The notes under the pieces: model-generated
Database searches by the model: none
What the model saw: only the letters and a program-made list of their open reading frames with translations
What the model was told of the DNA's origin: nothing
Shown: positions 1 to 64,000 of the stretch, in pieces
Layout of the letters: each line of letters starts with the position of its first letter
Position numbering within the stretch: the stretch's first letter is position 1
Assembly (NCBI RefSeq): GCF_900168125.1
Contig: NZ_FUZF01000024.1
Span: forward strand, 1 to 64,000
DNA: 64,000 nucleotides
Source of the DNA: Sphingobacterium nematocida
GTDB taxonomy: Bacteria; Bacteroidota; Bacteroidia; Sphingobacteriales; Sphingobacteriaceae
Direction of reading: 5' to 3'
Translations under genes and position numbers: made by a program

Positions 1-364
1 CACAGGCATGATGACCTAAGGCTGAAGAGAGAAAGCTCTTTCCGCAGCCCGTAGCGCCGCTGATCAGTATCGGTTCTCCTTTTTTGATGTATTCACCGGT
101 AGCCAATGTAGTTATCATTCCTTTGTCCAGCCCTCTGGTAGCTACCATGTTTATTTCTTCTATCGAAGCCTGGTAACGGAACCCCGCATTCTGTTTAAGT
201 CGGTCAAACCGTTTTTCATCCCGTTCATCAGCTTCTGCCTGTAGCAGTAAGGCCAATCCTTCGGAAAAAGTGAGTTCTGTACTACGACGTGTTTCATTCA
301 GTGCTTTCCAGTTGCGTTCCATTCCATGTAAACGCAACGATCTCATTTGTGTTTCAATGTTCAT
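1..364 (-). CDS. istB: IstB-like ATP-binding transposition helper, partial
   Basis: The first 121 codons of IstB are present; the rest runs off the window. The protein starts MNIETQMRSLRLHGMER and reaches a Walker A motif, GATGCGKS, near residue 110. This is the AAA+ nucleotide-binding site used by IS21 helpers to load the transposase on target DNA. The start ATG (364-362) lies 45 bases after the istA stop, consistent with one transcript. Family assignment is firm from the Walker A context and the position behind istA; the C-terminal half cannot be assessed. Confidence 0.9.
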   Translation of the reverse strand, partial: MNIETQMRSLRLHGMERNWKALNETRRSTELTFSEGLALLLQAEADERDEKRFDRLKQNAGFRYQASIEEINMVATRGLDKGMITTLATGEYIKKGEPILISGATGCGKSFLSSALGHHAC

Positions 365-409
365 TTTTTATTATTGTTTTTGTTATTCTGTTCAGGCCGT
401 ACCTGTTTA

Positions 410-2029
410 TTATATTCGTGTCCCATCGTTTGGCTGATCAAAGAGTTTGGGTTGACTACTTGCGTAATAGGCTCTACCTCTGATATTGGCATGCTCAGGT
501 AAGGAGCGTTTCACAGCGTCCTCTTCCTGATTGTTAGCTGTACCGTTTTCGAGCACATTTCTAAAGTAGTAGTAGGTATATAGCTTGTTTTTTAGAACGT
601 ACTTACATGCTTTGTCAAACTCTTCTGTCGGGAAGTCCCTCTTTAACCTGAACAGCCCGTCACAGGTACGGAATAACTGTTCGGGATAGCGCGCCCGCTC
701 AAAAAGAGCTTCGAGAAGTTCAAGGAACTCCGGAGAGTGTGCTCTTGCCCTTGTTAGATAAGTTTCATGAGATCGGTCTTTATGCGCCCGATGTTCGGAT
801 TTTAAGTGTTCCGCAACAGTTGTATAAGTGTTTTCCTGATAACTGCGTATATGTGTAGCAATCTGCTTACCCTGGCAATAGATCGATACCATACTACGCG
901 TGTAAACGATTTTGACTTTTGTTCCGATATAGGTAAACGGCACGCTGTAATAATGCTTGTTGCGCTGGAGGTAGATATGTCCATTATTTCCTACTTTGAG
1001 CTCTGCGTAGTACTTTAACTCGAAGCGTTTGCCCGGTAGTTCATTCAACGTCGATTTTTCAGCACTTAAGAACCGTTCCTCACGACAGTATGGCTTTTGC
1101 TGCATCCGCGTCTGGTTATGCTTTAGCATACAGGATCTGATGGCATCATTGAGCGAATGGATGTCGAAGAACTGCCTGTTTCTCAGCGGAGCAAAAACAC
1201 GGGTATAGATCATTTTTACCTGGTTCTCTACCAGTGATTTGTCTTTGGGCCTTCCTGCACGGGCCGGTACTACAACTGTACCGTAATGGTTGGCGAAGTC
1301 TTCCATGGACTGGTTTAAGATCGGTTCGTATTTATCGGCTTTGATTACTGCTGCTTTCAGATTATCAGGAACAATGGCCTTAGGCACACCTCCCAGAGCT
1401 TCTAGACAGCAGCTTAGGGCATACAAGAAGTCTGGAGTCTGCTGAGAAGGTACAGCTATGGCAAATGCATAGTCTGAAAAAGGCAGGCAGGCGACAAATA
1501 CTTCACAGGCAATCAGCTCCCCTGTGGATCGGTCGATATAATGGAGCTTTTTGCCTGAGAAATCAATATACAGTTTGTCGCCGGCGATGTGTTCCATCAC
1601 CATGCTGCCTTTTCGGGAGACAAGCTGTTGTCTTAAATGATAATTAAACTGCGGATAGCTATAGCCGGTCGGGTCACTCTCGATATACTCTTGCCAGAGC
1701 AACAGTTTAGTGACGCCCGTACGTTTAAGTTCTCTTTCATAATAATCGAGACGACTTTTTAGGTATTCAAACTTATCTGCTTTATAAGCAGGGTTACCGG
1801 CATGAAAAGATTTTTCCAGTAAAGGATCTTCCTGTTTAAGAAGTTCTTCTGTGTTGAATCCGCCATCGGCCATCTTTTTGAGATAAGACCTCACCGTATT
1901 CTTACTCATCCCAAGAATGCGGGCAATTGTTTTTATTCCACTGCCGCCCTGGTACAATCTAATTAATTGCTTTATCTGACTCATTTGTTTTGGTTTTCCA
2001 GCCATCAGTGATCCAAATTGTTTGGTCAC
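410..2029 (-). CDS. istA: IS21-family transposase IstA
   Basis: The 539-residue protein is the usual IstA length. Residues about 18-53 form an HTH_23/Hin-like helix-turn-helix (IKQLIRLYQGGSGIKTIARI onward) for end recognition. The integrase core follows, with a visible DDE triad: D156 (LYIDFSG), D222 (VPDNLKAAV) and E268 (SLVENQVK). No frameshift or internal stop is visible, so the transposase looks intact. Alternative starts at M9 or M16 are possible because the first residues precede the HTH without an obvious role. It catalyses cut and paste of the element with IstB. Confidence 0.95.
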   Translation of the reverse strand: MTKQFGSLMAGKPKQMSQIKQLIRLYQGGSGIKTIARILGMSKNTVRSYLKKMADGGFNTEELLKQEDPLLEKSFHAGNPAYKADKFEYLKSRLDYYERELKRTGVTKLLLWQEYIESDPTGYSYPQFNYHLRQQLVSRKGSMVMEHIAGDKLYIDFSGKKLHYIDRSTGELIACEVFVACLPFSDYAFAIAVPSQQTPDFLYALSCCLEALGGVPKAIVPDNLKAAVIKADKYEPILNQSMEDFANHYGTVVVPARAGRPKDKSLVENQVKMIYTRVFAPLRNRQFFDIHSLNDAIRSCMLKHNQTRMQQKPYCREERFLSAEKSTLNELPGKRFELKYYAELKVGNNGHIYLQRNKHYYSVPFTYIGTKVKIVYTRSMVSIYCQGKQIATHIRSYQENTYTTVAEHLKSEHRAHKDRSHETYLTRARAHSPEFLELLEALFERARYPEQLFRTCDGLFRLKRDFPTEEFDKACKYVLKNKLYTYYYFRNVLENGTANNQEEDAVKRSLPEHANIRGRAYYASSQPKLFDQPNDGTRI

Positions 2030-2040
2030 TAAGTAACAAA

Positions 2041-2193
2041 AACTACTCGCAAAGGGGTCAGCTTGCTCCAGCGCAATGAACTAATAAATGTATTTAGGGG
2101 GTCAACATCAGCCAGTATGGCAGTTGAATATGGGCTTTAAACGCAATATGCCTCCCTAAAACTAATTCAATTTTGAGGGGTCACCTTGCTCCA
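2041..2193. repeat. Iterated IS21 right-end repeats
   Basis: Two clear copies of the motif GGGGTCA-n-CTTGCTCCA occur at about 2054-2070 and 2176-2193, and a partial GGGGTCA copy lies at about 2097-2103. They sit between the istA start and the element boundary. Multiple direct copies at each end are typical of IS21 and are bound by IstA. The outermost copy marks the terminus. Confidence 0.75.
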
Positions 2194-2571
2194 GTATATC
2201 CACTTATCTACATTCCGTTTAGCCAGTTTGTAGATAAAGCTCTTACTATCATATTTTTTATTGCTTGAGTATAGCAATCTAAATGATGTATGTTGGTTGA
2301 TCTTTTCTAAATTACACCATATTTCAAATGTTTTCCAAAGATTAACATTCTTATCACTAAAGGGGTTTGAAGCGCTTATAGAGTGTTTGTCCTGTTCAAA
2401 TATTTTAGATATAGGATTATTTTCTAAAGCAACAACTACATCATCTTCAGTCTCAAGTGATACAAAATCAATATCCTTTATTGATAACCAAAAAAGAGCT
2501 CTTTCGAACTGATATAGATAACCCAAGATTGTGCCTGAGGCTGGTTTACCTAGTGCCATAATCAAAAACAT
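2194..2571 (-). pseudogene. IS21-interrupted gene, N-terminal part of a putative PD-(D/E)XK-type nuclease
   Basis: About 126 native codons remain before the frame crosses into the insertion sequence and stops at 2167 after eight element-encoded residues (WSKVTPQN). The remaining part reads GTILGYLYQFERALFWL, then LETEDDVVV, then EQDKHS. That E/D...QxK spacing and the leading Gly-Tyr-Gln-helix resemble the nuclease domain of DUF4297/Cap4-like or ABC-three-component effectors, which act in anti-phage systems. This is recognition by motif only. The start could be M1 (2571) or M5 (2559). The C-terminal half should lie beyond the left edge, on the other side of the element. Confidence 0.5.
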
Positions 2572-2998
2572 GTTTATTGGTTGAGGAATATTTTACAATA
2601 TATCTTTTTGTGTTCATTAAATTTAGTCCTGTAATTGATGTAAATATTTATCCAATATGCCTTATTTTTTGCTAAAAACCAATAGTCAATTGTACGTTTT
2701 GAGAATCTAATCCAATTTAAAGTTGTATCAGCGACAAAACTACTCGATTAATTGAATTGAAAATATGGGAAACCGTAATGATATGTAGTGTGAGTGTATT
2801 AAATAGGAGAGGAGTTGATGCTGTTGCCGTTAATAGAGGGAGGAGTCTACAGTGATTTGTATCCCAGATCTATTATAAGTATATAAATATAGCCTCCGCA
2901 GCCCAAGTCCGTAGGGACTATATCGTTTATTTGTATGTTTTTTAGCATTGTATAATTGCACCTTTTCAAAAAGAGTCGCTAGCGATGGCGGTGAGTAT
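2572..2998. other. Intergenic gap, AT-rich, no gene seen
   Basis: This 427-base stretch separates the interrupted gene from the AbiC-like gene. It is AT-rich with frequent stops in all frames. It holds a small inverted repeat, AGTCCGTAGGGACT, near 2907-2920. No promoter match or RNA gene could be identified; it presumably carries the promoter of the interrupted gene. Confidence 0.5.
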
Positions 2999-3781
2999 CT
3001 AAGGATGGATATTGTACTTTGTATGTAGTTTGTTAATTTGATTGTTTAATTCTATTAACTGGTCGAAATGTTTCACTGAATCTTCAATTTTCACTTCTTT
3101 TAACTCGTGGTTAGCACCACTGTTGATAATTGTTCGTCTTAAGTATGATTCATATGACACTCTTACATTCATCAATGTGGAAGTTCCTATGTAAACGAAA
3201 TCGAATTGTCCTTTCAAGGCTATCATATCTTTGTCTACATTGTTTATAAAAGTTGACACCAATAGATCTTTTTCTTCTTTTTTTAAATTCGTTTTACTAA
3301 GAAAATTGTCGATTAGTTCCAAGTCTTTGTAATAAATTCGAAACAACCAATGGAATGTGGGAATTTTAGTGAATACGTCTTCAATTTTAGGTGTTGGATT
3401 AATTTTTGGGGCATTCGGATGTTTGGTTACATCGTTATATTTTTGATTACTTACTTCAACTTGTCTATACATTAAATCCAATATCCTGCTGAATTCCGTA
3501 TTGCTATTATTGTCCTCTATTTCTTTCCTCTGTATCTCGATTTGTTCGCGTTGACTTTTGAAAGTTTTAATAAGGTAAATAGCTGTGATTATTGTTATAA
3601 TAACCATAGTCCAATCCGCGACATTTCCCCATGCATCAGGAGTGAAAGGAACTTTTAAATACTCAGATTCAGGAAATTCTTTATTCAACACTAGCCAATT
3701 ATTGACGAGAGCTATGCCTCCAAAAAATCCCATTATCCCTGTTACAATTGGAATTATTTTATTGTCAGACTTGTTACCCAT
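2999..3781 (-). CDS. Two-TM protein resembling putative phage abortive infection protein (AbiC-like)
   Basis: The 260-residue protein has two N-terminal membrane segments (about residues 8-31 and 54-71). A charged coiled-coil-like stretch (KSQREQIEIQRKEIEDNN) follows, then a soluble domain with RILDLMYRQVE and FHWLFRIYYKDLELI. This layout matches the putAbiC family (putative phage abortive infection protein), some members of which cause abortive infection. The start ATG (3781) overlaps the end of the preceding gene (stop at 3774) by eight bases, so the two genes are probably translationally coupled. Assignment rests on architecture, not on a search. Confidence 0.55.
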   Translation of the reverse strand: MGNKSDNKIIPIVTGIMGFFGGIALVNNWLVLNKEFPESEYLKVPFTPDAWGNVADWTMVIITIITAIYLIKTFKSQREQIEIQRKEIEDNNSNTEFSRILDLMYRQVEVSNQKYNDVTKHPNAPKINPTPKIEDVFTKIPTFHWLFRIYYKDLELIDNFLSKTNLKKEEKDLLVSTFINNVDKDMIALKGQFDFVYIGTSTLMNVRVSYESYLRRTIINSGANHELKEVKIEDSVKHFDQLIELNNQINKLHTKYNIHP

Positions 3782-4850
3782 TTTCCTCCTCTTTTTTCGT
3801 TCCTCTTTTCATTTTAATAATTACCACCTCCTTATTGGCCTTTCTAAATTTCCTGTCTTCCTCACTCTCTGTAAAAGAGCAGTTCGTAAGAAAATCTAAG
3901 AAAGGGGAGTTGACGTTGACTTCTACCGTCAATGGTGCCTTTTTATCTAGAGCCATGACATAATCAAGTAATCTAGCTGCCATACGCATTTCTCTAAAGT
4001 TGGGATGGACTGCTATGTTCACCAGCTCTCGGTTGTTCAGTTCGATAAAGCCTAACATACCGCGCACTTGATGCTTAATTTTGTATCGGGCAGTAACAGT
4101 GGAGCTACTAGCCATTTCAAGTAGTACTTCTGGAAGCTCTGATACTTCATCTAGAGCCGAGATATCATATAGTTCAGAGTAGGAGTACCTTGAGTCATCT
4201 ATATTCCGTTGAAGCAATGTCTCGATTCCCGCCTGTCGTCTACACAGTTTTCTAATAGAGACACCTAGATCTTCAGCCGTGAATGGTTTATCAAAGTACT
4301 TGCGCAGGTGAATAAGAACGAATAGGGAAGTCTTGGGGGTAAAAAAGAACCCCTCACTGATCAAAAACTTTAAATAATGAGTCAGCGGTTTGTTTTCAAC
4401 TTTCCGTTCGCCAGTGACTACTTTCTTTTTCCATTCCAGGTATTCAGGTTCTACGGCTATCTTGTGTTCAACACCATTTTTATCCTCCGTACGATCTTCA
4501 TAGTTGACCGTAAAACGGTAAATAGTTGATTTCTTATTATAGTTGGCGGTACTCGTAAGCTTAACTTCTTCCTCGGCTCCTACATGAGCAGAAGGAAGTA
4601 CATTAACAAAAGGAGTTTGGAATATCGGAACAAAAAGCGTCCACAGGTCTTGTTTAAATTTCTTCTTGTTCGTTGGGTCTAATATTTCGAAAAAATAACC
4701 ATCAGATTTTCCTAATAGAAATGAGGCGTCCTCATCTGACAGAATTGAATCTTGTAGAAGATGGTACACGTTGCGAAGCACCTCGAAATCACTTCGAAGC
4801 ATGATAACAAGTGGACTTTTTAATCTGGTATATTTTTTGACGTTCCCCAA
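3774..4850 (-). CDS. Unknown 358-aa protein with a GNAT-like C-terminal domain
   Basis: Roughly residues 255-350 look like an acetyltransferase fold: GMLGFIELNNRELVNIAVHP, then FREMRMAARLL at the acetyl-CoA loop. The loop is degenerate, because the usual Gly of R-x-x-G-x-G/A is Arg. A long N-terminal part (1-250) has no family I recognise. It contains a charged Lys/Glu-rich stretch and a segment (FTAEDLGVSIRKLCRRQAG) that could be a helix-turn-helix. The start may be M17 (MLRSDFEVL) rather than M1. The gene overlaps the AbiC-like gene by eight bases and leads that operon. A sensor or effector role in a defence pair is an inference only. Confidence 0.55.
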   Translation of the reverse strand: MGNVKKYTRLKSPLVIMLRSDFEVLRNVYHLLQDSILSDEDASFLLGKSDGYFFEILDPTNKKKFKQDLWTLFVPIFQTPFVNVLPSAHVGAEEEVKLTSTANYNKKSTIYRFTVNYEDRTEDKNGVEHKIAVEPEYLEWKKKVVTGERKVENKPLTHYLKFLISEGFFFTPKTSLFVLIHLRKYFDKPFTAEDLGVSIRKLCRRQAGIETLLQRNIDDSRYSYSELYDISALDEVSELPEVLLEMASSSTVTARYKIKHQVRGMLGFIELNNRELVNIAVHPNFREMRMAARLLDYVMALDKKAPLTVEVNVNSPFLDFLTNCSFTESEEDRKFRKANKEVVIIKMKRGTKKEEENG

Positions 4851-4911
4851 TTTAGATTAATAAAAACCTAAAATAAGGTTTTTATTCGATTGGAGCCAAT
4901 AAAGCTCGATA

Positions 4912-5415
4912 TTAGGAAAAGTATTTGCCGTTTTGAAGGTTTAATTTGTTAGCTTTTTCTGCTGCTTTTAATGCTTGTTCTATAATCAAAGAATTAGGTT
5001 TTCCATATTCATGGAGGTATTTGCTTGTATCGTCAGCGCTCATGCCGTTAATAAAGCAGTCTGCATTGATCATTTCGTTTATTACTAAAGTACAATCATC
5101 AATATTAGACAAACTAATAATCTCCTTGACAAATCTACTGCCGTCATCTTCCAACAAGTCTTCATCAGGAGGGTAATATAGTCTTATATCATCATTTAAT
5201 TCATTTGCGATAGCTGATAGAACATGATGCGGATATTGAGATTTTATCACCATACTTTCAAATCCTGAAATTAAATTAGGATCACTACTGACAGCTGCTG
5301 ATAGACCTCTTGCTGAACGACCTTTAACCAGCCTTCGTAGCTTAACCATGTTGATTGTAAATATTGCTGAACGTGATAATTTAACCATAATTGCAATTAA
5401 GAATATTCGATGCAA
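4912..5415 (-). CDS. Hypothetical protein, 167 aa
   Basis: I do not recognise this family. The protein is soluble and acidic, with a Asp/Glu-rich middle (YYPPDEDLLEDDGSRF) and a helical Ala/Lys-rich tail. The first 22 residues are hydrophobic and Lys/Arg-poor; starts at M10 or M23 (MVKLRRLVKG) are equally plausible. It reads in the same direction as the GNAT-like/AbiC-like pair, 61 bases upstream, and could share its transcript. No frameshift is visible. Confidence 0.5.
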   Translation of the reverse strand: MHRIFLIAIMVKLSRSAIFTINMVKLRRLVKGRSARGLSAAVSSDPNLISGFESMVIKSQYPHHVLSAIANELNDDIRLYYPPDEDLLEDDGSRFVKEIISLSNIDDCTLVINEMINADCFINGMSADDTSKYLHEYGKPNSLIIEQALKAAEKANKLNLQNGKYFS

Positions 5416-5989
5416 ATCATGGCGATTGGAAAAAGTTGGAATTTTGTATTTTATGTATTATGTTTGTATTGTAATTAGCGGATTAACTAGTTGTTTTTCT
5501 GTTATTAAGTTGGCGAATGACGCTGCATCTTGTTTAGAAAACGTAGGAAATTTTCAGGAGAAACAAGGTTCAGGAGTCTAAGCCCCATTCTCTTATCTTT
5601 GTGAGGAGAGATGGGCGCTTGCTCTTGTTCTTTTCTCCGGGCTTCCTACGGCCTTCTGAAGGAATGAGGTAAGTCCCATCTCTTTTCAGATAGCCTCTTC
5701 TTATATAGATACTGTTGTTCATTGATGCCGTAACCAAGATGAACAATGAGAAAAAAACAAACAAAAAGAAAGATTAGAATTCCTCCTTAATCCTAAAGGA
5801 GTAGAAGTCATTTTTAATGACTTAGATCGTTGTATTTGCCAATTATTATACCGACAAAACTCAATTGTAAAACGAACAGGCGTTTCTTCGATTTCATTCA
5901 GTTAATTTTTTATTCGAACCAGTGACTAGTGATGAGTGACCAGTAACGATACTGGCGTGTCATTTAGGTTGCTAAAATTTACTTGAAAA
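5416..5989. other. Intergenic gap before the first SusC gene; one doubtful small ORF
   Basis: This 574-base stretch has one minus-strand frame (5570-5764, 64 codons; inner start at 5722) coding for a Lys/Arg-rich peptide that I cannot place. Its codon pattern gives no support. Near 5925-5960 there are overlapping copies of GTGACYAGTGA/GTGACCAGTAAC, a low-complexity pattern that continues beyond 6035. The promoter of the SusC operon should be here, but no clean TTTG-N19-TAnnTTTG was found. Confidence 0.4.
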
Positions 5990-8900
5990 ATGAGACAATT
6001 TTTTAGGGGTGGGAGAGAACTGCCCTTTGAGCAGAGTGACAAAGTAACGCAGTTACAGAGTAACAAAGACCTTTCAAGTCGCCCAAAAGAAATAAATAAG
6101 TGCATACTAGCATGTGTGAGATTCCTCCGCTACGGTCGGAATGACGGGAGGAAAATAGGGAATATTATATTAAGGATTTTCTGTGTGTTGTTTAGTTGGT
6201 CATTGGTTTCTCCTGCTTTCGGGCAGGAGGCCAAAGGCCTAAACCAGACGGTACTGAGAGGTGTGGTTTCATCTATTCAAGACGGGAATCCTATCGAGGG
6301 GGCTTCGGTATCTGTGGATAAGAAGCACACGCGCACGGATAAGCAGGGGAGGTTTACGATTAGTGTAGATAAGCCTACAGGAGTATTATTAATAAAACAC
6401 ATCGGATACAAGGAGCAACGGGTTGCCTATGAGAATACGTCTACTACATTAAATATCGCCCTACAGACTGGTGAAAAACAGATTGAAGAAGTGGAAGTGG
6501 TATCTACCGGATACCAGAAGATACCAAAAGAAAGAGCTACGGGGAGCTTTGAGTTTATAGACTCGGCCTTATTTAACAGGAAGGTGTCTACGGACTTTCT
6601 GAGTAGGCTAGAGGATGTGGTGCCGGGATTGTCATTCGACAAGAGCTATGCCGCAAATCGTGGAAATGTTTTAAATATGAATGTTAGAGGTGTAAGTACT
6701 TTAGGATCCAATCTTTGGCCTCTAGTGGTTATAGATGGCGTGCCTTACGAAAATAGAATGGCGGATTACGGATTGGCCGCCTTTAATAATATCAATCCTA
6801 ATGATGTAGAGAATATTACTGTATTAAAAGACGCGGCGGCGGCTTCGATATGGGGCGCACAGTCTGGCAATGGTGTTATCGTAATTACGACCAAACGAGG
6901 TAAATTTAATCAGAAGGCGCAGATTGCTTTTAATAGTAACCTAACCGTCGTTCAGAAACCTGACCTCCATAAATATAAAGTACTGCCAACTGCGGATTAC
7001 ATTGATATCATACGTGTTTTTTATGATAAAGGGAGATACAATTCAAGCCTGAATCAGTGGAATAGGAATGTAGATCCTCTCATATGGCTACTGAAAAACG
7101 CTACGGATAAAAAGATAACTGAAGAAGAATTGGAGGCAGAGCTCGACCGCTTGAGCCAGATTGATCAGCGCGATGACTTTATGAAATACATCTATCGCCC
7201 ACAGATCAAACAGCAACATAGTCTCCGGTTGTCACAGGGTTCGGACAAGCTTAATTTTTCTCTGGGATTAGGTTACGATCATAATCTGGGGCAACTCGTC
7301 ACCGAAGACTACCAACGTATTAATGTGAAGGGTGCTGTGCAGGCGCGCCCGATTAAAAATCTTTTGCTGGACATCTCGACGACCTATACGGAGTCCAAGA
7401 AAAAAGAGAGTTGGGATTACGTTCATTATAATGGATTGGCCAAAGGTGTGTCAAATCCCCCGTATATGCAATTGGCTGACGCAAACGGTAATCATCTACC
7501 TGTAGATATTTCCGGGCTTAGCCCAGCTTATCGGGATACTGTAGGTGGAGGAAGATTACAACCCTATACATACATACCCTTGGACGAACTTTTTCTAACG
7601 GAGCAGATACAGAAGACCCGAGAGGTCCTTTTACAGTTGGATGCGAGTTACAAGTTTGATTTTGGACTTGTTTTGAGTGGGTTGTACGCTTATCAGCGTA
7701 ATCATAACCCGATCAGTAATTGGCGTAGTGGACAGACTTTTACCATAAGAGACTATGCCAATGCCTTCGCTCAGTGGGATGCAAATAAAATAGTTTGGAA
7801 TCATCCACTTGGAGATAATTTGGTTGGTCTGGACTGGAATCATTACGCGCATCAAGCAAGGTTTAACCTCTCATTTGACCGTTCATTTAGTGACTTACAC
7901 AGTGTGAGTTTGTTGGGAGGAGTTGATGTAAGGGAGGTACAGAAAGAGTTGAAAGTGCACCAGTATTATGGTTACGATCCTAATACGGGGACTTTCAAGC
8001 AGGTAGAGTTCGGACGGGAAATTAGACGCTTTAATGGCAAAGGAGGAGTGAGCAGGATAATGGATTACAATCGTATGGAATCTCTCACTAACCGCTTTAT
8101 GGCTTTCTATATGAATGGTTCCTATACGTTTAAGCAGCGTTATATCTGGTCGGGGAGCTTTCGTAGAGATGCTTCCAATCTTTTTGGTGTCAAAGCCAAT
8201 GATCGTGGACAGCCTTTCTGGTCCACAGGTTTAGCTTGGGTACTGTCTAAAGAAGATTTTATGACGGATAGCTATTTCAATTACCTGAAGCTACGCACTA
8301 CCTACGGCTACAATGGTAATGTCAATAATAGCACATCGCCACTACCGATAATGACCCTTGAAAGTCAACAGCACTATATTACCGGACAGCCGTATGGTTT
8401 TATCAATAGACCTCCCAATCCGAATCTGCGTTGGGAGCGTGTCGCAAATCTCAATTTTGGTCTAGACTTCGGCACTAGGAATGGCTTGTTTTCGGGATCG
8501 ATTGAATACTATCACAAGCGTGCAAAAGATCTGATAGCACAGGCCGAGGTAGATCCATCAGTGGGTTTTACGCACCTGACAGTCAATACAGCTGATCTAT
8601 TGACCAAGGGCTGGGATATCTCTATCAATGCAAAGCCTATAGGTAATAAGACTTGGGAATGGAATTCTAATCTGGTATTTTCTAATGCCCGCACAAAAGT
8701 ATTAAAGGCTTATACAGCGAATGATATGGCCATGTACAATGTGAGCAGAGCTTCATCGGTATTAATGACACCTTTCGAGGGGAGGGATCTCTACAGCCTG
8801 CTCGCATTCGATTGGGCCGGACTCGATCCAGTCGATGGTATGCCACGTGCCTATTTGAATGGTGAGATTACCAAGGATTATAACGAATTGTTGTATGGAA

Positions 8901-9409
8901 AAACATCCTCTTTAAAAGAGTTTGGCACACAGAAGCCACGCTATTTCGGCTCTTGGCGTAACAGCTTGCGATACAAGAACATTGACCTGTCCTGGAATAT
9001 TTCTTACCAGCTGGGACATAAATTTATTAGAGAAACGTTCCGAGCGGATTTTTTCTATGAACAAGGAGTGGGCCATCCTGACTATGCTTTACGCTGGCAG
9101 CAACCGGGAGACGAGGCTTGGACGGATGTTCCGGTATTTGCCTACCCGATAAAAGCAACCGCCAATCAGGTCTACGGGAGCTCATCTGCGCTGATCGAAC
9201 GAGGTGATCAGATCAAGCTACGGGATATACAGGCAAGTCTTGTTATCCCCACGTTATCGCGATACGGGATTAAGAATCTTAGGGTATATGCTTACGTGCA
9301 GAATATAGGTACCCTATGGCAAGCCAATAAGAAGGGGATAGATAACGAATATGGTGCCAGTATTCCAGATCCGTTATCGACTTCTTTAGGGATTAATTTT
9401 AACTTTTAA
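5990..9409 (+). CDS. SusC/RagA-type TonB-linked outer membrane protein
   Basis: This is a TonB-dependent outer-membrane barrel of the SusC type that imports a ligand caught by its SusD partner. In order: a hydrophobic signal segment ending near residue 79 (SWSLVSPAFGQ), a CarboxypepD-like domain (about 90-165), the linker IEEVEVVSTGYQ, a plug domain (VRGVSTLGSNLWPLVVIDGV; VLKDAAAASIWG), and the C-terminal barrel ending in SLGINFNF. There is no STN domain, so no anti-sigma signalling is expected. The first 57 residues are odd: they are encoded by low-complexity DNA and a dispersed repeat end (6118-6146). The true start is probably further in, for example GTG at 6116. It leads an operon with the SusD gene 12 bases downstream. 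Confidence 0.9.
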   Translation: MRQFFRGGRELPFEQSDKVTQLQSNKDLSSRPKEINKCILACVRFLRYGRNDGRKIGNIILRIFCVLFSWSLVSPAFGQEAKGLNQTVLRGVVSSIQDGNPIEGASVSVDKKHTRTDKQGRFTISVDKPTGVLLIKHIGYKEQRVAYENTSTTLNIALQTGEKQIEEVEVVSTGYQKIPKERATGSFEFIDSALFNRKVSTDFLSRLEDVVPGLSFDKSYAANRGNVLNMNVRGVSTLGSNLWPLVVIDGVPYENRMADYGLAAFNNINPNDVENITVLKDAAAASIWGAQSGNGVIVITTKRGKFNQKAQIAFNSNLTVVQKPDLHKYKVLPTADYIDIIRVFYDKGRYNSSLNQWNRNVDPLIWLLKNATDKKITEEELEAELDRLSQIDQRDDFMKYIYRPQIKQQHSLRLSQGSDKLNFSLGLGYDHNLGQLVTEDYQRINVKGAVQARPIKNLLLDISTTYTESKKKESWDYVHYNGLAKGVSNPPYMQLADANGNHLPVDISGLSPAYRDTVGGGRLQPYTYIPLDELFLTEQIQKTREVLLQLDASYKFDFGLVLSGLYAYQRNHNPISNWRSGQTFTIRDYANAFAQWDANKIVWNHPLGDNLVGLDWNHYAHQARFNLSFDRSFSDLHSVSLLGGVDVREVQKELKVHQYYGYDPNTGTFKQVEFGREIRRFNGKGGVSRIMDYNRMESLTNRFMAFYMNGSYTFKQRYIWSGSFRRDASNLFGVKANDRGQPFWSTGLAWVLSKEDFMTDSYFNYLKLRTTYGYNGNVNNSTSPLPIMTLESQQHYITGQPYGFINRPPNPNLRWERVANLNFGLDFGTRNGLFSGSIEYYHKRAKDLIAQAEVDPSVGFTHLTVNTADLLTKGWDISINAKPIGNKTWEWNSNLVFSNARTKVLKAYTANDMAMYNVSRASSVLMTPFEGRDLYSLLAFDWAGLDPVDGMPRAYLNGEITKDYNELLYGKTSSLKEFGTQKPRYFGSWRNSLRYKNIDLSWNISYQLGHKFIRETFRADFFYEQGVGHPDYALRWQQPGDEAWTDVPVFAYPIKATANQVYGSSSALIERGDQIKLRDIQASLVIPTLSRYGIKNLRVYAYVQNIGTLWQANKKGIDNEYGASIPDPLSTSLGINFNF

Positions 9410-9420
9410 CGTATAAAAGA

Positions 9421-10779
9421 ATGAAACAGTTACAATATGTAGTTGCACTTATTTGTCTACTTGGCCTTTCAGCCTGTAATCAATTTCTTGACAAAAAACA
9501 GGACATCAAGATGGTAGTGCCCCAATCCATAGAAGATGCTACGCACTTACTGAATGATTATGGAACCATGAATATGGGCTACCCGATTTGGGGCGAGTTA
9601 GGTGTGGATGACTATTACAATTCTAAAGTAGTGTGGGAGTCGGCTACAGAAGATCAGCGTAATACATATCTGTGGAGGGATAGGCCCTATACGGATGTAA
9701 CACAATGGCAGCGCCCCTATAAGGCAGTGTACTATGCTAATCAGACAATGGATATATTGAGTAAGGTGGATGCCGATCAGGATCGTGCCAATTTTAATAG
9801 GAACCTAGGTTCAGCATATTTCTTTAGGGCGTTTGTCTTTCAATTATTGACAGAGGTGCATTGTCCCGCGTATCAGGCGAGTGCGGCATCCAGCGAATTA
9901 GGCATTCCACTGCGATTGAGTCCCGGAGTAGATGATGGATCCACTCGGGCTACTTTGGAGCAGACCTATGATCAGATATTAAAGGATTTTAAAGAAGCAG
10001 TGCGGTATCTTCCTGTTAATGAATCTGTACGAGGCAGACCATCGAAAGCAGCAGCCTACGGCGGATTAGCCCGTACTTATCTGAATATGGGGGATTTTAC
10101 CAATGCTTATCGCTATGCAGATTCCTGTTTGCGACTTGCCCCTGAATTGATGGATTATAATACACTGAAAGCAACTGATGAATATCCTGTAAAACGATTC
10201 AATGTAGAAGTTCTCCTACCCATATCGAGTGTGTCTGCTGGATTGATGTCGGGCACGAATGCAATGGTCGATCGGGATCTTTATAGCTCATATGCAGCTG
10301 ATGATATGCGCAAGGTTGTTTTCTTCAGGCCCAGTCTAAATCAAGTTGGAGATTTCTTTTTCAAAGGTGGATACGGAGAGAATGCTTTCGAACTGTTTAT
10401 GGGGATCACTAATAGCGAAATATATCTCGTGAAGGCTGAGACAGCTACTCGTATCGGTAAGATCCCTGAAGCATTACTAGCCCTGAACACCTTACGAAAG
10501 TCTAGATGGAAGAAAGAAGTTGTCTACCCTATAATAACTGAAACAGATCCAGAACGATTATTGAAAACAGTTTTGGAGGAGAGACGTAAAGAGTTAGTTT
10601 TTAGGGGGCGGCGATGGGCTGATCTCAAGCGACTCAATCTAGATGATCGGTTTAAGAAGACTTTAAACCGTCAATTGGATGGAGAGCAGTACGTGCTGCC
10701 TGCAGGTGATCTACGGTATGCGTTTCGCCTGTCGGAGACATTGGTCAGCATAGGCGGTATACCACAAAATAAAAGATAA
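9421..10779 (+). CDS. RagB/SusD-family nutrient uptake outer membrane lipoprotein
   Basis: The 452-residue protein has a lipoprotein signal peptide with lipobox LSAC (Cys at residue 19). It also has the SusD features: an N-terminal NQFLDKKQD segment after the Cys, TPR-like helices (AAAYGGLARTYLNMGDFTNAYRYADS), and the C-terminal EERRKELVFRGRRWADLKRL signature. It caps the SusC channel encoded immediately upstream and binds ligand at the surface. No carbohydrate enzymes are nearby; the next gene is a thioredoxin-like protein four bases away, so the ligand is probably not a simple glycan. Confidence 0.93.
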   Translation: MKQLQYVVALICLLGLSACNQFLDKKQDIKMVVPQSIEDATHLLNDYGTMNMGYPIWGELGVDDYYNSKVVWESATEDQRNTYLWRDRPYTDVTQWQRPYKAVYYANQTMDILSKVDADQDRANFNRNLGSAYFFRAFVFQLLTEVHCPAYQASAASSELGIPLRLSPGVDDGSTRATLEQTYDQILKDFKEAVRYLPVNESVRGRPSKAAAYGGLARTYLNMGDFTNAYRYADSCLRLAPELMDYNTLKATDEYPVKRFNVEVLLPISSVSAGLMSGTNAMVDRDLYSSYAADDMRKVVFFRPSLNQVGDFFFKGGYGENAFELFMGITNSEIYLVKAETATRIGKIPEALLALNTLRKSRWKKEVVYPIITETDPERLLKTVLEERRKELVFRGRRWADLKRLNLDDRFKKTLNRQLDGEQYVLPAGDLRYAFRLSETLVSIGGIPQNKR

Positions 10780-10782
10780 CAG

Positions 10783-12027
10783 ATGCAATATTTAATATTA
10801 CTTATAAGCTTGGTTCTAGGAACTGGGATTTTACAGGCTCAGCCCAAGTGGAGGCCTGATTTGACTAAACGGCTGTATGTAGGGGATACATTTACAGCAC
10901 CATCTACCGTACAGTTAATGCGGGGTGGGCTGAAAAGAGTAGATTGGAGGACACTGGAAAACAAAGTCGTGTTATTGGACTTTTTTGATACGTCCTGTGG
11001 TACTTGCATTGAGTCTATGCCCAAGCTTCAGCAATTGCAGAGTCAATATCCTAATATATTTGAGGTCATTATGGTCGGTTGGCAGGATAGGGCTACTTTA
11101 GAAAAATTGTTTTCATCGAATGCCTATCTTAAGGAGAACAAAGTAAATCTTCCTGTAATCTATGCAGACAGCTACCTCAAAAGTTTGTTTCCGCACCGCT
11201 CGGTACCACATGCTGTTCTCCTTTATCAAGGCAAGGTACAAGCGATAACGACAAGCAACTTTATTACGGCAGAGAGTATTCAAAAGCTTTACTATGAGAA
11301 AAGCATTCAGTTACCGTTGAAAGATGATTATGGTAAGCGGGAGCTATCAGATAGCGATAAGAAAATCGGAGTTACGATTACGGGGTATAAGGATGGTGTG
11401 CCTTATCAAGGCTGGAAATTCGAAACGGATAGCGCAAATGGTTTGATCAAAAGTTCATTGTATAATGCTTCGATTTTTGCAGCATTGAGAGCGCTTGCGT
11501 CAAGAGGGAAATTACAGCAGTCGAATTACATGCCTCGCATGGACCGACTGGTCTGGAATGTAAGGGATTCGACGCGATATTATAATTTTGAAAATGATCC
11601 TTATTGGGATATTTCGAATAAGGTCTGCTACGAACGCTATGACAGTATAGCTCGGCCAGACTCGTTGCAAGCGCGGATTGTGTTAAAGGATCTTGAGACA
11701 TTCTTGGGGGTAAAAGTCTCTAGGGGGATGAAACTCATGAGGGTATTGGAGTTGAACACTACTACACTAAAAGCTTATCAAGCTCCAAAAGATCAGGAGT
11801 CTATGACTTATATTGGCACAGCCGTATTTGCAGGCTTTACAGATTTAAAGGAGATGTTTCCACCTGTTGTCGATAATGTCAAATCCGATGTGAAGATGGA
11901 GATTCACCCTTACAGAACACTAGAAGAGCTTAATAGACAATTGGCTACCTATGGCATAAAAGCAGAATATGGAAGTCGTGATATAGAAGTACTCGTAATC
12001 GAGGAGTTTTCGAAAGAGGATAACTAG
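10783..12027 (+). CDS. Periplasmic thioredoxin-fold protein with a DUF3738-like C-terminal region
   Basis: A cleavable signal peptide ends near LQAQ (residue 20). Residues about 30-170 are a TlpA/AhpC-TSA-like thioredoxin domain with active-site C72-G-T-C75 and a cis-Pro site (HRSVPHAV). Residues about 190-414 lack the redox fold. The tail (LATYGIKAEYGSRDIEVLVIEE) resembles the end of DUF3738/TIGR03435 proteins, so this looks like the TlpA-DUF3738 fusion known in Bacteroidota. It closes the SusC-SusD operon, four bases after the SusD stop, and is followed by a strong hairpin. The role is inferred to be redox chemistry linked to the import system. Confidence 0.8.
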   Translation: MQYLILLISLVLGTGILQAQPKWRPDLTKRLYVGDTFTAPSTVQLMRGGLKRVDWRTLENKVVLLDFFDTSCGTCIESMPKLQQLQSQYPNIFEVIMVGWQDRATLEKLFSSNAYLKENKVNLPVIYADSYLKSLFPHRSVPHAVLLYQGKVQAITTSNFITAESIQKLYYEKSIQLPLKDDYGKRELSDSDKKIGVTITGYKDGVPYQGWKFETDSANGLIKSSLYNASIFAALRALASRGKLQQSNYMPRMDRLVWNVRDSTRYYNFENDPYWDISNKVCYERYDSIARPDSLQARIVLKDLETFLGVKVSRGMKLMRVLELNTTTLKAYQAPKDQESMTYIGTAVFAGFTDLKEMFPPVVDNVKSDVKMEIHPYRTLEELNRQLATYGIKAEYGSRDIEVLVIEEFSKEDN

Positions 12028-12039
12028 CTGTTAAATTAT

Positions 12040-12068
12040 AAGGGCATGGAGATCATCCATGCCCTTTC
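12040..12068 (+). terminator. Rho-independent terminator of the SusCD-thioredoxin operon
   Basis: The inverted repeat AAGGGCATGG / CCATGCCCTT (12040-12049 and 12057-12066) has a 7-base loop and is followed by TCTAAAG. It sits 13 bases after the thioredoxin gene stop, on the operon strand. Confidence 0.8.
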
Positions 12069-12139
12069 TAAAGTCTAGCAATGCTTATTTTAGTTGATCA
12101 GCCCTAGGAATCAACTTTTTGAACGTAATCCATTAAGGA

Positions 12140-12364
12140 TTAACGCGCCTTTAACTGTACATTAGGTTCGTTCGCCTGAAACTCTAGAGCTCGTACCATT
12201 TCGGATAAAAGAGATGCATCCAAAATAGGCTTGTCGCTTCCGTTGTTCGTTGCATTAATAGCACAGATTCTTTGTTCTGTGGTACCACAACTAGGAGGTG
12301 TCGTCGCTAATGTATAGTGATTCGGATTTGATGGATCCGAACCTGTATAATTAAACCATGCCAT
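12140..12364 (-). CDS. Small Bacteroidota-type hypothetical protein, 74 aa
   Basis: The 74-residue protein carries two cysteines (PPSCGTTEQRICAI) and a C-terminal NVQLKAR. Short proteins with a YTG...P-C...ICAI...NNG pattern recur in sphingobacteria and have no known function; I recall the pattern but cannot name a family. No signal peptide is visible in this start choice. It is the last of several minus-strand genes behind the AraC-type regulator. Coding status is supported by the patterned sequence. Confidence 0.6.
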   Translation of the reverse strand: MAWFNYTGSDPSNPNHYTLATTPPSCGTTEQRICAINATNNGSDKPILDASLLSEMVRALEFQANEPNVQLKAR

Positions 12365-12967
12365 AACTGTATGATTTTAATTAACTAACTATCATAATTT
12401 GTTTTAACTGATCCTTATCCACTGCTTATTAACTTAAGATCTTACAGTCATCACCGATCTCATTGCGTCCAATTTTTTTGATCAGTCATAGGCCCTTTCC
12501 TTGCCTCTCCCGAGGACTTTTCTAAAGACGACGTCAGGACTCCTTATTGGTCATCTCGTTAATGTCTTACCGCCTCACGGGTATACCGCAAATCTACGCC
12601 GTATCCGCTTGAATAACGGGCGGTAGCAGTAGCTCCGATTTCTACCACCCAGATAGCGCATAGGGTAGGTCTGCCCCCATAAGGGATGGCCTATAGCTGC
12701 GGAGGCTATCCGCAAGGCGCTGTGTGTACCTGCTTGTGCTGTACCTGATGGATGATATGTCGCTACTGCTGTCATTGTTTTTGTTGTTATCTAGTTATCC
12801 CCGACTATGTCGGGACTTCGTTTCACTACGCAAGTGAACGAGTGATCTTGTTTATAGTGTTATTATATAGTTATGTTATTGTCTTTAGCAAAGATAGAGA
12901 GGGGGTGCTGCGATCTGGTTGTAATAATTTCCCCCGTCAGTTGTAAAAATCGGACGGCACGTGTTTA
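12365..12967. other. Gap between small gene and AraC-type gene; one doubtful 66-aa frame and palindromes
   Basis: A minus-strand frame at 12575-12775 would code for a basic 66-residue peptide (MTAVATYHPSG start, Arg-rich end). I cannot support it by homology. Near 12796-12836 there are two adjacent hairpins: CCCCGAC-TATGTCGGG and TTCACT-ACGC-AAGTGAA, similar in style to the REP-like palindromes seen elsewhere in this window. The rest is AT-rich at both ends and GC-rich in the middle. Confidence 0.4.
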
Positions 12968-13936
12968 TTACTGATATTGACTGGGAGCTACGTCGTACTT
13001 ATCCTTAAAGGCGTTGCTGAAGGCAGGGATATCGTGGTAGTGCAAGATGAAGGTGACTTCTTTTACGCTGGAACCGCTTTTTAGCAGTAGGACAGACTCT
13101 TCTAGTCGTCTATCGCTGATGTGCTGCGATAGGTTCTTGTCGTATAGCTTCTTATGGGCTTTATGCAGGCGCTTTTGACTGATCTTAAATTTGGTACTTA
13201 GTTCTCGGATGCTGGGTATCACCTTGTTGTTTGCTAAGCAGTGCTCGATATGTTGGTGTATAGTCTCTATTTTTTGTGCTAGGGGATGGATCGGTACGGG
13301 TTCGGGATTTTCCTGTTGGGCATGTAGGCTTTGTAAACGCCCCACAGCAGCATAGATGTTGGTATCCTGTTGGATGCCCGTTATGTTGGGGTGCTCTAGT
13401 ATGTAGTAAAGCTCCGTTAGCATATCGGCCGTGATGGGTGCTGGCGTACTACGGTATAGGCGATCTGGTAGCAGGATCTGGGGCATATCCGTTGCCGGGG
13501 GTACCTGAGTATCCCGATGTTTGTCTAGCCAGTCGGTCACGATGTTGTACCCAACGATAAGGTGGCGGCCTGGAGGTACATAGCTCAAGAAGTCGCCGCA
13601 TGCAGCATAGATCTGGTGCTGGTAGCCTTCGGGCAGGAGGAGTCCATGATCTGTTAGCTCATCAATGCCGTAACCGCCCTGTAGCATATACTGCCAGTGT
13701 ATATCGGGATGCCTGATCGATACCGGTAGGTAGAGCGACTCCTTGGCCTCGACCTCGATGCAGTAGGGCAGGATGTACTTGCTCTTGTACCATTGTATAC
13801 TGCACCAGCTGTCATCGATATACCAGCTCTTGGCCTCGCCGTAGGCCATACGGTAGCTGCTACCTCGCGGTAGTTCCCGGCTCTCGCGGGCATGGGGGTA
13901 GTAGCGCTGGGGCTGGACAATAAGGCTTCGTATCAT
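12968..13936 (-). CDS. AraC-family transcriptional regulator
   Basis: In this 322-residue protein the last 100 or so residues form the double helix-turn-helix of AraC/XylS regulators: IPSIRELSTKFKISQKRLHKAHKKL, then LLLKSGSSVKEVTFILHYHDIPAFSNAFKDKYDVAPSQYQ. The N-terminal 210 residues are an unrecognised sensing part without membrane segments. The gene lies between two unknown small genes on the same strand and 26 bases from a strong hairpin. Its targets cannot be deduced; the SusC operon to the left is one neighbour. Confidence 0.85.
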   Translation of the reverse strand: MIRSLIVQPQRYYPHARESRELPRGSSYRMAYGEAKSWYIDDSWCSIQWYKSKYILPYCIEVEAKESLYLPVSIRHPDIHWQYMLQGGYGIDELTDHGLLLPEGYQHQIYAACGDFLSYVPPGRHLIVGYNIVTDWLDKHRDTQVPPATDMPQILLPDRLYRSTPAPITADMLTELYYILEHPNITGIQQDTNIYAAVGRLQSLHAQQENPEPVPIHPLAQKIETIHQHIEHCLANNKVIPSIRELSTKFKISQKRLHKAHKKLYDKNLSQHISDRRLEESVLLLKSGSSVKEVTFILHYHDIPAFSNAFKDKYDVAPSQYQ

Positions 13937-13962
13937 TTGTGTGATTGTTCTGCTATTAGTCG

Positions 13963-13998
13963 GATAGCCGTGCTGGTTTTCGGCTCAGCACGGCTATC
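13963..13998. terminator. Strong hairpin between hypothetical gene and AraC-type gene
   Basis: A 13-base perfect stem, GATAGCCGTGCTG / CAGCACGGCTATC, with a 10-base loop. It follows the stop of the 131-aa gene (minus strand) and precedes the AraC-type start. No T-run follows on the minus strand, so it may be a processing or attenuating structure rather than a full terminator. Confidence 0.6.
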
Positions 13999-14018
13999 TT
14001 CCTAATAGGGTACGCTCG

Positions 14019-14414
14019 TTACCTGTACTGGATACGGATCGATACCTGCTGGCTCTCGCTTATAGCCTGCGATTGAACATTCTGGGAGGTGATTCCCATT
14101 TTCTCCAGTACCACATCCTTGGGCGTCTGCTCTTCGCTGCTGCGGCCTTTGTAGGGTTGCACCTGCTTGTCGAATAGGACGAGCTGCCCGGCATCCCAGC
14201 TGTCTGCCACGGCATCGGCTATCTGTTGTTTGAATGCGGGGGATAGATCTTGGAGCTGCACTTGTTGGCTGCTGCTCATTTCGAAGGTGTCTAATAGCCA
14301 TCCGTCTATATCGGTGCGGATGCGATTGGTTACGACCAGCCTGACGGCAGGTGGTAGGTTCAGTACATTGGCCTGCGTGTTGGCAAAGCCTGCGTTGTCA
14401 AAATTCTGTTTCAT
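14019..14414 (-). CDS. Hypothetical protein, 131 aa
   Basis: I do not recognise a named family. The protein is soluble, rich in Gln/Ser, starts MKQNFDNAGFANTQANVLNL and ends QQVSIRIQYR. It has no signal peptide, cysteine or membrane segment. It is the first gene of a minus-strand series with the AraC-type regulator and is divergent from the LytTR membrane regulator; the 261-base gap between them holds both promoters. Confidence 0.6.
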   Translation of the reverse strand: MKQNFDNAGFANTQANVLNLPPAVRLVVTNRIRTDIDGWLLDTFEMSSSQQVQLQDLSPAFKQQIADAVADSWDAGQLVLFDKQVQPYKGRSSEEQTPKDVVLEKMGITSQNVQSQAISESQQVSIRIQYR

Positions 14415-14675
14415 ACATAAATAATTTGTTCTCTCAAAATTAAAAACTGTGTCTTTTGGTTACAATGGGTCAGAAGGGGCAAAAGTGCCGAAGTACACGA
14501 AAATGTACCTCAGTTTTGGCCTTTTGGAGCGAAATGATGATATGGGGGTTGCAAAAATGTAGTAATGGTCTGCGAAATAGGGGCGTTTATTTTGTTGGTG
14601 TTGATATGTGTTCTACTTTTTTTGTATATTTAGGGTTCTGATTTATTGACCGATACAGATTTTTTTTGGAATATT

Positions 14676-15656
14676 ATGGACTTATCTAAACAGGAAAGAC
14701 GAACCTATTTTGGGATTAATTGGTATAATGTTATTTTTCATATTGGCCGTGGGCTTCTCATCGTTATGGTAGCTGCTATCATCGCTGTCGTCACGAATCT
14801 GAGACACCGGATCATCGAGGGCGAGCTAAAGGTGGGCGCGGGAATACTGTTGCTGCTGCTGGGTACTACCGTGTTGAATATTATTTACGCCGTTTGGGTG
14901 TCGGCGGTCTATCGCTGGGTATTCGGTAGGCTGGCAGATCAATCAAGAATACTTAAAAATACCATATATATGGTTGGAGCTATGCTGCCTGTTGTGGGGC
15001 TGAATATGATCTTGCTCCAGATACTGGTATTCTCGCATCTGGGGATGATATTTAAATCAGCGTACTGGCTCACGGACTTTCCGTTTTTCTTTGTCCCGCT
15101 ACTGCTATATGTGCTGGCAGTACTATACTGGGCGCCAGCCCGCCTCTTGGGGCAGGTGGGGGTCGAAGATCGCAAGAAGCGGGCTGCGAATTATCTGGAT
15201 TCATGGTTGAAGAGTCGGAAGATGTTGTTTTTGATGAGTTACCTGGACCTGGTCTACGGATCGGCTGTGATCTATGTGGATAATAAGGTGCGGATAAAGG
15301 ATATTTTAATGATCTCCCTTGAGGATGGGGTGTATTTCTTCATACTGCGCGACGGTACGAAAATAGCTACTTCACTCAACTCGGTGGATATCGAGAAATG
15401 GTTACTCGCCAATTGGTTCCTGACAACGAAGCGGGGTACTTATGTAAATATGCTGTACGTTGAGCAACCTAAGGTAGGGGACAAGGTTTTGAAACTGACT
15501 CATTCGGTGAATGAGAGTATTAGAGATAATAGCAGTTATGCGAAGATCAATTCGGGATTGAATGTGAATCGTAGGCAGCAGCCTAAACTGGATGCATTTC
15601 TGCTTGACAGGGAATCGCTATCGCACGAAGGCTGGGACGAGATGATCGCGCTATAA
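14676..15656 (+). CDS. Membrane-bound LytTR-type DNA-binding regulator
   Basis: The ATG at 14676 (MDLSKQERRTYFGINW) is preferred over an upstream TTG (14646). Four membrane helices occupy about residues 18-160 (FHIGRGLLIVMVAAIIAVV; AGILLLLLGTTVLNIIYAVW; YMVGAMLPVVGLNMILLQIL; FFFVPLLLYVLAVLYW). A LytTR-like winged domain follows (about 205-295) with KDILMISLEDGVYFFILRDG and the later FLTTKRGTYVN. This is the layout of Bacteroidota membrane LytTR proteins that regulate transcription directly from the membrane without a histidine kinase. Signal and targets are unknown. Confidence 0.75.
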   Translation: MDLSKQERRTYFGINWYNVIFHIGRGLLIVMVAAIIAVVTNLRHRIIEGELKVGAGILLLLLGTTVLNIIYAVWVSAVYRWVFGRLADQSRILKNTIYMVGAMLPVVGLNMILLQILVFSHLGMIFKSAYWLTDFPFFFVPLLLYVLAVLYWAPARLLGQVGVEDRKKRAANYLDSWLKSRKMLFLMSYLDLVYGSAVIYVDNKVRIKDILMISLEDGVYFFILRDGTKIATSLNSVDIEKWLLANWFLTTKRGTYVNMLYVEQPKVGDKVLKLTHSVNESIRDNSSYAKINSGLNVNRRQQPKLDAFLLDRESLSHEGWDEMIAL

Positions 15657-15762
15657 AGAGATTATATGTTTATTATTTATTGTTAACCGGCTGTATAGGA
15701 AAGGGGCCAGCGATGGCGTCTTTCGGGTTTTTCGGTTTATAGCCCCAATTTACGGAATAACC

Positions 15763-16077
15763 ATGGAACATCTTCCTAAAGATATCGCTATACACCTAGT
15801 CGAAATACATAGCTATGCACGCGAAATGCGTGATTACATGCTGCAGATACGGGATTGCTTATTGGCGCAGCATGCGGTGCAGCAACCCTCAATGCGCGAA
15901 CGGAAGTTGCTGGATATCGAGCAGGTTCTGGATATACTGCGTATCGGCCGTTCGACCTATTACCGCTTTGTAAATGCAGGCAAACTGGTACCCCGCAAAG
16001 TCGGGGAGCGTCACTGTTATTACGTCGAAGATCTGGAAGAGATGATACAGGAAAGCAAACGCAGGGGGCGGATCTAA
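15763..16077 (+). CDS. Helix-turn-helix DNA-binding protein (HTH_17, excisionase-like)
   Basis: In this 104-residue protein, residues about 47-98 match the excisionase-like HTH_17 pattern: LLDIEQVLDILRIGRSTYYRFVN, then KVGERHCYYVEDLEEMI. The N-terminal 40 residues form a helix. Such proteins are common near mobile elements and in regulatory patches of Bacteroidota. No integrase is nearby. It ends just before the 11-bp tandem repeat array, which might be a binding array, although nothing proves the link. Confidence 0.75.
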   Translation: MEHLPKDIAIHLVEIHSYAREMRDYMLQIRDCLLAQHAVQQPSMRERKLLDIEQVLDILRIGRSTYYRFVNAGKLVPRKVGERHCYYVEDLEEMIQESKRRGRI

Positions 16078-16109
16078 TTAAACTTTATAGACTTTTTCTT
16101 TGACAGCTC

Positions 16110-16241
16110 TTCGGCTACTGTTCGGTTACTGTTCGACTCTTGTTCGGCTGTTGTTCGACACTGCTTCGGGATTGCTTCGAGACTGGTTCGGGACTGATTC
16201 GGCTGCTGTTCGGTCGGTGTTTTACTGCGCTTCGGCTGGGC
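16110..16241. repeat. Twelve-unit 11-bp degenerate tandem repeat, consensus TTCGGCTACTG
   Basis: Units of exactly 11 bases run from 16110 to 16241. Eleven of the twelve begin TTCG (TTCGGCTACTG, TTCGGTTACTG, TTCGACTCTTG, TTCGGCTGTTG and so on); the unit at 16220 is degenerate. The period places TTCG on nearly the same face of the helix each time. The array lies between two convergent genes, beside a terminator hairpin. An open frame on the minus strand reads through it (16074-16364) but mirrors the repeat and is not accepted as a gene. Confidence 0.85.
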
Positions 16242-16354
16242 TTCGCCCTGCTGTCGAACGGCAGCCATAGCCGAGTCGAAGCATAGCCAACTTAGGCTCC
16301 TGTAGGGGGCGATATGATTGGGGAGCAATGCCGATCCGCAGTTGATAATAAGGA

Positions 16355-16376
16355 AGGCCTGCACTCCTGCAGGCCT
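16355..16376 (-). terminator. Terminator hairpin of the CKPC thioredoxin gene
   Basis: A perfect 9-base stem AGGCCTGCA / TGCAGGCCT with a 4-base loop lies 11 bases after the stop of the minus-strand thioredoxin gene (16387), at the end of the long sigma-SusCD locus. Confidence 0.7.
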
Positions 16377-16386
16377 GTACTGTTAT

Positions 16387-17535
16387 TTACTGCCAGTCTA
16401 GTGTATCTTCTATGGCTGGACCTTTTTTTATCTTTTCTTTTATAGCCTCGATGGTTTTATTGTATTGATCGACTGTTTTTTGGTCGGCTCCGATCTGTAG
16501 ATCTTTGCACCATTGGATCGCCTGCGGCAGGGCTTTGGGATCGCTGCAGTACATCTGGTATTGGGTGATCATCATGTCCTTGAAGGAAGCTCCTGCTCTG
16601 CCCTTTAAGATATTATAACGGTAGATGGCGTTTATTTCATCGCCCATCTTGCTCCATTCTTTAAATTTGTATTGTGCAGGTACAAGATAGCATAACCATT
16701 CTGATGCCTTGGGGTGGTCAGATTTGGTGAGATAGGCTAAGATGGTCGTGTATGTGCTGTCTTCCAATGGATTGCTGTGCCCATATAAATACTTGATGCT
16801 GCTCATGCCGTATAGTTTGTTAATCTTGCCCTCGATTTTACCTTCGCCGAAAAGTTTAGCAAATTCTGCTCGATGATCCATGATGTATAGCATCTCTCTG
16901 CTAGCGGGATCTTCTACGTATTTGAAGAAAATAGGAAATACTTCTGGTTTTTTAAGATTCTCTAGTGGGCCGGCCAAGAAGTCCTTGGAAATATGATTCA
17001 TTTTTTGCACCTCGCCAGCGTTGTGTAGCACCTCCATATAATCCAGAATGAAATCGGTAGAGCGGTCTCCGCTTTCATAACGGGCATCCATGGCTATACT
17101 GTTTTTCTTGGGATCGATCCCGCGACGGAATCTAGCCATCAGTTCGTCGCCCTCCATTTTTCCATACATACGGTGCATCAGCTTGCCTTCTTGGTCTAGG
17201 ATCAAGAGTACAGGTTCGCCCACGACATGGTATACATTCTGAAGCCGCTTTTTCTCTTCGCCGGTATTGTAATCTACCGAAACAAAACGTGCGTTGATAA
17301 AATCTGCAACACTGTCCAGCGTGAGCACTTTCTGTTTGATGTAGAGGCAGGGCTTACAGGTGATAGAACCGAAGTCCAGGAATATCAGCTTGTTTTCGGT
17401 CTTGGCCATTTGAAGCACCTCGCTAAAAGGGAGATTCTCCTTGAGATTGACCTTTCGGTTTTGAGCACTGATGCTGCTAGTGAATAGGGTTAGAAAAATG
17501 CTAAATGCTATTATTAATTTATTGCGAGTTCTCAT
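16387..17535 (-). CDS. Exported thioredoxin-fold protein, CKPC active site
   Basis: The start at 17535 (MRTRNKLIIAFSIFL) gives a proper signal peptide ending SISAQ, unlike an upstream in-frame start. Residues about 35-150 are a thioredoxin-like domain of the DUF255/thioredoxin_7 kind with C60-K-P-C63 after FLDFGSIT, and GEPVLLILDQEGK at the cis-Pro strand. The remaining 230 residues are helical and unassigned. It is the last gene of the sigma/FecR/SusC/SusD/DUF4465 set, 10 bases after the DUF4465 stop. A periplasmic thiol role in handling the imported ligand or its surface proteins is inferred. Confidence 0.8.
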   Translation of the reverse strand: MRTRNKLIIAFSIFLTLFTSSISAQNRKVNLKENLPFSEVLQMAKTENKLIFLDFGSITCKPCLYIKQKVLTLDSVADFINARFVSVDYNTGEEKKRLQNVYHVVGEPVLLILDQEGKLMHRMYGKMEGDELMARFRRGIDPKKNSIAMDARYESGDRSTDFILDYMEVLHNAGEVQKMNHISKDFLAGPLENLKKPEVFPIFFKYVEDPASREMLYIMDHRAEFAKLFGEGKIEGKINKLYGMSSIKYLYGHSNPLEDSTYTTILAYLTKSDHPKASEWLCYLVPAQYKFKEWSKMGDEINAIYRYNILKGRAGASFKDMMITQYQMYCSDPKALPQAIQWCKDLQIGADQKTVDQYNKTIEAIKEKIKKGPAIEDTLDWQ

Positions 17536-17545
17536 GTCTTTGATA

Positions 17546-18313
17546 TTATAACTGTTCTGAAAATCTGAATCCATCTAAACAAAAATAGGGCGGGGTATTC
17601 ATCTTGCCGGCGGTCTTGTCGGAGGAATCGAGTTGAAATAAAATTTTGTCTACTTTTCCTAGACTGCTTAGCTCCATGGGCATCCAGTCGACGATGGTGA
17701 AGTTGCGTAGGAGGGCATCGGAGCGCCGATCGGCCAGTAGAAATTCTACTTTTGCGGTTTCTACATCGTTTTGATAGCCTGTAGCGATAACCTTGACATA
17801 GTCCTTGGCGGTGATGTTAAGCGCTCTTGTGCCCGGGGAAAACGTAAAGCCAAGTGTAGCATTGCCCTGACCGTAGTTGATAGTCTGCCATACCTGGGTG
17901 GTGTTGGCTACCAATACGCGGTCTACCTGTATAGGGCGGTCAAAACGGACGAAAGCGTTGTCGTCGTTGGTCTTGGCGACTAGGAAGTTGCCTCCGGCGT
18001 GCACAATATTGGTGTATACACTGAATCGGGTACTATCTACAGCACCGGCATTGGTGACGTATAGACGATGATTGCGATTGGATACCGCAAATCCGCTCCA
18101 ATCATTGCCATTTTTCTGGACATTAAAGGTCGCTAACTTGACCTTAAACGGTTCGCTGGGTATCAGATGTTGAAAGCGGCCGACGTTAATGTTCTCAAAT
18201 AAGATATCGGTCGCAAGCTCTTGATAAGCATCCGGGCTTTTTTCTTCCTTTTTGCAACCTGTCCAAACAAAAAGTATCAAGAGACAGGTATATATAAATT
18301 GATTGTTCTTCAT
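17546..18313 (-). CDS. DUF4465-type surface lipoprotein
   Basis: The start at 18313 (MKNNQFIYTCLLILFVW) gives a lipoprotein signal with Cys in VWTGCKKEE; the longer frame begins inside the SusD gene. The 255-residue protein has the DUF4465 pattern: NDWSGFAVSNRNH, then TRFSVYTNIVHAGGNFLVA, and the end FCLDGFRF. Such lipoproteins are secreted beta-sandwich proteins found next to outer-membrane uptake genes. Here it follows SusD by two bases, so it is probably an extra surface-binding component of this SusCD system. The ligand is unknown. Confidence 0.8.
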   Translation of the reverse strand: MKNNQFIYTCLLILFVWTGCKKEEKSPDAYQELATDILFENINVGRFQHLIPSEPFKVKLATFNVQKNGNDWSGFAVSNRNHRLYVTNAGAVDSTRFSVYTNIVHAGGNFLVAKTNDDNAFVRFDRPIQVDRVLVANTTQVWQTINYGQGNATLGFTFSPGTRALNITAKDYVKVIATGYQNDVETAKVEFLLADRRSDALLRNFTIVDWMPMELSSLGKVDKILFQLDSSDKTAGKMNTPPYFCLDGFRFSEQL

Positions 18314-18315
18314 AA

Positions 18316-19758
18316 CTAATAGACTAGACTTTCGTAACTTGGATTTTGCTTTATTAGCTTGTTGAATTTTATTTCTGAAGTAGGAATAGGCCAAACGAAT
18401 CTGTCCTCTTCTAATGCTACTGTCCCGCCTCTGAATTCGTAGATCATGGCCTGCCCATTGGCTCCTTTGAGACGTAGGGAAGCCATCCAGTCGGCATCAT
18501 TCTCCAGGTTCAATTCTTTAAAATATTCATCAAATAGAAGCTTCTCGAATGCGGTAGGAGTAGCCGGAGCCAAGGGGCCTAGATTGGATCTGAAGCGTAT
18601 GGTGTTGATAGGGCCTACAGCTGCAGTCAACGGCTCGCCGGTGCGGTATTTTAACTCGGCCTGCATTAAATACAATTCGGTAAGACGTAAGAAATAGGTG
18701 GTATACTTGTCATTGTCGCCACCGATAAAGCGTCCTTTGCGGCAGAGTTTTTTTGGACGAAAATTGGTCGTATTGGGCGTGAGCGATGGGTATCTTACCA
18801 TTCCCCAGCCTTCGCCAAAACGCGAATCGCTTTCAAGAATAGCTTTTGCGAGGGTGACGGTCGGCAAGCCTGTGATGGCGTAATTGTAACCGTAGGTAAA
18901 ATTATAGGCAGACACTACATCGTCGGTCTGCTCGCGATAGCGGCAGAAAAGGAGTTCTTTTGAATCCCAGCTGTTCTCGTAGAGCTTGGTCAATGATGGT
19001 TCAAGTATTATCCCGACTGCTGTCGCCTCTTGGATCACGTCGTTGACCAATACCAGGGCTTCCTTATAATCGTTGTCCCAGCCGCGGTTAAGGAGCAACT
19101 TGGCTTTTAGACCTTTTGCGAGCTGTTTGGAAACACGTTTGCCGGTGCTGTAGTTGGGACAATTGGCAATGGCTTCATCCAGATCGGCAATGATCCTATC
19201 ATACGAGTCTTTTATGTTTAGACGGGGTTGATAGACATTGGTCAGTTCGGCCATCTGATCTCTGAATATAAGTCCGTATTCGGAGCTTGGTTCGTCACGC
19301 CAGCGCCCGAAGTACCAAAATGTATAGAGGTGGGCAAATGCGCGTAGGCCTTTGGCTTCGGCTAGTATTTCTTTTTTCCGGGCAGGGTTTTTAAAACTGT
19401 CATCAGGCAGTTTGGATACATTTTCCAGTACGGCATTGGCTCTATTAATGGTGGTGTAGAATATTTTCCACAGGGCATCATTATCGCCGGTAGCTTGCAT
19501 ATTCATGTTGTAGGCAGAGCTGTTGTACTGGTACGAACCGAGCATGGAGCTAAAGCCTCCTGAAAATCGTGCCGTATAATCATTGGAGCCAACAGCCGCG
19601 TAGGCACCATTGAGCAGATTCTGTGCAGAATTCTCGTCGGTGATAGCTGCTTCTGGTGTGAGCAGGTATTTGGGATCCTGGGTGATGAAATCTTCGCAGC
19701 CGATGAAGGTCAGACCGAGGAATATACTGAGTGTGATACGTAAAATTAGAGTCTTCAT
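18316..19758 (-). CDS. RagB/SusD-family outer membrane lipoprotein
   Basis: The 480-residue protein has lipobox TFIGC (Cys about residue 21) followed by EDFITQDPKYLLTPEAAITDEN. It has TPR-like helices and the helical LTELYLMQAELKYRTGE segment typical of SusD C-terminal halves. It is coupled to the SusC gene upstream (eight-base gap) and the DUF4465 gene downstream. The protein should sit as a lid on its SusC. No glycosidase gene accompanies it. Confidence 0.92.
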   Translation of the reverse strand: MKTLILRITLSIFLGLTFIGCEDFITQDPKYLLTPEAAITDENSAQNLLNGAYAAVGSNDYTARFSGGFSSMLGSYQYNSSAYNMNMQATGDNDALWKIFYTTINRANAVLENVSKLPDDSFKNPARKKEILAEAKGLRAFAHLYTFWYFGRWRDEPSSEYGLIFRDQMAELTNVYQPRLNIKDSYDRIIADLDEAIANCPNYSTGKRVSKQLAKGLKAKLLLNRGWDNDYKEALVLVNDVIQEATAVGIILEPSLTKLYENSWDSKELLFCRYREQTDDVVSAYNFTYGYNYAITGLPTVTLAKAILESDSRFGEGWGMVRYPSLTPNTTNFRPKKLCRKGRFIGGDNDKYTTYFLRLTELYLMQAELKYRTGEPLTAAVGPINTIRFRSNLGPLAPATPTAFEKLLFDEYFKELNLENDADWMASLRLKGANGQAMIYEFRGGTVALEEDRFVWPIPTSEIKFNKLIKQNPSYESLVY

Positions 19759-19766
19759 AATCTTAT

Positions 19767-22700
19767 TTATTTTAACGAGTATCTAATAGAGAAGTTGTAC
19801 GAACGCATGGATGGATATACCCCCCAATCGGTCCCCATTCCTGTGGCTCCTCCGGTGAGCCTAAAGTTGCCCTCGGGATCTATTCCGTTGTAGTTTGTAA
19901 TGGTAAATAGATTTGTCCCGGAGACGGAAAGATCGATGTAACCGCCGAATACTCTTTTGGATAATTCATTCGGAACGCGATAGTTAAGCCGTATCAGGGA
20001 GACTTTCAGGTAGTCTGCTTTCGAAATCCAGAAATCTGAAAAGGTATTTGACGAGCCTTGACCAAAGGACATCCTTGGCCATTGTGCAGCCCGATTTTCG
20101 GTAGTCCAGGAATCGAGTACATAATCTGGGTAGTTTTTAAGAAACAAGCCTGTGGTGTACCAGTTTGCAGAATTGGTATACCAGTATCTCGTCGCTCCAT
20201 AGCTGTACACAAAATTGACATTGAGGGAAAGGTTTCCTTTGCGGAATGAGGTTCCGAACCCACCAAAAAATTTGGGTTGCGAATTGCCTAGAAAAGTCTT
20301 GTCATCGTTATTGACCAGTCCGTCGTTATTGATGTCTTCAAATCGTAGATCTCCTGGCCGAACGGTATTTGTGTTGTTCTGGTAGAATATTTTGGCTCCA
20401 GTAGTCGGATTTTGTTTGGAGAGGAGGTTGTATTCTTCCATGGATTGGTAGTATTGGCCGCTCCATTTGAATCCGTACCAGCTTCCCAATGGCATGCCTT
20501 CTTCCATCCGGATAGCCAGCGCATTGGCCGCATATAGATCCATGAATTTGTCTACGCCGTTGATTTTCTTGACGATCGCTTTATTGCCCGCGATATTAAA
20601 ATTAAGGGACCATACCATATCCCGCTTGCGTATCACATCACCCTGTATGCCGAATTCGAGACCGCTGTTCTGGATATTGGCGATGTTTTCCTTTACGGAT
20701 ATAAATGAACTGCTGGAAGGGATGTTCTTGTTGTAGATGACATCGCTCGTCTGCTTATCATAGTAACCAATAGAACCGTTTATCCGGTTGTGGAGCAGGG
20801 CGAAGTCAAGACCGATTTCCCAGGTTTTTGTTTTCTCCCAGCGTAGGTTATTATTGCCCAATTGGAAGGGGGCGTACCCGGGCGACTCATCAAACTGTGC
20901 GGCCTGGTATAATGAACGCCAATCGTTATTGCCTAGAACCTGGGAGCCTGAAACGCCCAGTGAGCTGCGTATTTTTAGCTGGTTGAATAGTTCGGGATCT
21001 AAGAAACGCATGAATTTTTCCTTGTTGAGCATCCAGGCGATACCTCCGGAAGGGAAGTAGGCCCAGCGCTTGTCGGGACCGAAACGGGATGATCCATCGG
21101 TACGGAAGGTACCGGTTAGGATGTACTTGTCGTCAAATTTGTAATTTAATCTGGAGAAGCCCGAAACCATGGCCGTAGACGTATGTGAGGAAGTGGGTTT
21201 CATCGCGGTGGCCCCACTGGTCAGGTTGGTCATGATGTACTGGTCGGGAAAGTTTTGGGCGCCGGCAGCGAAGTTTTTGGTAGCCCCATTTTCCATGGAG
21301 AAACCGATCATGGCAGAAAGGTCGTGCAGTGTGCCGAACTTTTTGTTATAGCTTGCTATGTTCTCAAATATCCAATTGGCCATTTCCATCTGGGATATAT
21401 TGGCCTGCCCTTTATGGGTCGAGTTTACAGTGCCTTCGGTCTGGAATCGGTCTGAAAAGCTTTGGCTATAGGAGATCGCAATGGAAGATTTGACAAACAG
21501 GTTGGGACTGAAGTTATACTGTAAGTAGGTGTTGCCATTTAATCCCTTACGCTCGTTATAATTGCGGTTCGCTAATGTAGTGAGTGGATTTTCTTCGTAG
21601 TAGCCCGGGATAAATATTTTTCCGTTTTCATCGTACATCGGGAAATCAGGCCGGAAGTTCCAGATTTTTTCAAGCATCCCGTCTTGGTTATTCTGTTTGT
21701 TTAGGGATCCGTTGAAATTGAGCCCTACGGTAAGTTTGTCCATTATCTTGGCGTCAAAGTTGATCCGTCCCGTAAAGCCATTTCGGTCAGAGCCTTTGAT
21801 AATACCCTGTTGCATAGGCATGCCGAATGCAATAAAATAATTGTTGGTAGGGGTGCTGCCACGGAGTGATACATCGAGCTTCTTCTCATTGGAGGTGCGG
21901 GTCATTTCGTCCCACCAATTGGTATTGCCATCGAGGAAAGCATTGGATAAGAAGGGAGCAGATAGGTAATCGACTTCGGTACCGGTTTTTGCTTGGGAGG
22001 CATCGAGTATGGTGCTGATGCTGCCTGTCGTCGGAATGGTCCCGGTGGTGTAATAATAGTTACGTGCGGCATCGGTAATGACGCGTTTGAATTCTTCGGT
22101 TTTGAGGGTTCGGAAGCTATCTCTTTGTTTTTGAAAACCGTAGTTGAAGCTGGCATCCAGTTGGGGTGTCTGTATTCTATTCCCTTTTTTAGTGGTTACG
22201 ATGATGACACCATTGGCCGCCCGCGAACCATAGATAGCCGTCGCCGAAGCATCCTTCAGGATGTCTATGGTCTCTACATCGCCCACATTGAGATCGTAGA
22301 GGATATCGCCGATATCATTGCCGTTGACATTGTACTGCGGGATACCGTCTATTACCCATAGGGGCTGGCTGTTGCCGGTCAAGGAAGTGGTACCGCGGAT
22401 ATTGACGGATACGCCCGCACCGGGAGCGCCACTGCTGATCTGTACGTTGACCCCCGCGGCTTTTCCCTGTATCATGGAGGCAATATCCTGATGTGGAGCG
22501 AAGCCTTCGAGTTCTTTGGCATTAAGCTGTACTACGGATCCGGTGAGGTCTGACTGTTTGGTCTGGCCGTAACCTACATTCAGGATTACCTCTTCCAGCT
22601 CGTTTTCTCGATCCTGAAGGATGACATTGGCCAGCTTTTTGGAAATCGGTAGCTCTATGGAAGCGTAGTTGATATGCGTGATGATGACGGTTTTGTAATC

Positions 22701-23189
22701 GTCACGGATGGGAACGCTGAATTTTCCATTTGCGTCCGAATGGGTATTAAACGGTGTGTTTTTGACGCGGATATTGGCCCCGGATATGGGGTTGCCTTTG
22801 CTGTCAAATACATAGCCGCTAATATGGGTCTGGACGAGACTGCCTGTCACGGTAGGAGAAGTGACCTTGATGGCTTCATTCTCTAAGGTAAATTGAAGGT
22901 CGGTCTGTTTGGAAATATTTTCTAGGACAAGCTTCAGCGGGGTGTTTTCACACCTTATGCTATACTTTTTACTGTCGTCAATGATCTTGTCCGAGAAGAA
23001 GAAGTCGATGTTGGTCTGCTTTCTTATTTCCTTGAATATTTCTCTTAAGGAACTGTTCTGTTTTTCCAACGTTACTTTTTGTGCAAAGGTGGACGCGTTG
23101 AGCTGAAAAACAAAAGCCACTAGAAATGTGATGATATTCAATTTCATGATAAGTATTTTATACTTTTTTAGGCTTGGTATTATTATCAT
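19767..23189 (-). CDS. SusC/RagA-type TonB-linked outer membrane protein with STN domain
   Basis: This is a 1140-residue TonB-linked transporter. In order: signal peptide (core ITFLVAFVFQLNASTFAQ), STN/secretin-like domain (about 40-110, SLREIFKEIRKQTNIDFFFS), CarboxypepD-like domain (about 122-195), linker ELEEVILNVGYGQTKQSDLT, plug (NIRGTTSLTGNSQPLWVIDG; DILKDASATAIYGSRAANGV), and C-terminal barrel ending SFNFSIRYSLK-like. Starts at 23189 or 23147 (MKLNII) both fit; long n-regions are common in these proteins. The STN domain is the signalling module that contacts the FecR anti-sigma factor encoded just upstream, so ligand binding should induce the operon. Confidence 0.93.
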   Translation of the reverse strand: MIIIPSLKKYKILIMKLNIITFLVAFVFQLNASTFAQKVTLEKQNSSLREIFKEIRKQTNIDFFFSDKIIDDSKKYSIRCENTPLKLVLENISKQTDLQFTLENEAIKVTSPTVTGSLVQTHISGYVFDSKGNPISGANIRVKNTPFNTHSDANGKFSVPIRDDYKTVIITHINYASIELPISKKLANVILQDRENELEEVILNVGYGQTKQSDLTGSVVQLNAKELEGFAPHQDIASMIQGKAAGVNVQISSGAPGAGVSVNIRGTTSLTGNSQPLWVIDGIPQYNVNGNDIGDILYDLNVGDVETIDILKDASATAIYGSRAANGVIIVTTKKGNRIQTPQLDASFNYGFQKQRDSFRTLKTEEFKRVITDAARNYYYTTGTIPTTGSISTILDASQAKTGTEVDYLSAPFLSNAFLDGNTNWWDEMTRTSNEKKLDVSLRGSTPTNNYFIAFGMPMQQGIIKGSDRNGFTGRINFDAKIMDKLTVGLNFNGSLNKQNNQDGMLEKIWNFRPDFPMYDENGKIFIPGYYEENPLTTLANRNYNERKGLNGNTYLQYNFSPNLFVKSSIAISYSQSFSDRFQTEGTVNSTHKGQANISQMEMANWIFENIASYNKKFGTLHDLSAMIGFSMENGATKNFAAGAQNFPDQYIMTNLTSGATAMKPTSSHTSTAMVSGFSRLNYKFDDKYILTGTFRTDGSSRFGPDKRWAYFPSGGIAWMLNKEKFMRFLDPELFNQLKIRSSLGVSGSQVLGNNDWRSLYQAAQFDESPGYAPFQLGNNNLRWEKTKTWEIGLDFALLHNRINGSIGYYDKQTSDVIYNKNIPSSSSFISVKENIANIQNSGLEFGIQGDVIRKRDMVWSLNFNIAGNKAIVKKINGVDKFMDLYAANALAIRMEEGMPLGSWYGFKWSGQYYQSMEEYNLLSKQNPTTGAKIFYQNNTNTVRPGDLRFEDINNDGLVNNDDKTFLGNSQPKFFGGFGTSFRKGNLSLNVNFVYSYGATRYWYTNSANWYTTGLFLKNYPDYVLDSWTTENRAAQWPRMSFGQGSSNTFSDFWISKADYLKVSLIRLNYRVPNELSKRVFGGYIDLSVSGTNLFTITNYNGIDPEGNFRLTGGATGMGTDWGVYPSMRSYNFSIRYSLK

Positions 23190-23273
23190 ATATTTGTGAA
23201 TAAGGTTAGTAAGATTCGTACTTGATGCTTTCTCAGGGCAGTACGAGTTAAATTAACATTTTATTAAATACAT

Positions 23274-23296
23274 ACTGGAGCGCCTGGCGTTCCAGT
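23274..23296. terminator. Hairpin between FecR and SusC genes
   Basis: A near-perfect palindrome, ACTGGAGCGCC / GGCGTTCCAGT, lies 12 bases after the FecR stop and upstream of the SusC start (both minus strand). A T-run follows it on the plus strand. It may attenuate read-through from the regulator genes to the transporter genes. Confidence 0.6.
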
Positions 23297-23307
23297 TTTT
23301 TTTGCGC

Positions 23308-24420
23308 TTATGATTTCTGTATCGTAATTCTCCTTTCTTTCATATCGATTTGGTAATTATATTGGTTGTTGCTGTTTATTGTTTCTAATAACTGAAGCAG
23401 GCTCTTTTGGCGGGATAGGATACCGGTGAAGGATTCTTTGGGATCGACCGAAGCGTCCAGTACAATGTCGATACCGTACCAGCGGGCGAGCAATGCAGTG
23501 ACTTCTTTTATCGATTCACTTTCGAATATAAAGACATCCGTGGTCCAGGCACGGTCACTATCCAATGCGACTTGTCTATGTACGGAGGTCTCCCCACTGG
23601 ATTTATTGTATTCGTAACTGTCGCCAGGCAGTAAGAAGGTAGACTCCTTGCCCTTGATAAGTTTTACTTTTCCTGTAAATAAGGAGACTCGGAGTTCGGG
23701 GACTTCTGGAGAAGCGTTGATATTGAAACTGGTACCCAGGACCTCGACTTGATGTGCTAAGAAGGAAACGCGAAAAGATGACTTTGGATCTGTGCGTTTG
23801 GAAATATCGAAAAAGGCTTCTCCTGTTAGACTTACCGATCGATGGGTGTCGGAGAAATCTTTGGGGATGCTTAGTTCTGATCCGCTATTCAGCATGACAG
23901 TCGAACCATCGGTAAGCTGTACCGTTAGATTATGCGAAAGGGGAGACTTTATTTTTATTTCGCGGCTGTCAGGGGAATGGAGTGCTAAAGTCACATCTGT
24001 ACCTTCTAGCCGAATGTTTTGAAGATCGATCTTAATGTGTTTTTGTGTGGTATCTATGGCATAGTTGTGGCCACCAAATTGGATATACCCTTGGCCTACC
24101 TTTGGGTATACCTCGGCTAGTGCTGCATGTTCTGTATCTGATGGAGTGGATAGGAGATAGGTATAGAGGAGTCCGCTGATGGTACAGAATAGGAGAAGGC
24201 TCGCGGCGATGCGCAGGCCCATAGAAAAGGTGTGCTGCTTACTCGTGCGTGCAAACAAAGGTTTTCTGCTGCTTAACACATGTTCAAACCGGGCAGTGTC
24301 GATCTCTTTGCTCGTCGTCTCTTTTAAATAATGGGCATACCAGCTTTCAACTACTTCCTGTTCTTCGGGAGTACAATTGCCGGATAGGTAACGCTCAAAT
24401 AGATCTTGTTTGTTAGTCAT
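23308..24420 (-). CDS. FecR-type anti-sigma factor
   Basis: The 370-residue protein has an N-terminal cytoplasmic part (NCTPEEQEVVESWYAHYLKE), one membrane helix (about 69-90, GLRIAASLLLFCTISGLLYTY), then a periplasmic FecR domain (SPLSHNLTVQLTDGSTVMLN; SVSLTGEAFFDISK) and the DUF4974 C-terminal domain (VTALLARWYGIDIVLDASV). It holds the neighbouring ECF sigma factor until the SusC STN domain signals. The gene lies 54 bases after the sigma gene and 160 bases before SusC. Confidence 0.93.
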   Translation of the reverse strand: MTNKQDLFERYLSGNCTPEEQEVVESWYAHYLKETTSKEIDTARFEHVLSSRKPLFARTSKQHTFSMGLRIAASLLLFCTISGLLYTYLLSTPSDTEHAALAEVYPKVGQGYIQFGGHNYAIDTTQKHIKIDLQNIRLEGTDVTLALHSPDSREIKIKSPLSHNLTVQLTDGSTVMLNSGSELSIPKDFSDTHRSVSLTGEAFFDISKRTDPKSSFRVSFLAHQVEVLGTSFNINASPEVPELRVSLFTGKVKLIKGKESTFLLPGDSYEYNKSSGETSVHRQVALDSDRAWTTDVFIFESESIKEVTALLARWYGIDIVLDASVDPKESFTGILSRQKSLLQLLETINSNNQYNYQIDMKERRITIQKS

Positions 24421-24474
24421 AATTCAGTCTGTATGCTATATATAAGACAAACCAAAATCGACTCGGTATACAAA

Positions 24475-25038
24475 CTAATTCAAAAAAAATAATTTGATGT
24501 AGGGGATTTTCTTTTTTAATGTTTTGGTGATGCGAAAGACGGTGGTCTTGATCGTCTGTAAGGATAAGCCTAGATCGGCCGCAATGTCTTTGTAGCTTTC
24601 TTCATTGATACGGGCTCTGATAAAGATTTCTCGCGCTTTGGGAGGTAGGTTTTCGATTTCTCGATGTAGGATCTCGAGTATCTCTCCGTATTGTACGCGC
24701 TCTGCGAGACCACTGGAATGTTTTTCCTGAAAATCATATAGATGTTCCAGAAATTGGGACTTTCTATTGCTGCTGTTGATGTAGTTAATAGAGGCAAAAC
24801 GTCCCATCTGGTATAAGTAGGCTTTGAAACTTTTGATTTCTTTGGGAAAGTCTTTCCATAGCCGCTCAAAGATATTATGGACGATATCTAGGGCCTCATC
24901 ATCCTGCTGTACGATCTTATTGATCTGAAGGAAAAGGAACATCCAATGTCTATTGTACAACGCCGTGAAGGCCATTTGATTGCCTTGTTGGGTTTTTTTG
25001 ACCAACTGATCATCATCATATGTATCATACACCTTCAT
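24475..25038 (-). CDS. ECF-type RNA polymerase sigma factor
   Basis: A 187-residue sigma-70 region 2/region 4 protein. Region 2 is at about residues 20-90 (MAFTALYNRHWMFLFLQINK, then DEALDIVHNIFERLWKDF). Region 4 is at about 130-180 (NLPPKAREIFIRARINEESY, then KDIAADLGLSLQTIKTTVFR). It starts the sigma/FecR/SusC/SusD/DUF4465/thioredoxin gene set and should direct transcription of the SusC operon upon release by FecR. Confidence 0.95.
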   Translation of the reverse strand: MKVYDTYDDDQLVKKTQQGNQMAFTALYNRHWMFLFLQINKIVQQDDEALDIVHNIFERLWKDFPKEIKSFKAYLYQMGRFASINYINSSNRKSQFLEHLYDFQEKHSSGLAERVQYGEILEILHREIENLPPKAREIFIRARINEESYKDIAADLGLSLQTIKTTVFRITKTLKKKIPYIKLFFLN

Positions 25039-25406
25039 TTTGGAAATGATCTTTCGAATAGATTAGTATAGACGTATTATTCGTCCAAGGGTTAGTTAAT
25101 CAGAAGCAGCTCTGATATCTTTAGTATTAATATATTCAAACCTACATAAAATTGCCGTTAAACGCAATATAATTACGTCTTAATATAAATGAGAATTTTG
25201 TTCTGCTCTTCATTCATACGGATTTTTCATTTGGGGAATTGGTTTTATAAACCTGAATAATGGGACGTACTGTCCCGTATCGTATCATCTTGTTCCATCT
25301 AGTGCCATTACTTCCTATCGGTGCCATCATCTGCCTAGTTTAGCGCTTGATATCAGGAATAAATGCAGCATGCATGCACAATGGTTAAACTTTAAAAAAC
25401 AATTAA
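25039..25406. other. Divergent promoter region of sigma factor gene and DUF6266 gene
   Basis: This 368-base gap holds no gene. A Bacteroidota -7 match, TAGGTTTG on the minus strand (25137-25144), lies about 100 bases before the sigma gene with a weak ATTG-type -33. A small palindrome, GGGACGTACTGTCCC, lies near 25262-25276. The DUF6266 gene must be transcribed from the right half. Confidence 0.45.
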
Positions 25407-26048
25407 ATGGCTAGATTTTTAAAAGGAATTGTCGGAGCTTATTCCGGCAAAGTAGGTAGTGTGGTCGGCTCTAACTGGCGTAGCGTAGACTATGTCCGAT
25501 CGGTGGCCCGACGTAGTAATAAAGCGGCTTCGGAGGATCAGCTGGCACAGCGCGCCCGGTTTGCATTGGGGGTGGGTTTTCTCTCGCCGATAAAGGATCT
25601 CCTTAACCTGGGGTACTCGGATCCGTTGCAGGGACGCTCTACGGGGTACAACAAGGCGCTGCAGCACCTGCTGTCGTACGGGGTGATCGGTACCTATCCG
25701 AGCCTAGAGCTGGACTATGGGTCAATTGTGGTGGCCAAGGGGGCGCTGTCCAATTTATTGGGAGTGGCCTGGACGGAGTCTGCTCCGCAGGAGATCAGCG
25801 TGAGCTGGAGTACGGAGGTAAACCGGTTCAACGCTTTTGCGGATGACTCGGTGATCCTCCTGATGTACAATAAGGAGAAGCGGTTTTTCAGTATCCTGGA
25901 ATCGGCAACCCGCAACGATGGTACCATGAGCTTTAACTTTCCACCGGTCTATGCAGGCGATCATGTGGTAGGCTGGGTATTCACAGGGCACCGCGACGGG
26001 GTGAAGACCTCAGGAAGCTATTATCTGGGAGAGATCGTGGTTTCATAG
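25407..26048 (+). CDS. DUF6266 family protein
   Basis: The 213-residue protein begins MARFLKGIVGAYSGKVGSVV and has the N-terminal G-x-x-GKVG...W pattern and the RS..Y..ARRSNK stretch that I associate with DUF6266. This family is abundant in Sphingobacteriaceae and has no known function. No signal peptide, membrane segment or cysteine is present; the C-terminal half looks like beta strands. It leads a short cassette with a small protein, DUF5675 and a holin-like protein, reminiscent of a phage tail or lysis remnant. Confidence 0.75.
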   Translation: MARFLKGIVGAYSGKVGSVVGSNWRSVDYVRSVARRSNKAASEDQLAQRARFALGVGFLSPIKDLLNLGYSDPLQGRSTGYNKALQHLLSYGVIGTYPSLELDYGSIVVAKGALSNLLGVAWTESAPQEISVSWSTEVNRFNAFADDSVILLMYNKEKRFFSILESATRNDGTMSFNFPPVYAGDHVVGWVFTGHRDGVKTSGSYYLGEIVVS

Positions 26049-26437
26049 TAGTTAGAGGGTGAGGAAAGTGAGGGAGGTGAGGAAAGCGGAGCCTGTACGT
26101 CACTGCGAGAGGTAAGTTTTTTAGCAAACACAAAGGAGGTCTAATGACAGTGCGTAACTTTAATCCGTCTTTGCGAGGATCCAGCCAGTAGGCGGAGACG
26201 AAGCAATCTTAAAAACGGCTTTACGATATATCGCTTATAGATCGCTTCGTGGCCTCGCGATGACGAGATGGATTTACGAACCGAGCTTGCGAGCTCACCA
26301 TAGGTAATCTGTCATTGGTAGCCTGTGTCGCAGTGTCCCGAATTTACTTCGGGAAAGCAGTCTGTTTTTTTTTGGTACGGAAGTAACCATCATAACCATC
26401 ATCATTTTCCTCACCTTCCTCACATAACAAAAAAAAC
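26049..26437. other. Repeat-rich gap between DUF6266 gene and small gene
   Basis: No gene is seen. It carries purine-rich GTGAGGAAAG repeats (26055-26092), a solitary repeat end CGTCACTGCGAG near 26098, an inverted-repeat element (26166-26265), a REP-like palindrome CCCGAATTTACTTCGGG (26338-26354), and a pyrimidine-rich mirror of the first motif (26401-26424). Confidence 0.6.
26166..26265. repeat. MITE-like element with CGTCnnnGCGAGG ends
   Basis: Terminal inverted repeats CGTCTTTGCGAGG (26166-26178) and CCTCGCGATGACG (26253-26265) enclose inner inverted repeats GAAGCAATCTT and AGATCGCTTCG. It has no coding capacity. The ends match the widespread GAAGCAATCT/CGTCATTGCGAGG type of dispersed repeat seen in Bacteroidota intergenic DNA. 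A relative lies at 27123-27218. Confidence 0.7.
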
Positions 26438-26629
26438 ATGCACAAAATTCTAAAGAAAATAAGCGCAGTGGTACAGTTGGTGCTGCTGGCGCCGGTCAAG
26501 CTGCCTGGAAAGGCGCTGAATATTATCAAGTATGTCGCTCTCGGATTGGGGGTGTTGGAGGCAATGACAGATGAAGGAGAGCCTGTCCCGAATTCACTTC
26601 GGGATGACAAGGGTGAGGGAGCGCCATGA
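26438..26629 (+). CDS. Small hypothetical protein, 63 aa
   Basis: The 63-residue protein starts MHKILKKISAVVQLVLLAPV; one amphipathic or membrane helix occupies residues 8-45. Its last 15 residues are read from a REP-like palindrome (TCCCGAATTCACTTCGGGA, 26586-26604), so the original C terminus may have been shorter or different. The stop overlaps the next start (ATGA, 26626-26629), which suggests translational coupling to the DUF5675 gene. Confidence 0.55.
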   Translation: MHKILKKISAVVQLVLLAPVKLPGKALNIIKYVALGLGVLEAMTDEGEPVPNSLRDDKGEGAP

Positions 26630-27069
26630 GGCTAACGGTAAAACGTGTCAGGCAGGGAAAGAATAGTACCCTGTCTGAGATCTATCTAGATGACGAGTTT
26701 TTCTGCTATGGTCTGGAGGATCTGGTTCGGGAGGAGAAGATTAAGGGATCTACGGCTATTCCGGCAGGGACCTATACGCTTCGGCTGAATACCTATGGTG
26801 GGATGAACGCCCGCTACAAACGCAAATTCCCTACTATGCACCGCGGTATGATCGAGCTGATGGACGTGCCCCACTTCAAGTATATCTACATCCATATCGG
26901 CAACAACTTTGGCGATACCGCAGGCTGCCTGTTGGTCGGTGAGAGCTATACGAAAGACGAGGACGGAGATTATGTCCTGCACAGATCGGCTAAGGCGTAT
27001 AGACGGTTGTATAGCCAGCTGGTTGATGCTGTAGGGAAGGGAGAAGCAGAGATAATTATTAATTATTAA
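26626..27069 (+). CDS. DUF5675 family protein
   Basis: The 147-residue protein has the DUF5675 hallmarks: LYLD-type start of domain (EIYLDDEFFCYGLEDLVR), the IPAGTYTLRL segment, then FPTMHRGMIELMDVP, and the HIGNNFGDTAGCLLVGESY block with a conserved His and Cys. The block resembles the active region of L,D-transpeptidase-like folds. The family often occurs in phage and lysis-like cassettes. Here it lies between two small membrane-associated genes, which supports a cell-wall-directed role, but this is inference. Confidence 0.8.
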   Translation: MRLTVKRVRQGKNSTLSEIYLDDEFFCYGLEDLVREEKIKGSTAIPAGTYTLRLNTYGGMNARYKRKFPTMHRGMIELMDVPHFKYIYIHIGNNFGDTAGCLLVGESYTKDEDGDYVLHRSAKAYRRLYSQLVDAVGKGEAEIIINY

Positions 27070-27122
27070 TGGTTAATGGTTAATGGGTGGGGAGTTATCA
27101 AGTGAAGGAAGTTAAGTCTTTA

Positions 27123-27218
27123 CGTCACCTCGACCTTGTGGAGAGGTCTACAAACTGTATAGGATTAATATATAGCTTGTGGATCTCTCTATTCCGCTAC
27201 GCTTCAATCGAGATGACG
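27123..27218. repeat. Second MITE-like inverted repeat element
   Basis: Outer ends CGTCACCTCGA (27123-27133) and TCGAGATGACG (27208-27218) are inverted, and inner arms GAGAGGTCTACAA and TTGTGGATCTCTC pair. It lies in the gap between the DUF5675 and holin-like genes and has no coding capacity. Confidence 0.65.
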
Positions 27219-27272
27219 ATTAGATAAATGGCATTACTTCATCATTTTTCTTACATGTATAACAAAAAAGAT

Positions 27273-27434
27273 ATGAAAATCAACGAAATCCGTGCAGGTA
27301 CCCTAGGTGGTACGCTGTGCAGTATCTGGGCGTCTATTACGCTCGGAGACCTATTCCAGACCGTGATCATGGCGGCTCTGGGTACACTGGTGAGCTACGC
27401 GATGTCGCGCTTGTTGCAGCGAAAGAAGGAGTAG
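27273..27434 (+). CDS. Small holin-like membrane protein, 53 aa
   Basis: The start at 27273 (MKINEIRAGTLGGTLCSIWA) is preferred; 15 further residues upstream are possible but atypical. A single long hydrophobic region, probably two short helices (residues 8-45), ends in a basic tail RLLQRKKE. Size and layout fit a holin-like or small phage membrane protein, consistent with the DUF5675 neighbour. The last 21 codons and the following terminator are duplicated at 62709-62890. The function is not shown. Confidence 0.6.
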   Translation: MKINEIRAGTLGGTLCSIWASITLGDLFQTVIMAALGTLVSYAMSRLLQRKKE

Positions 27435-27516
27435 TATTTAGTACTTAGTTAGATTGGAGACTAGAGACTGAGTTAAATGAAGTCCCGAACTTGCTTAGGG
27501 ATACTAGACTCTAAAA

Positions 27517-27547
27517 AGCAGGCCTCGAGTGTATCGGGGCTTGTTTT
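27517..27547. terminator. Terminator hairpin after the holin-like gene
   Basis: AAGC-AGGCCTCGA / TCGGGGCTTG with a short loop and a following TTTT. It serves the plus-strand cassette and, read in reverse, the minus-strand Fic gene. The same hairpin recurs at 62860-62890. Confidence 0.6.
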
Positions 27548-27560
27548 AGTTCGAAAAGCT

Positions 27561-28556
27561 CTATGAAGAAAGCTTATGATAGATAGTGTTTTTTTTATCA
27601 CCGACTTTTTCTATTAAGCCCTGGTCTACACCATTTTTCAAGTCTCTACTTGCTGTAGCTGAGGAGAGATCTGTGAATTTTTTGAGATAGTCTTTGCGTG
27701 TAAAAGATGTATTAGTATGCGCCAAGAAAAATGCTAATCTGTCTGTACTATCGGGCTTTTTAACAGCGGTCTCGATAAGTTGATCGAGAGATTGGTTTAT
27801 GATAGAGAGCATAAATTCAATGAATTTTGTTGACTTACCTTCATTGTCGGATGTGGATAGTGCCTCATAGTATTGTTCCTGATTCTTTGCTATGAGTGTT
27901 TCGAATGATAGAAATTCAAATATGGGAAAATCTTTCATTAAAATGAGCGTCTGCCAAAGCCTGCCCATGCGGCCATTGCCATCGATAAAGGGGTGGATAA
28001 ACTCCATCTCATAATGAAAAACACAGCTCTTGATAAGTGTTAGTTCTGTTTTATCCTTAAGATAAAGAAATAGGTCTTTCATAAGGAATGCAACATTCTG
28101 AGCTGGGGGGGCTACGTGTTGTACTTGACTACCCTTTATTATGCCAACACCCTGGATCCGATATTTTCCAGGAGACTCAATTAAACCTTGCATAAGATAT
28201 TTATGAGACTTTAGAAAATCTCTTTCTGAATGAAATTTGAATTCACTCAATTTCTTATAAACTTCAAGTGCATTTAAAACTTCTTTAATATCTTTCTCGG
28301 GGCCCAATACACGCTTCTTATCAATGATAGCAGTGATCTGAGCCTCGGTTAGTGTATTCCCTTCAATGCTTAGCGAAGAGTGTATAGTTTTGATTTGATT
28401 TTGCTTCCGAAGAGTAGGACTTTGCTTGATGAGATGCTTAGCATTTACCTCACCTATTTTTATAGAAATAGTAGATATTAAGTTTAGTATAAGTGCTGTG
28501 ACGTCGTAAGGTGGTTTCATTATTACTAAAGTGATACTATCATTTGATACTATCAA
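27561..28556 (-). CDS. Fic-domain protein (AMP-transferase type) with N-terminal inhibitory helix
   Basis: The Fic core motif HPFIDGNGRMGR is at residues 188-199, including catalytic His188 and the GNGR anion-binding loop. A flap is visible at about 141-151 (KGSQVQHVAPP). The inhibitory motif S/T-x-x-x-E-G/N is present (SLSIEG, 61-66), so this is a class II, self-inhibited Fic protein. The C-terminal 80 residues form a winged-helix-like domain (FTRKDYLKKFTDLSSATASR). Fic proteins transfer AMP to proteins. The start may be 28520 (MKPPYDV). It follows the 96-aa gene by 55 bases. Confidence 0.9.
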   Translation of the reverse strand: MIVSNDSITLVIMKPPYDVTALILNLISTISIKIGEVNAKHLIKQSPTLRKQNQIKTIHSSLSIEGNTLTEAQITAIIDKKRVLGPEKDIKEVLNALEVYKKLSEFKFHSERDFLKSHKYLMQGLIESPGKYRIQGVGIIKGSQVQHVAPPAQNVAFLMKDLFLYLKDKTELTLIKSCVFHYEMEFIHPFIDGNGRMGRLWQTLILMKDFPIFEFLSFETLIAKNQEQYYEALSTSDNEGKSTKFIEFMLSIINQSLDQLIETAVKKPDSTDRLAFFLAHTNTSFTRKDYLKKFTDLSSATASRDLKNGVDQGLIEKVGDKKNTIYHKLSS

Positions 28557-28611
28557 AGGTATGTTTTTTTTATTAGAATTAAAGAGGTTAGCTAGTATTG
28601 AGTAATGGGTA

Positions 28612-28902
28612 TCAGGATGCCAGCTTGAACTCGTCTAGATCCGCTTGAGTAAGATGTAAGTCAAAATCTTCGATATTGATAAAGCCCTTAGAGGCAATCC
28701 GACTTTTCACTTGATGGACTTCTTTTAGCTCTTGGGTTGATCCATTGGCTTCCTTAAGAATTATCTTTTTTCCCTGTACAACTTGTATAGGCAATTCTAA
28801 TGCTGTAGAAATTCTATATGCAGTAGATGAAGCCTTTTTCGCAGCTTTTGAAATTAGCTTTCTTTCTTCTTCTTTGTTCAATCTCTTTGAAATTGTACTC
28901 AT
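28612..28902 (-). CDS. Small partner of Fic gene, candidate antitoxin or accessory protein, 96 aa
   Basis: The start at 28902 (MSTISKRLNKEEERKLISKA) is fixed by a strong Shine-Dalgarno, AAAGGAGG, seven bases upstream, which is unusual for this phylum. The protein is helical and charged, with no known domain that I can name. Its place directly before the Fic gene is that of an antitoxin or accessory gene. A 17-codon remnant of the same gene with the same ribosome-binding site occurs at 63430-63480. The Fic protein already carries its own inhibitory helix, so antitoxin function is uncertain. Confidence 0.6.
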   Translation of the reverse strand: MSTISKRLNKEEERKLISKAAKKASSTAYRISTALELPIQVVQGKKIILKEANGSTQELKEVHQVKSRIASKGFINIEDFDLHLTQADLDEFKLAS

Positions 28903-28999
28903 GATGCCTCCTTTAAAAAACTTGCTTAAATATACCAATTATGTTGATAGTATGCAGTTTTTAAGTGTCTAGGTGGGGATAGGGAGACGCTGGGATTGA

Positions 29000-29044
29000 A
29001 TGGTAAGGTTACTTGATTTTTCCAGAATTTTAAGTCGTCAACTG
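29000..29044 (-). pseudogene. yoeB toxin gene fragment
   Basis: The minus strand reads AVDDLKFWK and then, after a one-base shift, SSNLTIQS. This matches the N-terminal part of the yoeB-like gene at 62893-63167 (AVDDLKFWKKSGNRTIQ). The two stretches share about 45 bases with few differences (29000-29044 against 63097-63142). Confidence 0.65.
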
Positions 29045-29082
29045 CTAAAGTTCACAAGAAAATTTTAAAAAAATAATTTACG

Positions 29083-29123
29083 CTTGCATTTTATCTATTA
29101 ATAATTATATTTGTAGTACATAA
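29083..29123 (+). promoter_or_regulatory. Promoter of the sialate SusCD operon with GntR operator candidate
   Basis: A -7 element TATATTTG (29106-29113) matches the Bacteroidota consensus TAnnTTTG, with CTTG 19 bases upstream (29083-29086). The motif TTGTAGTACATAA (29111-29123) overlaps the -7 element. It recurs at 45033 and 45813, upstream of the GntR gene and the third sialidase. A repressor bound here would block polymerase. Confidence 0.65.
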
Positions 29124-29206
29124 CAACATTAAATCGTTTTGCGACGATTGGTTATGAATCAATTATAAGAATATTAAGCAGGAATTGTAAACCTAAAACG
29201 GCAGTT

Positions 29207-31153
29207 ATGCAAGCTAATTATTTACGTTACCTTACAGTTATTTTGTTTTTCAGCATGTGCTTTATGCAGTCATGCAACAAACACTTTAATGAATATTACC
29301 ATCCAAAGAGTACTTTGGGAAATAGCATAATAGGTATTTTGGAAGAAAAAGGAGAGTATGGTGTGTTCCTCTCGCTGATAGACAAAGCAGATTTACGGAA
29401 ATCTTTGAGCGAATCCGCTATTTATACCTGTCTAGCACCTAAGGATGATTTTGTTAAAGAGTATTTCCTCGATAAACTGAAGTACAATTCGTTGGATCAG
29501 GTACCTTTGGCCGAAGTACGTGCATATATAAATTACCATTTTATTAATGGTATGTACTATACCTATGATTTAGAGAAGCGTTATGCATCGACGCAGAGTG
29601 CGATTAGTAAGAGTAGGATCACTAACTATAAAACCAGGAGTGAGGGTAAGAACGTCGGTAAAAACCTCCGTATCCTAACGCCATCCTTCTTTGCAGGACA
29701 AGCGAGTGACTTTGAATATATGTATGGCGAGGGTGACGGAGCGGCATATTATGTGGAGGGCGTAAAAATATCGGCAACTGAATACGACATTGATGCCCGT
29801 AATGGGGTGGTACATGTTTTGGATGCTCCTTTGTTTCCGACGCTGCGTACGGATCTGGCCTTGGCAAATGACCCTGATCTTTCTATTTTTAGCCGATGGG
29901 TGGAGCGTCACGCTCAATATGTGCTAGGCGATGTAGACGAAAATGGCAATGTGGATACTACCTTGTATAAAAACTTTTCCTTTGGCCGAAATCTAGCCGA
30001 TGAGAACACCTTGTCAACCTTATTTGCCCCCACCAATGAAGCTATAGCAGCATACTTTGAACCTTATATGGATATTCTGGATAATACCTTGGATTCGGTA
30101 CCTCCGCATGTGATGTATTCTATTATCCGATCCAGTGTGCACGCTAATCTCTGGTATCACTCTGATCTGGTAAGAAATGACCCGCAGTGGAATGCATTGA
30201 CTGGTTTTATACGTTTTGGCAACCCGGTGTTGGAATCGATAGAAGGAATGACGCCGGCCAGCAACTCCTTTATATATAAAACCAATCGGTTAATGGAATC
30301 GCCAGAAATGAGTAGCGTCCGATCTGGCATCATGATGAAATACAAGGAATACAGCCAATGGTTTTGGATGATGACAAATAAGGGATTGGGTTCGGGCTTG
30401 GTCGACGTATTGTTCTACCAGCACAGTCCGAAGACGCTCTTGGTACAGTCGGATGAAAGTTGGGGATCTCCTTTTGCCCAGGATATGGATGCTGTAGCGC
30501 TCGAAGCAAGATTAAAGGAATGTAAAACAGGAATATTTCATTTTGATGCGCATGCAGACGGGGGCTTTAAAAAGCGGTTTTATCCGACGGATGAAGGATA
30601 CATCCTCTATGACAACAACAAATTTTACGATTATACGGGCCACGCGGTGAATTTGCTAACGTCGTCTCCGGTATGGGCCAAACCTACAGGAGCTATCTAT
30701 GAGATCGATGGTTTTCTGAAACCGCTGGATCGCTTGGACACGGAAAATACAGTATGGAAAGAAATTCAATCCAATACCAATCTTTCCAGTTTTAAGTCGC
30801 TGGTGGATAAAGCGCTGATGGCTGGAGAGTTGCAGCTGACAGGTTTTTTTACCTACTCGGTCTTTGCGCCTTCCAATGCAGCAATCAGCGCAGCAGGGAT
30901 AAACGTGGCTACAATCAGTGCAGATGCTGCTAAAGCTATTGTGAACAGGCATATCGTCACTAACAGACATTTATTTACGGATGGAGTGTTCAATGGCCAG
31001 TTGGCAAATAAAAAGGGGGAGTACCTCACCTTCTCGGGAGCATGGGATACCTTCCGGATACAGTATCAGGCAAATGTAGCTGCCACTTTGCCAACCGCTA
31101 GCAATATGCAGGGAAGCAACGGTGTAGTGCATATAGTCAACAAAGTATTATAA
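29207..31153 (+). CDS. FAS1 (fasciclin) domain surface lipoprotein, first gene of sialate operon
   Basis: The 648-residue protein has a lipoprotein signal (Cys in CFMQSCNKHF). Three FAS1-type repeats are visible by their blocks: IYTCLAPKDDFVKEYF, STLFAPTNEAIAAYF and YSVFAPSNAAISAAG. The NGVVHVLDAP and NGVVHIVNKVL segments close two of them. FAS1 domains are extracellular adhesion or binding modules. Placed directly before SusC (18-base gap), it is probably a surface accessory of this glycan-uptake complex. It starts the operon that ends at 44955. Confidence 0.8.
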   Translation: MQANYLRYLTVILFFSMCFMQSCNKHFNEYYHPKSTLGNSIIGILEEKGEYGVFLSLIDKADLRKSLSESAIYTCLAPKDDFVKEYFLDKLKYNSLDQVPLAEVRAYINYHFINGMYYTYDLEKRYASTQSAISKSRITNYKTRSEGKNVGKNLRILTPSFFAGQASDFEYMYGEGDGAAYYVEGVKISATEYDIDARNGVVHVLDAPLFPTLRTDLALANDPDLSIFSRWVERHAQYVLGDVDENGNVDTTLYKNFSFGRNLADENTLSTLFAPTNEAIAAYFEPYMDILDNTLDSVPPHVMYSIIRSSVHANLWYHSDLVRNDPQWNALTGFIRFGNPVLESIEGMTPASNSFIYKTNRLMESPEMSSVRSGIMMKYKEYSQWFWMMTNKGLGSGLVDVLFYQHSPKTLLVQSDESWGSPFAQDMDAVALEARLKECKTGIFHFDAHADGGFKKRFYPTDEGYILYDNNKFYDYTGHAVNLLTSSPVWAKPTGAIYEIDGFLKPLDRLDTENTVWKEIQSNTNLSSFKSLVDKALMAGELQLTGFFTYSVFAPSNAAISAAGINVATISADAAKAIVNRHIVTNRHLFTDGVFNGQLANKKGEYLTFSGAWDTFRIQYQANVAATLPTASNMQGSNGVVHIVNKVL

Positions 31154-31171
31154 CCTAAATAGCCTATAAAT

Positions 31172-34100
31172 ATGTACAAGCATATTAATTTGAAAAGTAT
31201 TATCTGCCTATTGGTACAGTTGTTTATTCTCTCGGCTTTTGCACAACAGAAGCAGCTGACAGGAAAAGTGTACGAACAAGCGCTCTCTAATCCATTTGCA
31301 CAAGTGTCAATTCTTTTCGTAAGTAGTTCTGATCTAATTCTAACGGCTTACAAAAGCGAAAAAGATGGCAGTTTTCAGGTCAATATTCCGGTCAATGCTA
31401 CCAAAGTAGTGTTTTCTACGGTGGGTTATCTAAAGCAGGAATTTCATCTCGCTACGGTGTCGGGACGGCTAAATGTTGTCATGAAAATAGATGATAAACA
31501 GATTGAAGAGGTCGAGATCGTGGCAAACGCAAAACCGGATGCCGATCTGGGGTTTGTCAATATCAATAAAAGAGAGCTTTCGAGTTCGATAGCATCTATC
31601 GACATGAAGGGTATCGAAAACCTTCCTGTGGTATCGGTCGATCAGTTTCTACAGGGAATGGCTCCAGGTCTGCAAGTGGTATCTAATAGCGGCGACCCGG
31701 GCGCTGCCGCTTCCATCCGGATACGGGGGATATCGAGTATTTCCGGTATCAACGATCCATTATGGATCATTGATGGTGCAGAGGTGATCGGAAATAATTA
31801 TTCGGTGCAGAGTATTTCGGATTTTGGATTTAGTCCAATAGGTGATCTTGATCCGTCGGATATCGCCTCTATAGATATCTTGAAAGATGCTTCGGCGACG
31901 GCATTGTATGGATCCAAAGGTGCCAACGGGGTAATCGTAATACGCACAAAACGCGGCAAACGTGGTAAACCGGTATTTAATTTTAATGGACGATTTACCT
32001 TGTCTGAAGTGCCGCGCAGTATCCCAATGTTGAATGGAGACGAGCATAGGATATACTCGATCGAACGTTGGACTGGTGGAAGTGATGACGGTTCGGCATT
32101 GCCCGAGCTGCGTGGAGATATGACACGTGCGGATGCCTGGAAATTTAATAATAACACCGATTGGCTGAAAGCGATAAGCCGTACCGGAATCTATCAGCAA
32201 TACAATACCTCGCTGAGTGGTGGTGGTGATCGTATAAACTATTACTGGGGGCTGGGCTATACCAACCAATATGGTACCACCAAAGGAACTGGATATGATC
32301 GTTTCAACACCCGATTTAACATGAATTATCGCGTGTCCGATAAATTGTCGATCACAGCAGATTTAACTTACACAAATTCGCTGACGGACAAACGCGGTAC
32401 AAGACATCCGTACGATATCAATGCGAATAATGAAATGAATCCGCTGCGGCTAGCCAGACAGATTCCAGCTTATTTTCCGATGTACTCTAAGAATGGACTG
32501 GATTATTTCGTGGACCGCAATGCAGGCGTTTCCTTTTATTCCCGATTTAATCCGCTAGCACTGATTGATTATTCCCAATTTCTATCTAAAGCAAACCGGC
32601 TGATGGCCTCGACAAGTATCAACTATAAGATTTTATCAAACCTGGAATTTACGACACAGGTATCTACCGATTTTAGGGAGGCCTCAGACGATTATTTCTT
32701 GCCTAGTTATGCGACGGATGCGATCCCTGGAGAAAGTACCTACAATGCGGGGATGCAATCGGAAGGGTATCAACTCTTGGTGAATAATGTCAATAAGCTC
32801 ATGTGGAAGCCTATTGATAAGGAAAAGCACCGGCTTACGGTCACCGGGGTAGCCAATCTGAGCATCGATAAGAGCAACAATATGGAAATACGCTACTTTA
32901 ACGGAGCATCTCCGCAGTTGCGCTCGGCTGATGCCTCTGCGCGAATAAGTGCCATTAATGGAGGATATACGGACCAACGGTATCTCGGAATGTTTGTACA
33001 GGGACACTACGCCTTATTGGATCGCTACTTTCTGACTGTAACTGGAAAGACGGAGGGGGATTCGCGTTATGGCAATGAAAATGCCTATACGATATTTCCG
33101 GCAATAGGAGCTGCATGGGATATGACACGCGAGCGGGCAATCCGAAATGCCGAATGGATATCGACCTTAAAACCTCGTTTTGCTTTTGGTATCACGGGTA
33201 ATCTGCCTAAAATAGCTAACATCTATGACATTGCGTATGCCACGAAAATCGGATACATGGGACAGACCTATATATACCCGGATAAATTTGCCTACGAAAA
33301 TATTAAAGAGGAAAGGACAACAGAGTATAATCTGGGACTCGACTTTGGATTTCTAAAAGATCGGATCACGGGCCAATTTGATATCTACAAGCGCACGACA
33401 AACGACCTCTTATTAAAAGAGTCGCTGTCCAGTACCTTGGGATACGCCAACCAGTACGTCAACTTCGGTACGGTAGAAAATTCGGGAATAGAGCTTGGCG
33501 TTACGGTGGATGTACTAAGAGGAGGTAAGGATAGGCCACGATTGAAATCGTTCTTTAATATTGCGCTTAATAGGAATAAACTGATCAAGCTTCCCGAGAA
33601 TTTTGATGCGGCATCTTTTGCTGCTACTCGTAATGGCTTTGCTTCCAAACTGCAAGAAGGTGATGTGATTGGAGGATTTTATGGCTATCGGGCGCTTGGG
33701 GTATATGCTCGTGATGAAGATGCATACCTCAAGGATGCACAGGGAAACCTAATCTATGAAGCAGACGGCAGTACGCCAAAGATAATGCGTTATGGGTCGG
33801 TAACTGGTCATCAGTTTAAGGGGGGAGATATGATCTATGCAGATATCAACGGTGATGGGGTGATTAATCAGTTGGACCGAGTGCAGATCGGAAATGCAAA
33901 CCCGACCTTCTTCGGTGGGTGGAACAATACATTGAGCTACAATAAGTATACACTGGCTGTCAATCTACAGTATCAATTTGGTAATGACATCATCAATGGT
34001 ACCCGGATGATCATGGAGGAAATGTCGGATTCGAAAAATCAGGCGCAATCGATTCTGTCGCGTTGGAGAAGACAAGGGGATGTGACCGATATGCCTAAAG

Positions 34101-34393
34101 CACAGCCTAGCAGCGTGTGGAATAGTGTAGCGTCGACCAGATGGGTGGAAGATGGATCCTATGTACGTCTCAAGTCGGTATCTTTTACCTATGAGGCTGG
34201 CGACCTGTTGAAACGATGGGGATTGAAACAGTTGAGTTTTTTTGTAACAGGTTATAATCTGTTAACGTGGACCAACTATCTGGGTGTAGATCCAGAGGTG
34301 CCCATCAAAGGGTCGGTGTATCTATTCGGAATAGACGATAGCTACACTGCGCCACCGAAGCAGTACACTTTTGGATTTAGATTTAATTTATAG
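31172..34393 (+). CDS. SusC-type TonB-linked outer membrane transporter (sialate locus, pair 1)
   Basis: The 1073-residue protein has a signal peptide ending AFAQQ, a CarboxypepD-like domain (about 28-105), the linker QIEEVEIVANAKPDADLG, plug motifs IRIRGISSISGINDPLWIIDG and ILKDASATALYGSKGANGV, and a barrel ending TFGFRFNL. There is no STN domain, which fits control by a cytoplasmic regulator rather than a sigma/anti-sigma pair. It is paired with the SusD gene downstream, whose start lies 19 bases after its stop. Uptake of sialylated glycans is inferred from the locus. Confidence 0.92.
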   Translation: MYKHINLKSIICLLVQLFILSAFAQQKQLTGKVYEQALSNPFAQVSILFVSSSDLILTAYKSEKDGSFQVNIPVNATKVVFSTVGYLKQEFHLATVSGRLNVVMKIDDKQIEEVEIVANAKPDADLGFVNINKRELSSSIASIDMKGIENLPVVSVDQFLQGMAPGLQVVSNSGDPGAAASIRIRGISSISGINDPLWIIDGAEVIGNNYSVQSISDFGFSPIGDLDPSDIASIDILKDASATALYGSKGANGVIVIRTKRGKRGKPVFNFNGRFTLSEVPRSIPMLNGDEHRIYSIERWTGGSDDGSALPELRGDMTRADAWKFNNNTDWLKAISRTGIYQQYNTSLSGGGDRINYYWGLGYTNQYGTTKGTGYDRFNTRFNMNYRVSDKLSITADLTYTNSLTDKRGTRHPYDINANNEMNPLRLARQIPAYFPMYSKNGLDYFVDRNAGVSFYSRFNPLALIDYSQFLSKANRLMASTSINYKILSNLEFTTQVSTDFREASDDYFLPSYATDAIPGESTYNAGMQSEGYQLLVNNVNKLMWKPIDKEKHRLTVTGVANLSIDKSNNMEIRYFNGASPQLRSADASARISAINGGYTDQRYLGMFVQGHYALLDRYFLTVTGKTEGDSRYGNENAYTIFPAIGAAWDMTRERAIRNAEWISTLKPRFAFGITGNLPKIANIYDIAYATKIGYMGQTYIYPDKFAYENIKEERTTEYNLGLDFGFLKDRITGQFDIYKRTTNDLLLKESLSSTLGYANQYVNFGTVENSGIELGVTVDVLRGGKDRPRLKSFFNIALNRNKLIKLPENFDAASFAATRNGFASKLQEGDVIGGFYGYRALGVYARDEDAYLKDAQGNLIYEADGSTPKIMRYGSVTGHQFKGGDMIYADINGDGVINQLDRVQIGNANPTFFGGWNNTLSYNKYTLAVNLQYQFGNDIINGTRMIMEEMSDSKNQAQSILSRWRRQGDVTDMPKAQPSSVWNSVASTRWVEDGSYVRLKSVSFTYEAGDLLKRWGLKQLSFFVTGYNLLTWTNYLGVDPEVPIKGSVYLFGIDDSYTAPPKQYTFGFRFNL

Positions 34394-34412
34394 CGTTTTA
34401 GAGGATAAGAAA

Positions 34413-35939
34413 ATGAATCGTATTACAGGATATTTAATGGTATTGTCAACCCTCTTTTTGGGGGGCTGTGACAAGTTTCTAAATGTAGAGGTGCCAGACA
34501 ATTTGGTACACGATGAGTATTGGCAGAATAGAGAGCAGGTATTGGCTTCTAGAAATGGTATGTACGCTGCGTTGCATAATAATATCAATATTTTTCAAGT
34601 CTGGGGCGATATCCGATCGAGTCTGTACACGCCTGGCCCTGGCGAATCTTTTACATCCGACTATAGGCAGTTTATGGTTCATGATATCTATCCGACTAAT
34701 GGATTGGTGAGATGGGGGACTGTCTATACAGGGATCACCTGGATCAATTCGTTTATAAAGAATGCGCCAGCAGCATTACAACGAGACCAGACTTTTAAGG
34801 AAAGTGAACTGCAGATGATGATGGGAGAGGCCTATGCACTGCGTGCACTTAGTTATTTCTATTTGGTACGCGCATTCAAAGAGGTGCCTATTATTGAAGA
34901 ACCTTATGAATCGGATGCGCAAAAGTTCAATACGGCGGCAAGTAGCGAAGAAGAGGTGCTGAATTTTATCGAACAGGATCTGGAACGTGCACTCGCTACG
35001 ACTGCTACTGATTTTGAGAATGTAAACGATCGATACGGCCGCATAACCAAGAACGCAGTGCGCGCCATATGGGCTGATGTGAAATTGTGGCGAAACCAAT
35101 ATCAGGCTTGTCTGGATCTGTGTGCTCAACTAGAAGGGTATCGTAATCGGATGGTCGAACCGAAAGACTGGTTTACGCTATTCAACCCTGGAAACTCTAG
35201 CGAAAGTATTTTCGAGTACCAATATATGCAGACGGGTTTTTCTTCTCCGGTATACGGCTGGTTTGGACACTTTCAGGCAGCGAGCACGGGAGCCAAATAC
35301 ATGGCTAATCCAACGAATATCGGGATCAATGGCTTAGAGTTGTATCCGCCTACAGATCTCCTGAATTGGAGTGCAGATACGGTACGGCTCAAGGATTTTT
35401 CCACATTTCGTCAGTCTCCGGTGAGCTATTCTGGCGGCTCTGGATTTGAAGTTTATAAAATGGTAGGACAGACACCATACGTAACGAGTTATAGACCTAT
35501 TACCGGACGCAATATGAATTATATATTCTATCGTTATCGTGAGGTGTTATTTATGGAGGCGGAGGCGCTAGCGATGCTCAATAGGTATCAGGAAGCTGAA
35601 GAACGAATCAACCTGATCAGGACAAAGTGTGATATTCCAGAGCTAAGCCCTGGCGCAATGGGGGGCGGCGAAGAGTTTATGCGCTATCTCTTGATGGAGC
35701 GCGAGTTTGAATTGGGATTTGAGGGTAAAGAATGGTTTGTGGCCACGCGTGTGGCTAGGAGGCAGGGAATGGAGGGGGTACTGCTTGAAAAATCGTCGGA
35801 GAATAATCCGCTGGGTATCCAATATCAAGTCGTACGCGCACGGTTGCTGAATCCAGAAAGCTGGTTCTTGCCTTACCATGAAACGGAACTGGAAAATAAC
35901 AAGTCCTTGGTACAGAAGGATTATTACAAAAACAAATAG
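34413..35939 (+). CDS. SusD-family lipoprotein (sialate locus, pair 1)
   Basis: The start at 34413 (MNRITGYLMVLSTLFLGGC) gives a canonical lipobox GGC. The longer frame overlaps the SusC end. The protein has the SusD features KFLNVEVPDNLVHDEYWQN, a TPR-like half (GEAYALRALSYFYLVRAFKE) and the C-terminal YREVLFMEAEALAMLNRYQE and EREFELGFEGKEWFVATR blocks. It is the ligand-binding lid of the upstream SusC. Confidence 0.92.
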   Translation: MNRITGYLMVLSTLFLGGCDKFLNVEVPDNLVHDEYWQNREQVLASRNGMYAALHNNINIFQVWGDIRSSLYTPGPGESFTSDYRQFMVHDIYPTNGLVRWGTVYTGITWINSFIKNAPAALQRDQTFKESELQMMMGEAYALRALSYFYLVRAFKEVPIIEEPYESDAQKFNTAASSEEEVLNFIEQDLERALATTATDFENVNDRYGRITKNAVRAIWADVKLWRNQYQACLDLCAQLEGYRNRMVEPKDWFTLFNPGNSSESIFEYQYMQTGFSSPVYGWFGHFQAASTGAKYMANPTNIGINGLELYPPTDLLNWSADTVRLKDFSTFRQSPVSYSGGSGFEVYKMVGQTPYVTSYRPITGRNMNYIFYRYREVLFMEAEALAMLNRYQEAEERINLIRTKCDIPELSPGAMGGGEEFMRYLLMEREFELGFEGKEWFVATRVARRQGMEGVLLEKSSENNPLGIQYQVVRARLLNPESWFLPYHETELENNKSLVQKDYYKNK

Positions 35940-35961
35940 ACTGGGACTAAAACGAAAGGAT

Positions 35962-37410
35962 ATGGTTAAGTATAGTACACTTTTTATTGGAGGATTTATA
36001 GCATGCTGTATGCTTCTATGCATTCAGGCATGTAAAGATAAATTTTCGGATGCGCGTTATGATTCTACAGATGAAATACAGATCATGGACTATCTGGATA
36101 CCAGAGAGGATCTAAGCATATTTAGAGAGATGATCGATCATGTAGGGCAGCGTAACTTATTGAAAACCGCCGGCTCGTATACCGTGTTCGCTCCGACAAA
36201 TGCTGCTTTTGAAAAGCTCTTTGAAACATTAACACTGGAAGGTAAGCCTATTAAGAAGGTGACCGATGCTCCTGCGGACTATTGGTTGCGATTTTTTAGG
36301 TATCATATATTAGACAAAAAAGTCAATACGAATGTATTTATCCATGGTCCGCTGCCTTCACCAACAGCGTATCAAGGTAAGTACCTTATAGCGGATATAA
36401 GTGGTTCTTACGAATCGATACGATTGAATAATGTCGCTACTATTAAAGAAAGCAACATTAACTTTAATAATGGGTTTGTCAATGTATTAGACGCTGTACT
36501 ACCACCTCCCACAGCATCGGTATATGAGATGATGGTCCAATCGGGTAAATATAATACGATGCTTTCCATCTTTGAGGAGACGGACTTGATTGACTATCTG
36601 AAAGATAGTATTGTGACCGTCCTGGTGGAGAGTGATGACGCATTGAATAGAAGCAAATTCAATAAAGATGATATCAAAAACCTGAAGGATTGGGCATCTT
36701 ATCATATCATCCCGGATTCTGGATATTACCTCAATCTGCTCACCGCACAACGTTTCTATCCATTGTACAAAAAGGAGGCTTTGTCGTTCTCGGTGGATAC
36801 TTATGGGCAGTATAAGGTGAATGGTAAATACAAATTTAACCAAACTGCCCAGTATGGTATAGACAAAATAGGTAAGAATGGGATATACCATAGTCTGGAT
36901 ACCGTGTTGGAGATCGTAGCGGCGGTACCGTCTAGGATAAGACTCAACTTATACCCGCCAGGAAGCAGCTATGGTGCACAAAATGTCTTTACCCAGGCCC
37001 CGGCATCTATAAGGCTTAATAATGGTACACAAAGTTATCATCAGGACAAAAAGCCGATGATCGTGCAGTTTGATGCGACACAGGCTGGAGACTATTTCTG
37101 GATGACCGTACCGGATGTACCCGCCGGAAAGTATAGAATAAGACTGACACAGCGCCTCAATGCGCAGAGAGGTAAATTCATGACTATTTATAATGATAAG
37201 ATCGTGAAGGACATTATCGATTTTTCTAAAAAAGACGGCGATTTTGAAGAGTATAATTATTTCGCGTTTAATTATTGTGGCGATATCGAAGTGGAAGAGC
37301 GGTCGGATGTCAAATTAAATTTTGTATTTATGGATTTTGGGTCAAACAAATCACCAAGCTATTGTTGCGACCTGTTGTTAGATATTCTTGAACTGATCCC
37401 TATTAACTAA
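35962..37410 (+). CDS. FAS1-domain surface lipoprotein (second)
   Basis: The start at 35962 (MVKYSTLFIGGFIACCMLLCIQAC) gives a lipoprotein signal. Residues about 40-185 form one FAS1 domain (YTVFAPTNAAFEKLF; NGFVNVLDAVL). A second follows to about 305 (GIYHSLDTVLE end). The last 180 residues are a beta-rich domain of unknown type (QFDATQAGDYFWMTVPDVPA). It stands between the two SusCD pairs, 22 bases after one and 18 before the next, so it belongs to the same surface machinery. Confidence 0.8.
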   Translation: MVKYSTLFIGGFIACCMLLCIQACKDKFSDARYDSTDEIQIMDYLDTREDLSIFREMIDHVGQRNLLKTAGSYTVFAPTNAAFEKLFETLTLEGKPIKKVTDAPADYWLRFFRYHILDKKVNTNVFIHGPLPSPTAYQGKYLIADISGSYESIRLNNVATIKESNINFNNGFVNVLDAVLPPPTASVYEMMVQSGKYNTMLSIFEETDLIDYLKDSIVTVLVESDDALNRSKFNKDDIKNLKDWASYHIIPDSGYYLNLLTAQRFYPLYKKEALSFSVDTYGQYKVNGKYKFNQTAQYGIDKIGKNGIYHSLDTVLEIVAAVPSRIRLNLYPPGSSYGAQNVFTQAPASIRLNNGTQSYHQDKKPMIVQFDATQAGDYFWMTVPDVPAGKYRIRLTQRLNAQRGKFMTIYNDKIVKDIIDFSKKDGDFEEYNYFAFNYCGDIEVEERSDVKLNFVFMDFGSNKSPSYCCDLLLDILELIPIN

Positions 37411-37428
37411 AAGTCTGAGTTCTGATTT

Positions 37429-40179
37429 ATGAATAAGAGAAAAAAAATAGTATCGTCTTGTGTTGTAGCTTTGCTGGTCAGTAATATGCTGTGCGCCCAA
37501 CAAACAGACAACCTCGATAGCGTAAGGATATCGAATCTCCATCTTTCGACCGTATCTATAGTTGGCAAACTCTACAGTCTGCCCAAGGTAGCTGTGATGG
37601 ATAATGGTAATGTAGGAGCGAGTCCGGTACTGATGTTGCGTGGCGTAAATAGTATAAACCTGTCGAGTAGTCCATTGGTGTATATTGATGGAATTCCGCT
37701 GCGCTATACAGGGTCTAATCCCACTTTTTTGTCCACCTATGAACCGGATAGGCTTAGTTTCTTAAACCCTTATGAGGTAGCCGGAATCGGTATATTGCCT
37801 TCGGGAGTCTATCTGCCTAAAATCGGAGGTCGTGGTGCCAACGGTGCATTGGATATCCGAACGGAGAGGGGAGAATTCGGTGGTACCAAAGTAGATTTTA
37901 GTGCTAATTATGGAATTAATAGGGCCGATTATAATGTGCCTCGATTGGATGCCAGTAGTATGAAGTCTTATCTGTGGTCGAGAATGGGTGAGGAAGGAAT
38001 GACAAACCAGCAGCTAGACCAACATCCTATATTCTCGCCGACAAATCTTTTGTACAACAACCAGACGGACTGGTTGGATCTGATACGGAAGCAGGGTGTA
38101 TTTCAAGACTATCACCTCAAGCTCAAGGGCGGGGATGGCGATGCCAACTACTTGTTTGCAGTGGGATATACCAATAAAGAGGGCACCATTAAGAATACGG
38201 ATTTTGAACGTATAGGTATCCGCTTTAACCTGGATTATCAATTATCTACCAAGGTAAGTATCTACAATAATCTATCGTACACGAATACCAGTGGGCATTA
38301 TAAAGAATTTGGGTCGGACTATACTACGCATCCAATATATGTGGCCAGCGCCAAAGCTCCGTTTATGGGGACCCATTACCGCAATGAGAATGGCGAACAA
38401 AGTAGGATACTCGCAGCAGTAGATACGCTGGGATTTAGTAATCCGCTGGCATTGGTAGATAATCTGACCAATAAGAATCAATTTAACCGGATTGATGGGG
38501 TGATGGGCGTAAATTGGAATCTCGCAGAATCCTGGAACTTGAATTCTGATCTTTCGGTTTCTTACTTTAACTTGTCCGAAAAGCAATATAGACCTGCCCT
38601 AGGCATTGTTCCTGATTTGTACCGTGTGCGTCAAAATTCGCAAAGAAGCTCTAGCGAATTTTACTTAAACTGGAACTCCAGACTGTCCAAAAAGGGGAAG
38701 GTAGCGGAGGCTATCGCATACGAAGCAGCGATACAAGCTGCAGTGGAAACCTATGAAGAGAAAGCAATCTATGGTAGGAAAGTAAATGCTGGTACAGACG
38801 ATTTTGAAACCTTGGCACAAGGGATAGTCGATAGTGCCTCCAATACACGTTATCGCTCAAATCTGATGACATACATGGCGCAGGGAGCTATCTTGTGGAA
38901 TGACCGCATTGGCGTAAATGCATCTGTCAATGTGCAAGGGTCGTCCAATTTTGGAGCTAATGCGCGATGGAATATCTATCCGACAGTACAGGCTACGGCT
39001 TACATCTGGGGAAAGAAAACGCAAAATAAATTGGATCTTGGGTTGGGATATGATCGTACGGGCAATCATGAAGTAAGGGGTTTTTATCACTACAATCAAT
39101 ATTATCCGGTCAATTACTTCGGCTTTGGTGGAGTTTACCTTGGAAATATTGGAAACCCGGATTTACGCCCTGAAATAACAGATACTTATGAGATCAAAGC
39201 AAATATTCATCCTTTTGGGAACCGTGTACATCTAGGTTTCGGTTATTATTACAAACTGACAAAAGATCTAATCACCCATAGGGCTACACGGAAGGAACTC
39301 GGAATAGAAGGTCTATTCGAAAATGCGGGCAAGGTGGAAAATAAAGGATTGGAGATAGCAATGTCAGCCCAACTTGTACAGAATAGTGACGTGAAATGGA
39401 ATATGTCGGCCGCACTGTCTACCTTAACGAACAGAGTCACGGCACTGCCTAACGGTGATATCGAACAGTATCTAGGCAACAACATAGGTTTGGCCCGTGA
39501 AGGAGAAGCTTTGGGATCTTTTTATGGTTACAAGGTAACAGGTGTGTTTCAACGTGAAGAGCAGGTAGATCTCAATAAATCCGATGGTACACCTTATCAT
39601 GCAGGAGACTACATCATAGAGGACATCAATAATGATGGTAAAATCAATACGCTGGATAGGCAGGTGCTGGGCTCGCCGTTACCGCGCTTCTTTGGACATG
39701 TGTCTACTGATTTTAGTTATAAGCAATGGGGTATCTCTGCATTGGTCAATTTTGTGCAGGGATCCGATATCTATAATAGTTTTAAGCAACAGATGCATCT
39801 TATGAGCGACTATGCAAATCAGGATCCTGCAGTGATGAACAGATGGCGGTCTGAAAATGAAACCGGAGACGGTTTAAGCAGAGCGGTAGTGGGTGATCCT
39901 TCTTCTAATGGGGCAACTTCGTCGTTGTGGGTAGAAGATGGAAGTTATCTTAAGTTAAAGAATGTGACGTTGCATTATGAGATCGTAGCAGGTACCAAGC
40001 AGTTATTTTTTAAAAGGATAAGAGTCTATTTGAGCGGAGACAATTTATGGACATTAACCAATTACACAGGTTTTGACCCAGAGGTCAATGGCCTTAATAG
40101 TCCAATGCTACGTAATATTGATTTTGGTGCCCCACCATTAGGGCGTACGTACAAGCTTGGAATAAAGGCCTCATTTTAA
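37429..40179 (+). CDS. Short SusC-type TonB-linked transporter lacking the N-terminal domain (pair 2)
   Basis: The 916-residue protein is shorter than its neighbours. After a signal peptide (ending LCAQQ) it goes almost directly into a plug-like domain: VLMLRGVNSINLSSSPLVYI and GGRGANGALDIRTERGE. There is no CarboxypepD-like or STN domain, and the usual plug strand with LKDAsAT is replaced by GIGILPSGVYLPKIG. The barrel is normal and ends YKLGIKASF. It could form a divergent pair with the next SusD. Confidence 0.88.
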   Translation: MNKRKKIVSSCVVALLVSNMLCAQQTDNLDSVRISNLHLSTVSIVGKLYSLPKVAVMDNGNVGASPVLMLRGVNSINLSSSPLVYIDGIPLRYTGSNPTFLSTYEPDRLSFLNPYEVAGIGILPSGVYLPKIGGRGANGALDIRTERGEFGGTKVDFSANYGINRADYNVPRLDASSMKSYLWSRMGEEGMTNQQLDQHPIFSPTNLLYNNQTDWLDLIRKQGVFQDYHLKLKGGDGDANYLFAVGYTNKEGTIKNTDFERIGIRFNLDYQLSTKVSIYNNLSYTNTSGHYKEFGSDYTTHPIYVASAKAPFMGTHYRNENGEQSRILAAVDTLGFSNPLALVDNLTNKNQFNRIDGVMGVNWNLAESWNLNSDLSVSYFNLSEKQYRPALGIVPDLYRVRQNSQRSSSEFYLNWNSRLSKKGKVAEAIAYEAAIQAAVETYEEKAIYGRKVNAGTDDFETLAQGIVDSASNTRYRSNLMTYMAQGAILWNDRIGVNASVNVQGSSNFGANARWNIYPTVQATAYIWGKKTQNKLDLGLGYDRTGNHEVRGFYHYNQYYPVNYFGFGGVYLGNIGNPDLRPEITDTYEIKANIHPFGNRVHLGFGYYYKLTKDLITHRATRKELGIEGLFENAGKVENKGLEIAMSAQLVQNSDVKWNMSAALSTLTNRVTALPNGDIEQYLGNNIGLAREGEALGSFYGYKVTGVFQREEQVDLNKSDGTPYHAGDYIIEDINNDGKINTLDRQVLGSPLPRFFGHVSTDFSYKQWGISALVNFVQGSDIYNSFKQQMHLMSDYANQDPAVMNRWRSENETGDGLSRAVVGDPSSNGATSSLWVEDGSYLKLKNVTLHYEIVAGTKQLFFKRIRVYLSGDNLWTLTNYTGFDPEVNGLNSPMLRNIDFGAPPLGRTYKLGIKASF

Positions 40180-40214
40180 TATAGATTTATAAGGATAATG
40201 ATAATTATATACAT

Positions 40215-41732
40215 ATGGAATATAGAAAAATAGTCGGATGTATAGTGCTCTTTTTGTTACTATCGGGCTTTCTTAGCTCTTGCTCTGACTTCTTTGAGGT
40301 CGAACCTTATGAAGCCGTCGTCGAAGAGGATTTTTATAAGAGTCAAAAGGATTTAAATGCTTCGGCATTGGGGATGTATGCGCCTTTGAGTAAAGATGTG
40401 CACAAGTTTCTCCTCTGGGGGGATGCCAGGGCTGATATGGTCACGACGGGACAGAGTGAACCTGCCCCTTATGTGAATGAGTTTGTGATAAATAATGTGA
40501 GTGTACAAAACCCTTATGCCGATTACGGTAGTATTTATGAGACGATAGCGCGATGCAATCGACAATTGGAACGTGTGTATGACGTGGTAGGTAAGGACGA
40601 TAAGTTATTGCCTAAAAGTGCGAACGCTTATTATGCCGAAGCACTGCTGTTGCGTGCAATCTGTTATTATTACCTTTTACGGACTTTTGAAAGTTTTCCC
40701 ATAATCCGTTCGGATTACGCAGAGGAAATTTCTTACGTGGACCAACAGGGAAAAACCGTGAATCGTAAGACATCCGAGCTATCTGCTGGTGAAATTGAGG
40801 ACCTGCTTCAATTTCCGGAAGATAAACAGGAGGTGTGGCGAATGATTTACAACGATGCAATTGCAGTATTGGGAATGCTGCCGCTGAACTTTCAATGGAA
40901 TAATGAAACGTTGCCTGCCGAGGAACGATATGGGCGTGTGTCACAGCCTACAGCAGCTACATTTGCCGCAGAGTTGGCAATTTGGCTTGGTGAATTTCAG
41001 ACGGCTTCGGCCTTTTGTAATTCGCCTATAGTCAATAACCAGCATTCATTAGGTACTGCTGGCGCTTGGCCCAATCAGTTTACCGGAAGTTATGCCGCGC
41101 AGCACAGTATGTTTTTACTGGGATATCGATTTGATAATAGTTTTGAAACGAATAGGTTGCAAGAGTTTACCTCAAATATCGCCGCAGAAGGCGGGAAGTA
41201 TTATCTAAAGCCTGCGTCGCAGACGATAAACACTATTTTCTCTTACGAAAGCAGCGATGTAAGAACCAATTTTAGCTTTAAGGTGTTTGGACAGGATACG
41301 GTAATATGGAAGTATATCGGACTGGATAATGTTTCTTCTAGACGTCCGGCTTATCGAAGTATCGCGAGTTGGCAGATTTACAGGTCGGCAGATGCCTGGC
41401 TTCTAAAGGCATTGGCCGATTTACATCTGAACGATTTCGCCTCAGCTTTTAATTTTGTCAATATGGTCAGAGAAGCCCGTGGATTGGTAAAGTACCTCCC
41501 AACCGATATTGATTACACCGATAAGAATCTTATGCTACAGGTGATATTTACCGAACGTGCCAGGGAATTTGCTTTTGAAGGTAAACGATGGTATGACCTC
41601 ATGTTATGGTCTAAATTGTCGGGACGTAATATGCTCGCGGAAAAGGTGGCCGCAAAATATGAAGGAACGCTGAAAAATGAAGTTTTCCAAAAATTACAGG
41701 ATGAAAAGAATTGGTATTTACCTGTCAATTGA
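40215..41732 (+). CDS. SusD-family lipoprotein (sialate locus, pair 2)
   Basis: The 505-residue protein has lipobox LSSC and the SusD start SDFFEVEPYEAVVEEDFYKS. The TPR region (AYYAEALLLRAICYYYLLRT) and C-terminal blocks (ADAWLLKALADLHLNDFAS; FTERAREFAFEGKRWYDLML) are normal. It is partner of the short SusC. The next gene, a sialidase-fold lipoprotein, starts 37 bases later. Confidence 0.92.
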   Translation: MEYRKIVGCIVLFLLLSGFLSSCSDFFEVEPYEAVVEEDFYKSQKDLNASALGMYAPLSKDVHKFLLWGDARADMVTTGQSEPAPYVNEFVINNVSVQNPYADYGSIYETIARCNRQLERVYDVVGKDDKLLPKSANAYYAEALLLRAICYYYLLRTFESFPIIRSDYAEEISYVDQQGKTVNRKTSELSAGEIEDLLQFPEDKQEVWRMIYNDAIAVLGMLPLNFQWNNETLPAEERYGRVSQPTAATFAAELAIWLGEFQTASAFCNSPIVNNQHSLGTAGAWPNQFTGSYAAQHSMFLLGYRFDNSFETNRLQEFTSNIAAEGGKYYLKPASQTINTIFSYESSDVRTNFSFKVFGQDTVIWKYIGLDNVSSRRPAYRSIASWQIYRSADAWLLKALADLHLNDFASAFNFVNMVREARGLVKYLPTDIDYTDKNLMLQVIFTERAREFAFEGKRWYDLMLWSKLSGRNMLAEKVAAKYEGTLKNEVFQKLQDEKNWYLPVN

Positions 41733-41769
41733 TACTATTATGATCAGAACAACGCTAAAGCGATTAAAT

Positions 41770-43665
41770 ATGAAGACAATATTACAGCATTTGATGTATT
41801 GTTGCGTAGGTGTGCTATTACTTAGTGCTTGCTATAAAGAACAGCATTGGGATTTTCCCGGGCCATTTGAAGAGGAAGTCATAGTGCCGGATAGTCTACC
41901 TTTTCCGTTTGATGCTAACAGAGAAGCGGGCATTTGGTTGATGAAAGAAGGGCAGCCTTTTCACGAAAAGGTGCTCTTTAAAGGGTTTACAGATTACTAC
42001 GCAGGCGGCGATACCCTATCTTGGCTGTCGCAACCGGATGGTATGCGCCTAATCCAACATCGCAATCCCTATCCAGTGACTAATGCCGATCATGTAGGGG
42101 GACGCGAAAATAGCTATCGCAATAATTATGTAGTTTCTAAATACTTTGTGCCTGTGGGCAAAGGGAAAAGTTTCTATATGTATTTTAAGGCTACCATAGG
42201 AACATTCAACGGTACGGCTGCGGGAATCGTATTGGGGAGCAGTTGGGAAAATGGTAAAGAGTTCATCTTTGGATTTGATGGTTTTTCAAATGTCGCACCC
42301 CAGTTCTTTCTGGATCTTTATGAAAAAACCTTTAGTGTAAATCCAGCGGCGGGTTGGCCTACGGTAAATGAGGTAATAACACCCGGGATGCCCGCAGAGT
42401 TTGAAACTGTTATTGTCGATAACCTATTTTATATCAAAGTGAACGGGGTACTTTGTTTTAAGATGCAACTTCCTGAACAACAGCTTTTCTATTACACGCC
42501 GAGTATACGTCCGTGGCGAAATTTTATGACGGTACACGATTTCTATATGGAAGCCCCTGAATCTTATACGGTAGACTACGCTTTTCATCATAAGGAGTTT
42601 GACTACAATTTTATCCAACGTCCAGCGCTTTCCACTACAGCTAATGGAGATATTCTTTTATTTGCCGAAGGAAGGGGCGACTATATCGACGCCTATCAAC
42701 GTATTGCACAAAATACGAGAGCGATAGGTAATACCGATATCATCTTAAGGAAGTCTGTAGATGGAGGCAATACATGGAGTAAAGATATTGCGGTATTGGC
42801 AGGCGAAAATTCTACGGACACCTATGCAAATCCTCAGGTGGTAAAAACAAGTAATGGCACGTTAATCTTGCAATACAGTAAATTATTCTATACAAGATCT
42901 GCTAATAATTATATCATAGATCCAAATCGACAGATCATTTATCAACGTAGTTCGACAGACAATGGCGTAACTTGGTCGCCAGAAATTAATATAACGGAAC
43001 AGTTAAGAAGTACTGTTGTAGATCTGCAGCATGTGGCAGGACATGGTATAGCGCTCCGACAAGCTGCACGTAAGGATCGACTGGTTATGCCCCTTAACGC
43101 GGGGACTAATCAAGTACGTGTGGTATATTCTGATGATATGGGGGCTACCTGGAAGGTAGCAGGTGCAATCTCTGGAACAAATCTGCGTAATCCCTCTGTT
43201 GTGGAGCTGAATGATGGTCGATTAATGATGCTATTGTCCCACACAAGTGTGACTCCTAGGAATAAAATGGTAAGTTACAGCACTGATGGCGGTGCGACAT
43301 GGACTGCTGCAACGTCTTATGCAAATGGATTGGCTACGGGAGATTTTGGGCATACATTTCCTGCAGTTTTACTTGGAGATGATAGTGGTAAGTTGTACTG
43401 TGCAACGCCTTTAAGCAGAGGGACGGACCCTCGGTCTTATGGCATGAGCCCTGTGTATGCCAACTCGCCTACACTTTATGCCAGTGATAATCAGGGGCAG
43501 TCGTTTAACAGTTTAGGAGCTCTATTTAACAAGATGACGTACAACACTTATCTCGTGCCTGTGGGTAATATGGATGCGGTGGTTTTACCATCTGGTAAAG
43601 TGCTTATCGCAACAGAAGGAGGAATAAATACACCATTTGAAGGAATAGTAACCTATAAAAAGTAA
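41770..43665 (+). CDS. Sialidase-fold (BNR) surface lipoprotein with noncanonical RIP motif
   Basis: The start at 41770 (MKTILQHLMYCCVGVLLLSAC) gives a lipoprotein signal. The N-terminal 260 residues look like a lectin-like beta domain. The C-terminal 370 form a six-bladed propeller with at least four Asp-box motifs: SVDGGNTW, STDNGVTW, SDDMGATW and STDGGATW. The expected YRIP/FRIP arginine motif reads FIQRPAL, retaining Arg but not the standard order. It may be a divergent exo-sialidase or a sialoglycan-binding propeller. It follows SusD in the same operon. Confidence 0.75.
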   Translation: MKTILQHLMYCCVGVLLLSACYKEQHWDFPGPFEEEVIVPDSLPFPFDANREAGIWLMKEGQPFHEKVLFKGFTDYYAGGDTLSWLSQPDGMRLIQHRNPYPVTNADHVGGRENSYRNNYVVSKYFVPVGKGKSFYMYFKATIGTFNGTAAGIVLGSSWENGKEFIFGFDGFSNVAPQFFLDLYEKTFSVNPAAGWPTVNEVITPGMPAEFETVIVDNLFYIKVNGVLCFKMQLPEQQLFYYTPSIRPWRNFMTVHDFYMEAPESYTVDYAFHHKEFDYNFIQRPALSTTANGDILLFAEGRGDYIDAYQRIAQNTRAIGNTDIILRKSVDGGNTWSKDIAVLAGENSTDTYANPQVVKTSNGTLILQYSKLFYTRSANNYIIDPNRQIIYQRSSTDNGVTWSPEINITEQLRSTVVDLQHVAGHGIALRQAARKDRLVMPLNAGTNQVRVVYSDDMGATWKVAGAISGTNLRNPSVVELNDGRLMMLLSHTSVTPRNKMVSYSTDGGATWTAATSYANGLATGDFGHTFPAVLLGDDSGKLYCATPLSRGTDPRSYGMSPVYANSPTLYASDNQGQSFNSLGALFNKMTYNTYLVPVGNMDAVVLPSGKVLIATEGGINTPFEGIVTYKK

Positions 43666-43677
43666 GATTTACAAGTT

Positions 43678-44955
43678 ATGAAGGATACGTGTTATTTGAT
43701 GAGCAGAATTGCTCCAATCATCATAGGACTGCTTGTCGCGGTGACGTTGTCTTGTACAGATAAGGATACAGGAATGGCTGCTGTGATGAATTTTGAAAAG
43801 CCAGAATATCAACCCGGTGAAAATGTCGATAATACAATTGTCAAAGAAACGGTTCGGGTATTCGAACAAGGAAAAGAAGGGTATCATTCGTATCGGATAC
43901 CGAGCATAACAACAGCGCCAAACGGATCATTGATTGCAATGGCCGAGGGACGAAAGCTCACGAGTCTGGATTATGGTGATATCGATATTGTGGCGAAGAC
44001 ATCTACCGATAAGGGGAAGACGTGGAGCGCATTAAGGGTGCTGGTTCATGAAGGCGAAGGTACTTGGGGAAACCCAACGGTGGTGACAGATTACATTAAG
44101 GGCCGGATTTGGGTTTTTATGTCCTGGAATTCGGAATTGCATAGTCAAAGTGGGGGAAGCTTCAACGGTAAGAATTACGCTGCGGTTACGAAATGGGGAG
44201 ATCGTAGGGTGTTTAGTATTTTCAGTGATGATAGTGGCGCGACTTGGTCAACTGCGGCCGATCGTACAGAAGAATTGGTTCCAAAGGATTTTGTATGGGA
44301 TGCTGTGGGACCGGGAAGTGGTATCCAAATTGAAAATGGCCCCAATCAGGGACGCCTGATCATACCCGCGGGTGAACGAAATATCTACAGTGATGATCAT
44401 GGCACGACATGGAAATATCAACGTATTCCGAAAAATACATTTGAAGGATCTATCGTAGAATTAAGTAGTGGATTATTATTGCGCAACGATAGAGCGGTAG
44501 CAGGCACCTGGAGCAAAGGAAGGTTTAGATATGTTTCTAAAGGTTCGATAGAAGGTGGGTTTGCTAACTTTAGTGCTGACGCTAACCTGATTGATCCCAG
44601 GTGTCAGGGGTCGATATTGCGGCTGTCGTACACGCCAAACCTTATTGCTTTTATAAATCCAGCTCGTAATGAAGGGGAGACTATGCCGTATCGATGTAAT
44701 ATGACTTTACGATTGAGCGCCGATGATGGAAAGTCCTGGTTTGTCTCCAAAGCGCTGACCTATCCAGGAATAGCACAGGGGCAGCTGTGCGCATTAGGAT
44801 ACGGTGGATATACGAGTATGTCGCGTATCAGTAACGATGAAATAGCACTGTTGGTGGAACAGGTCACTGATCCATCTGCAGGAGCAGCCATAAACAGAAA
44901 GCACGCTATCGATTTCCATCATATTAATCTGAATTGGATTCAGTCCGTAGATTAA
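43678..44955 (+). CDS. Exo-alpha-sialidase (GH33-like), lipoprotein
   Basis: The lipoprotein signal ends TLSC (Cys about 26). A canonical YRIP motif is at 72-75, with R73 of the catalytic Arg triad, followed by four Asp boxes: STDKGKTW, SDDSGATW, SDDHGTTW and SADDGKSW. The C-terminal part has PYRCNMTL, another Arg context. The 425-residue size is that of a bare catalytic domain. It cleaves terminal sialic acid from host-type glycans at the cell surface. It is the last gene of the first operon, 12 bases after the preceding one. Confidence 0.88.
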   Translation: MKDTCYLMSRIAPIIIGLLVAVTLSCTDKDTGMAAVMNFEKPEYQPGENVDNTIVKETVRVFEQGKEGYHSYRIPSITTAPNGSLIAMAEGRKLTSLDYGDIDIVAKTSTDKGKTWSALRVLVHEGEGTWGNPTVVTDYIKGRIWVFMSWNSELHSQSGGSFNGKNYAAVTKWGDRRVFSIFSDDSGATWSTAADRTEELVPKDFVWDAVGPGSGIQIENGPNQGRLIIPAGERNIYSDDHGTTWKYQRIPKNTFEGSIVELSSGLLLRNDRAVAGTWSKGRFRYVSKGSIEGGFANFSADANLIDPRCQGSILRLSYTPNLIAFINPARNEGETMPYRCNMTLRLSADDGKSWFVSKALTYPGIAQGQLCALGYGGYTSMSRISNDEIALLVEQVTDPSAGAAINRKHAIDFHHINLNWIQSVD

Positions 44956-45032
44956 CAACGGCTGTTAACTGTTTTAATTCGTTAACGATTTGTTTATATT
45001 AGCTATTCGAATATCAATACTTTTATGTTATT

Positions 45033-45045
45033 TTGTAGAACATAA
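45033..45045 (+). promoter_or_regulatory. Operator candidate upstream of the GntR gene
   Basis: TTGTAGAACATAA lies 22 bases before the GntR ATG and overlaps a near -7 element (TATTTTG ending 45035). It is one base different from the motifs at 29111 and 45813 and suggests autoregulation. The half-sites TTGT and ACAT are separated by AGW, similar in spacing to GTnnnAC operators of FadR-type regulators. Confidence 0.6.
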
Positions 45046-45066
45046 AGGAAATATAAAGCAAGGACC

Positions 45067-45759
45067 ATGTCAACAAAGGATTTGATGAACGACCTAAAGC
45101 CTATCGCTGTGAATACAAGGGCAGATTTGGTAGAGGTACAATTGAGAGAATATCTCGATAAAAAGGGGTTAAAAGCGGGAGATGTATTGCCGACAGAGAT
45201 GGATTTGTCGGAGGCCTTAGGAGTAAGTCGAAATGTGCTGCGCGAAGGACTGAGCAGATTGCGTATGCTGGGGCTTATAGAATCCAAGAAGAAGAGGGGA
45301 ATGGTGTTGACAAGTCCTGACATACTCGGTTCTTTTGAACGGGTGTTGAATCCGCAGTTAATGGATACATCGACGTTAAAGAATCTTTTTGAATTACGGC
45401 TGGTGCTGGAGTCGGGATTAGCTGATCTATTGTTTCTTCGGAAGACGGACGCTGATATTAAAGAATTGGAAGCGATTATAAAGAAGGAGAAATCAGGAGA
45501 TAATGATGTCTTCAGAGTGAATAGCGAGATTGCTTTTCATGGCAAATTGTACGAGATAACCGGAAATGATACCTTGAAAAGGTTTCAGATTATGTTAATG
45601 CCGGTATTTGACTATGTACTCAAGAACGAGAACAGAAGCATTAAATCGAATGTATCGCATACGGACCTTGTAAGAATACTTAAAGAGGGTACGAAAGAAG
45701 ATTTTGTACTGGCCATGCGGGAGCATTTGAGACCGCACTATGAAAATTTAAGTAAATAG
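45067..45759 (+). CDS. FadR-type GntR regulator, probable regulator of the sialate genes
   Basis: The 230-residue protein has the GntR winged helix at about 20-85 (LPTEMDLSEALGVSRNVLRE, then GLSRLRMLGLIESKKKRGMV) and the FCD ligand-binding domain at about 100-225 (LFELRLVLESGLADLL; EIAFHGKLYEITGND; DFVLAMREHLRPH). This is the class to which E. coli NanR belongs; its effector there is sialic acid. The gene sits in the middle of the locus with its own promoter, 111 bases from the sialidase gene before it, and is followed by a terminator-like hairpin. It likely represses at the three TTGTAGWACATAA sites. Confidence 0.88.
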   Translation: MSTKDLMNDLKPIAVNTRADLVEVQLREYLDKKGLKAGDVLPTEMDLSEALGVSRNVLREGLSRLRMLGLIESKKKRGMVLTSPDILGSFERVLNPQLMDTSTLKNLFELRLVLESGLADLLFLRKTDADIKELEAIIKKEKSGDNDVFRVNSEIAFHGKLYEITGNDTLKRFQIMLMPVFDYVLKNENRSIKSNVSHTDLVRILKEGTKEDFVLAMREHLRPHYENLSK

Positions 45760-45760
45760 G

Positions 45761-45802
45761 TAAAAAAATATAAGATATTCCTTGGTATCTTATATTTTTT
45801 TA
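45761..45802 (+). terminator. AT-rich terminator hairpin after the GntR gene
   Basis: A 17-base inverted repeat, TAAAAAAATATAAGATA / TATCTTATATTTTTTTA, with an 8-base loop starts two bases after the GntR stop. It ends in its own T-run, as an intrinsic terminator would. Confidence 0.7.
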
Positions 45803-45812
45803 TTAATTTTAT

Positions 45813-45825
45813 TTGTAGTACATAA
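45813..45825 (+). promoter_or_regulatory. Operator candidate upstream of the third sialidase
   Basis: TTGTAGTACATAA lies 34 bases before the sialidase ATG and is identical to the site at 29111-29123. It overlaps a near -7 element, TTTATTTG (45808-45815). The position is between the GntR terminator and the nan catabolic gene set. Confidence 0.65.
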
Positions 45826-45859
45826 GTACTATATAGTATAACACCTAAATGCTTTTTTT

Positions 45860-47500
45860 ATGATGAATCGCTTGATTATTTGGAGTTTGTTGTTGTTTTT
45901 TAATGTTCATGTCGTTGCCGCAAAGCCCATTGATATTACTTCTAGATTATACGTACTCCCGGTTTTAGCAGATCAATCTATTAATGTGGTAAAGCGTTAT
46001 AAGATGAATAGTGAGATGGAAAGAGTGGGACAAATGATCGTACTAGAACTGGGATTGAACGAACGGTCTTCGGATATTGTAGAAGCAATCGAAGTGTGGT
46101 ACTCGGCTGGAGATACGTCATTACTGAAGGAAAGTAATAAAACGAAATATAAGCTATTACAGCACCTGAAGGCAAAAAAAGGATCAAATAGGCTGTCATT
46201 TAACGCAGACCTGAAGCAAGGCGACAATTATTTCTGGATCAGTGTGACGGTAAGACCTGTGAAAGATATGCAGACACCGTTTACATTGTCATATAAAAAA
46301 CTATCAGTGAACAAAAAAAAGCATTTGATAGAAGATACTTCTGAAAGCAGGCATAGACTGGCCGTAGCTGTAAGAAGACACAAACAAGAGGGGGTGCATA
46401 CGAGTAGGATACCCGGAATCGTAACGGCTAAGGACGGTACCCTCGTAGCGGTATATGATGCCCGGTACGAATCCGGAAGGGATCTGCAGGGACATATGGA
46501 TATCGGCGTGTCAAGAAGCTTGGATGGAGGTGTCTCCTGGCTGCCTATGGAAGTAGCTATAGATATGGGCGAGTATGGTGGACTCGGACAAAAATGGAAT
46601 GGGGTATCTGATCCTAACATCTTATTGGACGACAACACAGGGGATATTTATGTAGCTGGTCTTTGGATGTATGGTGTTATAGACGAGACAGGGACATGGT
46701 ATCCTGGATTAAAAGATGGCAAGGAAATATGGAATCATCAATGGAAGACTAAGGGATCCCAACCTGGATTTGGTATAAAAGAAACCTCTCAATTTTTGAT
46801 GGTGAAGAGCACGGACAATGGAAAATCGTGGTCAAGCCCAGTAAATCTTACACAGATGTGTAAAAAGGAAGATTGGTGGTTATGGGCACCTGCTCCTGGA
46901 CATGGGTTGACCTTAAAGGATGGAACGTTACTGATGCCTACGCAAGGTAGGGACAAGACGGGTAAGGCTTTTTCTAATATTACCTATAGTAAGGATGGGG
47001 GTAAGAACTGGACGACCTCAAATCCAGCACTACCTAGATCGACAACGGAATGCATGGCGGTTGAATTGGAAGATGGTAGTATCATGCTGAACATGCGTTC
47101 AAATCTGAATGCTTCCCGAAAAGGGGATGATAATGGACGAGCTATTGCTACAACTACAGATCTGGGAAAGACTTGGATAGAGCACCCTACCTCACATAAG
47201 GCTTTAATAGAGCCAACTTGCATGGCAAGTATACATAAGCATCGTTATAAGGAAAATGGAGAAGATAAGACTATTCTTATTTTTTGTAATCCAGATTCAA
47301 AGTATGAACGTGTGAATATAACCCTCAAAGTCAGTAAGGATAATGGGGAAACCTGGGAAACGAGAACGTTATTGGATGAAGGTAAGGGAAGGGGATATTC
47401 CTGTATTACCTCTATTGATGACGACACGGTAGGTGTTCTGTATGAGAGTAGCCAAGCTGATTTGGTATTTCAACAGGTAGCACTTATAGATTTAATGTAG
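45860..47500 (+). CDS. nanH: Secreted or periplasmic exo-alpha-sialidase (GH33) with N-terminal accessory domain
   Basis: A type I signal peptide (LLLFFNVHVVAAKPID) is followed by an N-terminal beta domain of the BNR-associated type (about 25-155). The catalytic propeller carries HTSRIPGI (Arg of the triad), five Asp boxes (SLDGGVSW, STDNGKSW, SKDGGKNW, TTDLGKTW, SKDNGETW) and an Arg-containing SNLNASR segment. This is the architecture of Bacteroides NanH-type sialidases. It heads the nan catabolic operon that runs to 52148. Confidence 0.92.
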   Translation: MMNRLIIWSLLLFFNVHVVAAKPIDITSRLYVLPVLADQSINVVKRYKMNSEMERVGQMIVLELGLNERSSDIVEAIEVWYSAGDTSLLKESNKTKYKLLQHLKAKKGSNRLSFNADLKQGDNYFWISVTVRPVKDMQTPFTLSYKKLSVNKKKHLIEDTSESRHRLAVAVRRHKQEGVHTSRIPGIVTAKDGTLVAVYDARYESGRDLQGHMDIGVSRSLDGGVSWLPMEVAIDMGEYGGLGQKWNGVSDPNILLDDNTGDIYVAGLWMYGVIDETGTWYPGLKDGKEIWNHQWKTKGSQPGFGIKETSQFLMVKSTDNGKSWSSPVNLTQMCKKEDWWLWAPAPGHGLTLKDGTLLMPTQGRDKTGKAFSNITYSKDGGKNWTTSNPALPRSTTECMAVELEDGSIMLNMRSNLNASRKGDDNGRAIATTTDLGKTWIEHPTSHKALIEPTCMASIHKHRYKENGEDKTILIFCNPDSKYERVNITLKVSKDNGETWETRTLLDEGKGRGYSCITSIDDDTVGVLYESSQADLVFQQVALIDLM

Positions 47501-47516
47501 ATAAACTAATTGTAAA

Positions 47517-48428
47517 ATGAGTAAAATTAATGGATTGGTTGCGGCAACGTTTGCTGCTTTTAAAGCAGATGGACAAGTAAATTTGGACGTTATACCGCAG
47601 TATGTGGAATTATTACTGGAACAAAATGTAGCGGGGATCTTTGTGTGTGGGACAAATGGGGAGGGGCCTAGTTTGAGCACCGAGGAGCGTATGGCTGTTA
47701 CGGAACGATACTTAGAGTGCGTGGCGGGTCGGATGTTGGTATTTGTACATGTTGGGCATAGTGCTATTGAGGAAGCCCGGAGATTGGCGGCACATGCAGA
47801 AATGCATGGCGCGGATTATATTTCTGCGGTATCTGCGTTTTATTTTAAGCCTGTTTCAGTGCATAATTTGATCGATTGTATGGCTCATATTGCTTCTGCA
47901 GCTCCAAAGACCCCATTTTTCTATTATCATATACCGGCAGTGACAGGAATACAGATTGACCTGGTGGAGTTTTTGACATTGGCTGAAGATAGGATACCTA
48001 ATCTTGCGGGTATAAAGTATACCGCGGCAACGATACATGAATATCAAGCCTGTCTACACTATAAAAATGGTAAGTATGACATCTTATTCGGTTACGATGA
48101 ACTCTTACTGCCCGCACTCGCTGTAGGGGCTAAAGGTGCTATAGGAAGTACTTATAATTATGGAGCAAAGCTATACAATAAGGTGGTCGAACTTTTTGAA
48201 GAAGGAAAACTTGAAGAGGCTGAAAAACTTCATTTTAAGGCGGTAGAGATGATCAGATTATTGGTCAAATATGGTCCTATTCCTACCCAACGGGCTATCA
48301 TGGCACAAATAGGTTTGGATCTCGGCAGTTCGAGACTTCCTCTGACAGGTCTGTCACAGGAAAGCCGGAATAATTTGTATCAGGATCTGTCAGACGCTGG
48401 CTTTTTGGAGGTCGTAGCATCCTGTTGA
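47517..48428 (+). CDS. nanA: N-acetylneuraminate lyase
   Basis: The 303-residue protein is the DHDPS/NAL-family TIM barrel. It has the substrate carboxylate loop GTNGEG (45-50), proton-relay Y137 (FFYYHIP) and Schiff-base K167 (LAGIKYT), all at the positions expected for NAL. It splits N-acetylneuraminate to N-acetylmannosamine and pyruvate in the cytoplasm. It follows the sialidase by 16 bases and is followed at once by the mutarotase. That context excludes a DapA role. Confidence 0.93.
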   Translation: MSKINGLVAATFAAFKADGQVNLDVIPQYVELLLEQNVAGIFVCGTNGEGPSLSTEERMAVTERYLECVAGRMLVFVHVGHSAIEEARRLAAHAEMHGADYISAVSAFYFKPVSVHNLIDCMAHIASAAPKTPFFYYHIPAVTGIQIDLVEFLTLAEDRIPNLAGIKYTAATIHEYQACLHYKNGKYDILFGYDELLLPALAVGAKGAIGSTYNYGAKLYNKVVELFEEGKLEEAEKLHFKAVEMIRLLVKYGPIPTQRAIMAQIGLDLGSSRLPLTGLSQESRNNLYQDLSDAGFLEVVASC

Positions 48429-48429
48429 C

Positions 48430-49509
48430 ATGATCATTAATCTACTTAAACTTTTTATTTATATGTTTATTCCTAGCGTTGTGACAGCACAACATTTGAC
48501 AGCTAAGTGGGAGTGGGAATTTCTCGCTTCTATTCCGGATACTATGGGGTATGCGGGGGCATATGTGGGGACTGTTAATAATTACCTTTTGGTAGCCGGT
48601 GGTGCCAATTTTCCGGATGGGACTGCTCCATGGGATGGAGGCAAGAAGGTATGGACCGACCGAACATTTGTGCTGAAAGAAAAAGAAGGGAAATGGATAG
48701 AATGTAGTCAACTCCCTCAACGTATGGGGTATGGAGCAACAGTCTCTTATGAGGATAAGATGTATGTCGCTGGAGGAAGTGATGAGCAACAGCATTTGGA
48801 TGTGTTGTACGAAATATGTTGGGATGACAATGCTCAGGACTTGAAATACAGATTACTGGGTAAGCTTCCTACTCCTCTGGCCAATTGTGCTTCGATACGA
48901 GTAGGTCATTATTGGTATATTTTGGGAGGTATCCGAACAGCAGATGCGAAGATGGCTGAAAGTAGTTGTTGGAAACTGGATTTGAGGATGCCCGAGGGGA
49001 ATTGGATACCTGTTGCTGATGTACCAGGTAAAGGAAGGATGTTGGCAGTGACCGCTGATATGGATCATCAGCTACTCGTATTTTCGGGTGTAGCACTGGA
49101 AAATGGACAACGGGAATATTTACAGGACGCGTACATTTTGGGATCGGATGGAAGATGGACTTCGTTACCTCAGGTTCCCATAGCAGTGGCTGCTGCAACT
49201 GGACCGGCATACTATGATCCTAGATTAAAATCGGTATTTGTTTTCGGTGGTGATGATGGTAGACTGGCCCAGTCGAACCTGAAACATGAGCATCCGGGAT
49301 TTTCCAGTCGTATCTTGCAGTTTGACTGCATAGAAAGGGAATGGTCTTTCTATTCGGATATTGCTATGTCCAAGAACGATAAAATATGGGTGCCTGTGAC
49401 AACTGGGAGTGTGTATTGGAAAGGTGGGGTCGTGTTGCCTACCGGAGAAGTACGCCCAGGAATTCGAAGTCCACAGGTATTGATGGGAAATCTAATACTT
49501 GATAAATGA
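48430..49509 (+). CDS. nanM: N-acetylneuraminate epimerase (mutarotase), Kelch propeller
   Basis: The signal peptide ends VVTAQ. The protein has Kelch repeats: YAGAYVGTVNNYLLVAGGAN, MGYGATVSYEDKMYVAGG, IRVGHYWYILGGI and the KSVFVFGGDDG block. It converts the alpha anomer released by sialidases to the beta anomer used by transport. The 359-residue size fits NanM. The start lies one base after the NAL stop, and its stop overlaps the transporter start (ATGA). Confidence 0.9.
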   Translation: MIINLLKLFIYMFIPSVVTAQHLTAKWEWEFLASIPDTMGYAGAYVGTVNNYLLVAGGANFPDGTAPWDGGKKVWTDRTFVLKEKEGKWIECSQLPQRMGYGATVSYEDKMYVAGGSDEQQHLDVLYEICWDDNAQDLKYRLLGKLPTPLANCASIRVGHYWYILGGIRTADAKMAESSCWKLDLRMPEGNWIPVADVPGKGRMLAVTADMDHQLLVFSGVALENGQREYLQDAYILGSDGRWTSLPQVPIAVAAATGPAYYDPRLKSVFVFGGDDGRLAQSNLKHEHPGFSSRILQFDCIEREWSFYSDIAMSKNDKIWVPVTTGSVYWKGGVVLPTGEVRPGIRSPQVLMGNLILDK

Positions 49510-50738
49510 TTATGAGGGCTGAATCTAAAGGATATGCTTGGCTACTGGTAGGTTTACTTTGGGTAGTAGCATTTTTGAATTATTTTGATCGCATACTTAT
49601 TACCTCAATGCGTGACCCGATAGTTGCCGACTTTAACCTTAATGATGCACAATTCGGGTTATTGACATCGGTATTTTTATGGTCTTATGGATTTGTCAGT
49701 CCCTTTGGAGGTTTTTTGGCAGATCGATACTCACGTAAACTAGTTATTGTCGTATCTGTATTTATCTGGTCTGCTGTCACGCTTTGGACGGGATACGTAA
49801 AGTCATTTGAGGAAATGCTTGTGACACGAGTGCTAATGGGAATCAGTGAGGCCTGTTATATACCCGCGGCATTGGCGCTAATAACAGATTATCATACTGG
49901 CAAAACGCGATCTCTTGCCACTGGACTACATATGTGCGGTTTGTACACGGGATTGGCACTTGGTGGATTGGGCGGATTTATTGCAGAATACTGGGGATGG
50001 CGATATGGATTTCATGTTTTTGGACTTTTTGGGGTGTTGTATGCCTTGATACTTGTATACTTTATAAAAGATAAAAAGGTACCGGAAGGAGATAAGGAAG
50101 AAGAGAAAGTCTTGAAACAGGAGCGTTTTTCTGTACAGGAAATATTAAAGTCTCTATTTAGATTGCCTTCGTTCTATATTATTTTGGTGTATTTCGCGGT
50201 ATTGGGTATGGCAAACTGGTTTGTAAACGGTTGGTTGCCGACTTTTCTTAAAGAGCAGTTTCGCTTGGATCTGGGAACTGCCGGAATATCGGCTACAGGG
50301 TATATGCAGGTGGGATCTTTTCTAGGTGTTATCCTTGGAGGGATTATTGCGGACCGATGGGTACAACATAACCCCAAAGGGCGCGTAAATGTTATGATTA
50401 TCGGGTTTTGTGTTGGAGCCCCTTTTTTATTCATAATGGCTTCGACCGAAGTGTTTGGCTTGGCAATTGTAGCCATGTTGGTCTTTGGCTTGGCCCGAGG
50501 TTTTAATGATGCTAACTTGATGCCCTTACTGAGACAGGTAGTCGACCAACGCTACATCGCAACGGCCTATGGTTTTTTGAATTTTCTAAGCACTATTGTT
50601 GGAGGCTTGATGGTATATATGGGGGGAGCTTTAAAAGATGCCGAGGTTAGTCTTTCAATTATCTATCAGATTATAGCTGTCGTACTGCTGGTTGCGTCAC
50701 TTTCTTTAATTGGAATCCGTCTTAAACAAAAAAGTTAA
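49506..50738 (+). CDS. nanT: MFS sialic-acid transporter
   Basis: The 410-residue protein has 12 predicted membrane helices and the MFS motif GGFLADRYSRK in the loop between helices 2 and 3. NYFDRILITSMRDPIVADF at the first helix is typical of the ACS/NanT branch. It carries sialic acid over the inner membrane by proton symport. Placement between nanM and the O-acetylesterase, with a four-base overlap upstream, supports sialate rather than another acid. Confidence 0.88.
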   Translation: MIMRAESKGYAWLLVGLLWVVAFLNYFDRILITSMRDPIVADFNLNDAQFGLLTSVFLWSYGFVSPFGGFLADRYSRKLVIVVSVFIWSAVTLWTGYVKSFEEMLVTRVLMGISEACYIPAALALITDYHTGKTRSLATGLHMCGLYTGLALGGLGGFIAEYWGWRYGFHVFGLFGVLYALILVYFIKDKKVPEGDKEEEKVLKQERFSVQEILKSLFRLPSFYIILVYFAVLGMANWFVNGWLPTFLKEQFRLDLGTAGISATGYMQVGSFLGVILGGIIADRWVQHNPKGRVNVMIIGFCVGAPFLFIMASTEVFGLAIVAMLVFGLARGFNDANLMPLLRQVVDQRYIATAYGFLNFLSTIVGGLMVYMGGALKDAEVSLSIIYQIIAVVLLVASLSLIGIRLKQKS

Positions 50739-50741
50739 TTT

Positions 50742-52148
50742 ATGAAAAGCTTATTTTTTCTTCTGATAATAGTTATCTGTAGTGCAAGCGTTGTAAATGC
50801 CCAAAAGCTGAGGGTGCCTTCTTTCTTCTCCGATAACATGGTGCTCCAACAGAACGCCAAGGTAAAAATCTGGGGATGGGCAAAAGCTGGCCAAAAAGTG
50901 TGGATCATTCCTTCTTGGAGTAAAGATACTATTACTGCTATAACCACAGGGGATGCCGAATGGAAAACATCCATCGTTACGCCTGGTGCGGGTGGGCCCT
51001 ATAAAATAGCGATTGAATCACAAGATCAGCAATTGCTATTGGAAAATGTATTGTTAGGAGAGGTATGGCTTTGTTCGGGACAGTCCAATATGCAATGGTC
51101 TGCATTGAATAATGTTAAGGAGATGCAGGCAGCTTTGCCGACGATTGCTAATGCCCATATTCGTTTTCTACAGATAAGTAATATTGCGGCACAAAACCCT
51201 CAAAATGATGTGTATGATCAATGGACAGAGTGTAATCCAAAGACGGCAGCGAGTTTTTCGGCAATAGGTTATTTTTTTGCAGAAAAACTGCATAAAGAAT
51301 TGGGTGTTCCGATCGGTATCATAAATACGAGCTGGGGAGGAACGTCGGCTGAATATTGGACTCCAAAGGAAACTATTGAAGCGGATAAAGAACTTCTCGA
51401 CAATGCAGGGTTGCAGAAGGTCGCGCCGCGTAAGCCTTATCAGCCTGGAGTACTCTGGAATAGTATGATATATCCTTTTGTAGGGTATGAGATAGCTGGT
51501 GCACTATGGTATCAAGGAGAAGATAACACCGTGTCTTATTGGGGATATGACAAATTAATGAAAGCTTTGGTGAATTCTTGGCGAAAAGCTTGGGAAAAAG
51601 AGTTTCCTTTTTATTTTGTACAGATAGCTCCCTTTTCGTACAAATACGAGACTCCAAATGCTGCCCTGTTGAGAGAGCAGCAATCGATTACGGCATTAAC
51701 ACTCCCTAAATCGGGAATGGTGGTTACGACTGATCTTGTAGATAACATCAAGGATATACATCCCCAACAGAAAAAAGCAGTGGCTTCTAGGTTGGCTGAT
51801 ATTGCACTGGTCAGGGATTATGGCAAGATAAAGTCTGATTTTTTATCTCCGATCTATAAGGAGCATAGTGTAGAGGGAAATAAAATAAGGGTCAAATTTG
51901 CTCATTTGGAAGGAGGCCTTCGTATTGATGGAAAATCTATAATTGATTTACTGATTGCTGGAGAAGATAAGGTTTTTGTACCTGCCGTGGGTAAAGTAGA
52001 GGGAAGTGAACTGTTGGTATTTGCCCCAGGTATAAGTAAGCCAGTTGCAGTTAGATTTGGCTTTTCCAATACGGCTATGCCTAATCTATTTACCGAAAGT
52101 GGATTGCCGGTGTCGCCATTTCGGACTGATCGTTGGGATACTTTTTAG
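50742..52148 (+). CDS. nanS: Sialate O-acetylesterase (SGNH hydrolase)
   Basis: The signal peptide ends VVNAQ. The SGNH block I is CSGQSNMQW with nucleophile S115; block III is ALWYQGEDNT; the catalytic Asp-His pair is in VDNIKDIHPQQK. The 468-residue length matches the sialate O-acetylesterase family. The enzyme removes acetyl groups from O-acetylated sialic acids so that the sialidases and lyase can act. It ends the nan operon, four bases after the transporter stop. Confidence 0.9.
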   Translation: MKSLFFLLIIVICSASVVNAQKLRVPSFFSDNMVLQQNAKVKIWGWAKAGQKVWIIPSWSKDTITAITTGDAEWKTSIVTPGAGGPYKIAIESQDQQLLLENVLLGEVWLCSGQSNMQWSALNNVKEMQAALPTIANAHIRFLQISNIAAQNPQNDVYDQWTECNPKTAASFSAIGYFFAEKLHKELGVPIGIINTSWGGTSAEYWTPKETIEADKELLDNAGLQKVAPRKPYQPGVLWNSMIYPFVGYEIAGALWYQGEDNTVSYWGYDKLMKALVNSWRKAWEKEFPFYFVQIAPFSYKYETPNAALLREQQSITALTLPKSGMVVTTDLVDNIKDIHPQQKKAVASRLADIALVRDYGKIKSDFLSPIYKEHSVEGNKIRVKFAHLEGGLRIDGKSIIDLLIAGEDKVFVPAVGKVEGSELLVFAPGISKPVAVRFGFSNTAMPNLFTESGLPVSPFRTDRWDTF

Positions 52149-52189
52149 TGCTATCGGGAGGTCTTGCCGGATGAGAAAAATCATTTTAG

Positions 52190-52366
52190 GTTGTAAACAG
52201 CTCCCTATCATCCCGGAGGTTGTATCAGGAACTTGTAAGCCCGTGCTGGCACAATATTGATCGCGTATTAAAACTATTATACAGAGAGAGATTTGATTTG
52301 GATGTTATGGAGACGCAAAGACTCCTGGATATCTACTCGGGACTTTTATTGAAAGGAAAGTACTAA
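52190..52366 (+). pseudogene. Possible C-terminal remnant of an unknown gene
   Basis: An open frame of 59 codons without a usable start reads LYQELVSPCWHNIDRVLKLL and ends in IYSGLLLKGKY. The translation looks protein-like (helical, amphipathic), unlike intergenic sequence. It is preceded in frame by a stop and could be the tail of a gene lost by deletion. I do not recognise the family. Confidence 0.3.
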
Positions 52367-52381
52367 GTGTAACAAATAAAA

Positions 52382-52406
52382 CGCCTGAGATTGAATGTCT
52401 CAGGCG
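52382..52406. terminator. Bidirectional terminator between nan operon and TlpA-like gene
   Basis: CGCCTGAGA / TCTCAGGCG with a 7-base loop, followed on the minus strand by TTTTATTTG. It lies 14 bases after the minus-strand thioredoxin stop and about 230 bases after the esterase stop, so it can serve both convergent operons. Confidence 0.85.
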
Positions 52407-52420
52407 GTATTAAATTGGAT

Positions 52421-53572
52421 TTACTTCCAGTTTTTTATGATTTCGCTCATTTTCTGAAAGGAGGTCTCGCCGCCACCTGTACTTCTATAAGCTATCTTTC
52501 CATTTGGATCGACGAGTATTTTTGTAGGAAAGCCAGTGACATTCAGCCTGGAGATAAAATTGCCATTGCCTTTGTCGTTCAATATCTGTACCCAGTTGAG
52601 CTCGTGCTGCTCGATGGCTTTGCGCCAGCTCTCGTCTTTGTCTGAAGCAATGCCGAGCACACGGAGCTGATCGGGATGCGTGTCTCTTAATTTCTTTAGA
52701 TCGGGTACATCGGCCATACATGGGCCACACCAAGATCCCCAGAAGTCGATGAGGTAAAATTTGCCTTTCCAGCTGTTTGAATCGAATGCCTTACCGTCAT
52801 ACGTATTGCTACTATTGATCTGGAACATGGCCTTGCCTACATCGTATTTACTACCCTCTACGCGATTCTGTAGCGATTTGTAAAAAGGAGACGTCCTATA
52901 GGCTTTATCGATAGTGGGCAAGATCGCTTCTACGGTCTCCATAGTTACGATGTCCCTGACCAACATGTCTTCTAGGTAATATAGACCTGCTATGGATGAG
53001 GCATTCTTCTTGAGAAAGTCGTTCATGTATTTGGCGGCTTCGGCATCAATCTTTTCTTGATCGGCCTCAAGACGTTGGTTTAGTGCCGCATCTGAAGTGT
53101 CTTTTGAAAGCTGTAGAGATATATTGGCCGATTTGTTTATCAGCGGGTGGTAACCTTTATTTAATGCACTGATCGTATTATTCTCTTTGTCTCCGCTAGG
53201 ATATACTTCGGCAAAGTCGGACAGCTTTCCTTCGAGTAGGATTTTGCCTCCAGGCATAGCCACAAACCATATAGATTGGCTTTTTACGGGGATGTAGCCC
53301 CGATCTACTCGCTTGAATAACGCATCTGTAGGCAGGGTAAGCCTGATGACCAATGGAAGGGACGTGGTATCCTGATAGTAGATCTGACCGTTCTTTACAG
53401 TGCCTTTTTTGTAGTAGGTATCGGTCACACCATTCCAGATGGTCATGTTGTAGGTGCTGTCCTTAAAGTCAGTGATCTTGGAGGTTACTGTAAACGTTTT
53501 GCTCTGCCCGAAGCTGTATAAGCTAGAAGCGATGAGTACGCTGGTGAGTGCTAGTGTCTTTGTAAAGTTCAT
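52421..53572 (-). CDS. TlpA-like thioredoxin with DUF4369 N-terminal domain
   Basis: A signal peptide ends SFGQ. Residues about 25-130 fit DUF4369, a beta domain often fused to thioredoxins in Bacteroidota. Residues 240-383 are a thioredoxin domain with W281-C-G-P-C285 and a cis-Pro (VTGFPTKI). It acts as a periplasmic thiol-disulfide oxidoreductase. It closes the sigma/FecR/SusC/SusD set, directly after a protein with a DsbD-alpha-like domain; the two may be redox partners. Confidence 0.88.
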   Translation of the reverse strand: MNFTKTLALTSVLIASSLYSFGQSKTFTVTSKITDFKDSTYNMTIWNGVTDTYYKKGTVKNGQIYYQDTTSLPLVIRLTLPTDALFKRVDRGYIPVKSQSIWFVAMPGGKILLEGKLSDFAEVYPSGDKENNTISALNKGYHPLINKSANISLQLSKDTSDAALNQRLEADQEKIDAEAAKYMNDFLKKNASSIAGLYYLEDMLVRDIVTMETVEAILPTIDKAYRTSPFYKSLQNRVEGSKYDVGKAMFQINSSNTYDGKAFDSNSWKGKFYLIDFWGSWCGPCMADVPDLKKLRDTHPDQLRVLGIASDKDESWRKAIEQHELNWVQILNDKGNGNFISRLNVTGFPTKILVDPNGKIAYRSTGGGETSFQKMSEIIKNWK

Positions 53573-53584
53573 GTTTTTTTCTGT

Positions 53585-55525
53585 TTATGTTGTTAGGTCA
53601 AGTTCAATCACTTCGGTAGCTGGTGGAAAGCAGATCTGCGAATCACAACACTGGTAACCGAATTCTACTTTGATCTTTCCAGAGCTGCTGCCATTAATAG
53701 CTTGTTTGAATACGATTTCGTCTTTGTAGATGGTGGTACCTTTGTCATTGAAATAGTGAAAGGAAGGGGATACCAAATCCCCCTTTTTATTGATACCGGT
53801 AGGTAAGGTCATCGATAGCTCGGTCTTGATGTACGGGTCTTTGCCAGACACTGCGGCATATATATGATAGCCTGGATGAATTTTTACCTTGACGACTACT
53901 TCTTTCTGCTGATCTGCCATATCGATTACAGCGGCTGCTATCCGTACGGGCTGATCGTGACTGGTAGCGTCGACATGGATCTTATCGTAAGATACAGCTT
54001 GTTTCGGCGTTTCTGGCAGACGACGTTTGTACTGGTTTGTTGGCTCGCTTTTGTCTTTAGTGTCAAGCATAAAATAGAAACCTCCCGATTGGGTGAAGAA
54101 CAGCTTTTCTTTATTCTTTTCAAACCAATTGCGCCACTCTTTGGTATTATCCAATTGCAATAGCGTATATCGACTCAGTATACGTTTTGCCTTGTCGATA
54201 TCTTGGTTCTTTTCCAACATTTGGATACATTTGTCCAATAAGCGGATGTCGGTATTGGGGATACCCAGACTCTTAACGTCTTCATCGACCTTAATCACAT
54301 ATGATGCATCTTCTGAATAGAAGTAATCCCAATTCTGATCGTAATAATCGCCATAAGCTTTGGAATCGGTTCCAAATTTATCGAACAAATCGCCTTGGTA
54401 TTTCTTTAGAAACTCTTCGAAGCTCGGCGTAGCTGCAGGTGTAAAATTCAGGTACATCTTGTCGTCTTCGCTTAATGCCTCATTTTTACTTTTTTTTGCT
54501 TCTGCTTTCGCTTTTTGCTCCAGCATCTGCTTTTCAAATTCGGCATTCATCTTTACCGACTCGTCGTAGGCCTCACGGGTAGAATAATACTTTTTTTCTT
54601 TGAGATACAACTTGGTAGCCCGCCTATCCGTATATTTTCGGGCTATAACAGGACTGGATTTAAACGTAGAGATGTAGACAACGGCATTGGCCAGTACGGT
54701 ATTGGCTTCATCGGTCATATATTCGGGGGAGGCGGCAAAACCCCAGTGAAAGAAGTTACCATGTCTCGCTATTGCTACAGCATCTAGTGTCTTTTGGCAT
54801 ACGCCGCTGGAAATAGATTCGGCGTCCGGGGAGTCTTCAAAGCCCCAGGGACGGGCTACCATACCGACACGGAATCCCTGATCTGTCACGTAGCCTTTGG
54901 TCTGTACCCTCCACATATTGATTTCTTTGGGGAGCGCTGTATCCGAGAAGTACGCATAGTGAAGTGCATCAGTCGGTGTAGGCATCATCTGTTCCGTGAG
55001 CCTTACCTTAAAGGGACCCTTAAAAATAGGGTGCTCTTTTTTGTAATGATGGGCATGGGCATCCAGACATAAACAGTACCAATCCATTTTAAGGCCGATA
55101 GAGCGTCCCATCCGCTCGCCAAGCTCTCCTATAAAGAGCATGGGGCGAGCGAAATCTTCGGTAAGATAGCTGGCAGGTAAATAGTTGGTTACCTTGCCCT
55201 CGGCATCACGTATGATCTGCCGATCGGATAGGGCGGGAGGGGTGCCATCCATCACGGTGACATCGTAACTATCGGACAGGGACTGTTTGTAATCCTTGGC
55301 ATCTATAACAGTGACGTCGCTGAAATGTTTTTTCAGCATAACCTCGAAGCTGGCTTTTCTTCGGGCGATATCCTTTGCTTTGTCTTCTTCGGACTTAAAT
55401 ACTTCTTTTTCCCAGTTGGCCGAACCGCCAACATACAACACTTTGAGCTGTCTCGGTTTTTGGGCGACAGCGGACACAGTGAGTAGTAAGAAGCAGAACA
55501 GGTAAATATAAGTTGTCGCTTTCAT
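53585..55525 (-). CDS. Exported protein with N-terminal ThuA/GATase-like domain and C-terminal DsbD-alpha-like domain
   Basis: The start at 55525 (MKATTYIYLFCFLLLTVSAVAQ) gives a signal peptide. Residues about 28-300 have the look of a class I glutamine-amidotransferase fold (VLYVGGSANWEKEVF; DVTVIDAKDY) without a visible catalytic Cys. A Lys/Glu-rich helical linker follows. The last 120 residues match the DsbD alpha domain: VVVKVKIHPGYHIYA and FGYQCCDSQICFPP, the Cys pair of DsbD (compare YQGCADAGFCYPP). The fusion is unusual. It follows SusD by 13 bases. A surface or periplasmic thiol-handling role is inferred. Confidence 0.7.
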   Translation of the reverse strand: MKATTYIYLFCFLLLTVSAVAQKPRQLKVLYVGGSANWEKEVFKSEEDKAKDIARRKASFEVMLKKHFSDVTVIDAKDYKQSLSDSYDVTVMDGTPPALSDRQIIRDAEGKVTNYLPASYLTEDFARPMLFIGELGERMGRSIGLKMDWYCLCLDAHAHHYKKEHPIFKGPFKVRLTEQMMPTPTDALHYAYFSDTALPKEINMWRVQTKGYVTDQGFRVGMVARPWGFEDSPDAESISSGVCQKTLDAVAIARHGNFFHWGFAASPEYMTDEANTVLANAVVYISTFKSSPVIARKYTDRRATKLYLKEKKYYSTREAYDESVKMNAEFEKQMLEQKAKAEAKKSKNEALSEDDKMYLNFTPAATPSFEEFLKKYQGDLFDKFGTDSKAYGDYYDQNWDYFYSEDASYVIKVDEDVKSLGIPNTDIRLLDKCIQMLEKNQDIDKAKRILSRYTLLQLDNTKEWRNWFEKNKEKLFFTQSGGFYFMLDTKDKSEPTNQYKRRLPETPKQAVSYDKIHVDATSHDQPVRIAAAVIDMADQQKEVVVKVKIHPGYHIYAAVSGKDPYIKTELSMTLPTGINKKGDLVSPSFHYFNDKGTTIYKDEIVFKQAINGSSSGKIKVEFGYQCCDSQICFPPATEVIELDLTT

Positions 55526-55538
55526 TATTGTACTTTCT

Positions 55539-57002
55539 TTAGTAAGGATTTTGTTGGATCTGTCCCTTGCTGGCGTCCATCTCGACACCATTGATAGGAA
55601 CTAGATATTGCTTGCTATCTAGTGTGTATACCTTTGGGGTATTCAGATCTACACCAGTGCTGTTGACCTGATAAAAATCGCGTTGTATAGTGATGTCGTC
55701 TGCGGCATAGTCATTGACAGAGAAGCGACGCATATCATACCAGCGCATGACGAATGGTAGCTCGCGGCGACGCTCGGCGAGTACTTGCTTGATGGCCTCA
55801 TCTTTGTTATTGGCAGTCAGCGCTATATAGGTAGACATGCGTTTTTGCCGTAATGTATTTACAGTTAATAATGCATTCTGGATATCGCCTTGACGCGCCA
55901 ATACCTCGGCCTTGTTAAGGAGTATCTCGGCAATAGACGGACCGGATAGTAAATAGCGACCATCACTAAATATGGTATAACGATAGGCGGCAGGTGTTAC
56001 TACCGAAAAGCGCCTGCCGGCATTGGGGATCATGAAATGCTTGTAACGCAGGTCGTTGGTCTGATCGTATAGGTTGAGAAGCGCATTGCTAGGCATAAAC
56101 CATTGGCTAGGCGAACTTTGAAATCTACAGTAGTACAGTTCCTTCCAGTAAAGGAATTTTGCCGCATTCCAATCGTTCAACTCGCTGTATTTTACTACGG
56201 CCTGCGGATTGCTGTAGCTAGCGGATTTGCCAGGGAGTATGGTGTTATAGTCTATCAAACCGACGACAGAAGAGTCTAATGCTGCATTTGACTCGGATAA
56301 ACTCCTAGGATAGTCGCCGGTGAATAGGTAGTATCTGCTCATAAAAGCTGAAATGGCTTTTTGGCTTACTCTCCATGTTTTCCTTGGATCTACGTCAGCT
56401 TCTACAACTTTTTTTGCTTCCTCGATATCGGCTAGAATAAAATCGTATGTTTCTTTCAGCGTAGCCCGATTTAAAGACTCTTCGTAATCTACGGTGCGCT
56501 TAAGCGGTAGACCTAGCGTATTCAGGTTGGCTGGGCTGTATGGAGCGCAGTAGTTGTTGACCAAGATCCAATAAGACATAGCTCGGATAAAGTGAGCATC
56601 GGCCTTTACGCGCTTACGGCTGGCCTCATCGCCAGTTACCAGATCTATATTTTTCAGAATGACATTGGCCGTGAATATCTTTTTGTATTCGGCTGTCCAC
56701 AAGGCATCGGTAGCTAGATTTTCTATCCCCTGTGTAGACGATACATAATGCTGCATGTTGGTAATGGCAAATGCGGTGACATTGTTTTTGTATAGCTCTT
56801 TGCTGATCTCTGTATCGTCGGTTGAATAGGTCGCTGTCAAGTTGGTCTCATAGGCAAAAGCTGGGGCATTGTCCACCAGGGCTTCCAATTGATCTACAGT
56901 CTTGATACTCGCTTGCTTTTTGGGTTCTTCTGCTAGATATTTCTTGCAACTCGCTCCCAGTAAGATGGAAGTGGCAAACCCTATATATATTAACACTCTC
57001 AT
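55539..57002 (-). CDS. RagB/SusD-family outer membrane lipoprotein
   Basis: The 487-residue protein has lipobox GASC followed by KKYLAEEPKKQASIKTVDQL. It has TPR-like helices and the C-terminal EVLARQGDIQNALLTVNTLR and ERRRELPFVMRWYDMRRF signatures. It follows the SusC gene by 12 bases and should cap it. No hydrolase is linked; the neighbours are redox proteins. Confidence 0.92.
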   Translation of the reverse strand: MRVLIYIGFATSILLGASCKKYLAEEPKKQASIKTVDQLEALVDNAPAFAYETNLTATYSTDDTEISKELYKNNVTAFAITNMQHYVSSTQGIENLATDALWTAEYKKIFTANVILKNIDLVTGDEASRKRVKADAHFIRAMSYWILVNNYCAPYSPANLNTLGLPLKRTVDYEESLNRATLKETYDFILADIEEAKKVVEADVDPRKTWRVSQKAISAFMSRYYLFTGDYPRSLSESNAALDSSVVGLIDYNTILPGKSASYSNPQAVVKYSELNDWNAAKFLYWKELYYCRFQSSPSQWFMPSNALLNLYDQTNDLRYKHFMIPNAGRRFSVVTPAAYRYTIFSDGRYLLSGPSIAEILLNKAEVLARQGDIQNALLTVNTLRQKRMSTYIALTANNKDEAIKQVLAERRRELPFVMRWYDMRRFSVNDYAADDITIQRDFYQVNSTGVDLNTPKVYTLDSKQYLVPINGVEMDASKGQIQQNPY

Positions 57003-57014
57003 GTTCGTCGATTT

Positions 57015-60000
57015 TTAAAATTGAAAATTGATACCCAGGGTATAACTCTGTGCAGGACGGTTGGTGCCAGGTAACCAATCTGGATTGTAGTTTTTAGAAT
57101 TGGCACGCCAGATCAAACCTAAGTCGCGTGCCTGTACGAATACATTGATATTATTCATACGGATGGCCTCTGTCCATCGGTTGGCCAGCCTGTATCCCAG
57201 ACTAAGCTCTTTGAACTCAATATAGGATGATTTCTCTACCTGGCTGCTCAAAGCCTCGCTGTAACGATCCCAAAGGTATAGATTCTGCTCGTCGGGAAGT
57301 GCAAAACCTGGTATGTCTGGATTGCCAGCCAATACATCGTTTACGTATTTATTGACAAAGGTCTTACCTGAGCCGACAAGTGAGGCGTAATTGAACGTAG
57401 GATTGCGGTATACGCCGCCCATCTTGCCAAGAATAATAAACATGATATTAAAATTGCCTACTTGTACATTGTTGGTCCATCCTAAGGTATGTGGAGGTAC
57501 GTCGGTGCCCATGTAGTGCAGAAAAGGCAGCCCTAGACCTCTATTGTAAATAGAGATGTCATTGAATGTCTGTTGGGTATTGTTAGGACCAGCAACATGG
57601 GGTACCCCATCGATCATACCGATGTAATCGAAGGCGTATAAGGAACCAACGGGACGATTTTCGACAAAGGCGCGACTGATCAATTGGTAGGTATATAGTG
57701 ATGGATTGTACAGTTTATCAATGTTGTTGGCATTGTAGGCGTAGTTGAAATTTGTAGTGTACTGTATATTTTTGGATATATCTACATTGGTACCTATAGC
57801 GAGTTCAAATCCCTTGTTGGTAATTTCGGCATTGTTGAATTTCTGAGCCTGTGTTCCTGTTGCCGAAGGCAGGGCAATGAGCCCTATAATACCTGAACCT
57901 TTTTTGTGGTATAGGTCCAGTGAACCGAAAAATTTGCTATTGAAAAACGAAAAGTCGATACCGAAGTTGGTCGAAGTGGTTTTTTCCCAACGCAGGCTCG
58001 GATTTCCATTGTCGGCAATGGTCGCTGTTATAGTTCCTGTGGATGTATTTAAACTGCCGCCCACATTGAGTAGGGTTGCTGTAGAGGTCGAATTTTCCAT
58101 GTTACCATTCTTACCATAAGTCAAGCGCATTTCTAATCGGTCGATATAGTCTTTGCTGCTCATGAAATTTTCTTTGGATAGATTCCACTTAGCACCCACA
58201 GACCATAGTGGTGACCAGCGTAGCTTAGGGTCGTCGGTAATAAAGTTGGATGCGTCACTCCGTAAACTACCCGATAGGGTATATCTGCCTAGATAGGTGT
58301 AAGCAGCATTTCCATATAAAGAGATAAACTTGTTTTTCTGCCAGCTAAATTGTGTATTGCCACCAATGAGGGTCGTTGGATAACCTTCAAAGTCGGTAAA
58401 CTGATCGACCGAACTGCCATAACCATAAGGTGGGGTAGTAGCTTGTAGCTTGTCTCCAAAATAGCCATATACGGCTGGATTGATGGTTCCTGTGGTCAAG
58501 TACTGAGATACTTCCATACCCGCGATAGCGGAGATTTGGTGATCAGATCCAAATACTTTGTCAAAATTCAATTGATTTCTGAAGACAAAGCTTTGAATGT
58601 CTTCGGCTCCTAATTCACCCAGGGTAATACCATCTTCGTAATTTTGAATGCCTCGTCTCATAATTCCGCCCTTGGGAAGGAATGCTCGGCCAACGGTCTT
58701 GGTATTATCATCGTACTCGGTCTTGCTGTTGACCATACTGCGTACATAGAGGGTGTTTTCATCGTATTGCCTTTCGCGATCGATTTTGTTGCGCTCGTAC
58801 TGGAATTTGGTATCGAAAGTAAGGCCTGGAATGATTTTTAAATTAAGCCCGGTCTGGATACGTGCATTGATGCGCTCGTCCGTAAAATCACGTCCACGTA
58901 CTTCGCGTAAGAGATTGTATGACCAATCGGAATAGGTGAACTTTTCTGTTGGGATAAGTCCCAATTGCTCGCGGTTATAGGTGTTTAGATTGATACCGTA
59001 GCTCCCGTCTTGGTTTAGTAAAAGCTCGTAAGGGGATAGTCCCTCTATTTCGGAAATGGTAGCTCCTCCATATTGTTGCTTTTTATACTGTAGATTAGCT
59101 CCTAGGGTGAACTGAAGAAAAGAGGTGATCTTGAAGTCGTTATTGAAATTCAGATTGAAACGATCGTAACCGTTCTTTTGGAAAGCGCCTTTGTTATTTT
59201 CATACAGGACTGACGTATAGTTGCGTACACGCTCGTTGCTGGCTTGCAGATTGACATTGTACTGATTGAGTACAGCTCTTTGGGTCAGTAAATCGCGGAT
59301 CTGACCGCGGTTATTGATCTTGCTTAACCTGTCCAGTTCGGCATTCATATCGGCAAGGGTCATCGTCCCGTTCTGGTTGGCGTAAAGCGCTTCCTGTGCC
59401 AGAGTCAAGGAGTTGGCAATGTCCCCGAATGAGCCTGCATAAGGGTAGAAGACCCAGTTATTTTCGAATGCTTTGCGCTCGTAGGCTATATGATCGGCTG
59501 AATTGGCCTGGGTAAGGAGATAATCTAAGTCGAGTCTATTTGATATTCTGGAGAAAGCACTTCCTTGGATGCTGAGTCTGTTGTCGGCTTTAGCTTTTTT
59601 TGTGACGATAACGATAACGCCGTTGGCGGCACGTGCCCCCCAAATCGAGGCCGCTGCTGCATCTTTGAGTACGGTGACGGATTCGACATCATTGGGATTG
59701 ATATCCGAAAAATTACTGCTGGATACCGGGAATCCATCGACAACGACCAGCGGTTTGCTATCTGCATATAGCGTACTGTTACCACGGATTAAAAAGTCTA
59801 CACTGCCGTCTTCATTTTCCTTGGCCTGCATGCCGGCTACCATTCCCTGTAGTGCACTGGAGAGATTGGAAGTAGGACGCTTGCCTAACACGGACTGTCC
59901 AACCTGGCTAAAGGATCCCGTAGCGCGCTCTTTGGAAAGGGTCTGGTATCCCGTGCTGACCGTGATATCTACACCGTCCAAAGTAGAAAGACTTGGGGTC

Positions 60001-60596
60001 AGTGCAATCACACCCATATCTTCCTTGGCTTTGACTGTGAGGGTCTGATAACCGACATAGGATACCGAGATGATTGCTTCTCTATTGGGTATCTGTAGCG
60101 TAAAAAAACCTTCTTTGTTTGTTTTGGTCGCGATCTCGCTTTGGCTCAGGCTTATGGACGCATCGGATAGGCCTTCTCCTTTTTCATTAATGACTCGGCC
60201 TTTGATGATCAGTTGCTGCGTAGCGACCGTAACTTTAGCCTTCGGTTTTAATACTATGATATCGGTATCTATACGGTAGGTAATATTCGTGTTTTTAAAA
60301 ATCTGATTCAGGACATCCTTCAAAGGAGCGTCTTTGACGACTACGGAAAGACCGGTTACCTGTTTGATGAGTTGGGCATCACCGATGAAATCGTAGCCAC
60401 TCTGCTTGCGGATTTTATTGATAACACTTTCTAATGAAGCATTTTTTTCATTTAGTGTTATTTTTTGGGCAAAACCACTGGCATATACCTGACAAAGGCC
60501 GAATGTCAATAGCACAATGATAAGTTTCATAACGACTAGCGTTTTGTGGAGTATATACACAGGAGTGTCACTCCATTTTTCAAAGTAAAAATTCAT
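57015..60596 (-). CDS. SusC/RagA-type TonB-linked outer membrane protein with STN domain
   Basis: The 1193-residue protein has a long n-region, then the signal core VVMKLIIVLLTFGLCQVYAS (start 60596 or 60530). An STN domain (about 47-115, SLESVINKIRKQSGYDFIGD), a CarboxypepD-like domain (about 128-205), the linker VDITVSTGYQTLSKERATGS, a plug (IRGNSTLYADSKPLVVVDGF; VLKDAAAASIWGARAANGV) and a barrel ending SYTLGINFQF follow. The STN domain and the upstream FecR and sigma genes make this a ligand-induced transport system. Confidence 0.93.
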   Translation of the reverse strand: MNFYFEKWSDTPVYILHKTLVVMKLIIVLLTFGLCQVYASGFAQKITLNEKNASLESVINKIRKQSGYDFIGDAQLIKQVTGLSVVVKDAPLKDVLNQIFKNTNITYRIDTDIIVLKPKAKVTVATQQLIIKGRVINEKGEGLSDASISLSQSEIATKTNKEGFFTLQIPNREAIISVSYVGYQTLTVKAKEDMGVIALTPSLSTLDGVDITVSTGYQTLSKERATGSFSQVGQSVLGKRPTSNLSSALQGMVAGMQAKENEDGSVDFLIRGNSTLYADSKPLVVVDGFPVSSSNFSDINPNDVESVTVLKDAAAASIWGARAANGVIVIVTKKAKADNRLSIQGSAFSRISNRLDLDYLLTQANSADHIAYERKAFENNWVFYPYAGSFGDIANSLTLAQEALYANQNGTMTLADMNAELDRLSKINNRGQIRDLLTQRAVLNQYNVNLQASNERVRNYTSVLYENNKGAFQKNGYDRFNLNFNNDFKITSFLQFTLGANLQYKKQQYGGATISEIEGLSPYELLLNQDGSYGINLNTYNREQLGLIPTEKFTYSDWSYNLLREVRGRDFTDERINARIQTGLNLKIIPGLTFDTKFQYERNKIDRERQYDENTLYVRSMVNSKTEYDDNTKTVGRAFLPKGGIMRRGIQNYEDGITLGELGAEDIQSFVFRNQLNFDKVFGSDHQISAIAGMEVSQYLTTGTINPAVYGYFGDKLQATTPPYGYGSSVDQFTDFEGYPTTLIGGNTQFSWQKNKFISLYGNAAYTYLGRYTLSGSLRSDASNFITDDPKLRWSPLWSVGAKWNLSKENFMSSKDYIDRLEMRLTYGKNGNMENSTSTATLLNVGGSLNTSTGTITATIADNGNPSLRWEKTTSTNFGIDFSFFNSKFFGSLDLYHKKGSGIIGLIALPSATGTQAQKFNNAEITNKGFELAIGTNVDISKNIQYTTNFNYAYNANNIDKLYNPSLYTYQLISRAFVENRPVGSLYAFDYIGMIDGVPHVAGPNNTQQTFNDISIYNRGLGLPFLHYMGTDVPPHTLGWTNNVQVGNFNIMFIILGKMGGVYRNPTFNYASLVGSGKTFVNKYVNDVLAGNPDIPGFALPDEQNLYLWDRYSEALSSQVEKSSYIEFKELSLGYRLANRWTEAIRMNNINVFVQARDLGLIWRANSKNYNPDWLPGTNRPAQSYTLGINFQF

Positions 60597-60665
60597 ACAT
60601 TTGAGTAATTTGGGTTTTTGTTATATTGTTAGTTTCGGGAATTAATGATTGGGACCCAAAAATGT

Positions 60666-60692
60666 ACCGGATGTGTTGGTAGCACATTCGGT
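60666..60692. terminator. Hairpin between FecR and SusC genes (second locus)
   Basis: ACCGGATGTGT / GCACATTCGGT with a short loop and a T-run on the plus strand. It sits in the same place as the hairpin at 23274, between the anti-sigma and transporter genes, and may attenuate transcription in both loci. Confidence 0.55.
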
Positions 60693-60777
60693 TTTTTTGT
60701 GACCCAATTTTAGCTTTTACTAGGGTGGGTGTTTCATGATATTCGTTTTTTTTGGTTAGTTTTTATATGTTGCCATT

Positions 60778-61914
60778 CTAGGATGTGACTATTATTTTTC
60801 GTCCTGAACGTTTGAATTTGACATTGGCAGTCTCCTCTAGTGCACGCAGTACGGCTGATAAATTGCGGAATCTGGAGACCGCACCAATATAGGTCTTCTC
60901 AGAGGGCGCTTTTTCGAACTCGACTTCGACATCATACCAACGTTCAATCTTGCTCATGATGCTTGCTAAAGTTTCGTTGTCGAAATTAAAATAGCCATTC
61001 TTCCAGGCTAGTGCATGTTCGGGATTGATATTGGCGAGTTGTATCTGTTCTGACTGTCGGTTGGTCGTACTTTGCTGTCCTGGTTTTAATAACTTAGAAT
61101 CGCTGTTGGCAGCACTATATATCTTGACACTACCTTCGAGTAGGGTAGTTTTGGTGGATTCGCTTTGGTAAGCGGAGACATTGAAATGGGTACCTAGAAC
61201 TTCGATAGTTTGATCCTGACTACGTACTTTAAATGGTTTGCTCTTGTTTGGAGAGACTTCAAAATAGGCTTCGCCAGTGAGCTCTACCAGACGTTCTTTT
61301 GCATCGAATCTCGATGGGAACTTGAGCGAAGAGTAGGCATTCAACCATACTTTGGTGCCGTCTGACAGTACAATATTGTATTCGCCGGCTTTTGGCGTCT
61401 GTAGGGTATGAAAGGTTACCGCTTCGACTTTTAGCTTGTTACCAGAACCTTGTTGTATATCAGGACCCTCGGCATAACTGATGTTGTCTCCAACTAAAAT
61501 GGTATTGTTATCTTCACTTAACTCAACAGCACTTCCATCGCTGCTTAATAAAAGGGCTTTATTACCTCCTGGTTGAATATCAAGCTGTGCAGAAGTGTTA
61601 TCTTCTTCGGATGGCGTATAAGATTGCTTGCTCGAGAAGTAACCCACGCCTATCAATAGGAGCAAGGATGCAGCGACTGTACTTATTTTAATAATTATAG
61701 TTTTACGCCTTATTTCCTTTTTATTATCACGTATATGCAGGTCTACTTTGTTTTTTACTTCCTCATGTATAGCGGATAACTGCTCCATATCTGGTGTATA
61801 GCTACTATCCTTGAGCTGTTGTAGATGCCAGTTTTCTACCCAAGACTTCTCTTCTTCGGAACAGGTTCCTAAGCGGTAGCGTTCAAGAATTTCTTTAGCG
61901 TGTTTGCTATCCAT
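60778..61914 (-). CDS. FecR-type anti-sigma factor
   Basis: The 378-residue protein has a cytoplasmic start (ERYRLGTCSEEEKSWVENWH), a membrane helix (about 71-88, IIIKISTVAASLLLLIGVGY) and a periplasmic FecR domain (YNIVLSDGTKVWLNAYSSLK; ELTGEAYFEVSPN). A C-terminal DUF4974 domain follows (LASIMSKIERWYDVEVEFE). It restrains the ECF sigma factor encoded 153 bases upstream until the STN domain of the SusC signals. Confidence 0.93.
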   Translation of the reverse strand: MDSKHAKEILERYRLGTCSEEEKSWVENWHLQQLKDSSYTPDMEQLSAIHEEVKNKVDLHIRDNKKEIRRKTIIIKISTVAASLLLLIGVGYFSSKQSYTPSEEDNTSAQLDIQPGGNKALLLSSDGSAVELSEDNNTILVGDNISYAEGPDIQQGSGNKLKVEAVTFHTLQTPKAGEYNIVLSDGTKVWLNAYSSLKFPSRFDAKERLVELTGEAYFEVSPNKSKPFKVRSQDQTIEVLGTHFNVSAYQSESTKTTLLEGSVKIYSAANSDSKLLKPGQQSTTNRQSEQIQLANINPEHALAWKNGYFNFDNETLASIMSKIERWYDVEVEFEKAPSEKTYIGAVSRFRNLSAVLRALEETANVKFKRSGRKIIVTS

Positions 61915-62067
61915 ATAACAAAGGTTTAATATACTTCTTTGTTATATGTAGGTTAATGAGGTAGAAAGTAGTAGATAAAAGTTGAAAAAATTAGAAAAAA
62001 CTTTCACGATTCCATTGAATTACCAACAGAGATGAAAGTTCTTGATGTCCATTAAAGACGGACACTT

Positions 62068-62622
62068 TCAGAAAAATAGAAATGCAAATTTTGATCGCAT
62101 GATTTTCAGTGCGTTACTGATTTGTTTGCGTACCGTATTAGGCGATATACTGCTTTGTCGTGCTATCTCTTCGTAGGTTTTGTTTTCTTGCCGGCTCAAT
62201 ATAAATATCTCGCGCATCTTTGGTGGCAGATTCATTACTTCTTTTTCGATCTGCTGTTGCAGTTCTTTCTCCATCAGATAATTGTCTGTCGAACATTCCC
62301 CTTGATTTAAAAATTGTTGTAGGGAGTCCGCATAACCCTTTCGCACTTTTTGCTTGTCGATGTAATCGAATAGCTGATAACGCACGGCGGTATACATATA
62401 AGAAGAAAAGTTTGTCTTGATCTCCTTGGGAGTTTTAGACCACAGCGATACAAATACATCCTGAAGAATGTCTTTGGCTATTTCTTGATCAGGAATTATT
62501 TTGCAAGAATAGATAAATAGTAATGGGAAATATCGCTCATATAGGATGCTAAACGCCTGTTCATCTTTATTATAAACAAGCGCTATTAGTTCTATATCCG
62601 ATAGATCTGGGTAGCGATACAT
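62068..62622 (-). CDS. ECF-type RNA polymerase sigma factor
   Basis: The 184-residue protein has region 2 (AFSILYERYFPLLFIYSCKI; IAKDILQDVFVSLWSKTPKE) and region 4 (MNLPPKMREIFILSRQENKT, then YEEIARQSSISPNTVRKQIS). It belongs to the SusCD-associated ECF group. It is preceded by a textbook Bacteroidota housekeeping promoter at 62640-62670, so it is made constitutively and gated by FecR. Confidence 0.95.
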   Translation of the reverse strand: MYRYPDLSDIELIALVYNKDEQAFSILYERYFPLLFIYSCKIIPDQEIAKDILQDVFVSLWSKTPKEIKTNFSSYMYTAVRYQLFDYIDKQKVRKGYADSLQQFLNQGECSTDNYLMEKELQQQIEKEVMNLPPKMREIFILSRQENKTYEEIARQSSISPNTVRKQISNALKIMRSKFAFLFF

Positions 62623-62639
62623 TAGTTAGTACTTGAAAT

Positions 62640-62670
62640 CAAACTTACATTAAAATTGACAAAATACAAA
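62640..62670 (-). promoter_or_regulatory. Promoter of the second ECF sigma gene
   Basis: On the minus strand, TTTG (62670-62667), 19 bases, then TAAGTTTG (62647-62640): an exact match to the Bacteroidota consensus TTTG-N19-TAnnTTTG. It ends 17 bases before the sigma gene ATG. Confidence 0.85.
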
Positions 62671-62708
62671 TTCTTACTCCGCTAAACTTAAAAAGAAGTC
62701 AGATTTTT

Positions 62709-62774
62709 GTGGCGGCACTGGGTACACTGGTGAGCTACGCAATGTCGCGCTTGTTGCAGCGAAGGAAGGAGTAG
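62709..62774 (+). pseudogene. Holin-like gene remnant (3' end duplicate of 27369-27434)
   Basis: Twenty-one codons (VAALGTLVSYAMSRLLQRRKE) and the stop match the last codons of the intact holin-like gene, with few base changes. The similarity continues through the downstream REP-like palindrome (62826-62844) and terminator to 62890. There is no start or 5' part. Confidence 0.85.
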
Positions 62775-62859
62775 TTAATGAGTATTTGTTACTTAGTATT
62801 TAGGTTGGAGACTGAGTTAAATGAAGTCCCGAACTTGCTTCGGGATATTATACCCCGGA

Positions 62860-62890
62860 AAGCAGGCCTCGAGTGTATCGGGGCTTGTTT
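62860..62890. terminator. Duplicate of the holin-gene terminator
   Basis: AAGCAGGCCTCGA / TCGGGGCTTG followed by TTTG. It is the same hairpin as at 27517-27547. It now follows the frameshifted yoeB gene on the minus strand. Confidence 0.55.
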
Positions 62891-62892
62891 GT

Positions 62893-63167
62893 TTATCGTT
62901 GGTAATGTCCTTTAAGTGATTGTATTTCGATGATTGTATCATCTCCGTTTTCATAAACTTGGTAAACAAGCCGATGTTCTTGGTCAATTCTTTGGGACCA
63001 CGACCCGGTAAGTTCATGTTTGAGTGCTTCTGGTTTTGCTATGCCTTCAAATGGAGTTTCTATAATCGAAAGCAATAGCTTTTCTATTTTTTCTGGATGG
63101 TACGGTTGCCTGATTTTTTCCAGAATTTTAAGTCGTCAACTGCCTGGGGAGTATAAACTAACTCCAT
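62893..63167 (-). pseudogene. yoeB: Txe/YoeB-type toxin gene with a frameshift in an A6 run
   Basis: The ATG at 63167 overlaps the antitoxin stop by 10 bases and opens MELVYTPQAVDDLKFWKKSG, ending at a TAG after an A6 run (63092-63087 on the minus strand). A -1 shift there restores the frame KIEKLLLSIIETPFEG onward and ends QSLKGHYQR. The restored protein is 91 residues, the normal YoeB length. It keeps the family motifs WSQRIDQEHRLVYQV and a C-terminal His-Tyr. YoeB is a ribosome-dependent mRNA endonuclease. The frameshift probably inactivates it unless slippage at the A6 run restores some product. Confidence 0.8.
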
Positions 63168-63364
63168 AAGTCTTCAATGGCAATTTTAGTGCCTTTCCCG
63201 TCTTTAACAGCTTCACGACCTGATTGTATTTTTTTTACAAATTCAGGGTCGTACGGACTTGTTTCCGTATTAGCGGTTTCAAACTTCATTTTAAGAGCTT
63301 TCGCAAAAGCCTTTAACGCTTCTAATTGCTCTTTGTTATTTGGATGAATTAATAATGCTTCCAT
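63158..63364 (-). CDS. DUF2683-type antitoxin of the yoeB pair
   Basis: The 68-residue protein starts MEALLIHPNNKEQLEALKAF and ends IAIEDLWS, matching DUF2683 proteins that precede YoeB-like toxins in Bacteroidota. Its N-terminal part should bind DNA or dimerise, and the acidic tail should wrap the toxin. The 10-base overlap with the toxin start is the standard coupling. It is intact although the toxin is frameshifted. Confidence 0.8.
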   Translation of the reverse strand: MEALLIHPNNKEQLEALKAFAKALKMKFETANTETSPYDPEFVKKIQSGREAVKDGKGTKIAIEDLWS

Positions 63365-63429
63365 AATTTCAAGTTTACGAATTATTCTATTAATAACTAA
63401 AATATTGACTGTTTGATTGTTTCATAGGT

Positions 63430-63480
63430 TTAAAACTTTCTTTCTTCTTTTTTGTTCAATCTCTTTGCAATTGTACTCAT
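63430..63480 (-). pseudogene. Remnant of the Fic-partner gene (17 codons with stop)
   Basis: MSTIAKRLNKKEERKF then stop. The first 15 codons match the gene at 28612-28902 (MSTISKRLNKEEERKL), with the same upstream AGAGGAGG ribosome-binding site. The 70 bases 63436-63505 pair with 28858-28927. Confidence 0.8.
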
Positions 63481-63490
63481 GATGCCTCCT

Positions 63491-63550
63491 CTAAAAAACT
63501 TGCTTCTTGTCGAAGCGTAAGCCAACTTTAATTTCTCTTACTGTTTTCAT
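63491..63550 (-). pseudogene. hipA: hipA stub, 20 codons including stop
   Basis: The ATG at 63550 overlaps the hipB stop, as in hipBA operons. The frame reads MKTVREIKVGLRFDKKQVF and stops. The first 14 codons look like a HipA-kinase N terminus. From AAGCAAG onward the sequence is the leader of the Fic-partner gene, so a deletion or recombination joined the two. The kinase domain is absent. Confidence 0.6.
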
Positions 63551-63858
63551 TATTTCCTCCGTCCTCGTTTGCGATAAGCTGTATTGTCTTCCTTCAAAAC
63601 GTCGTCAATGGATGTAAAGGTAGGCTTGTCAGGTTCTAGTGCCGCTATAACATCTTCTAGGCCACCAACGACTATGAGTATTTTTAGTAACGATTCGAGT
63701 GATATTACTCCTTTCTGTTCAAATTTGCGTAATGTAGCCAATGGTACACCCGATCGCTGTGACAATCCCTCTTGAGTAAGCTCCATAACAAGCCGCCTAT
63801 CACGTACATGATCAGCTATTTTTTTTTGCGCCTTTGATGTGGATATAAGTGATAGCAT
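63550..63858 (-). CDS. hipB: HipB-like XRE-family DNA-binding antitoxin
   Basis: In this 102-residue protein the XRE helix-turn-helix is at about residues 15-75: VRDRRLVMELTQEGLSQRSG, then VPLATLRKFEQKGVISLESL. The tail SIDDVLKEDNTAYRKRGRRK is basic. Directly downstream is the 20-codon hipA stub, so it is an orphan antitoxin, free to act as a DNA-binding repressor. A perfect palindrome, TACTACTATAGTAGTA (63891-63906), precedes it and is a candidate operator. Confidence 0.75.
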   Translation of the reverse strand: MLSLISTSKAQKKIADHVRDRRLVMELTQEGLSQRSGVPLATLRKFEQKGVISLESLLKILIVVGGLEDVIAALEPDKPTFTSIDDVLKEDNTAYRKRGRRK

Positions 63859-63890
63859 GATGTTAGTTGTTCTTCAGTTTTGTATGTAAT

Positions 63891-63906
63891 TACTACTATA
63901 GTAGTA
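63891..63906. promoter_or_regulatory. 16-bp palindromic operator candidate upstream of hipB
   Basis: TACTACTATAGTAGTA is a perfect inverted repeat located 33 bases before the hipB ATG. XRE antitoxins autoregulate by binding such sites. Chance palindromes of this length are rare in a region this short. Confidence 0.5.
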
Positions 63907-64000
63907 TTAATTTAATGTTATTTATTCGTATTTGCAATAATATAGTGCTTATAGTGCAGAGTTAGTAGCTATGCTTGGAAATCTATTGCAGACTGTGATT

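Follow-up and report, generated by a model that had tools for sequence, protein, structure and literature searches.

FAS1 lipoproteins and twin SusCD pairs in a putative sialoglycan uptake locus of Sphingobacterium nematocida, a divergent member of a widespread Bacteroidota module

The window analysed here, a stretch of 64,000 nucleotides of Sphingobacterium nematocida (contig NZ_FUZF01000024.1), carries eight consecutive genes on the forward strand in the order FAS1-1, SusC1, SusD1, FAS1-2, SusC2, SusD2, Sial1 and Sial2. This order and intergenic gaps of 12 to 37 bases had been claimed by a sequence-only reading and were borne out exactly once three gene starts had been corrected (SusD1 to 34413, FAS1-2 to 35962 and Sial1 to 41770), the gaps being 18, 19, 22, 18, 35, 37 and 12 bases. 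For SusD1 the ATG at 34413 was taken as start; the listed TTG at 34371 would overlap SusC1. The cluster extends to position 52148 with genes of sialic acid metabolism, and comprises the following features:

29207..31153, forward strand: FAS1-1, lipoprotein with four predicted FAS1 domains (Pfam Fasciclin, 1e-29)
31172..34393, forward strand: SusC1, TonB-dependent transporter that has a plug, a TonB box and an extended N-terminus (Pfam Plug, CarbopepD_reg_2)
31502..31525, forward strand: TonB box of SusC1, IEEVEIVA
34413..35939, forward strand: SusD1, lipoprotein lid (Pfam SusD_RagB, 8e-19)
35962..37410, forward strand: FAS1-2, lipoprotein with two FAS1 domains and a C-terminal beta-sandwich (Pfam Fasciclin, 1e-26)
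36925..37407, forward strand: C-terminal domain of FAS1-2, residues 322-482, with a CBM35/CBM6-like fold (moderate-confidence model)
37429..40179, forward strand: SusC2, SusC-type protein with barrel and plug, lacking both the N-terminal extension and a recognisable TonB box
40215..41732, forward strand: SusD2, lipoprotein lid, weakly NanU-like (Pfam SusD_RagB, 1e-17)
41770..43665, forward strand: Sial1, lipoprotein whose sialidase-fold propeller is preceded by an additional domain (BNR_2, 1e-18)
43678..44955, forward strand: Sial2, sialidase-fold lipoprotein with intact YRIP motif (matches to PDB 7p1b and 2xcy)
45067..45759, forward strand: GntR/FCD transcriptional regulator (Pfam GntR, FCD)
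45860..47500, forward strand: Sial3, GH33-type sialidase with a BNR_assoc_N domain (BNR_3, 7e-26; BNR_assoc_N, 4e-9)
47517..48428, forward strand: NanA-type lyase (DHDPS, 2e-56)
48430..49509, forward strand: NanM-type kelch mutarotase/epimerase (Pfam NANM, 1e-27)
49506..50738, forward strand: MFS transporter that probably carries sialic acid across the inner membrane into the cell (MFS_1, 1e-60)
50742..52148, forward strand: SASA sialate O-acetylesterase (Pfam SASA, 4e-19)

Pfam matches assigned FAS1-1 and FAS1-2 to Fasciclin, both SusCD pairs to the Plug and SusD_RagB families and Sial1 and Sial2 to BNR. Inspection revealed lipoprotein signals in FAS1-1, FAS1-2, Sial1 and Sial2, accessory lipoproteins with a predicted surface location encoded beside the SusCD pairs. 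Both pairs scored above the cutoffs of TIGR04056 (SusC1 and SusC2) and SusD_RagB (SusD1 and SusD2). SusC1 reached 681 bits with TIGR04056 and carries the TIGR04057 signature; SusC2 reached 433 bits, matching from profile position 128 on, and the TIGR04057 signature was not found in it. The best PDB match of SusD1 was 9sje, with NanU ranked lower, and that of SusD2 by sequence was NanU (4l7t, 2.5e-13). Membership of SusD2 in the NanU family was rejected, as it scored 68 bits with NF033072 at a cutoff of 425.

The two SusC proteins differ in their TonB boxes. With an alignment-anchored core motif, picked after inspection of the alignment and controlled by shuffles, the box was present in 100 of 107 SusC1 proteins and in none of the aligned regions of 102 SusC2 proteins (this locus and 101 relatives). 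A strict canonical position weight matrix including GY detected it in 36 of the 107 SusC1 proteins, an undercount because most SusC1 boxes end in A, S or T rather than GY; in the N-terminal region of SusC2 just one protein out of 102 scored above the 99% null, nothing beyond chance. All other SusC proteins of the genome with a complete N-terminus have a TonB box, and the same one-sided loss was observed in a separate lineage with FAS1 and tandem SusCD pairs. SusC2 retains its plug and full barrel. Class A SusC2 proteins also lack the whole N-terminal extension. A mis-called start of SusC2 as source of the missing box was rejected, because the class B SusC2 proteins still have a signal peptide, the N-terminal extension and the plug. 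A weak NVVDG/NVVSG stretch is kept in some class B SusC2 proteins.

Sial1 and Sial2 had been described as two sialidase-fold lipoproteins; the BNR fold was found in both, but only Sial2 retains the RIP arginine. In an alignment with 7lbu, the catalytic arginine of Sial1 is replaced by glutamine (42616-42618), as in 5/5 aligned loci, and the Glu, second Arg and Tyr positions are replaced too. Judged by its residues, Sial1 is not a catalytic sialidase. Sial2 is closest to the sialidases 7p1b (2e-57) and 2xcy (5e-55) and, with the RIP arginine (YRIP) and a full-length match to a GH33 enzyme, shows the sequence hallmarks of a GH33 sialidase. An orthologue of the GntR/FCD regulator in a related locus (L044) is 93% identical. 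The best NCBIfam match of the NanA-type lyase was N-acetylneuraminate lyase, with 179 bits below the cutoff of 281. The nan genes are kept in those orthologous loci with enough downstream sequence, and together with the genes found here they support the sialoglycan target already suggested from the sequence.

FAS1-1 and FAS1-2 scored 103.7 and 94 bits with Pfam Fasciclin at a cutoff of 22. An AlphaFold2 model of FAS1-1 (pLDDT 75) places FAS1 domains at residues about 41-205, 213-359, 369-500 and 515-648, and its top fold matches were the four-FAS1 proteins periostin and TGFBIp. The model of FAS1-2 consists of two FAS1 domains and a CBM35/CBM6-like sandwich, which Foldseek matched to the xanthan-binding module MiXBM (2e-5) and also to CBM35. 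Superposition of this C-terminus with CBM35, CBM6 and xanthan-binding modules by VIA-align gave Z values of 8.4-10.9, at moderate model confidence and without a Pfam CBM match. A FAS1-CBM96 fusion is encoded elsewhere in the genome next to a single SusCD pair; this fusion and the CBM-like domain of FAS1-2 fit a role in glycan handling. Profile searches of the PDB with FAS1-1 and FAS1-2 turned up no SusCD complex structure containing a FAS1 chain. Given a four-FAS1 protein and a second one with a CBM-like sandwich, the FAS1 proteins most likely belong to the transporter complex and bind glycans at the cell surface.

Linkage of FAS1 and SusCD genes is not confined to this locus. Six of the seven Pfam FAS1 genes of the genome adjoin SusCD pairs, an adjacency with a chance of ~6e-8 under random placement (assuming 4200 genes and 97 SusD genes), and the arrangement was found again at the orthologous locus in four related species. 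A scan of GTDB genomes for relatives of FAS1-1, of which the best 80 of 254 matches were used, revealed the order FAS1-SusC-SusD-FAS1-FAS1-SusC in all 74 loci uncut by contig ends, and the 6 cut loci agree with it. Six further loci, one of which repeats L163, have the order FAS1-SusC-SusD-FAS1-FAS1-SusC-SusD, and the linkage also holds in 17 loci of the same genus and 8 sampled across the class. It is essentially invariant over Flavobacteriales, Sphingobacteriales, Chitinophagales and Cytophagales, and the module order persists down to ~20% identity. Proteins of the FAS1-1 type are encoded directly 5' of SusC1 (median gap 3 bases), and lipoprotein signals were assigned by rule to 77/80, 69/74 and 74/74 proteins of the three FAS1 types of the module. 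The enzymes encoded beside it vary and include pectate lyase, GH115, sulfatase and rhamnose-type or sialic acid genes. The module is ancient and widely conserved in Bacteroidota. The absence of such linkage elsewhere had been set as a possible refutation of FAS1 proteins as members of the surface complex; the search found the opposite.

Phylogenetic trees connect the sialic acid locus with this module. Its SusC1, SusC2 and SusD1 group with their counterparts of the wider module, namely SusC1A/SusC1B (SH-aLRT 97), SusC2A/SusC2B (99) and SusD1A/SusD1B (92), and SusD2A groups with SusD2B (86). FAS1-2 scored 124.7 bits against the profile of the FAS1 type following SusD1 (F2), compared to 46.8 and 46.3 bits against F3 and F1, and by its sequence belongs by descent to the F2 type. 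The trees show the sialic acid locus as a divergent member of the FAS1-SusC-SusD-FAS1-FAS1-SusC module that has lost the third FAS1. The strict alternation of FAS1 proteins and SusCD pairs proposed earlier is therefore a derived, reduced form particular to this sub-family; in the module at large, the second SusC gene is preceded by two FAS1 genes.

We consider it reasonably probable that the locus encodes a SusCD-type uptake machine for sialoglycans in which FAS1 lipoproteins serve as accessory surface glycan-binding proteins. FAS1-1, as a rod of four FAS1 domains, and FAS1-2, with two FAS1 domains and a CBM-like head, would hold the glycan on the outer face together with SusD1 and SusD2, presumably helped by the inactive sialidase fold of Sial1. 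Trimming of the glycan would fall to Sial2 on the cell surface and to Sial3, probably in the periplasm, and SusC1 with SusD1 would import the product, powered via TonB. SusC2 with SusD2, lacking a TonB box, may act as a binding or docking barrel, in the simplest form by dimerising with SusC1 as the member that is not coupled to TonB. Sialic acid would then be processed by the SASA esterase, NanM, NanA and the MFS carrier. A bolder version, which we regard as possible but rather doubtful, is a hetero-dimeric SusCD of TonB-coupled SusC1D1 and a permanently uncoupled SusC2D2 glycan-loading platform with FAS1 proteins as obligatory structural bridges; this would be a distinct architecture across several Bacteroidota orders in which uncoupling evolved at least twice.

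Gene linkage alone does not distinguish a stable complex from co-regulated partners. The FAS1 proteins might be surface adhesins or spacers, for contact of the cell to mucin or to other cells, that remain outside the SusCD complex; they would share a transcript with the transporters because a cell has to attach to the surface that bears the glycan at the time when it takes the glycan up. FAS1 is known as a fold of adhesion proteins, periostin and TGFBIp are similar to FAS1-1, and some other Bacteroidota FAS1 proteins occur outside SusCD loci (L088-L097). We nevertheless assign this explanation a low probability, as the invariant place of FAS1 inside a SusCD operon, across orders and at ~20% identity, exceeds usual co-regulation and CBM-like domains indicate glycan capture.

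Tandem SusCD pairs occur in other complex polysaccharide utilisation loci (PULs), e.g. xylan systems, and SusC1D1 and SusC2D2 could accordingly work independently, each importing a different product of the same glycan with the help of a separate FAS1 binding protein. SusC2, with its plug and full barrel, would then rely on a non-canonical TonB contact; TonB boxes are described as flexible in sequence (PMC11658791), so that an atypical box in SusC2 is conceivable. The SusC2 counts given above and the loss of the entire N-terminal extension in class A make independent transport unlikely, if conceivable. It is also rather improbable that the module is an ordinary one, with FAS1 as another type of surface glycan-binding protein (SGBP) and twin SusCD pairs reflecting a complex substrate. 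PULs for complex glycans do hold several SusCD pairs and SGBPs (PMC7618045), but the order is constant across orders despite differing neighbour enzymes, and a one-sided loss of the TonB box would be unexpected.

Whether PULs with multiple SusCD pairs form mixed complexes was posed as an open question (PMC7618045). The module offers a clean natural case, as two SusCD pairs are kept together, one lacks a TonB box, and FAS1 is fixed before and between them. If the uptake machine outlined above exists, FAS1 domains would gain a role in nutrient import, and SusC2 would be a SusC paralogue in which the function of the TonB box could be explored. The locus also suggests how an uptake chassis that elsewhere accompanies genes for pectin, xylan and rhamnose was adapted to sialoglycans.

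Among known systems, FAS1-1 shares four tandem FAS1 domains with periostin and TGFBIp but is a bacterial lipoprotein of ~15-17% identity to them, tied to a nutrient transporter. Complex PULs such as those for xylan likewise contain two SusCD pairs in series, whereas FAS1 genes before and between the pairs distinguish the present locus; the one-sided loss of the TonB box was observed among the FAS1-linked SusC proteins compared here. NanOU of Tannerella forsythia and Bacteroides fragilis likewise consists of paired SusC- and SusD-type outer-membrane proteins encoded in an operon for sialic acid (PMC3969230); the present locus differs by two SusCD pairs, FAS1 proteins and a SusD2 far below the NanU cutoff. 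Apart from unrelated matches, fasciclin was found together with SusC/SusD in two papers only, and in both the FAS1 proteins are regarded as adhesins (PMC10199937, PMC2668756). No solved structure of a FAS1-SusCD assembly was found, nor a description of the module in open-access text, which mostly excludes subscription journals and bioRxiv, so that this absence is not proof. The closest counterparts are the utilisomes, the levan and dextran SusCD systems of Bacteroides thetaiotaomicron with extra lipoproteins assembled on SusCD (PMC7618045). There, too, SusC and SusD are encoded with further lipoproteins of the cell surface, namely an SGBP and a glycoside hydrolase, but one SusCD pair dimerises with itself, SusC is TonB dependent and no FAS1 is described (PMC7618045). 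The locus and its module combine two diverged SusCD pairs with 2-3 FAS1 proteins and one SusC without a TonB box. The undescribed four-part assembly proposed from the sequence is thus not novel as a SusCD complex with extra lipoproteins; what is new here is its FAS1 content and the twin SusCD pairs.

The genes of the sialic locus, with the starts of SusD1, FAS1-2 and Sial1 corrected by inspection, are arranged as follows:

29207-31153, + strand, FAS1-1
31172-34393, + strand, SusC1
34413-35939, + strand, SusD1
35962-37410, + strand, FAS1-2
37429-40179, + strand, SusC2
40215-41732, + strand, SusD2
41770-43665, + strand, Sial1
43678-44955, + strand, Sial2

After these corrections the intergenic gaps amount to 18, 19, 22, 18, 35, 37 and 12 bases, in agreement with the spacing of 12-37 bases proposed in the sequence-only reading. 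Downstream of Sial2 the cluster extends to 52148 and encodes a GntR regulator, a third sialidase (Sial3), NanA, NanM, an MFS protein and a SASA esterase. The locus is flanked by minus-strand SusCD loci at 16387-25038, with an ECF sigma factor and FecR, and at 52421-62622, with a thioredoxin-like protein; a Fic/DOC family protein is encoded upstream on the opposite strand (27561-28556).

The linkage of FAS1 genes to SusCD pairs was also borne out beyond this locus. The genome contains 7 FAS1 and about 97 SusD genes by Pfam counts. All but one of these FAS1 genes lie next to SusCD pairs: two in the window, one on contig 8, one on contig 31 and a further two on contig 13. For 7 randomly placed genes, the probability of 6 such adjacencies is ~6e-8, assuming 4200 genes. 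An eighth FAS1 gene, found on contig 31 with a wider profile, also adjoins a SusCD pair. The order is SusC-SusD-FAS1 on contig 8 and, including the eighth gene, SusC-SusD-FAS1-x-SusC-SusD-FAS1 on contigs 13 and 31. In L041, one of the class C (tandem FAS1) loci, the gene between both triples encodes a DUF5007 protein (L041:11533-12570), and L042 and L077 carry a gene of similar size. Another arrangement, comprising a SusC-like protein, two unassigned proteins, three consecutive FAS1 proteins and large unassigned proteins (L066, L069-L071, L074-L076, L078), is kept in several genomes of the same genus.

Searching related genomes with FAS1-2 yielded four loci orthologous to the sialic one (class A, L044-L047), along with 17 further same-genus loci of a longer form (class B, L048-L064) with the order FAS1(740)-SusC-SusD-FAS1(560)-FAS1(490)-SusC-SusD. 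In the GTDB genome set the class B FAS1-1 profile detected 254 relatives; those retained, the best 80, come from Flavobacteriaceae, Chitinophagaceae, Sphingobacteriaceae, Hymenobacteraceae, Flectobacillaceae and others. Among these best 80 of 254, FAS1-SusC-SusD-FAS1-FAS1-SusC was read directly in 73 and, once a small extra ORF is ignored, in L142; the other six end at contig ends and do not contradict this order. Six additional loci showed the complete order up to the second SusD (L185 and L163 being one locus). The class B protein occurs in 8 of 246 evenly drawn Bacteroidia genomes (about 3%). Class B neighbours include pectate lyase PL9, a GDSL esterase, GH115, a sulfatase, and an aldolase-dehydrogenase and FGGY kinase resembling rhamnose catabolism, and this variety suggests that the chassis serves several glycans.

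In quick trees with SH-aLRT support and no bootstrap, SusD1 and SusD2 of the sialic type grouped with their class B counterparts (92 and 86), as did SusC1 and SusC2 (97 and 99). Together with the profile scores of the window FAS1-2 (124.7 bits for class B FAS1-2 vs 46.8 for FAS1-3), these trees identify the sialic locus as a diverged representative of an old module. The proposed strict alternation of FAS1 with SusCD is present in the window, but by descent FAS1-2 goes with SusD1, and the alternating order is most simply explained by loss of FAS1-3.

An addition to the sequence-only finding is the one-sided absence of the TonB box, which in aligned N-termini is kept in SusC1 proteins (IEEVEIVA in the window) but absent from SusC2 proteins. 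An alignment-anchored core motif, picked after the alignment was viewed, occurred in 100 of 107 SusC1 (25 expected by shuffling) and in 0 of 102 SusC2 (8 expected; window 37429-40179, L044-L064, L080-L087 and L100-L189), counts that are not independent events because close relatives are numerous among them and some loci are repeated. A stricter TonB-box PWM, for which other SusC proteins of the genome served as training set, found sites at chance rate in SusC2 (1 of 102 exceeding the 99% null), although it detects only 36 of 107 SusC1. Other SusC proteins of the genome, among them SusCs that neighbour another SusC in the absence of FAS1, have a recognisable box where the N-terminus is complete. 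Class A SusC2 proteins have lost their N-terminal extension as well. In class C loci (L041, L042, L077) neither a clear box nor an extension is present in the first SusC, and the second keeps its box; these proteins branch elsewhere in the SusC tree, and their box loss looks like a separate event. A normal SusC no longer functions once its TonB box is removed (PMC7782687), and TonB therefore probably does not drive SusC2.

The FAS1-1 model (pLDDT 75) comprises four FAS1 domains with periostin and TGFBIp as best fold matches. The FAS1-2 model, of moderate confidence in this part, carries behind two FAS1 domains a C-terminal sandwich similar to xanthan-binding, CBM35 and CBM6 modules (Z 8.4-10.9). 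The lipoprotein on contig 8 (L040:7489-8961) follows a single SusCD pair and represents a natural FAS1-CBM96-Cadherin_3 fusion, and lipoprotein signals are nearly universal in all three FAS1 types. Taken together, these features favour surface glycan-binding proteins over pure adhesins.

Sial1, a sialidase-fold lipoprotein that is conserved in five species and carries an extra N-terminal domain, has Gln in place of the RIP arginine in 5/5 aligned loci, and the catalytic Glu, second Arg and Tyr are also replaced; it is better read as a putative binding protein or as a different type of enzyme than as a sialidase. Sial2 retains YRIP, and its nearest matches are not the usual bacterial NanH but the sialidases 7p1b and 2xcy; these are fungal, and some act on KDN. 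Sial3 shows the usual domain make-up (BNR_assoc_N and BNR). In the class A locus L045 an alpha-galactosidase-like gene follows Sial1.

Among related-species loci with enough downstream sequence, L182 carries orthologues of all window sialic-acid genes downstream of the same module, and L181 and L183 carry those of Sial3, NanA and NanM, with MFS genes 44% and 80% identical to that of the window, respectively; in the L180 stretch a SASA relative is the only one of these genes seen. With two GlcNAc 2-epimerase-family genes elsewhere in the S. nematocida genome, these genes make sialic acid a reasonable target of the window locus.

Searches of open-access text gave no description of SusCD systems with FAS1 proteins as components, and no such case was among the PDB entries found. 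We hypothesise that FAS1 proteins might form a physical complex with SusCD, as had been suggested from their gene order, and that a mixed SusCD dimer might exist. The closest known kind of system is the utilisomes (PMC7618045).
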